Source of the DNA: a virus
Virus record (IMG/VR): IMGVR_UViG_3300048017_000042
Coordinates: 1 to 20,633 of that record
Length of the DNA: 20,633 bases
Reading direction: 5' to 3' (one strand)
Below the pieces are notes generated by a model. That model saw only the letters and a program-made list of their open reading frames with translations. It did no database searches and had not been told where the DNA came from. Both the position numbers and the translations under genes were made by a program. This document shows, piece by piece, positions 1-20,633 of this stretch (position 1 is the stretch's first letter; every line of letters starts with the position of its first letter).

Positions 1-1
1 G

Positions 2-394
2 TTGAGTGGTTTAGGACTTCGTGTAGAGCAATCCATTAACAAATACGACTCAGAAAAAGATATGTTGGTTGATGGTTATAAGGTCGAGGTCAAGACTGAA
101 ACGCCATATGTAATGAAGAATTGTTTTTCTTTCCGACCAAATCAACTCAAGAAGTGTTCTACAGTAGATGTGTTGTATATCGTTTCTGTGCCACATCCTA
201 AGTATACATGCAAAGCTGATGGTTGGATCTATCGTGTGGATCCAAAGACTTTCAAGACATTCAATTATAAAACTCGAAATGGTATCGAAATGGTCGGTAT
301 TAAATTTGATCAGGAAGCAGTTGTTCCGGTTCAAAAGATGTCCGACGATGAAATCAAAGAGTTGAAGAAATACACTGTTACACAGTACAAATAA
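2..394 (+). CDS. PD-(D/E)XK nuclease-like protein, probably 5'-truncated by the window edge
   Basis: The frame is open from the second base of the window, so the true start may lie upstream. About 130 residues are visible. Around residues 24-31 there is D-G-Y-K-V-E-V-K, a D-x4-E-x-K arrangement, followed by a strand rich in aromatics and an R-P-N-Q-L motif near residue 46. This resembles the core of the PD-(D/E)XK restriction-like nuclease fold. An N-terminal E (about residue 9) could be a further metal ligand. The stop TAA overlaps the ATG of the next gene (TAATG), so the two are translationally coupled within the replication operon. In T4 the gene before 62 is clamp-loader gene 44, and this is not gp44. 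The nuclease assignment rests on the motif only; substrate and role are unknown. Confidence 0.5.
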   Translation: MSGLGLRVEQSINKYDSEKDMLVDGYKVEVKTETPYVMKNCFSFRPNQLKKCSTVDVLYIVSVPHPKYTCKADGWIYRVDPKTFKTFNYKTRNGIEMVGIKFDQEAVVPVQKMSDDEIKELKKYTVTQYK

Positions 395-786
395 TGGCTA
401 CTGATAACCTATTCACCGACACACTGAATAGTATTCTTAGAACCAAGAAAGAAATACATTTCGAGGATCATAACAAAGAATACCCTGCATGGACAGTGAA
501 TAGGGTGCTTTCCAACTATACGGATTGCATCTTATACACCAACATGATGAATATCAACTTCCAGTTAGATAAAAAACTTCAATATCAGTATCTTCTAAAT
601 ACCGTAAGGTCTATGAAGCGTCCTTATAATAAGGCTGCAAAAGTAATGACCGACAAGGATTTAGTGTGCGTGAAAGAATATTTTGGTTATTCTAATGAAA
701 AGGCCAAAGAAGCTCTCCGTATTCTAACAGATGAACAAATCGCTTTCATAAAAGAAAAACAAGATAGAGGCGGAGTGAGAAAATAA
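394..786 (+). CDS. 62: Clamp-loader small subunit, T4 gp62-like
   Basis: In T4, gp62 joins the gp44 ATPase to load the gp45 sliding clamp on primer-template DNA for gp43. The 130-residue product shares the gp62 pattern: a segment N-x-L-S-N-Y-T-D-C with a following M-N (about residues 36-53), then a Q-Y-L-L motif, K-R-P-Y-N-K-A-A-K (near residue 75) and a helical C-terminus. It is shorter than T4 gp62 (187 residues). Position supports the call strongly, because the next gene is regA, exactly as in T4. Both ends overlap neighbours by TAATG, which implies translational coupling across all three genes. The symbol follows T4 usage. Confidence 0.8.
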   Translation: MATDNLFTDTLNSILRTKKEIHFEDHNKEYPAWTVNRVLSNYTDCILYTNMMNINFQLDKKLQYQYLLNTVRSMKRPYNKAAKVMTDKDLVCVKEYFGYSNEKAKEALRILTDEQIAFIKEKQDRGGVRK

Positions 787-1187
787 TGATAAAAATAGAA
801 GATATGGTAGAGGTTACGCTCAAAGAAAAGGACGATTTTTTGAAGGTACGTGAGACACTAACACGTATTGGCGTAGCATCGAAGAAAGAAAAAATACTTT
901 ACCAATCTTGTCACATTCTACATAAGCAAGGTAAATATTACATTGTACACTTTAAAGAGCTATTCTCTTTGGATGGTAAACCAACAGACTTTTCAGAGAA
1001 TGACATTGCTCGAAGAAATACTGTAACCAATTTACTTTCAGACTGGGACTTGGTTGTTATCGTAGATAAAAATAAGACAGTGGAACCGACAGTTTCCTTA
1101 TCGCAGGTTAAGATTATCCCGCATAAAGAAAAGGCTGAATGGCAGTTAGTTCCAAAATATAATATCGGCGCAAAAAAGGCCGTATAA
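786..1187 (+). CDS. regA: RegA translational repressor
   Basis: RegA binds the start regions of phage early mRNAs and represses their translation. In T4 it controls genes including 44, 45, 62 and its own. The product (133 residues, T4 122) matches T4 RegA closely: D-F-L-K-V-R-E-T-L-T-R-I-G, then L-Y-Q-S-C-H-I-L, Y-Y-I-V-H-F-K-E and near the C-terminus V-P-K-Y-N-I-G. The start codon overlaps the gp62 stop. A C-terminal tail (A-K-K-A-V) extends past the T4 end point. In T4 gene 43 follows directly. Here 43 begins only at 16329, so the operon has been split by a long accessory insertion just after this stop. Confidence 0.95.
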   Translation: MIKIEDMVEVTLKEKDDFLKVRETLTRIGVASKKEKILYQSCHILHKQGKYYIVHFKELFSLDGKPTDFSENDIARRNTVTNLLSDWDLVVIVDKNKTVEPTVSLSQVKIIPHKEKAEWQLVPKYNIGAKKAV

Positions 1188-1290
1188 GAACCCACCTTAG
1201 GGCCGTTGTCGTCTACGGTATAGGCGTCCGCGCAACTGAACTGACTCGCGTAGTAGTCCCAGTATAAAGTAAGCTGGATAAATACATGTT
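1188..1290 (+). other. Non-coding, G+C-rich, potentially structured stretch after regA
   Basis: No convincing ORF lies here. The stretch 1200-1260 is visibly richer in G and C than its surroundings. CTACG (about 1213-1217) can pair with CGTAG (about 1247-1251), with CGCG motifs in between. It may be a transcript end structure or a small RNA. There is no run of T that would make it a clear intrinsic terminator. Confidence 0.3.
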
Positions 1291-1301
1291 CATTGTCACA
1301 C

Positions 1302-1330
1302 TTGACAACAACGAACATATGGAGTAGAAT
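1302..1330 (+). promoter_or_regulatory. Sigma70-type promoter for the 1365 gene
   Basis: TTGACA at 1302-1307, a 17-base spacer and TAGAAT at 1325-1330. Transcription would start near 1337, upstream of the ATG at 1365. This placement argues against using an earlier in-frame start at 1293 for that gene. Confidence 0.75.
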
Positions 1331-1364
1331 ACACATAAGCGTGAAATTCTATTGTGGAAATAAC

Positions 1365-1562
1365 ATGAATGCAAAAACTGATCAACGACCAATCAAAATG
1401 GTCAACATATTTGTACCTACAGAGGTATACTACACTTACTCACATTGGCCGACCAAGGACATTGATGGTGTAACGTTCCTTTCTGTCGTCAAAGAACATC
1501 CTTCTAACAAGACACAGACGATACATTTTATGCGTAAAGACTCACTGAAAGTTCAAAAATGA
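1365..1562 (+). CDS. Small protein of unknown function (65 aa)
   Basis: I do not recognise this protein. It is 65 residues with a mixed hydrophobic/aromatic N-terminal half (V-N-I-F-V-P-T-E-V-Y-Y) and a basic C-terminus, and has no membrane segment or Cys cluster. The start at 1365 was chosen because it lies just downstream of the promoter and has a GGA within 10 bases upstream. An earlier in-frame start (1293) would precede the transcription start. The stop overlaps the next ATG (ATGA), so it is probably co-translated with the phosphoesterase and may be functionally tied to it. Confidence 0.65.
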   Translation: MNAKTDQRPIKMVNIFVPTEVYYTYSHWPTKDIDGVTFLSVVKEHPSNKTQTIHFMRKDSLKVQK

Positions 1563-2476
1563 AAATTGCCCTTGTATCTGATGTGCATCTAGAATTCGGT
1601 CCTTTGGTTCTCGAAAATACCGAGAATGCCGAAGTTCTGATTCTATCTGGTGATATCTGTGTTGCTGCTGATTTGAATGAGCGTGATCCATATGAGATTG
1701 CTGGAATCACTAGCAAATCACACCAATACCATAAATTTTTCCAAGATTGCTGTGCTAAGTTTCCGCATGTAATTTACATTGCTGGAAATCATGAACATTA
1801 TCATGGAGACTTTGACGTTACGTTAAAGAAGCTGAAGAACAATCTTTCTTATTTGTCCAATCTTTACATTCTGGATAAAGAAATGAAGACGATTGGTGAT
1901 GTGACTTTTATTGGTGGCACTCTCTGGACTGATATGAACAATATGGATTCGTTGACTCTTTATCATGTACGGACTATGATGAATGACTATCGTACCGTTG
2001 ATAACGGGAATCGTACAGTGACAAGAAAAGTTCCTATCTATAAAAAGGATGATAATGGTAACTACTTGAAAGATGAAAAGGGTTTCCATATACTAAGTCA
2101 TGAGTTGCATAAAGATTATCCTGCAAAGTTTTCTCCTGAAGATTCTGTGGAAGATCATATCAAAATGAAGGAGTATATCAAACATATCGTAGGTGGTATG
2201 CATGATGAAAAGTTTGTGGTGGTCGGACACCATTCGCCATCGAAGAAATCGACTAAACCACAATACGAGAATGATAAAATTCTGAATGGTGCATATTCGT
2301 CCGAATTGTCCGAGTTTATCTTGGATCATCCACAAATAAAATTGTGGACACATGGTCACACGCATCACGTTTTCGATTATAATATTGGTGATACTCGAAT
2401 TCTGTGCAACCCTCGCGGCTATCATGGATATGAAGCAAGAGCAGAAGAATTTGAACTTTTGTTCGTTGATGTATAA
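1559..2476 (+). CDS. Calcineurin-like metallophosphoesterase
   Basis: A 305-residue enzyme of the calcineurin-like phosphoesterase superfamily, which hydrolyses phosphomono- or phosphodiesters at a two-metal site. All family blocks are visible in order: D-V-H (D8, H10) near the N-terminus, G-D-I (D32), G-N-H-E (about residues 80-83), G-H-H (about 222-224) and G-H-T-H (about 266-269). A charged insertion at about 150-190 (K-K-D-D-N-G-N repeats) separates the halves. There is no signal peptide, so it should be cytoplasmic. The start overlaps the stop of the 65-aa gene by four bases. The substrate cannot be told; nucleic acid or cyclic nucleotides are possible. A second, unrelated-looking member lies at 4311. 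Confidence 0.9.
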   Translation: MKIALVSDVHLEFGPLVLENTENAEVLILSGDICVAADLNERDPYEIAGITSKSHQYHKFFQDCCAKFPHVIYIAGNHEHYHGDFDVTLKKLKNNLSYLSNLYILDKEMKTIGDVTFIGGTLWTDMNNMDSLTLYHVRTMMNDYRTVDNGNRTVTRKVPIYKKDDNGNYLKDEKGFHILSHELHKDYPAKFSPEDSVEDHIKMKEYIKHIVGGMHDEKFVVVGHHSPSKKSTKPQYENDKILNGAYSSELSEFILDHPQIKLWTHGHTHHVFDYNIGDTRILCNPRGYHGYEARAEEFELLFVDV

Positions 2477-2479
2477 ATA
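2472..2479 (+). promoter_or_regulatory. T4-late-promoter-like TATAAATA
   Basis: An exact match to the T4 late promoter core TATAAATA overlaps the stop codon of the phosphoesterase. It lies just before tRNA-Arg and the dCMP deaminase gene. It is an isolated 8-base match, and deaminase genes are usually early, so it may be chance. Confidence 0.3.
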
Positions 2480-2484
2480 ACAAC

Positions 2485-2560
2485 TCTGGGTTTCGTATAA
2501 TGGATAATACAGGGGTCTTCTAAGCCCTTAATGGAGGTTCGATTCCTCTAACCCGGACCA
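2485..2560 (+). tRNA. tRNA-Arg(UCU)
   Basis: The acceptor TCTGGGT pairs with ACCCGGA and CCA is encoded. The anticodon loop is CTTCTAA with TCT at 2519-2521. The T arm has a GGTTCGATTCC core. It stands alone, ahead of the main tRNA island, between the phosphoesterase and the deaminase. Confidence 0.92.
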
Positions 2561-2566
2561 AATATT

Positions 2567-3040
2567 ATGAAACAAAAATTTATTGAAGCATATATGAAGA
2601 CCGCAGAGACCTTTGCGGAACTATCTTCAGCAAAACGATTACATGTTGGTGCGATTATCGTAAAAGATGATCGCATTATTTCTATTGGTTACAATGGAAT
2701 GCCTTCTGGTTGGGACAATAACTGTGAAGATAAAATCTACACCGAAGATGGTGATTGTTCTGAACAATTGCTTCCAAAAGAAGCGAATCAATGGATGAAA
2801 TATAAACTTGTCACTAAACCAGAGGTGCTTCATGCAGAAACTAACGCTATTGCTAAGTTGGCAAAATCTACCGAATCTGGTGATGGTGCTAAACTCTTTG
2901 TTACTCATGCTCCCTGTATGGATTGTGCAAAATTGGTCTATCAAAGTGGCATTAATTCTGTTTATTATCGCAACAGTTACCGTAGCACTGCGGGACTTGA
3001 CTTCCTCGAAAAAGCTGGAGTCACAATAACTCAAGTCTAA
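2567..3040 (+). CDS. cd: dCMP deaminase
   Basis: Converts dCMP to dUMP and so feeds dTMP synthesis. The zinc site is clear: H-A-E (H89, E91) and P-C-M-D-C (C117, C120). E91 is the expected proton shuttle. The N-terminal block G-A-I-I-V-K-D-D-R-I plus G-Y-N-G-M-P-S-G-W-D-N is typical of the phage T4 type. An inserted segment with further Cys (C53, C64) resembles the extra zinc-binding region of the T4 enzyme. At 157 residues it is somewhat shorter than T4 Cd (193). The start lies six bases after the tRNA-Arg CCA, so it probably shares the tRNA transcript. The symbol follows T4. Confidence 0.92.
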   Translation: MKQKFIEAYMKTAETFAELSSAKRLHVGAIIVKDDRIISIGYNGMPSGWDNNCEDKIYTEDGDCSEQLLPKEANQWMKYKLVTKPEVLHAETNAIAKLAKSTESGDGAKLFVTHAPCMDCAKLVYQSGINSVYYRNSYRSTAGLDFLEKAGVTITQV

Positions 3041-3045
3041 AATCA

Positions 3046-3081
3046 GTTCTCTCTAAATATTGGATCATGTTTGGAGAGAAC
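3046..3081 (+). promoter_or_regulatory. Hairpin that hides the ribosome binding site of the 3083 gene
   Basis: GTTCTCTC (3046-3053) pairs perfectly with GAGAGAAC (3074-3081). The 3' arm contains the GGAGAG Shine-Dalgarno for the ATG at 3083, and the loop is 20 bases. When folded it should block translation of the metalloprotein gene, so opening by a protein, a temperature shift or coupled translation may control it. Confidence 0.55.
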
Positions 3082-3082
3082 A

Positions 3083-3592
3083 ATGAGAATAAGCGTTCTG
3101 AATTGTCCAGACAAAGACTTCAAGCCCTTTGTCAAGGATGCAATAAACTTCTATGCGGAACAATTAATCCCAAGTAAACGACTTAGGGATAATATCAATC
3201 TCACGGTAAAATTCAATGAAAAGCTCACTGTTTGGGCGTTTGCTTCGATTGAAGATTACAATGCATCCAATAAACCACGAGACTTTCTAATAGAGATACA
3301 TCCATGGATTGGTGCAAGAACAATACTGAAAACCTTGGCCCATGAAATGGTTCATGTCAAACAGTTCGTAAATTTAGAAACGAACGAGACCTTATCCAAA
3401 TGGAAAGGCACACCAATAGATTCGGACAGCATTGATTACTATTCTCATCCATGGGAACTTGAGGCACATGGCATGGAAACTGGACTATTCACCAAATATG
3501 TTGTTAAGAATTGTCTATGGGAAATCTTTGAGGACATTAGCAATCCTGATGCTCCAATATTGGAAGAAGAAATAAAATGGAAAAATATTTAA
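3083..3592 (+). CDS. SprT-like zinc metalloprotein
   Basis: A 169-residue protein with a gluzincin motif H-E-M-V-H at residues 87-91 and a downstream E-L-E-A-H block (about 125-129) that can provide the third ligand. This layout is like SprT-type proteases and related phage metallopeptidases. No signal peptide is seen, so it should be cytoplasmic. The ATG at 3083 was chosen over a TTG four codons earlier because GGAGAG lies 5-10 bases before it. That GGAGAG is sequestered in a perfect 8-bp hairpin. SprT-family enzymes often act on DNA-bound proteins; whether this one does is unknown. Confidence 0.7.
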   Translation: MRISVLNCPDKDFKPFVKDAINFYAEQLIPSKRLRDNINLTVKFNEKLTVWAFASIEDYNASNKPRDFLIEIHPWIGARTILKTLAHEMVHVKQFVNLETNETLSKWKGTPIDSDSIDYYSHPWELEAHGMETGLFTKYVVKNCLWEIFEDISNPDAPILEEEIKWKNI

Positions 3593-3643
3593 AATATTTT
3601 ACAAAATCCTAATTTTTACTACACTCGGCGCCTATATACCTAC

Positions 3644-3769
3644 ATGACTAAAATATTTTCAACACTCTCCAAATCGGTAATGACACCGGAGTATCGCACA
3701 CCATTTATTGGTAGCGATAATCAGTCATGGGCGAATGGAGTAGGGTTAGGTGAAGGATGGGACGGCTAA
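3644..3769 (+). CDS. Possible 41-aa small protein
   Basis: A short frame encoding 41 residues that starts M-T-K-I-F-S-T-L and ends W-D-G. It contains a Pro/Tyr/Arg middle and a Gly/Trp-rich tail. The composition looks protein-like, and it ends just before the intrinsic terminator, as the last gene of the early transcript would. The weak point is the absence of a clear Shine-Dalgarno sequence. I do not recognise it. Confidence 0.4.
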   Translation: MTKIFSTLSKSVMTPEYRTPFIGSDNQSWANGVGLGEGWDG

Positions 3770-3792
3770 AGTAAGTCCTCCAAGAAATCACC

Positions 3793-3826
3793 AAACCCAG
3801 ACAACGAAAGTTCTCTGGGTTTTTTA
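3793..3826 (+). terminator. Intrinsic terminator ending the early gene block
   Basis: AAACCCAGA (3793-3801) pairs with TCTGGGTTT (3814-3822) and is followed by a T run. It separates the accessory genes from the promoter of the tRNA island. Confidence 0.85.
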
Positions 3827-3860
3827 TTTGGTAGATATGTCGTAATCTTGCGGCATTGTA

Positions 3861-3888
3861 TTGACAAAGAATAAAATTCATGTACAAT
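3861..3888 (+). promoter_or_regulatory. Sigma70 promoter 1 of the tRNA island
   Basis: TTGACA at 3861-3866, a 16-base spacer and TACAAT at 3883-3888. The start would be near 3895, just before the boxB-like hairpin. It matches a second promoter at 5736 that carries the same downstream leader. Confidence 0.85.
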
Positions 3889-3898
3889 ACGCTACATC

Positions 3899-3940
3899 GA
3901 TTGAGAAATCAATCAAACGTTCTTTAAAAAGTTAAGTGTA
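3899..3940 (+). promoter_or_regulatory. rrn-like antitermination leader (boxB hairpin + boxA)
   Basis: GATTGA-GAAA-TCAATC forms a 6-bp hairpin with a GNRA loop at 3899-3914. It is followed by GTTCTTTAAAAA (3919-3930) and GTTAAGTGTA. This resembles the boxB-boxA arrangement in bacterial rRNA leaders (consensus near GCTCTTTAACAA) that recruits Nus factors. The same boxA-like block recurs at 5801 with a different hairpin in front. Confidence 0.6.
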
Positions 3941-3947
3941 AAATTGT

Positions 3948-4025
3948 TCCCTGTTAGCTTAGTCAGGTCTAAAGCACTGGTCTTTGAAATCAGTATCGTT
4001 GGTTCGAATCCAACACGGGGTGCCA
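3948..4025 (+). tRNA. tRNA-Gln(UUG)
   Basis: The anticodon loop is CTTTGAA on stem CTGGT/ATCAG. The T arm is GTTGG-TTCGAAT-CCAAC. The acceptor is TCCCTGT/ACGGGGT, with the first pair unpaired (T-T), then G and CCA. It is the first tRNA after promoter 1. Its CCA is also the first three bases of a long hairpin. Confidence 0.88.
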
Positions 4026-4131
4026 TATAAAAACATACTGTGAGGCGCTAGTTGCATGGCGAATCCGAACAGAATGCAACCCACCATGTAATATTGTACA
4101 TAAAGATGGTGAGCAGTGTGTTTTTATATGG
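4023..4131 (+). ncRNA. Long-hairpin RNA, member 1 (CCAT...ATGG family)
   Basis: CCATATAAAAACATACTG (4023-4040) pairs over 18 bp, with one G-U, with 4114-4131. Inside are two further hairpins: GTTGCAT/ATGCAAC and CACCAT/ATGGTG, the latter enclosing TGTA/TACA. The result is a three-way junction. The 5' arm begins with the CCA of tRNA-Gln, and the 3' arm ends 10 bases before tRNA-Ser. Three relatives occur at 5900, 9707 and 12440. It may be a duplex cut by RNase III to free the flanking tRNAs, or a stable RNA in its own right. Confidence 0.6.
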
Positions 4132-4141
4132 TAAAGATTTT

Positions 4142-4233
4142 GGAGAGTAATGCAGCGGGGTTGGTCCTGCGACCAGCCTTGAAAACTGGGTTCTCAGAAA
4201 TGGGATGGGGTTCGACTCCTCTGCTCTCCGCCA
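4142..4233 (+). tRNA. tRNA-Ser(UGA)
   Basis: Type II tRNA with a long variable arm. The acceptor is GGAGAGT/GCTCTCC, then G and CCA. The anticodon loop is CTTGAAA on stem CCAGC/ACTGG. The T arm is intact. Confidence 0.92.
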
Positions 4234-4239
4234 AGTTAT

Positions 4240-4294
4240 GGGACAAAAATATAATTCTGAAAAGAATTTACACTGCCTACTATATGTCCCGCCA
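4240..4294 (+). ncRNA. 55-nt mini tRNA-like RNA ending in GCCA
   Basis: GGGACA (4240-4245) pairs with TGTCCC (4285-4290), followed by G and CCA, as in a tRNA acceptor end. The interior has a single hairpin, AATTC-TGAAAA-GAATT, whose loop resembles the Phe GAA anticodon loop. It lacks recognisable D and T arms. It starts six bases after tRNA-Ser and ends just before the ribosome binding site of the next gene. It may be a degenerate tRNA-Phe or an armless decoy. Confidence 0.5.
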
Positions 4295-4310
4295 ATTCTA
4301 AGGAGTTTAT

Positions 4311-4850
4311 ATGTCAAACGTATTTTTAGTTTCCGATACACATTTCGGCCACGTTGGTGTATGTAAATTTCTTCGTAATGATGGAGTTACAAAGCTCAGA
4401 CCATGGAATGATTCACAAGAAATGGATGAAGAAATGGTCAAGCGTTGGAACGAAACGGTTAAACCCAATGACAAAGTGTATCACCTTGGTGATGTTGTCA
4501 TTAATCGAAAAGCTCTTATCACTCTTTCTAGATTGAATGGTGATAAAGTTCTGATCAAAGGTAATCATGATATTTTCAGACTTGAGGATTATACTCCTTA
4601 TTTCAGAGACATTCGCGGTTATCACGTAATGGATAATTACATTCTCAGTCACATTCCTGTACACACCGATAGCAAGGGTAGATTTAAGGGAAACATACAC
4701 GGTCATACACATTCAAATAATGTTATGATCATGCATGGTGAAAAGAGAACAAATCAAATTGATCCTTGGTATGAATGTGTTTGTGTTGAACAAACTGATT
4801 TCCGTCCAATTTCATTTGAAGATGTAAAGAAGAGAATCGAAAATCGCTAA
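4311..4850 (+). CDS. Calcineurin-like phosphoesterase (second copy type)
   Basis: A 179-residue member of the metallophosphoesterase superfamily, of the short single-domain type. The metal ligands are all visible: D9-T-H11, G-D at residue 61, G-N-H-D (N85, H86), S-H at 114 and the terminal G-H-T-H block (H132, H134). It is much smaller than the enzyme at 1559 and lacks its charged insertion, so the two are not a recent duplication. AAGGAG sits six bases before the ATG. It lies between tRNA genes and is presumably expressed from the island transcript. RNA-end processing would fit the context but is only inference. Confidence 0.88.
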   Translation: MSNVFLVSDTHFGHVGVCKFLRNDGVTKLRPWNDSQEMDEEMVKRWNETVKPNDKVYHLGDVVINRKALITLSRLNGDKVLIKGNHDIFRLEDYTPYFRDIRGYHVMDNYILSHIPVHTDSKGRFKGNIHGHTHSNNVMIMHGEKRTNQIDPWYECVCVEQTDFRPISFEDVKKRIENR

Positions 4851-4885
4851 ATAATAGTTGATGCAACTGTTGTTTGGAGTAATAA

Positions 4886-5284
4886 ATGAATGTAAACGAA
4901 AAAGGTGTTAAGGGTCTGTTGAAGGTGATGGATGATCTGCAAGAAAAAGGTTATTATACATTTACTGCATTTGATGACCATTCACCAGTAGATTTGATTG
5001 CACTTTCTAAAGATGGTAAAACTTATAAATTGCAGGTAAAATATAGGACAAAAGATCCTAGAAAATTATCCGAAAAATATGATGTTTATGCCTCTAGTGT
5101 AGTTAACGGTAAAAGAATACCTATAGATAGAACAATGATTGATGGTTGGGCAGTCTATTTGTCTGATAGTAAAAAGGTTGTTTATCTGAATATTGATTTA
5201 TTCGAGGGTAAAAATTCTTTGACCATCGATCCATTAAAAGATTATGGTGAGTTGGATGAGTGGTTTAAATCGGCAACCTGCTAA
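4886..5284 (+). CDS. PD-(D/E)XK nuclease resembling the homing endonuclease I-Ssp6803I
   Basis: A 132-residue protein with an early acidic residue (E5), P-V-D (D36), a beta turn with K-D-G and then Q-V-K (Q50, K52). The spacing D-x13-Q-x-K, with Q in place of the usual E, is like the active site I recall for I-Ssp6803I, a PD-(D/E)XK homing enzyme from a tRNA-fMet intron. Holliday-junction-resolvase-like enzymes are the alternative. GGAG lies eight bases upstream of the start. The 3' end runs into tRNA-Ser(GCU): the last dozen codons are the 5' half of that tRNA and the stop lies in its anticodon loop. A free-standing homing nuclease that settled at a tRNA gene would explain this. Confidence 0.65.
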   Translation: MNVNEKGVKGLLKVMDDLQEKGYYTFTAFDDHSPVDLIALSKDGKTYKLQVKYRTKDPRKLSEKYDVYASSVVNGKRIPIDRTMIDGWAVYLSDSKKVVYLNIDLFEGKNSLTIDPLKDYGELDEWFKSATC

Positions 5285-5337
5285 GTTGTTTTCTTAAGAA
5301 ATTAGGGACGTGGGTTCAAATCCCACACTCACCACCA
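5246..5337 (+). tRNA. tRNA-Ser(GCU), overlapping the nuclease gene
   Basis: Type II. The acceptor is GGTGAGT/ACTCACC, then A and CCA. The anticodon loop is CTGCTAA on GCAAC/GTTGT, and the variable arm is TTTCTT/AAGAAA. The T arm is GTGGG-TTCAAAT-CCCAC. Its first 39 bases also encode the C-terminus of the upstream protein, in the same strand. Confidence 0.92.
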
Positions 5338-5343
5338 GATTAT

Positions 5344-5435
5344 GCCTCGATAGTTTAACGGTAAAACGGCGGATTTATATCCCGTAAGCAACAGATAATT
5401 GGTTCATCCGAGTTCGATTCTCGGTCGAGGTACCA
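5344..5435 (+). tRNA. Type II tRNA, anticodon uncertain (reads UAU by position)
   Basis: The acceptor is GCCTCGA/TCGAGGT, then A and CCA. The T arm is CCGAG-TTCGATT-CTCGG, and a long variable region contains AAC/GTT. The anticodon region GCGGA-TTTATAT-CCCGT has an A-C mismatch closing the loop. By position the anticodon is TAT (Ile AUA), which is odd for a class with a long variable arm (normally Leu, Ser, Tyr). The identity should be treated as open. Confidence 0.7.
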
Positions 5436-5448
5436 AATTAAGGAAATT

Positions 5449-5637
5449 ATGTGGAAAGTGAAAACTAAATCTAATGAAGTGTTCGCACAGACCTTAGATG
5501 AAGCAATGCAATATGCCAAGACTCTAGACGAGTTCGTTACTATCACCGATGGTATTACAGAATTTGTAGGAAAGTTTGGTGTTGACGAAGTTAAAGATCC
5601 ATTGTATAATGGATGGATATCTCGTAAGAAAAGATAA
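5449..5637 (+). CDS. Small acidic/basic protein, unknown (62 aa)
   Basis: The 62-residue product is unrecognised. It begins M-W-K-V-K-T-K-S and has a central helix-like stretch (T-L-D-E-A-M-Q-Y-A-K-T-L-D-E-F). It ends basic with S-R-K-K-R. AAGGA lies four bases upstream of the start. It fits tightly between a tRNA and tRNA-Cys, whose first base is two bases after the stop codon, so it is part of the tRNA transcript. There is no membrane segment. Confidence 0.7.
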   Translation: MWKVKTKSNEVFAQTLDEAMQYAKTLDEFVTITDGITEFVGKFGVDEVKDPLYNGWISRKKR

Positions 5638-5638
5638 T

Positions 5639-5716
5639 GTACAGATGCCCGAGTGGTCCAAGGGAACTGATTGCAAACCAGTAAAGCCGTGAGTTCAAAT
5701 CTCACTCTGTACTCCA
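5639..5716 (+). tRNA. tRNA-Cys(GCA)
   Basis: The acceptor is GTACAGA/TCTGTAC, then T and CCA. The anticodon loop is TTGCAAA on stem ACTGA/CCAGT with one mismatch. The T arm is GTGAG-TTCAAAT-CTCAC. Confidence 0.92.
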
Positions 5717-5735
5717 AAATAAATTTAGAAATGTG

Positions 5736-5764
5736 TTGACAAACAAAGAAAATGTTGATACAAT
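5736..5764 (+). promoter_or_regulatory. Sigma70 promoter 2 of the tRNA island
   Basis: TTGACA at 5736-5741, a 17-base spacer and TACAAT at 5759-5764. It shares the -35, the -10 and the downstream boxA-like leader with the 3861 promoter, so the two appear to be duplicated regulatory units. Confidence 0.85.
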
Positions 5765-5773
5765 TCATACATC

Positions 5774-5820
5774 GCAACAAATGATCGAGTTAGTTGCAAA
5801 GTTCTTTAAAAAGTTAAGTG
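5774..5820 (+). promoter_or_regulatory. Second rrn-like boxB/boxA leader
   Basis: A GCAAC/GTTGC hairpin (5774-5778 with 5793-5797) is followed by GTTCTTTAAAAA (5801-5812) and GTTAAGTG, the same boxA-like block as in the first leader. The hairpin sequence differs from that at 3899 while the structure and position are kept, which supports a functional boxB role. Confidence 0.6.
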
Positions 5821-5827
5821 TAATTGT

Positions 5828-5902
5828 GCTCCTGTCGTCTACTGGCTAGGACGCTGCCCTTTCAAGGCGGAAAAGACGGATCGAAACCGTTCAGGAGTAC
5901 CA
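5828..5902 (+). tRNA. tRNA-Glu(UUC)
   Basis: The acceptor is GCTCCTG/CAGGAGT, then A and CCA. The anticodon loop is CTTTCAA on CTGCC/GGCGG. It is the first tRNA after promoter 2. Its CCA starts the second long hairpin. The T loop begins ATCGAAA rather than TTCRA. Confidence 0.88.
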
Positions 5903-5992
5903 TATTAAAACATACTGAGCCTGGGAGTCGTACTCCGGGTCGTTTCAGATAACAATAGCCGCAAGGATAATTGGCAGTATGTTTCAATATGG
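5900..5992 (+). ncRNA. Long-hairpin RNA, member 2
   Basis: CCATATTAAAACATACTG (5900-5917) pairs with 5975-5992 over 18 positions, with one A-C mismatch. Inside are a strong hairpin (CCTGG.../...CCGGG, loop CGT) and a GCC/GGC helix. As in member 1, the arm begins at the CCA of the upstream tRNA and ends just before the next tRNA. Confidence 0.6.
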
Positions 5993-6001
5993 TAGAGTTA
6001 T

Positions 6002-6075
6002 GGGGTTGTAATTCAATGGCAGAATATCCGGCTTTTAACCGGTCAACGAGAGTTCGATTCTCTCCAGCCCTACCA
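6002..6075 (+). tRNA. tRNA-Lys(UUU)
   Basis: The acceptor is GGGGTTG/CAGCCCT, then A and CCA. The anticodon loop is CTTTTAA. The T arm is GAGAG-TTCGATT-CTCTC. Confidence 0.92.
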
Positions 6076-6092
6076 ACAAGTTTTTTGATTTC

Positions 6093-6170
6093 GCCCAAGT
6101 AGTGCAACTGGTAGGAGACAACGGTCTTAGAAGCCGAACAGTGTCGGTTCGAATCCGACCTTGGGCACCA
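6093..6170 (+). tRNA. tRNA-Leu(UAG)
   Basis: The acceptor is GCCCAAG/CTTGGGC, then A and CCA. The anticodon loop is CTTAGAA. The variable region is short, unlike most bacterial leucine tRNAs, so identity is from the anticodon. Confidence 0.85.
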
Positions 6171-6175
6171 TACTT

Positions 6176-6250
6176 GGTCTAGAAGTGTTCATGGACGCAC
6201 ACAGCACTGTCACTGCTGTAGAAGGGTATCGTTACCCCTCTAGACCGCCA
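6176..6250 (+). tRNA. tRNA-Asp(GUC) with a variant T loop
   Basis: The acceptor is GGTCTAG/CTAGACC, then G and CCA. The D arm is GTGT/ACAC. The anticodon loop is CTGTCAC on CAGCA/TGCTG. The T loop is ATCGTTA instead of TTCRANY, so the usual T54-A58 pair is swapped to A54-T58. Flanking CTT and AAG extend the acceptor stem outwards. Confidence 0.82.
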
Positions 6251-6488
6251 AGATGCTGCTGGTAACAGCATAGTCCGTTCAGACTTTAAACTGAAATCGT
6301 TTACTACTTTGGGTAGATAGAAAGTGGTGGTTGTCCGATAACCTTAATATTGGGGCTTCTTTGTAGTTATCAACCATAATATAACTGCGGTGTTTAATAG
6401 TACAGTTCCCCGTAAACTGGCTACGTTTCGCTTAAAATGTTCATTTGTATACAGATGATAGACTGACCATGTCATAGCACTAATTCAT
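6251..6488 (+). other. 238-nt structured non-coding stretch with a tRNA-like start
   Basis: It contains no credible ORF and no intact tRNA. GCTG-CTGGTAA-CAGC (6255-6269) looks like a D arm. TTCAG-ACTTTAAA-CTGAA (6278-6295) looks like an anticodon arm with an 8-base loop. A CTAC/GTAG hairpin and GGTT-GTCCGAT-AACC follow. CCAAGAT (from the upstream tRNA CCA) could pair with ATATTGG. This may be a decayed type II tRNA. Further on GATAAC/GTTATC and AACTG/CAGTT can pair. No group I intron core was found. Confidence 0.4.
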
Positions 6489-6563
6489 GCCCACGTAGCT
6501 CAGAGGAAGAGCATTCGCTTGATAAGCGAAAGGCCGACATTTCGAAATTGTCCGTGGGTACCA
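6489..6563 (+). tRNA. tRNA-Ile(GAU)
   Basis: The acceptor is GCCCACG/CGTGGGT, then A and CCA. The D arm is GCTC/GAGC. The anticodon loop is TTGATAA on TTCGC/GCGAA. The T arm is weakly paired. Confidence 0.92.
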
Positions 6564-6569
6564 AGTTTT

Positions 6570-6631
6570 AGAATCCATTCAGCAAGCAATTTAAATTTCA
6601 CTGTTAATGAAACTAAAAGCGGATTCTGTTG
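6570..6631 (+). ncRNA. Y-RNA-like element A (small, Asn-type hairpin)
   Basis: The stem is AGAATCC (6570-6576) with GGATTCT (6621-6627), 7 perfect pairs. The 5' internal-loop motif is ATTCAGCAA, the 3' strand is CTAAAAGC and the tail is GTTG. The only inner helix is TTTCA-CTGTTAA-TGAAA, identical in form to an Asn GUU anticodon arm. It lies between tRNA-Ile and tRNA-Tyr. See the entries at 7130, 7551, 10020, 10583, 10731 and 10834 for relatives. I infer a Ro60-binding Y RNA. Confidence 0.65.
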
Positions 6632-6637
6632 TATTTT

Positions 6638-6723
6638 GGAGGTGCCGCCGTAATGGTATGGCAAGGGACTGTAAATCCCCCGCCCTTCGGGGCTAATAGG
6701 TTCGATTCCTATCACCTCCACCA
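6638..6723 (+). tRNA. tRNA-Tyr(GUA)
   Basis: Type II. The acceptor is GGAGGTG/CACCTCC, then A and CCA. The anticodon loop is CTGTAAA on GGGA/TCCC. The variable arm is CGCCCTTCGGGGC-like. The T arm is intact. Confidence 0.92.
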
Positions 6724-6729
6724 AGTTTA

Positions 6730-6803
6730 GCCCTATTAGTATAATGGTATTACACCTGTTTTGTAATCAGGTTACGGCAGTTCGATTCTGTCATGGGGCA
6801 CCA
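6730..6803 (+). tRNA. tRNA-Thr(UGU)
   Basis: The acceptor is GCCCTAT/ATGGGGC, then A and CCA. The anticodon loop is TTTGTAA on CCTGT/TCAGG. The T arm GGCAG-TTCGATT-CTGTC carries one wobble. Confidence 0.9.
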
Positions 6804-6894
6804 GTTTTGGTAGTGACTGTAGTTCAAGCGAATACCGATGATACATAAGAAACGTCGGAGGTACAGGTATCAAGTCCTGTGAGTTGCGAAAAAT
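6804..6894 (+). other. Structured spacer, no gene recognised
   Basis: CCGATG can pair with CGTCGG around a 12-base loop, and ACAGG with CCTGT around TATCAAGT, which resembles a T arm. No acceptor stem that closes these was found, so it may be a broken tRNA or another structured RNA. Confidence 0.35.
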
Positions 6895-6969
6895 GGGCTG
6901 TTAGTGATAATGGTAGCACAGTGGCTTTGCAAGCCTCGGGTAGGAGTTCGATTCTCCTATGGTCCACCA
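6895..6969 (+). tRNA. tRNA-Ala(UGC)
   Basis: The acceptor GGGCTGT/ATGGTCC includes several wobbles and is followed by A and CCA. The D arm is GTG/CAC. The anticodon loop is TTTGCAA on GTGGC/GCC. The T arm is AGGAG-TTCGATT-CTCCT. Confidence 0.88.
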
Positions 6970-6977
6970 AGTTTTAT

Positions 6978-7042
6978 GCGGTCGTTTCTAACAATGAGAG
7001 GGTCCACCTTTCATCTACGTGGGAATCGTAGTGACCGCTCCA
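6978..7042 (+). ncRNA. 65-nt tRNA-like RNA without an anticodon arm
   Basis: The acceptor GCGGTCG/TGACCGC (7 pairs, one G-U) is followed by T and CCA. A T-arm-like hairpin CTACG-TGGGAAT-CGTAG abuts it, exactly at the tRNA position. The remaining 30 bases hold at most a weak 3-bp D-like hairpin, and there is no 5-bp/7-base anticodon arm. CCAC/GTGG could form an alternative helix. It may be a decayed tRNA or a decoy. Confidence 0.5.
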
Positions 7043-7048
7043 ATTTAT

Positions 7049-7122
7049 CTCCGTATAGTGAAATGGTATCACCCGTGCTTTGGGAGCATGAAGCGCAAGT
7101 TCGATTCTTGCTATGGAGACCA
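7049..7122 (+). tRNA. tRNA-Pro(UGG)
   Basis: The acceptor is CTCCGTA/TATGGAG, then A and CCA. The anticodon loop is TTTGGGA on CGTGC/GCATG. The T arm is GCAAG-TTCGATT-CTTGC. Confidence 0.92.
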
Positions 7123-7129
7123 AGTTTTT

Positions 7130-7196
7130 AGGATGAGTTCTGCAAATATAATTAGCTAAACTTTTTGGTTGTCTAGCGACAAAAATCATCCTGTTG
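7130..7196 (+). ncRNA. Y-RNA-like element B
   Basis: The stem is AGGATGA (7130-7136) with TCATCCT (7186-7192), 7 pairs. The 5' motif is GTTCTGCAA, the 3' strand is GACAAAAA and the tail is GTTG. The inner hairpin has GCTA/TAGC outside AAC/GTT. The stem sequence differs from elements A and C at several positions while pairing is kept. It lies between tRNA-Pro and tRNA-Asn. Confidence 0.6.
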
Positions 7197-7203
7197 TTTT
7201 TAT

Positions 7204-7278
7204 TCCGGTGTAGCACAGCGGTAGTGCAGTTGACTGTTAATCAATTGGTCGTAGGTTCGATCCCTGCCTCCGGAGCCA
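7204..7278 (+). tRNA. tRNA-Asn(GUU), copy 1
   Basis: The acceptor TCCGGTG/CTCCGGA has one mismatch and is followed by G and CCA. The anticodon arm is GTTGA-CTGTTAA-TCAAT. The T loop is TTCGATC. Confidence 0.9.
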
Positions 7279-7285
7279 ATTTTAT

Positions 7286-7364
7286 TCCGTGAAATCCAAG
7301 CATGGTGCAAGGACTTGACTGTTAATCAATGATTAGGTGGGTTCGATTCCCTCACACGGAGCCA
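7286..7364 (+). tRNA. tRNA-Asn(GUU), copy 2
   Basis: Tandem neighbour of copy 1 with the same anticodon arm (TTGA-CTGTTAA-TCAA) and the same G plus CCA end, but different D and T stems. The acceptor is TCCGTG/CACGGA. The divergence shows it is not a recent exact duplication. Confidence 0.85.
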
Positions 7365-7385
7365 ATTTTATTAAAAGGAGTTTTT

Positions 7386-7544
7386 ATGACTTGTCGAGGT
7401 TATGATTCAAAGGCCGTAAAAGTGCCTAAGAGTGTGAAACGTTTAGCTGCATTGGAACTTGATGCACATAAGCGAGGCGCAGTTATTAAAAGTTTCGTTG
7501 ATATTTTGAAGTCTGATATTCGTCAGCCTTCGAGTAAGAAATAA
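7386..7544 (+). CDS. Small basic protein, unknown (52 aa)
   Basis: Fifty-two residues, Lys/Arg-rich, starting M-T-C-R-G-Y-D-S and continuing with an amphipathic helical region (S-V-K-R-L-A-A-L-E-L-D-A-H-K-R). I do not recognise it. AAAAGGAG ends six bases before the ATG at 7386, so the longer frame from 7329, which would start inside tRNA-Asn, is not used. It is flanked by tRNA-Asn and Y-RNA-like element C. A small basic protein in an RNA island may bind RNA, but that is a guess. Confidence 0.7.
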   Translation: MTCRGYDSKAVKVPKSVKRLAALELDAHKRGAVIKSFVDILKSDIRQPSSKK

Positions 7545-7550
7545 GAATTT

Positions 7551-7615
7551 AGAATAGGTTCAGCAAACCAAAAAGCATTCAACTTGTAATTGAAAAAGCA
7601 AAAACTATTCTGTTG
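7551..7615 (+). ncRNA. Y-RNA-like element C (Thr-type hairpin)
   Basis: The stem is AGAATAG (7551-7557) with CTATTCT (7605-7611). The 5' motif is GTTCAGCAA, the 3' strand is AAAGCAAAAA and the tail is GTTG. The inner hairpin TTCAA-CTTGTAA-TTGAA has exactly the form of a Thr UGU anticodon arm (5 bp, 7-base loop). It begins seven bases after a CDS stop and ends eight bases before a tRNA. Confidence 0.65.
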
Positions 7616-7622
7616 TATATAT

Positions 7623-7697
7623 GGTGATATAGCATAGACGGATATGCGCGGGTTTCATACGCCTGAAAGAGAGGATCGTTACCTCTTATCACCACCA
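7623..7697 (+). tRNA. tRNA with CAU anticodon (Met, or Ile if lysidine-modified)
   Basis: The acceptor is GGTGATA/TATCACC, then A and CCA. The D arm is GCAT/ATGC. The anticodon loop is TTCATAC on CGGGT/GCCTG. The T arm AGAGG-ATCGTTA-CCTCT has the same variant loop as tRNA-Asp at 6176. One of three CAU tRNAs in the window. Confidence 0.85.
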
Positions 7698-7703
7698 TTC
7701 AAT

Positions 7704-7780
7704 GCGCCTGTAGCACAACTGGAGAGTGTTCCGTCCTACGAAGTCGAGAGGTGTGGGTTCGAATCCTACCGGGCGCACCA
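7704..7780 (+). tRNA. tRNA-Arg(ACG)
   Basis: The acceptor is GCGCCTG/CGGGCGC, then A and CCA. The anticodon loop is CTACGAA, the canonical Arg ACG loop, on a stem with mismatches (CCGTC/GTCGA). An A34 needs the host TadA deaminase to read CGN codons. Confidence 0.85.
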
Positions 7781-7798
7781 ATTATTAGGAGTATTAGT

Positions 7799-7966
7799 AT
7801 GGGTGATGGTGGAAAAGGTTCTAGTCCTCGGCCGTTTAGTATTGCAAATGACGAATATTCAAAACGTTGGGATGCAATCTTCAGTCGAGACCTGAAAAAA
7901 GAAGTGCCAGACGATAAAAAGTCTGATACACTTGATGCATCTAAACAAGATTTAGATAAGAAGTAA
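7799..7966 (+). CDS. Small hydrophilic protein, unknown (55 aa)
   Basis: Fifty-five residues, strongly charged, starting M-G-D-G-G-K-G-S-S-P-R-P-F. The C-terminal half is rich in Asp and Lys (K-K-E-V-P-D-D-K-K-S-D). It looks largely disordered. TAGGAG lies seven bases before the ATG at 7799, supporting this start over a frame opening within tRNA-Arg. It ends five bases before tRNA-Trp. No family recognised. Confidence 0.7.
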   Translation: MGDGGKGSSPRPFSIANDEYSKRWDAIFSRDLKKEVPDDKKSDTLDASKQDLDKK

Positions 7967-7971
7967 AATTA

Positions 7972-8046
7972 GGTTCTCTGGTGTAATGGCAGCATCGCGG
8001 ATTCCAAATCCGTTAGGTCAGGGTTCGAATCCTTGGGGGACCGCCA
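7972..8046 (+). tRNA. tRNA-Trp(CCA)
   Basis: The acceptor is GGTTCTC/GGGGACC, then G and CCA. The anticodon loop is TTCCAAA on GCGGA/TCCGT. The T loop is TTCGAAT. Confidence 0.92.
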
Positions 8047-8061
8047 AAATAAGGAATTGAT

Positions 8062-8550
8062 ATGAAAAAATTCGATATTCAAGAAGTTAAAGATTTCATT
8101 AATGCACAAGGACCCGATACGAAAGTGTATCTGGGTGCCGATTCAGAACGTGTGCGTATTAATGGCGTCTGGTATGCAGATTATGCCTTGGCTGTCGTTG
8201 TTCATATTGATGGCCAGCATGGTTGTAAGATTTTCGGATATATTGATCGTGAAATTGATTATGACCATAAGAAAAGCAAACCTGCTATGCGGTTGATGAC
8301 AGAAGTATACAAAGTATCCGAACTGTTTCATAACATGGCGGACACATTAGAAGATCGTCATGTTGAAGTTCACTTGGATTTGAATCCAGATGAAATGCAT
8401 GGTTCTTCTTGTGTTGTACAGCAAGCGATTGGCTATATAAAGGGTGTATGTAACATGACACCAATGGTTAAGCCAAATGCACCAGCGGCTTCTTTCTGTG
8501 CTGATCGTTTGAAGAGAATTCTTGACGAACAGGATGCATTAGAAGCATAA
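8062..8550 (+). CDS. RNase H-like DUF458 (YkuK-type) protein
   Basis: A 162-residue protein matching the DUF458/YkuK family, predicted to have an RNase H-like nuclease fold. The first strand is V-Y-L-G-A-D-S-E-R with D27 and E29 as acidic candidates. A second acidic strand is V-H-L-D-L-N-P (near 103-109), and there is a helix with further acids at the C-terminus. There is no signal peptide. The start is preceded by AAGGA. It is placed between tRNA-Trp and a tandem of Gly tRNAs. An RNA-processing or tRNA-maturation role fits the island, but no activity has been shown by this sequence alone. Confidence 0.7.
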   Translation: MKKFDIQEVKDFINAQGPDTKVYLGADSERVRINGVWYADYALAVVVHIDGQHGCKIFGYIDREIDYDHKKSKPAMRLMTEVYKVSELFHNMADTLEDRHVEVHLDLNPDEMHGSSCVVQQAIGYIKGVCNMTPMVKPNAPAASFCADRLKRILDEQDALEA

Positions 8551-8621
8551 TACGTAGTAAGGTCGCTCCTTACCGCAAACGTCAGCGTAAGGCGTGACAT
8601 CCAAGGAGAGACTAGGGCCAT
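8551..8621 (+). other. Intergenic hairpins before the Gly tRNAs
   Basis: GTAAGG-TCGCT-CCTTAC forms a strong hairpin at about 8557-8573. GTCA/TGAC can form a second near 8581-8598. There is no T run, so it is not a clear terminator and may be a processing or mRNA-stability structure. Confidence 0.4.
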
Positions 8622-8695
8622 GCGGGGTTAGTTTAATGGTAAAACTACAGATTTCCAATCTGTTGTTGAGAGTTCGATTCTCTCACTCCGCTCCA
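8622..8695 (+). tRNA. tRNA-Gly(UCC)
   Basis: The acceptor is GCGGGGT/ACTCCGC, then T and CCA. The anticodon arm is ACAGA-TTTCCAA-TCTGT. The T arm is GAGAG-TTCGATT-CTCTC. Confidence 0.92.
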
Positions 8696-8701
8696 AGTTT
8701 T

Positions 8702-8778
8702 GCGGATATGGTGTTTAACGGTTAGCACACGACCTTGCCAAGGTTGAAGTTCCAATTCGAATTTGGATTTCCGCTCCA
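8702..8778 (+). tRNA. tRNA-Gly(GCC)
   Basis: The acceptor GCGGATA/TTTCCGC has one mismatch and is followed by T and CCA. The anticodon loop is TTGCCAA on CGACC/GGTTG. The T arm is TCCAA-TTCGAAT-TTGGA. Confidence 0.9.
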
Positions 8779-8784
8779 GTTTAT

Positions 8785-8859
8785 GGTGTTTATAGTGTAA
8801 TGGTAGCACCCGACTCTGTGAAAGTCGTAGCATGGGATCGATACCCATTATTCACCCCA
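8785..8859 (+). tRNA. tRNA-His(GUG)
   Basis: The anticodon arm is GACT-CTGTGAA-AGTC. An extra 5' G at 8785 faces the C before CCA, the G(-1)-C73 pair that histidyl-tRNA synthetase needs. Two T-T mismatches lie in the acceptor stem. The T loop is ATCGATA. Confidence 0.88.
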
Positions 8860-8877
8860 ATTTTAGAAAGATATTAT

Positions 8878-9120
8878 ATGGCTTATGTTCCTTTGAATAA
8901 GAATGTTATCGTTGAGCGAGTTGCACCAGTTAGGACTACATCTTCTGGTATTATCTTGCAGAGTTCGCAAGAACCGGATCGTGCAAAAGTAATTGCTACT
9001 TCGGATGATACCGTAAAAATTGGCGATGAACTATTGATTAATTGGAACAAATCGTATAAAATTGAACAAGACACATACAGAATTCATATTGATGATGTGA
9101 TTGCTGTATTTGAAGAATAA
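8878..9120 (+). CDS. GroES-like co-chaperonin
   Basis: An 80-residue Cpn10/GroES-family protein. It caps host GroEL to help fold phage proteins, as gp31 does in T4. The sequence opens with Y-V-P-L-N-K-N-V-I-V-E-R-V, followed by a mobile-loop segment R-T-T-S-S-G-I-I-L (residues about 18-26). The E-P-D-R-A-K-V-I-A block, the G-D-E-L-L-I-N turn and a C-terminal D-D-V-I-A-V-F-E-E strand match GroES closely. It is shorter than GroES (97 aa), lacking part of the roof region. The start at 8878 gives the normal N-terminus; a longer frame from 8800 would read through tRNA-His. Confidence 0.85.
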   Translation: MAYVPLNKNVIVERVAPVRTTSSGIILQSSQEPDRAKVIATSDDTVKIGDELLINWNKSYKIEQDTYRIHIDDVIAVFEE

Positions 9121-9128
9121 AGAATAAT

Positions 9129-9203
9129 GCCTTGTTAACTCAGCGGTAGAGTGCCTCCCTTACAAGGAGGAGGTCGGCGGTTCGATCCCGTCACAAGGTA
9201 CCA
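9129..9203 (+). tRNA. tRNA-Val(UAC)
   Basis: The acceptor is GCCTTGT/ACAAGGT, then A and CCA. The D arm is ACTC/GAGT. The anticodon arm is CCTCC-CTTACAA-GGAGG. It is a clean cloverleaf. Confidence 0.93.
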
Positions 9204-9210
9204 AATTTAT

Positions 9211-9289
9211 GGGAAGTGACTGTCACATATGGGAGACAGCGGTTTGTAACTCAAGCCGGGCAGTGGTTCAACTCCACTACTTTCCACCA
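9211..9289 (+). tRNA. tRNA with atypical anticodon loop (reads AAC, Val?)
   Basis: The acceptor is GGGAAGT/ACTTTCC, then A and CCA. The D stem is CTGT/ACAG, and the T arm is AGTGG-TTCAACT-CCACT. The anticodon arm GGTTT-GTAACTC-AAGCC gives anticodon AAC with U33 but a pyrimidine at 37. The stem could extend to leave a 5-base loop, so decoding ability and identity are doubtful. Confidence 0.65.
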
Positions 9290-9297
9290 AGTTTTGT

Positions 9298-9384
9298 GAG
9301 TGTTAGCAAGTGAAGTCACGCTATAAAGGTATGTTCGAACTACTGGTATAGTAAAAGGTAAGAGGTTCGAATCCTCGGCACTCG
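9298..9384 (+). pseudogene. Degenerate or unusual tRNA without CCA
   Basis: GAGTGTT (9298-9304) pairs with GGCACTC (9377-9383). A T arm GAGG-TTCGAAT-CCTC abuts the 3' strand. The D-like arm is AGC/GCT. The anticodon candidate ACTA-CTGGTA-TAGT has a 6-base loop and is separated by about 16 surplus bases. The discriminator G is followed by AAA rather than CCA, unlike almost all tRNAs here. Confidence 0.5.
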
Positions 9385-9556
9385 AAAGGGTGTTAGTTCC
9401 AAATGGTGGACATACTGGATGGATCCCAAGTGACGTACCGAGTCCCTGCCGGCTTTATATCTAGGGTGAATGGTGTCTATAATGATGGTGACACTACTTA
9501 CAAATTCAATACTCGCCTTTGTTGACGGCGTACAATGAGATAAATTGTCAACGACT
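9385..9556 (+). other. 172-nt stretch without a recognisable gene
   Basis: Contains a GTGTC...GACAC hairpin with a D-loop-like interior near 9475. GTTG plus ACAAT can pair with ATTGT plus CAAC (9520-9553, with a bulge). A CTTACAA string near 9499 looks like a Val anticodon loop but has no stem. It is possibly remnant tRNA sequence. No promoter or ORF stands out. Confidence 0.35.
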
Positions 9557-9630
9557 GCTCCCATAGTACAGTGATAGTACACGCCCTTGGTACGGGCGAG
9601 ACCTGAGTTTGATTCTCGGTGAGAGCACCA
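9557..9630 (+). tRNA. tRNA-Thr(GGU)
   Basis: The acceptor GCTCCCA/TGAGAGC has one mismatch and is followed by A and CCA. The anticodon arm is CGCCC-TTGGTAC-GGGCG. The T loop is TTTGATT. Confidence 0.9.
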
Positions 9631-9633
9631 TAT

Positions 9634-9709
9634 GCGTCTTTAGCTGATGTGGTCATAGCGGAGGCCTGAAGAGCCTTGGAAGTTGGTTCGATTCCAACAG
9701 GACGCACCA
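9634..9709 (+). tRNA. tRNA-Phe(GAA)
   Basis: The acceptor is GCGTCTT/AGGACGC, then A and CCA. The anticodon arm is GAGGC-CTGAAGA-GCCTT. The T arm is GTTGG-TTCGATT-CCAAC. Its CCA starts the third long hairpin. Confidence 0.92.
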
Positions 9710-9809
9710 TATAGAAATACATTGATCGGTAAGTAGCAGTGCCGCTGGTGCTACAGGAAAACGTGGGTTCGAATCCCACAACCAGGTTCTTTAGTGTGTT
9801 TCTATATGG
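9707..9809 (+). ncRNA. Long-hairpin RNA, member 3, with an internal T arm
   Basis: CCATATAGAAATACATT (9707-9723) pairs with AGTGTGTTTCTATATGG (9793-9809), about 17 bp with G-U pairs. Inside are GTAGCA/TGCTAC and a canonical T arm GTGGG-TTCGAAT-CCCAC, so the enclosed part is tRNA-like although no anticodon arm is clear. The 3' arm overlaps the first bases of tRNA-Lys(CUU). The conserved ATCGG just inside the stem is shared with member 4. Confidence 0.6.
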
Positions 9810-9882
9810 GTTGTAAACTTTGATGGTGAAGCCTTCGCTCTTAACGAATGTGAAGACAGTTCGAATCTGTCACGACCCACCA
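9808..9882 (+). tRNA. tRNA-Lys(CUU)
   Basis: The acceptor is GGGTTGT/ACGACCC, then A and CCA. The anticodon loop is CTCTTAA on TTCG/CGAA. The T arm is GACAG-TTCGAAT-CTGTC. Confidence 0.9.
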
Positions 9883-9887
9883 ATCAT

Positions 9888-10014
9888 GGAGATGTGATGT
9901 AATGGTAGCATAGCATAGCAAAAAGTCAATCCTGATAAGGATTGTTTCCGCAACACTATCGCTTTAACTCTGTAAAAGTTCTTGTCCGCGGTTCGAATCC
10001 CGGCATCTCCACCA
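9888..10014 (+). ncRNA. Interrupted tRNA-like gene carrying the Y-RNA motif (element D)
   Basis: The ends are a tRNA: acceptor GGAGATG/CATCTCC, A and CCA, a D-like arm ATG/CAT, and a T arm CCGCGG-TTCGAAT-CCCGG with one bulged C. Near the T arm, AACT-CTGTAAA-AGTT resembles a Tyr GUA anticodon arm. Between the D arm and this hairpin are about 50 extra bases: TAGCAAAAAGT, a stem CAATCC-TGATAA-GGATTG, then TTTCCGCAAC. These are the 3' and 5' halves of the Y-RNA-like core in swapped order, with the common stem closed by a loop. The insertion has no group I intron core. It may be a non-permuted Y-like RNA or an intron-like insertion. Confidence 0.6.
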
Positions 10015-10019
10015 AATTT

Positions 10020-10121
10020 AGAATAGTTACAGCAAAAATAACTGTACGCGAATGGATCGCAATTTGACTTCTAATCAAACCTTGGGGGTTCAATTCCCTC
10101 TACAAAACAACTATTCTGTTA
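10020..10121 (+). ncRNA. Y-RNA-like element E enclosing a tRNA-Arg(UCU)-like cloverleaf
   Basis: The outer stem is AGAATAG (10020-10026) with CTATTCT (10111-10117). The 5' motif is TTACAGCAA, the 3' strand is AAAACAA and the tail is GTTA. Inside is a near-complete tRNA form: TGTA/TACA as a short acceptor, D arm GCG-AATGGAT-CGC, anticodon arm TTTGA-CTTCTAA-TCAAA and T arm GGGGG-TTCAATT-CCCTC. No CCA is present. It shows that these elements carry tRNA modules on a common stem. Confidence 0.65.
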
Positions 10122-10127
10122 TATAAT

Positions 10128-10205
10128 GCCCTTGTAGCCCAATTGGTAGCAGGCAATAGATTCAAAATCTATAAAGTGTCGGTTCGAATCCGACCAAGGG
10201 TACCA
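10128..10205 (+). tRNA. tRNA-Leu(CAA)
   Basis: The acceptor is GCCCTTG/CAAGGGT, then A and CCA. The anticodon arm is ATAGA-TTCAAAA-TCTAT. The T arm is GTCGG-TTCGAAT-CCGAC. The variable region is short. Confidence 0.9.
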
Positions 10206-10209
10206 ACAT

Positions 10210-10299
10210 GGAAGATACAGCTATGTGGTCATAGCGTTCGCCTGGAAAGCGAAAGGTTGACATATGTTGGCCAGAGTTCGACTCTCTTATCTTCCTCCA
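10210..10299 (+). tRNA. tRNA-Ser(GGA)
   Basis: Type II. The acceptor is GGAAGAT/ATCTTCC, then T and CCA. The anticodon arm is TTCGC-CTGGAAA-GCGAA, and there is a long variable arm. The T loop is TTCGACT. Confidence 0.92.
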
Positions 10300-10301
10300 C
10301 C

Positions 10302-10376
10302 ATCTCTATAGTTCAATGGACAGAATAGAGACCTCCTAAGTCTTAGATATGGGTTCGATTCCCGTTGGAGATACCA
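10302..10376 (+). tRNA. tRNA-Arg(CCU)
   Basis: The acceptor is ATCTCTA/TGGAGAT, then A and CCA. The anticodon loop is CTCCTAA on GAGAC/GTCTT. GGAG in the 3' acceptor strand (10367-10370) also serves as the Shine-Dalgarno for the ORF at 10378. Confidence 0.92.
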
Positions 10377-10377
10377 T

Positions 10378-10542
10378 ATGAAATCACCAGTATTTGGAGC
10401 ACGTGCAGGTAATGTAAAGTGCAGAGGTAAGAAGACCAAGATGATGTCCTGTTATTGTTGTGAAATGATTAACAGCAAATGGTCTGAACGTTGGAAAGAA
10501 GCCAAGAAAGAAATTTCTGGTATTAATGAAGAAAAGCATTGA
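10378..10542 (+). CDS. Small Cys-containing basic protein, unknown (54 aa)
   Basis: A 54-residue frame rich in Lys and Arg, with Cys at 15, 25, 27 and 28 (C-Y-C-C) and a helical tail (W-S-E-R-W-K-E-A-K-K-E-I). The Cys pattern could bind a metal. It starts one base after the CCA of tRNA-Arg(CCU), and the GGAG of that tRNA lies seven bases before the ATG. Its TGA stop overlaps the -35 box of the promoter for the Ro60/Y-RNA unit. No family recognised. Its place next to the Ro60 unit makes it a candidate partner. Confidence 0.6.
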   Translation: MKSPVFGARAGNVKCRGKKTKMMSCYCCEMINSKWSERWKEAKKEISGINEEKH

Positions 10543-10567
10543 CAAATTACACTTAACTTTGTATAAT
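10539..10567 (+). promoter_or_regulatory. Near-perfect sigma70 promoter for the Y-RNA/Ro60 unit
   Basis: TTGACA (10539-10544), a 17-base spacer and TATAAT (10562-10567). The predicted start at about 10574 is only some nine bases before the stem of element F. Most of the spacer is the reverse complement of the GTTAAGTGTAATT block found in the second island leader. Confidence 0.88.
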
Positions 10568-10582
10568 TGATAAAAGGATCTT

Positions 10583-10716
10583 AGGATAGGTTCAGCAACC
10601 AAGCAACTAACGGGTTAAACCGTAACGAACGTTTATAGATATCTCGAAAGAGACTCGTTAAACAACATGAGTTTCGATTTCTCATGCAAATCAAAAAGTA
10701 GGAAACTATCCTGTTG
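10583..10716 (+). ncRNA. Y-RNA-like element F, the first RNA after the promoter
   Basis: The stem is AGGATAG (10583-10589) with CTATCCT (10706-10712). The 5' motif is GTTCAGCAA, the 3' strand is AGTAGGAAA and the tail is GTTG. Three inner hairpins follow in tRNA order: ACGG-GTTAAA-CCGT; a longer one with AACG/CGTT and a TCTC-GAAA-GAGA tip; and CATGAG-TTTCGATTT-CTCATG, whose loop contains TTCGATT like a T loop. The whole is cloverleaf-shaped. Transcription should begin just in front of it. Confidence 0.65.
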
Positions 10717-10730
10717 TATTTAAAAGTTTT

Positions 10731-10828
10731 AGAGTAGGTTCAGCAAAACAAAAATTCGTAGGTTCGACTCCTATATTACGCACCAAAACTCGCGTGATCG
10801 CCATGGTGGCAATCAAACTACTCTGTTA
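10731..10828 (+). ncRNA. Y-RNA-like element G: circularly permuted tRNA with internal CCA
   Basis: The outer stem is AGAGTAG (10731-10737) with CTACTCT (10818-10824). The 5' motif is GTTCAGCAA, the 3' strand is AATCAAA and the tail is GTTA. Inside, the tRNA parts are in swapped order: T arm GTAGG-TTCGACT-CCTAT, acceptor 3' strand ATTACGC, ACCA, six spacer bases, acceptor 5' strand GCGTGAT (7 pairs with ATTACGC) and D arm GCC-ATGGT-GGC. Cleavage at RNase P and CCA positions would leave two pieces held by two helices. This is the clearest permuted tRNA in the window. Confidence 0.75.
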
Positions 10829-10833
10829 TTTTT

Positions 10834-10955
10834 AGGTTAAGTTCCGCAACATTTAATGCTGTCATAACTGTACAAGTCATGGTTCGATTCCATGATCTCC
10901 AATTGGAGATTGGTCTAATGGTAGGACAGTACTTAGCAAAAAGTTTAACCTGTTG
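10834..10955 (+). ncRNA. Y-RNA-like element H: permuted tRNA mimic next to the Ro60 gene
   Basis: The outer stem is AGGTTAA (10834-10840) with TTAACCT (10945-10951). The 5' motif is GTTCCGCAAC, the 3' strand is TAGCAAAAAGT and the tail is GTTG. The order inside is T arm CATGG-TTCGATT-CCATG, then ATCTCC-AATT-GGAGAT (the acceptor stem sealed by a four-base loop), then D arm GTCT-AATGGTA-GGAC. A sealed acceptor with the ends at the other side is how I recall the tRNA-mimic module of the bacterial Y RNA YrlA. It ends 17 bases before the Ro60-like start codon. Confidence 0.75.
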
Positions 10956-10972
10956 ATTTGAAAGGAAATATT

Positions 10973-12412
10973 ATGTCAACATTTGTAGAAGCCGTAGTAA
11001 ATCAAGAAGCCCGTACCACTAACGGTATGAAGGCACGTAAGTCCACAGCAAACGCTGTTGTAGATTTGTTCTACAATGCAGGTGCTTCACGTGGCAAAAA
11101 TATTATCCCAGCATTCACTGCTGCCTTTGTCGAAAACAAAGAGTTGGCATTGCGTGTAGCCGCATGGCTGCGTGATGCGCGTGGTGGTGCAGGTGAACGT
11201 CAATTGTTCCGTGACATTCTTGTTCACTTGGAAAATACTGATCCAGAATCTGCAAAGGCTCTGTTGAAGAAAGTTCCTGAACTTGGTCGTTGGGATGACT
11301 TGTTCGTCTTTAAGACTAAAGCACTGAAGACTGAAGCATACGACATGTTGGGTGACGCCCTTCGTGCGAAGAATGGTCTTGCTGCAAAGTGGACTCCTCG
11401 CCAAGGTCCAATCGCCGCTGAGATTCGTACTCACTTCGGTATGTCTCCTAAGTTCTACCGTAAGTCTTTGGTTGAAATGACCAAAGTGGTTGAAACTCAG
11501 ATGTGTGCAAAAGAATGGGCTGAGATTAACTTCTCACATGTTCCTTCTGTTGCATCCGCACGATACAAGATGGCTTTCAATCGTAACACTCCAACATATG
11601 CACAATATGTTGCTGAGTTGATGAAAGATCCAAAAGATCGTACAATGGATGTTAAGGTTAACGCTGGCGCAGTGTTCCCATATGATGTACTGAAAGGTCG
11701 CATTGGTTCATACCGTCAATCGTTCTCCAAGACTGAATTGGACTTGATCCAAAAGCAATGGGAGGCTCTGCCTAACTTTGTTGGTGATGCTAACGTGTTG
11801 CCATTGGTCGACACTTCTGGTTCTATGACTTGCCCAGCAGGTGGTTATGACTCTAAGAGTGGTTTGACTTGTATGGATGTTGCAGTCTCTCTGGGATTGT
11901 ACATGGCAGATAAGAACAAAGGTAAGTTTAAAGATACCTTCTTGACCTTCTCTGCACAACCACGTTTGATCAACTTGAAGGGTAACATCAACGAGAAGAT
12001 CAATCAGATGTGTACTGGTGAAGTTGCTAATACCAACTTGCACGCCGCATTCAAGAAGATCCTTGAAGTTGCAAAACAAAACAGTGTTCCACAGTCAGAA
12101 ATGCCTGAAACATTGGTGATTTTCTCTGATATGCAGTTTGATGCATGTGTTGCAGGTCGTGATGCTTCGGCAATCGAAATGATCACACATGAATACACCA
12201 AAGCAGGTTACGAACTTCCAAAGGTCGTATTCTGGAACTTGAATGCTTCATATGGCAATGCGCCTGTGAAGTTTGACAAGAGTGGTGTTGCGTTGGTTTC
12301 TGGATTCTCTCCAGCCGTGGTTAAGCCATTGCTTGCTGGTGATTTGGAAACTTTCACACCAGAATCTGTGATGCTTATAACCATCATGGATGAACGCTAC
12401 GCTGTATTGTAA
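10973..12412 (+). CDS. Ro60-like RNA-binding protein (TROVE/DUF2828-type with vWA domain)
   Basis: A 479-residue protein. The N-terminal 270 residues are helical repeats with family blocks L-R-D-A-R-G-G-A-G-E-R (66-76), V-P-E-L-G-R-W-D-D-L (101-110), Y-R-K-S-L (162-166) and H-V-P-S-V-A-S-A-R-Y (189-198). The C-terminal half is a von Willebrand A domain with a full MIDAS: D-T-S-G-S (280-284), T354 and F-S-D (D386). This is the Ro60 architecture: a ring that binds ends of misfolded RNA inside and Y RNA outside. The ATG at 10973 has AAAGGA upstream; an in-frame TTG at 10958 is less likely. Three Y-RNA-like elements precede it on the same transcript, and a terminator follows. It could protect, check or degrade phage or host tRNAs. 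DUF2828 rather than classical TROVE may be the closest family. Confidence 0.85.
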   Translation: MSTFVEAVVNQEARTTNGMKARKSTANAVVDLFYNAGASRGKNIIPAFTAAFVENKELALRVAAWLRDARGGAGERQLFRDILVHLENTDPESAKALLKKVPELGRWDDLFVFKTKALKTEAYDMLGDALRAKNGLAAKWTPRQGPIAAEIRTHFGMSPKFYRKSLVEMTKVVETQMCAKEWAEINFSHVPSVASARYKMAFNRNTPTYAQYVAELMKDPKDRTMDVKVNAGAVFPYDVLKGRIGSYRQSFSKTELDLIQKQWEALPNFVGDANVLPLVDTSGSMTCPAGGYDSKSGLTCMDVAVSLGLYMADKNKGKFKDTFLTFSAQPRLINLKGNINEKINQMCTGEVANTNLHAAFKKILEVAKQNSVPQSEMPETLVIFSDMQFDACVAGRDASAIEMITHEYTKAGYELPKVVFWNLNASYGNAPVKFDKSGVALVSGFSPAVVKPLLAGDLETFTPESVMLITIMDERYAVL

Positions 12413-12423
12413 TAAATACAGTA

Positions 12424-12446
12424 ATGGACACGAAAGTGTCCATTTT
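12424..12446 (+). terminator. Terminator after the Ro60-like gene
   Basis: ATGGACAC-GAAA-GTGTCCAT is a perfect 8-bp hairpin with a GNRA loop, followed by TTT. The T run is short, so termination may be partial. Its last four bases are also the start of the fourth long hairpin, so the two structures exclude each other. Confidence 0.7.
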
Positions 12447-12545
12447 GAAATACATTTATCGGAACGCTTAAATTCACAGTGAGACCTTCCATACTGTGCC
12501 GGGCGTCTAAGTAGGTCTGTTCGATTCAAATGTGTTTCAAAATGG
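12440..12545 (+). ncRNA. Long-hairpin RNA, member 4
   Basis: CCATTTTGAAATACATT (12440-12456) pairs with 12529-12545 over 17 bp with one G-U. Inside, CACAGT/ACTGTG forms a hairpin, and ATCGG follows the 5' arm as in member 3. It lies between the Ro60 terminator and tRNA-Leu(UAA). Unlike members 1-3, its CCA does not come from a tRNA. Confidence 0.6.
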
Positions 12546-12549
12546 ATAT

Positions 12550-12632
12550 GCGGCCATGGTGGAATGGTAGACACAGGAGACTTAAAATCTCCCGCCTTGT
12601 GCGTCCCGGTTCGAGTCCGGGTGGCCGTACCA
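12550..12632 (+). tRNA. tRNA-Leu(UAA)
   Basis: Type II. The acceptor is GCGGCCA/TGGCCGT, then A and CCA. The anticodon arm is GGAGA-CTTAAAA-TCTCC. The T arm is CCCGG-TTCGAGT-CCGGG. Confidence 0.93.
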
Positions 12633-12635
12633 AAT

Positions 12636-12711
<76 letters not shown>

Positions 12712-12712
12712 T

Positions 12713-12720
12713 TATAAATA
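12713..12720 (+). promoter_or_regulatory. T4-late-promoter-like TATAAATA
   Basis: An exact TATAAATA two bases after the preceding tRNA and four bases before the initiator-like tRNA. A start inside that tRNA would spoil it, so this is probably chance or a spacer. Confidence 0.2.
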
Positions 12721-12723
12721 TAT

Positions 12724-12800
12724 CGCGGGGTAACTCAGTTGGTAGAGTGCTAGCCTCATAAGCTAGAAGTCGGTGGTTCGAGTCCACCCCCACGCAACCA
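12724..12800 (+). tRNA. Initiator-like tRNA-Met(CAU)
   Basis: It begins CGCGGGG and ends GCAACCA, giving the unpaired C1-A72 position that marks bacterial initiator tRNAs. One A is bulged in the 3' acceptor strand. The anticodon arm CTAGC-CTCATAA-GCTAG lacks the three G-C pairs of initiators, and the D stem ACTC/GAGT is elongator-like. It is therefore a hybrid. It ends directly at the stop codon of the convergent minus-strand gene. Confidence 0.85.
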
Positions 12801-13349
12801 TTACAATGTCAGCGGCAACCAGAGCCAAAGACCTTGACTCATTAGTAGCGATGCAACACTTCCTACTGCAATAGATGCCCAAAATAGCGGCATACTCACT
12901 GCAAGAATACTAGCAGACAACAATACAATAGCAATCTGGAATGATGAGCCAGCAAAAGTTAACCAAGGACTGGTTTTCTTGATTTGGTCTCTTTCAGCTT
13001 CCAAACTTCTAGCTTTAGCCATCAACTCTTTCTTGCCTTCACCAGAAGCTGGATCAGATTCATAGCGGTCGATCTTAGCCTTCAGACTTTCGGCTTTCAC
13101 CATCTCTTTTCTATACACTGCATCTTCGTAGGCCATTTCAGCCAAAGTCTGTTTAATTGACTTGGCTTGATAGAATGACCATGTATCATTAGCCTTGATC
13201 GTGTTGTTCAGTACCTTACTAGAATTGCCACTAGCAATATAGGTATTAATGGCCAAAAGAGCAGCAAGAACGGTGATAACCCATCCTGCTTTATCTTTGA
13301 TTTTTGCTTCTCTTTCGGATCTACTAAGAGGCTTCTTTTCTTCTGTCAT
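12801..13349 (-). CDS. DUF4337-like membrane protein
   Basis: A 182-residue protein with one N-terminal membrane segment (about 22-42), a central charged helical region (about 60-125, with A-K-S-L-E-A-E-R repeats) and two C-terminal membrane segments. The stretch N-N-T-I-K-A-N-D-T-W-S-F-Y-Q-A-K-S-I-K-Q is the signature I recall for DUF4337 inner-membrane proteins, whose function is unknown. The ATG at 13349 has AGGAG five bases before it, so the upstream GTG at 13355 is not used. It is the last gene of the minus-strand cassette; the start of the preceding gene's stop lies only ten bases away. Confidence 0.7.
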   Translation of the reverse strand: MTEEKKPLSRSEREAKIKDKAGWVITVLAALLAINTYIASGNSSKVLNNTIKANDTWSFYQAKSIKQTLAEMAYEDAVYRKEMVKAESLKAKIDRYESDPASGEGKKELMAKARSLEAERDQIKKTSPWLTFAGSSFQIAIVLLSASILAVSMPLFWASIAVGSVASLLMSQGLWLWLPLTL

Positions 13350-13358
13350 AATCACTCC

Positions 13359-13919
13359 TTATTTTGCTAATGGGTTATCTATTGCTTTTTGGATTTTATT
13401 GTCAATGTCTCGATTCAATCTATCCAATTTAATTTCAGTCTCACGTTTTAATTTATCCATATCATCACGTGTTCGATCAAGATTAGCACGTAGGTCTTTT
13501 TGCATAGATTTTAAATCAGTATCAGTCTCGCGTTGGGTCTGTTTAACTGAACGCTCTATTTGTTCAGTAACCAGTTCATTACGGCGAATATCACTCTTTA
13601 AATCTGTCTTGATATCTCGTGTATAGTCTGTTGCTTTTTGGCTATTTTCTTCAATAACTGCAAGACGCTTATCAAATACCGATAGGTCTGGAGCAACATA
13701 CTCAGCAATACGCTTTTTCATTCCGACATAATCTTTGTATACCTCAAATGAGCCATACAATCCACCAAGAATGGATGACACAAGAGTGAATGCCACCATC
13801 AGTTTTGCTGGAGTGAATTCGTAGCCACCGATACTAATCACGGTGTCTTTGCTTGCATATTTCTTGGTAGCAGCTTCTAAATCGTCAATCTTTTCGTTGA
13901 CATTTTTAATATCTGTCAT
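13359..13919 (-). CDS. Membrane-anchored coiled-coil protein, unknown
   Basis: A 186-residue protein with a short N-terminal segment, one predicted membrane helix (about 37-58, with S-S-I-L-G-G-L-Y-G) and a long C-terminal coiled coil (about 75-180) rich in Asp, Lys and Arg, with repeated D-L-K-S, R-D-D-M-D-K-L-K-R-E and L-D-R-L-N-R-D. AAAGGA precedes the ATG. It sits between the repeat protein and the DUF4337-like protein, each with its own ribosome binding site and tight spacing. The architecture suggests an inner-membrane scaffold or spanning factor. No homologue is recognised, and classical spanin features (lipobox) are absent. Confidence 0.65.
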   Translation of the reverse strand: MTDIKNVNEKIDDLEAATKKYASKDTVISIGGYEFTPAKLMVAFTLVSSILGGLYGSFEVYKDYVGMKKRIAEYVAPDLSVFDKRLAVIEENSQKATDYTRDIKTDLKSDIRRNELVTEQIERSVKQTQRETDTDLKSMQKDLRANLDRTRDDMDKLKRETEIKLDRLNRDIDNKIQKAIDNPLAK

Positions 13920-13920
13920 T

Positions 13921-15444
13921 TTAATTTCCTTTATATTGTGAATCTATCATTTGTTTGTGTACGCTATCCGACATTAAATTGCGGAAAGCACGTGCATTAT
14001 CGACGTTCACTTGTTTCTTATAAATTTCATATGGTTTGTAAAACTGTGAATCTCTCATAATCACAGATTGGTAGGAATCAAATCCCGCACTATAACCCAT
14101 AGCGGCAGCAATTAAGTCTTGTTTTGCTACTTGATCTTGCATACTAACGGAATTTCCCATTTCATTTGCCAAATCTTTACCCTTTTTCACAGCTTCTTGT
14201 TTTGCAGCTTCACGTGCCGCCGCCACTTTTAGACTTGGTGCATCCGACTTGGTTTCTGATTTAGTTTCGACTTTAGCGGTTGGTGCCGAAGCCGTTTGTG
14301 TCTGTGTTGTTACCGCAGGTTGTACCGATTGTGTTACAACGGATGTTACAGAAGTTACACTAGGAGTTGATATGATATTGTTGACAACTGGATCAGCAAC
14401 CGCCTGTACCATTGTTGGATCAGTAAGTTTACCATCACCTGATGTAGTCACTGCAACCACCGAACTACTAACTGATGTTACAGAAGGTGCGACATAACCC
14501 GAACATGTAGGTGATGATTGTGGATTTGCCTTACACGCATCTGCTGCCAGCTTTGTTCGATATGCTTCTTCGTATCCAGGACAACTGGAATCATATAGTG
14601 TGTTTATGGAACATTGCTGATTCAAGTATGCACTGGCATATCCTTCACAAGTTGTGCTATATAATGGATTGATAGAACACTGTTGTGTCAAGTATGCTTG
14701 TGCATAACCAGGACAAGCTGGTGAATACAATTGATTTGCATTACATTGTTGTGTAAGATAAGCCTGAGCATACCCAGGACATGTCTCAGACATCAATGGA
14801 TCGGTCAAACATAAGTCAACACCAGTTGCGTTAACACTCCAACTTGGTATACCCGAAGTTGGAACACCGCGCCCGTGATAAACTTTGTTATATTCATTAA
14901 GTGCTACATCACCGATAGTTCCGGCAAACACATTTTGATTGGTAAGATTTACCATTTCATAGTTGACGCCGATGAATCCGGTTGGTCTAATCTCTACGCC
15001 GAATGTATTCAAGTTTGCCCTGTTACTATACTCTGATATGTTTTCCCAACGATACTTTTGATATGTTGATGTGCCTTCAGTGCTGAATGATGATACAGAT
15101 GTAGGAATCAAATCAGTCCATAAAGGAGCAATCATATAGTTAAACTGTGGTGTTAATCTAGATGTGTCTAAACCTTCGCAACAATACGCTCCTTGTATTG
15201 GACCCGTGGTTGTACGAGGATCCATGAATCCAATAACCCCGTTTGAATGCATCCAAGAGTTGGTAAATACCTTTCCATAAAATGGAAAAGCAAACTGTAA
15301 TGGCACGTGTACATATGTATCGTCACCAAATTGTGGATTAGTAACGACCGGAAGTGTACTGTTTGCTGTTACGACTTGTGCGTTAGATGAGAAGAAGCAA
15401 AGCGATAATGCCAGCGCCAATGCCAAGTTTCTTAAGTAGACCAT
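13921..15444 (-). CDS. Exported repeat protein with C-P-G-Y repeats
   Basis: A 507-residue protein with a clear signal peptide (M-V-Y-L-R-N-L-A-L-A-L-A-L-S-L-C-F-F-S-S-N-A-Q). Residues about 25-210 form an aromatic-rich domain resembling nidogen-like beta folds (F-P-F-Y-G-K-V-F, S-N-G-V-I-G-F). About five Cys repeats of 22 residues follow, each of the form C-x(3)-P-L-Y-S-x(2)-C-P-G-Y-A-x-A-Y-x(3)-Q. A Ser/Thr/Val linker and a charged Ala/Lys C-terminus complete it. The start at 15444 was chosen for AAGGA at the right distance; the frame continues upstream within the neighbour. It overlaps the upstream gene by about 60 bases. It is probably periplasmic or cell-surface; the role is unknown. Confidence 0.7.
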   Translation of the reverse strand: MVYLRNLALALALSLCFFSSNAQVVTANSTLPVVTNPQFGDDTYVHVPLQFAFPFYGKVFTNSWMHSNGVIGFMDPRTTTGPIQGAYCCEGLDTSRLTPQFNYMIAPLWTDLIPTSVSSFSTEGTSTYQKYRWENISEYSNRANLNTFGVEIRPTGFIGVNYEMVNLTNQNVFAGTIGDVALNEYNKVYHGRGVPTSGIPSWSVNATGVDLCLTDPLMSETCPGYAQAYLTQQCNANQLYSPACPGYAQAYLTQQCSINPLYSTTCEGYASAYLNQQCSINTLYDSSCPGYEEAYRTKLAADACKANPQSSPTCSGYVAPSVTSVSSSVVAVTTSGDGKLTDPTMVQAVADPVVNNIISTPSVTSVTSVVTQSVQPAVTTQTQTASAPTAKVETKSETKSDAPSLKVAAAREAAKQEAVKKGKDLANEMGNSVSMQDQVAKQDLIAAAMGYSAGFDSYQSVIMRDSQFYKPYEIYKKQVNVDNARAFRNLMSDSVHKQMIDSQYKGN

Positions 15445-15922
15445 TATCATCCTTCTTTGGTTCTGCGCCAGGTACACGAGTAGGATTATTATCCCATAGT
15501 GTCTTAGCCGATTCGCCGATTTTACCATCGATTGGACATGGAGTTCCTGCGTTCATCATAGCGGTAAAGACACGTTCGTCTTGACACATTGTTGAAACTG
15601 CTGCAACTTTCATACCCATATCGTACAAAGTTTTTGATAATTTAAGTCGTTCACAATTCATGTCTCGAACTGTGGATCCACCAGAAAAACCAAGAATTTG
15701 TGTTTGTACTGCGGCAGAAACGCCGACTGTACAAAGATCATTGTTGATGGAAGTTATCGAAGGTGATATTGCCGATGGCGGCGGAGATTTAACGGTAGTT
15801 TCGCTCGTTGAATTTGAGGTTACTGTGCTATTAGAAGTCGAGTCAGTTACGATTGGTTGTGCAATCGCTAGAGATGTAGTCATAACAAAAAGCACCGCTG
15901 CGGTTATCTTTTTGAATGTCAT
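15383..15922 (-). CDS. Exported, C-terminally membrane-anchored small protein
   Basis: A 179-residue protein with a signal peptide (M-T-F-K-K-I-T-A-A-V-L-F-V-M-T-T-S-L-A-I-A-Q), a Ser/Thr-rich low-complexity stretch (about 25-58) and a folded middle with four Cys (C-T-V-G, M-N-C-E, M-C-Q-D, P-C-P-I). A hydrophobic C-terminal helix ends L-L-L-L-I. AAAGG lies five bases upstream of the ATG. It is the first gene of the minus-strand cassette, and its 3' end overlaps the start of the repeat protein in another frame, which implies coupling. It looks like a tail-anchored periplasmic protein; the function is unknown. Confidence 0.7.
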   Translation of the reverse strand: MTFKKITAAVLFVMTTSLAIAQPIVTDSTSNSTVTSNSTSETTVKSPPPSAISPSITSINNDLCTVGVSAAVQTQILGFSGGSTVRDMNCERLKLSKTLYDMGMKVAAVSTMCQDERVFTAMMNAGTPCPIDGKIGESAKTLWDNNPTRVPGAEPKKDDNGLLKKLGIGAGIIALLLLI

Positions 15923-15946
15923 TTTTTACCTTTTATTCTATTTTTG

Positions 15947-15975
15947 TTGCCTAATTTTTGTTTTTGTGATAGAAT
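15947..15975 (+). promoter_or_regulatory. Promoter for the 16018-gp43-uvsX block
   Basis: TTGCCT (15947-15952), a 17-base spacer and TAGAAT (15970-15975). The start would be near 15982, 36 bases before the ATG at 16018. The -35 is imperfect but the -10 equals that of the 1302 promoter. Confidence 0.6.
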
Positions 15976-16017
15976 AGTTGTTCACGTTATATTTAGTAAA
16001 TCCAAGAAAGGAATCCT

Positions 16018-16329
16018 ATGAACATTACTGGTCTAAAATTGGCCTCAGGCGAAGACGTTATTGCTGATGTTGCATTGACACAAGACGGTCGGTTTTTGCT
16101 GAAAAATGCTGTCGAATTGTCTCTTGCTCCTGCGAGAGTATCTGGCGGCCCTCCAACAATGGGATTTACGCCTTTCCCACCTTATGCCGCACAGAAAAAA
16201 GACTCAATCATTGCAATTGAGCCACTACATATTGTATACTACTACTCTCCAGACGAAGATATTGTTAAAAATTACGAAGAAATGTTCACTTCGTCTTCCA
16301 CAAAAACCAATCAAATTATTACAGGTTAA
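16018..16329 (+). CDS. Conserved small phage protein upstream of DNA polymerase
   Basis: A 103-residue protein starting M-N-I-T-G-L-K-L-A-S-G-E-D-V-I-A-D-V, then L-L-K-N-A-V-E-L, a G/P-rich loop (P-P-T-M-G-F-T-P-F-P-P) and H-I-V-Y-Y-Y with an acidic tail. The strand pattern (L-x-S-G-E-x-V-I-A, then an L-K-N-A strand and an H-I-V-Y strand) is reminiscent of Sm/Lsm folds, and similar small proteins occur in T4-like phages. AAAGGA lies before the start. The stop overlaps the polymerase ATG (TAATG). An RNA-binding role would fit but is only inference. Confidence 0.6.
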   Translation: MNITGLKLASGEDVIADVALTQDGRFLLKNAVELSLAPARVSGGPPTMGFTPFPPYAAQKKDSIIAIEPLHIVYYYSPDEDIVKNYEEMFTSSSTKTNQIITG

Positions 16330-18857
16330 TGTCAAACTTCTATACAAACGTTCAATCTATGGGCAACAATATCCTATTTCGCGGTATTGTTGACGGCAAA
16401 CGTGTAAAAGCTAAGATTCCCTATCAGCCCAAGTTCTATGAATCTTCACGTGTACCTACAGAATTCCGTTCACTGAACGGTGAATATTTGCGGGAAATCG
16501 AATTCGATTCGATGCGTGATGCACGTGACTATTACAAACAGTTCGAAGACGTTTCGGGTAAAGTCATCTATGGCAACAATCGTTTCGAGTATGCATACAT
16601 CGCGGACAATCACAAAGGCATGATCGATTGGGATATCGATAAAATTTCTGTTGGTATTGTCGATATTGAAGTTGGCTCCGAGAATGGTTTCCCTGATCCT
16701 TATCAGGCGAATGAGCCAGTGACTGCTATTGCACTGAAATACCTGAATGGTGGCATGTTCGTTTTTGGTTGTGGTGACTATGAAGTCAAAGGCAACGAAC
16801 GATATATGAAATGTCAGGATGAATATCACCTCCTGAAATTCTTCTTGAAACTCTGGTCTGAGAAGTGTCCAGACATTCTCACTGGCTGGAACACCAAGTT
16901 CTTTGATACTCCATATCTGGTTAACCGCATCCGCAAGATTCTCGGTGAAGATGAAGCCAAGAAGCTATCGCCTTGGGGTGTGATTTCCGAGCGAAAGACC
17001 AAAGTTATGGGACGTGAACAGACAGTTTATGACTTGTGTGGTGTCGGTGATCTTGACTATCTCGAACTGTACAAATGGTATTCTCCTAATGGTAAGTCTC
17101 AAGAGTCGTATCGTTTGGATAACATCGCAAGTGTTGAACTCGGCAAGAACAAACTGTCTTATGAAGAATATGACAACTTGCATCAACTTTACAAGTTGAA
17201 CTATCAAAAGTTCATCGAATACAACATCGTTGACGTTGAACTGATCATTGAAATGGAAGAAAAGCTGAAATTGCTTGAACTTGCCATGACTCTGGCATAT
17301 GATACGAAATGTAACTACAATGATGTATTTGCACAGACTCGTATGTGGGATGCACTGACGTTCAATCACCTATTGGCACAGAATATCATTGTTCCACCGC
17401 GCATCGTGCAGGATAAAGATGCCGCCTTCGAAGGTGCATATGTGAAAGAACCACAAGTTGGTCTACATAACTGGGTTGCTTCATTCGACTTGAACTCTCT
17501 GTATCCTCACTTGATGATGCAGTACAACATTTCGCCCGAGACTCTGATTCAACCGGAAGACTATACACCAGAAATGCGTGAAGTACTCTCTCAGGGCGTA
17601 AGTGTTGATAAATTGCTGTTTAAGAAAGTTAATCTATCAAATTTGAATGGTTGTACTCTGACACCAAACGGACAATTCTTCCGTACAGACAAGCAAGGTT
17701 TCTTGCCTGCCATGATGATCGAAATGTATGAAGATCGTAAGAAATTCAAGAAGATGATGTTGGCAGCAAAACAGGAATACGAAAATGAGAAAGATGAATC
17801 CAAGAAGTATGATATTGAAAAGCGAATTGCCCGCTACAATAACCTACAGCTTGCAAAGAAAGTTTCTCTGAACTCTGCTTATGGTGCGTTGGGTTCTCAG
17901 TATTTCCGATTCTTCGATTTGCGTATGGCCTTGGGTGTTACAACTGCCGGTCAGCTTTCGATTCGTTGGATTGAGAACAAGCTGAACGAATACATGAACG
18001 GCCTATTAAAAACTGAAGGAGTTGATTATGTCATTGCATCGGATACTGACTCTATCTATTTACGTCTTGGCCCTCTGGTGCAATCTGCGATGGGGCAAAA
18101 GGCTAGCGATATTAACCGAACGATCACCTTCATGGATAAAGTCTGTGAAGATAAAATTCAACCTTTTATTGACAAGTCTTATGGAGAGCTTGCTACATAT
18201 GTTAAGGCGTATGCACAAAAGATGCAAATGAAACGTGAAGCCTTGGCTGATAAGGGTATCTGGACTGCCAAGAAACGTTACATCATGCATGTTTATAACA
18301 ACGAAGGTGTTCAATACAATGAGCCTGACATGAAAGTCATGGGTCTTGAAATGATCAAATCTTCAACTCCTGCACCTATTCGTCAGAAGATGAAAGACTC
18401 TTTGCACATTATGATGAAAGGTACGGAATCAGACATGCATACATTCATTGCAGATTTCCGTCAAGATTTCAAGAAGTTGCCACCTGAAGACATTTCATTC
18501 CCTCGTGGCATCAATGGTCTGCGTGAATATGGACACAAGACTCACATCTACACCAAGGGTACACCAATCCACGTGAAAGGTGCCTTGCTTTACAATCACT
18601 ATCTCGAAGAGAAAAATCTTGTCAAAAAGTATCAATCTATCAAAGATGGTGAGAAAATTAAGTTCGCTTATCTGAAGCGTCCTAACCCGTTGAAAGATAC
18701 TGTCATTTCCTTTCCCGGTAGACTTCCACCCGAACTCGAATTGAATGCATATATAGACTATGACATGCAGTTCGATAAAGCATTCTTGGATCCTTTGCGG
18801 GTAATTCTTGATTGCATGAACTGGTCTGTCGAAAAAGTAAATACATTATTCGATTAA
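16329..18857 (+). CDS. 43: Family B DNA polymerase, T4 gp43-like
   Basis: The replicative polymerase with 3'-5' proofreading, 842 residues (T4 898). Exonuclease motifs: D-I-E (D112, E114), the N-T-K-F-F-D block (N188, D193) and Y-x3-D (Y298, D302). Polymerase motifs: D-L-N-S-L-Y-P (387-393), K-x3-N-S-A-Y-G (511-519), D-T-D-S (572-575) and K-K-R-Y (648-651). All catalytic residues are present. It starts on the overlapping stop of the small upstream gene. In T4 this gene follows regA directly and is repressed by its own product; here its leader is new, so that control may be lost or changed. Confidence 0.97.
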   Translation: MSNFYTNVQSMGNNILFRGIVDGKRVKAKIPYQPKFYESSRVPTEFRSLNGEYLREIEFDSMRDARDYYKQFEDVSGKVIYGNNRFEYAYIADNHKGMIDWDIDKISVGIVDIEVGSENGFPDPYQANEPVTAIALKYLNGGMFVFGCGDYEVKGNERYMKCQDEYHLLKFFLKLWSEKCPDILTGWNTKFFDTPYLVNRIRKILGEDEAKKLSPWGVISERKTKVMGREQTVYDLCGVGDLDYLELYKWYSPNGKSQESYRLDNIASVELGKNKLSYEEYDNLHQLYKLNYQKFIEYNIVDVELIIEMEEKLKLLELAMTLAYDTKCNYNDVFAQTRMWDALTFNHLLAQNIIVPPRIVQDKDAAFEGAYVKEPQVGLHNWVASFDLNSLYPHLMMQYNISPETLIQPEDYTPEMREVLSQGVSVDKLLFKKVNLSNLNGCTLTPNGQFFRTDKQGFLPAMMIEMYEDRKKFKKMMLAAKQEYENEKDESKKYDIEKRIARYNNLQLAKKVSLNSAYGALGSQYFRFFDLRMALGVTTAGQLSIRWIENKLNEYMNGLLKTEGVDYVIASDTDSIYLRLGPLVQSAMGQKASDINRTITFMDKVCEDKIQPFIDKSYGELATYVKAYAQKMQMKREALADKGIWTAKKRYIMHVYNNEGVQYNEPDMKVMGLEMIKSSTPAPIRQKMKDSLHIMMKGTESDMHTFIADFRQDFKKLPPEDISFPRGINGLREYGHKTHIYTKGTPIHVKGALLYNHYLEEKNLVKKYQSIKDGEKIKFAYLKRPNPLKDTVISFPGRLPPELELNAYIDYDMQFDKAFLDPLRVILDCMNWSVEKVNTLFD

Positions 18858-18883
18858 CACACAACGACATATACGGAGAAATT

Positions 18884-19936
18884 ATGAGTATTCTGGACAA
18901 AATTAAAAAGAACAGTAGCATCAAAGAATCTGCTATTCTTTCCAAATCAAAATTCTTTACAGATAAGGATATGATTCCAACATCTGTACCTATCATCAAC
19001 GTTGCCTTGTCTGGCAAACTGGATGGTGGTCTAACACCAGGACTCACTATGTGGGCTGGTCCTTCTAAACACTTCAAGACAGCATTCTCGCTGTTGATGG
19101 CCAAATCTTACCTGGACAAATATCAAGATGCTGCTCTTCTATTTTATGATTCTGAGTTTGGTACTCCACAATCCTATTTCGATTCTTTTGGTATCGACAC
19201 TGATCGGGTTCTCCATACGCCTCTTACCGATATTGAACAACTGAAGTTCGATATTATGCAACAACTGTCCCAGTTGGAACGCACAGATAAACTGATCATT
19301 ATTATTGATTCGATTGGCAACCTTGCATCCAAGAAAGAAGTTGATGATGCACTTGAAGGCAAGTCTGTTGCAGATATGTCTCGGGCAAAACAAGTCAAAT
19401 CATTGTTCCGTATGGTGACACCACACTTGACAATGAAAGATATTCCGATGATTGTTGTCAATCACACATACAAAGAAATCGGTCTGTATCCTAAAGATAT
19501 TGTTGGTGGTGGTACAGGTTCATATTACTCGGCTGACAACATCTTCATCTTGGGTCGTCAACAAGAAAAAGAAGGTACCGAAGTTGTCGGTTACAATTTT
19601 ATTATCAATGTGGAGAAATCTCGTTATGTTAAAGAGAAGTCTAAAATTCCTGTTTCAGTATCTTTTGATGGTGGTATTAGCAAATGGTCTGGTCTACTCG
19701 ACATTGCGCTCGAATCAGGTCATGTTATCAAACCCACTAATGGTTGGTACTCAAAGGTCGACAAAGAAACTGGTGAAGTAGAAGACAAAAAGTATCGTAT
19801 TAAAGAAACTGATACTAAAGAGTTCTGGTTGCCTATTCTGAAACAGAAGACATTCCAGCAATTCATTGAAGACAAATATCGCGTTGCTTCCGGCAATATC
19901 ATGAACTATGGAGATGATGATGAGACAACTGAGTGA
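18884..19936 (+). CDS. uvsX: RecA-like recombinase UvsX
   Basis: Strand-exchange ATPase for recombination-dependent replication, 350 residues. Walker A is A-G-P-S-K-H-F-K-T (58-66), the catalytic acid is in F-Y-D-S-E-F-G (E91) and Walker B is L-I-I-I-I-D-S (D142). These match T4 UvsX, including the G-P-S-K variant of the P-loop. The acidic C-terminal tail (D-D-D-E-T-T-E) is typical. The ATG at 18884 with GGAGAA upstream was chosen over an earlier in-frame ATG inside gene 43. The end overlaps the next start by 17 bases. Confidence 0.95.
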   Translation: MSILDKIKKNSSIKESAILSKSKFFTDKDMIPTSVPIINVALSGKLDGGLTPGLTMWAGPSKHFKTAFSLLMAKSYLDKYQDAALLFYDSEFGTPQSYFDSFGIDTDRVLHTPLTDIEQLKFDIMQQLSQLERTDKLIIIIDSIGNLASKKEVDDALEGKSVADMSRAKQVKSLFRMVTPHLTMKDIPMIVVNHTYKEIGLYPKDIVGGGTGSYYSADNIFILGRQQEKEGTEVVGYNFIINVEKSRYVKEKSKIPVSVSFDGGISKWSGLLDIALESGHVIKPTNGWYSKVDKETGEVEDKKYRIKETDTKEFWLPILKQKTFQQFIEDKYRVASGNIMNYGDDDETTE

Positions 19937-20633
19937 AGGTAAAGATTGGGAATACATTATTCCCGAAGATAAAGGTACAACTATCAACTTGAAGTTAACT
20001 TCTGGTGATTATATTAATACCATTTATCAATATGGCAAAGTAAAGGTCGAAGAGGCATCTGATGGTGCCATGTATCTCAAATTCGTGTACAATATCGTAG
20101 AGACTCCTTATAACAAGGAAGAATTAGAGAAAAGTGAAGACTTTAAAAATTACATCGGTGATGTTCTCGTAAATATTATGTCACAAAATCTTGAAGTTAT
20201 TCTGAGGAATCTGATAACGAATGAGGAGTACATGCGGAAGGTTTTGCCCTTCCTGCAAGATGAATACTTCACCGATAGAACAGATAAAACTCTTTTCAAA
20301 GAGATTCGTAATTTTGCCGACACCTACAATAGCACTCCTTCACCGGAAGCTATTGAGGTAGCAATTCAAGATCGCCGTGACCTTAAATCTGAAGAGGTTC
20401 AAACCTGTTTGGAATCAATTCAAGAGTTTAGAGTAAAGACTTCTGAGATTCCAAAACTCGATTGGCTTGTCAACAAAACCGAAAACTTTTGTCAAGAAAA
20501 GGCCGTATACAATGCGGTGTTGAATTCTATTTCTATTCTTGATGGCAAAGATCAAACGAATGATAAGGGTGCAATTCCCAAGATTCTGTCGGATGCTCTT
20601 GCTGTCAGTTTTGATAGTTCCGTTGGTCATGAC
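19920..20633 (+). CDS. 41: Replicative helicase gp41-like with an N-terminal extension (3' partial)
   Basis: The frame is open from 19920 to the window end, 238 codons. Residues from about 87 onwards (starting M-S-Q-N-L-E-V-I-L-R-N-L) match the N-terminal domain of T4 gp41: L-P-F-L-Q-D-E-Y-F, S-T-P-S-P-E-A-I, W-L-V-N-K-T-E-N-F, G-A-I-P-K-I-L and S-F-D-S-S-V-G-H-D. The first 86 residues (G-K-D-W-E-Y-I-I-P, K-L-T-S-G-D-Y, F-V-Y-N-I-V-E-T-P) resemble a separate small protein that I recall between uvsX and 41 in other T4-like phages. No stop separates the two parts. GGAG lies six bases before 19920; the internal ATG at 20178 has no good ribosome binding site. The helicase motor domain is beyond the window. 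Confidence 0.85.
   Translation, partial: MRQLSEGKDWEYIIPEDKGTTINLKLTSGDYINTIYQYGKVKVEEASDGAMYLKFVYNIVETPYNKEELEKSEDFKNYIGDVLVNIMSQNLEVILRNLITNEEYMRKVLPFLQDEYFTDRTDKTLFKEIRNFADTYNSTPSPEAIEVAIQDRRDLKSEEVQTCLESIQEFRVKTSEIPKLDWLVNKTENFCQEKAVYNAVLNSISILDGKDQTNDKGAIPKILSDALAVSFDSSVGHD

What the first reader, a model, noticed from the sequence alone, without database searches (positions are those of the whole stretch)
10539..12412. Phage-encoded Ro60-Y RNA operon
One consensus promoter precedes three consecutive structured RNAs (F, G, H) and a Ro60-like protein with RNA-binding repeats and a complete vWA MIDAS. In bacteria, Ro60 genes typically lie beside their Y RNAs, and Y RNAs join a Ro60-binding stem to a tRNA-mimic module. 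The elements here have exactly that two-part form. A Ro60 system set in a tRNA island may police phage tRNAs, disarm host tRNA-cleaving defences, or redirect host nucleases such as PNPase.
Basis: partly seen in the sequence, partly recalled or inferred. Interest (0 to 1): 0.95.

Follow-up and report, generated by a model that had tools for sequence, protein, structure and literature searches.

The report
Phage Ro60-like protein displaying tRNA fragments
This virus of bacteria carries a Ro60-like protein gene beside a family of small RNAs that share one clamp-shaped stem and carry pieces of transfer RNA on it, such as isolated anticodon loops or tRNA bodies without ends; they look like decoys against host enzymes that cut tRNAs, which is not yet tested.

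Summary
A 12/12 consensus promoter (10539-10567), three structured RNAs (10583-10712, 10731-10824, 10834-10951) and a 479-aa ORF (10973-12412) are there. The predicted protein (pLDDT 89) has the Ro60 fold (Z 21.6 to Ro60 1yvp over 412 residues; Foldseek E 1e-9) with a conserved vWA MIDAS, although Pfam files it as DUF2828/DUF7788 (phrog_850), not TROVE. The RNAs share a handle: AG-N5-NNN-CAGCAA ... N5-CU-G, with a 7-bp stem that covaries perfectly. The window holds four more such RNAs and a tRNA-like gene with the handle inserted. The handle recurs beside phrog_850 in phages of Proteobacteria, Firmicutes, Campylobacter and cyanobacteria, almost always on the gene's strand. Handle-bearing contigs of 40 kb or more found without reference to the gene carry phrog_850 in 15 of 15 cases. 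Payloads are modular tRNA pieces: isolated anticodon arms (7-nt loop, U33, A37, variable triplet), acceptor-less tRNAs, anticodon-less elbows, permuted tRNAs. Rfam's Y RNA models do not match. Phage Ro60 and candidate phage Y RNAs were proposed before; the shared handle and anticodon-arm arrays appear new in what I could search. Best guess for function, untested: a Ro60-like RNP presenting decoys against tRNA-cutting host nucleases.

The parts
10539..10567 (+). sigma-70-type promoter TTGACA-17-TATAAT for the F-G-H-gene unit
   Evidence: 12/12 match; pattern only
10583..10712 (+). handle RNA F: stem AGGATAG/CTATCCT, GTTCAGCAA motif, complex payload with a T-arm-like hairpin
   Evidence: z -4.2
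10731..10824 (+). handle RNA G: stem AGAGTAG/CTACTCT, payload T arm + acceptor stem closed by an ACCA-containing loop + D-arm-like hairpin (anticodon-less elbow, permuted)
   Evidence: covarying T arm, acceptor stem and handle
10834..10951 (+). handle RNA H: stem AGGTTAA/TTAACCT, permuted tRNA module (T arm, closed acceptor, D arm) joined to the handle where the anticodon loop would be; ends 21 nt before the ATG
10973..12412 (+). Ro60-like protein, 479 aa (helical ring + vWA with MIDAS); DUF2828/DUF7788, phrog_850
10020..10117 (+). handle RNA: acceptor-less tRNA-Arg(UCU) mimic (D arm, anticodon arm TTTGA-CTTCTAA-TCAAA, T arm) on stem AGAATAG/CTATTCT
   Evidence: (z -3.6)
6570..6627 (+). handle RNA: isolated anticodon arm TTTCA-CTGTTAA-TGAAA (GUU)
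7551..7611 (+). handle RNA: isolated anticodon arm TTCAA-CTTGTAA-TTGAA (UGU)
7130..7192 (+). handle RNA: pseudoknot-like payload (GCTA:TAGC with TTGTC:GACAA)
   Evidence: pairing read by eye from co-varying relatives L003, L065, L367
9888..10014 (+). tRNA-like gene with the handle (CAATCCT-GATA-AGGATTG at 9927-9944, then TTTCCGCAA) inserted between D arm and anticodon arm
   Evidence: same arrangement in Citrobacter phage Ci1 L203 11026-11043

Best explanation
A phage-encoded Ro60-like RNP system. The protein probably grips a common RNA handle (7-bp stem plus a CAGCAA internal loop), as Ro60 grips the base stem of Y RNAs, and each handle RNA presents a different piece of tRNA: an isolated anticodon arm, a tRNA body without acceptor stem, an elbow without anticodon arm, or a permuted tRNA. 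The most likely use is as a set of protein-protected decoys: host nucleases and other factors that attack tRNAs during phage defence bind the displayed part and are occupied, sparing the intact phage and host tRNAs. The handle that sits just before the start codon may also let the protein set its own level. Shown: RNA family, covariation, payload anatomy, protein fold (predicted), genomic association. Inferred: protein-handle binding, decoy action, autoregulation.
For: Fold: AF2 pLDDT 89.2; Ro60 1yvr E 1e-9 and Rsr 2nvo 2e-8; Z 21.6 to 1yvp over 412 residues. Handle: no reversed-control hit; handle stem 100% paired, anticodon-arm stem 96%, covariation 0.716 vs 0.167 shuffled. Association: gene-blind contigs of 40 kb or more with a closed handle carry phrog_850 15/15, against 3/12 without; R1 hits all 18 phrog_850 contigs tested; handles beside the gene in Listeria, FelixO1, Aeromonas, Campylobacter, Staphylococcus, Enterococcus, Stenotrophomonas and Synechococcus phages. 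Payloads: 101 of 232 distinct small payloads have as best hairpin one with a 7-nt loop (5.7 expected), with U33 in 88, A37 in 93, A38 in 87 and 34-36 variable; T arm in 137 of 225 large payloads (3.9 expected); acceptor-less tRNA class 97% paired, 44 double changes vs 11.7. Context: tRNA islands; the commonest payload anticodons (UGU, UUU, GUU) are main AriB/PARIS targets (PMC12409363). Published: the Listeria phage CKA15 homologue is in virions and unannotated regions upstream are the most transcribed of the phage (PMC12282133); Wolin and colleagues suggest the YrlA tRNA-like domain could inhibit an anticodon nuclease (PMC7790460).
Against: No binding or expression data for this phage. AriB needs contacts outside the anticodon arm, so an isolated arm may not hold it. 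Some payloads (F, pseudoknot class, very long ones) are not recognisable tRNA parts. The anticodon tally is biased by close relatives: by distinct arm sequence GGA leads. The mycobacteriophage checked lacks detectable handles, and in GAP32 and XbC2 the handles lie far from the gene. One contig of 68 kb has a handle but no phrog_850, though it may be a fragment.
Confidence: 0.5

Rival explanations
1. Classic Y RNA work: the RNP tethers a host or phage exonuclease (such as PNPase) or acts in RNA quality control, and the tRNA-like modules are gates or tethers as in YrlA.
For: Ro60 fold; H and G have the permuted tRNA-mimic layout; D. radiodurans Rsr-Y RNA-PNPase precedent cited in PMC12282133 and PMC7790460.
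Against: Does not explain isolated anticodon arms with a variable triplet, nor the acceptor-less UCU tRNAs. Rfam YrlA does not match.
Confidence: 0.2
2. The anticodon arms are sponges or substrates for tRNA-modifying enzymes (t6A37 or ms2i6A37 pathways) and so change host translation or make modified decoys.
For: Of 31 distinct small-payload arms, 28 have A36 or U36, the classes that carry hypermodified A37 (own knowledge), against about 60% of tRNAs in the same loci; A37 is near invariant.
Against: The bias rests on related sequences; the acceptor-less and elbow payloads are not explained.
Confidence: 0.1
3. Translation control: the displayed anticodon arms enter ribosomal decoding sites, or the RNP acts on translating ribosomes.
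For: Canonical loop features U33 and A37.
Against: Elbow-only and pseudoknot payloads have no decoding part; no direct evidence.
Confidence: 0.08
4. RNA repair platform: the RNP holds broken or spare tRNA parts for ligation.
For: RNA ligase next to the gene in GAP32 and XbC2, a tRNA splicing ligase near it in Listeria AG20; jumbo-phage survey links ROT/TROVE proteins with RNA repair (PMC7824862).
Against: RtcB in 0 of 17 and T4-type RNA ligase in 1 of 17 large contigs related to the window.
Confidence: 0.07
5. Handles are only processing or leader elements (tRNA array maturation, or autoregulation of the gene) and payload likeness to tRNA comes from recombination in the island.
For: A handle ends within 60 nt of the start codon in 64 of 73 loci.
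Against: Payload arms keep their pairing by compensatory change; the same payload types recur in distant phages.
Confidence: 0.05

Closest known systems
Ro60/Rsr with bacterial Y RNAs (YrlA)
   Same: Ro60 fold with vWA MIDAS; gene beside small RNAs; base stem plus permuted tRNA-like module in G and H
   Different: Not hit by Pfam TROVE; RNAs not hit by Rfam YrlA or Y RNA models; different handle motif; many RNAs per genome with swapped payloads, most of them pieces YrlA is not known to carry (isolated anticodon arms, acceptor-less tRNAs)
Listeria phage CKA15 gene CKA15_055 and its upstream transcripts (PMC12282133)
   Same: Ro60-like protein of the same kind (HHpred Rsr), abundant unannotated RNAs upstream, Y RNAs suggested by the authors; the related phage AG20 has three handle RNAs just upstream of its phrog_850 gene
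   Different: No RNA motif, structure or payload was defined there
Thermus phage phiLo Ro60 (PDB 9kop, 9l5y)
   Same: phage-encoded Ro60 fold; Z 16.9 and 15.5 to this model
   Different: titled a TROVE-domain protein; its RNAs were not examined here
Phage tRNAs that resist or replace cut host tRNAs (PMC10264068, PMC11555353, PMC12409363)
   Same: same kind of tRNA islands and the same likely enemies
   Different: Those are complete tRNAs used in translation; the handle RNAs lack parts needed for that

Membership tests
Ro60/TROVE proteins | Ro60 fold (helical ring plus vWA) | tested here: met
   Top five Foldseek hits are Ro60/TROVE structures; Z 21.6 over 412 residues; model, not a solved structure
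Ro60/TROVE proteins | Pfam TROVE sequence domain | tested here: not met
   Pfam gives DUF2828, DUF7788 and a sub-threshold VWA_2 only
Ro60/TROVE proteins | vWA MIDAS residues | tested here: met
   D280, S282, S284, T354, D386 invariant in 53 sequences
Ro60/TROVE proteins | binds the cognate small RNA | not testable with these tools
   only association by synteny and co-occurrence
Bacterial Y RNA (YrlA) | match to the Rfam covariance model | tested here: not met
   no YrlA or Y RNA match to any handle RNA in window or five loci
Bacterial Y RNA (YrlA) | Ro60-binding base stem joined to a permuted tRNA-like module | tested here: met
   G and H classes by comparison; not met by anticodon-arm and F classes. 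The layout of YrlA is from my own knowledge
Functional tRNA | complete cloverleaf with acceptor stem and free 3' CCA | tested here: not met
   anticodon-arm and acceptor-less RNAs lack the acceptor stem; in G it is closed by a loop
tmRNA | match to the tmRNA model | tested here: not met
   9888-10014 gives 17.2 bits against a gathering score of 47; no tmRNA by ARAGORN

The most novel reading that the evidence does not exclude
Large phages of many hosts carry a general RNA-based counter-defence: a Ro60-like protein presents a swappable set of tRNA parts, with evolving anticodons, as bait for tRNA-attacking immune nucleases, possibly preloaded in virions so that it works from the first minutes of infection.
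Probability: 0.4. Interest if true: 0.95.

Novelty: new variant of a known kind. Interest (0 to 1): 0.87.

Why it matters
It gives hundreds of phage genomes (681 records hold the protein) a definable RNA partner family for a protein so far called hypothetical or RNA-binding, and shows that Ro60-type systems can be modular, with many different tRNA parts on one stem. If the decoy reading is right, it adds a mode of viral evasion of tRNA-targeting immunity beside resistant tRNAs and RNA repair, and it makes the open question of what bacterial and viral Ro60 and Y RNAs are for directly testable, since the variable anticodon triplets suggest which host factors are bound.

Tried and rejected
(1) Pseudoknot between CAGCAA and the GUUG after the stem: strand order would need a 3-nt loop to span both helices, rejected by reasoning. 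(2) Intron-split tRNAs or tmRNA: payload order and weak scores do not fit. (3) Rfam search for a known family: only tRNA and weak chance hits. (4) RNA repair genes as constant partners in relatives: nearly absent. (5) T4 stable RNAs C and D as relatives: T4 has no phrog_850 and no R1 hit. (6) Direct sequence link to solved structures: phmmer found none, the profile only E 0.011 to TROVE entries; the link rests on the fold. (7) The strict handle pattern in distant loci misses many; relaxed rules and the CM recover more. Mycobacteriophage Crossroads gave none. (8) The anticodon-arm caller on large payloads picks up T loops as CGA; those counts were discarded. (9) PADLOC and NCBIfam: no hit for the protein.

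Full report
Observation. At the given place there is a perfect sigma-70-type promoter (10539-10567), three structured RNAs in a row and an ORF of 479 codons (10973-12412). Pfam gives DUF2828 (4.9e-19) and DUF7788 (1.8e-43), not TROVE; PHROGs gives phrog_850, 'RNA-binding protein' (3.9e-135); 681 public phage records encode a relative, all below 60% identity, and mycobacteriophage records already call it 'Ro-like RNA binding protein'.

Protein. With 53 aligned sequences AlphaFold2 gives pLDDT 89.2 and pTM 0.88. The five best PDB matches are all Ro60/TROVE structures (Ro60 1yvr, E 1e-9), and VIA-align puts Ro60 with RNA (1yvp_A) first at Z 21.6, 412 residues, 3.9 A, well above the unrelated vWA proteins at about Z 11. 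MIDAS residues are invariant. Sequence search alone could not show this.

The handle. F, G and H share an exact plan: AG plus five bases, three bases, C[ACT]GCAA, a payload, then the complement of the first seven bases ending CT, then G. The same plan occurs at 6570, 7130, 7551 and, with one change, at 10020 in the window. In 80 viral contigs with a close relative of the protein plus the window about 200 closed handles occur, all on the gene's strand, none in the reversed sequences. In the anticodon-arm class (39 sequences) the handle stem is paired in 100% of cells, with pair types exchanging on both sides at five of seven positions.

Association with the protein. A second, unrelated RNA family from the same kind of tRNA island serves as a contrast: phrog_850 in 6 of 19 large contigs. 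A covariance model of the anticodon-arm class hits all 18 tested phrog_850 contigs of IMG/VR, none of three controls, and finds copies in Vibrio nt-1, Citrobacter Ci1, Stenotrophomonas DLP6, Synechococcus BUCT-ZZ01 and Listeria AG20. With a relaxed rule, 14 loci (window and cultured phages) give about 31 handles on the gene strand, 1 on the other and 2 in the reversed control. Exceptions: none in mycobacteriophage Crossroads; in GAP32 and XbC2 the handles lie in a tRNA cluster about 200 kb from the gene; one 68-kb contig has a handle and no gene.

Payloads. Of 232 distinct small payloads, 101 have as best hairpin one with a 7-nt loop (5.7 after shuffling), and those loops have C32 in 74, U33 in 88, A37 in 93 and A38 in 87 of 101: the anticodon loop, with the triplet variable. 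Within one linker class the triplet differs between contigs (GUU, GUA, GUC, GAA, GCA, GGA and others). Larger payloads carry a T arm in 137 of 225 (3.9 after shuffling): acceptor-less tRNAs with mostly UCU anticodon (97% paired), elbows with T arm, closed acceptor stem and D-arm-like hairpin, and permuted tRNAs joined to the handle at the anticodon position. The handle also occurs inside tRNA-like genes between D arm and anticodon arm (window 9888-10014; Ci1, BUCT-ZZ01, APT65). A G-type elbow and a pseudoknot type recur in Stenotrophomonas phage DLP6. F-type payloads remain unexplained.

Position. In 64 of 73 close loci a handle ends less than 60 nt before the start codon, most often 22-24 nt; in distant leaders 13 of 63, against 1.7% at random positions. 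This suggests, but does not show, autoregulation.

Published expression. In Listeria phage CKA15 the homologous protein is found in purified virions (20 peptides, 57% coverage) and three unannotated regions just upstream are the most transcribed of the phage; the authors suggest Y RNAs (PMC12282133). The related phage AG20 has three handle RNAs directly upstream of the gene. That these include the same transcripts is my inference.

Mechanism. The variety of tRNA pieces on one presumed protein-binding stem fits decoys better than a single tether. Wolin and colleagues proposed that the YrlA tRNA-like domain could competitively inhibit an anticodon nuclease (PMC7790460). PARIS AriB depletes tRNA Lys(UUU), Thr(UGU), Asn(GUU) and Thr(CGU) (PMC12409363); UGU, UUU and GUU are the commonest payload triplets here, though AriB also needs contacts elsewhere and my tally is dominated by one clade. 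An alternative bias, A36 or U36 in 28 of 31 distinct arms, fits hypermodified A37 classes. I therefore give decoys about 0.5.

Known and new. Phage Ro60 proteins are known (mycobacteriophages; phiLo structure 9l5y; jumbo phages, PMC7824862; pir03, PMC7765460), and phage Y RNAs were suspected. I found no description of this handle, its link to DUF2828/phrog_850 proteins or the anticodon-arm arrays in the library I could search, which lacks most subscription papers, among them the Sim and Wolin 2018 review.

Noticed in passing
window 4025-4129, 5902-5990, 9709-9807; alignment A7: A second modular RNA family directly after tRNA CCA ends: base stem ATATAAAAACAYA / TGTGTTTTTATAT with compensatory changes and hypervariable payloads of 36-186 nt; 83 hits in 81 loci vs 1 in reversed control; occurs in many phages without phrog_850. 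Function unknown.
   Followed up: partly
window 10583-10712; L004 7568-7732; L020 3173-3323: F-type payloads end in a conserved CAAAAAGTAGGAAA-like stretch and several relatives share a GGAGC...GGCTTTGAAGG hairpin not matched by Rfam.
   Followed up: no
window 10973-12412: Pfam families DUF2828 and DUF7788 appear to be Ro60-fold families; members outside phages may be unrecognised Ro60 proteins.
   Followed up: no
L372 1109-1247 (T4 rnaC): T4 stable RNA C has a T-arm-like hairpin (CCGGGTTCGAATCCCGG); no R1 hit and no phrog_850 in T4.
   Followed up: partly
L255 2006-2320 and 2426-3000: Two further promoter-led noncoding stretches in Listeria phage AG20 upstream of the Ro60-like gene, without the handle; possibly among the highly transcribed regions of CKA15.
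   Followed up: no
window 2486-12796: 30 tRNAs by ARAGORN interspersed with small genes: two metallophosphoesterases, a PD-(D/E)XK protein, an RNaseH-like protein and a Cpn10-like protein.
   Followed up: no
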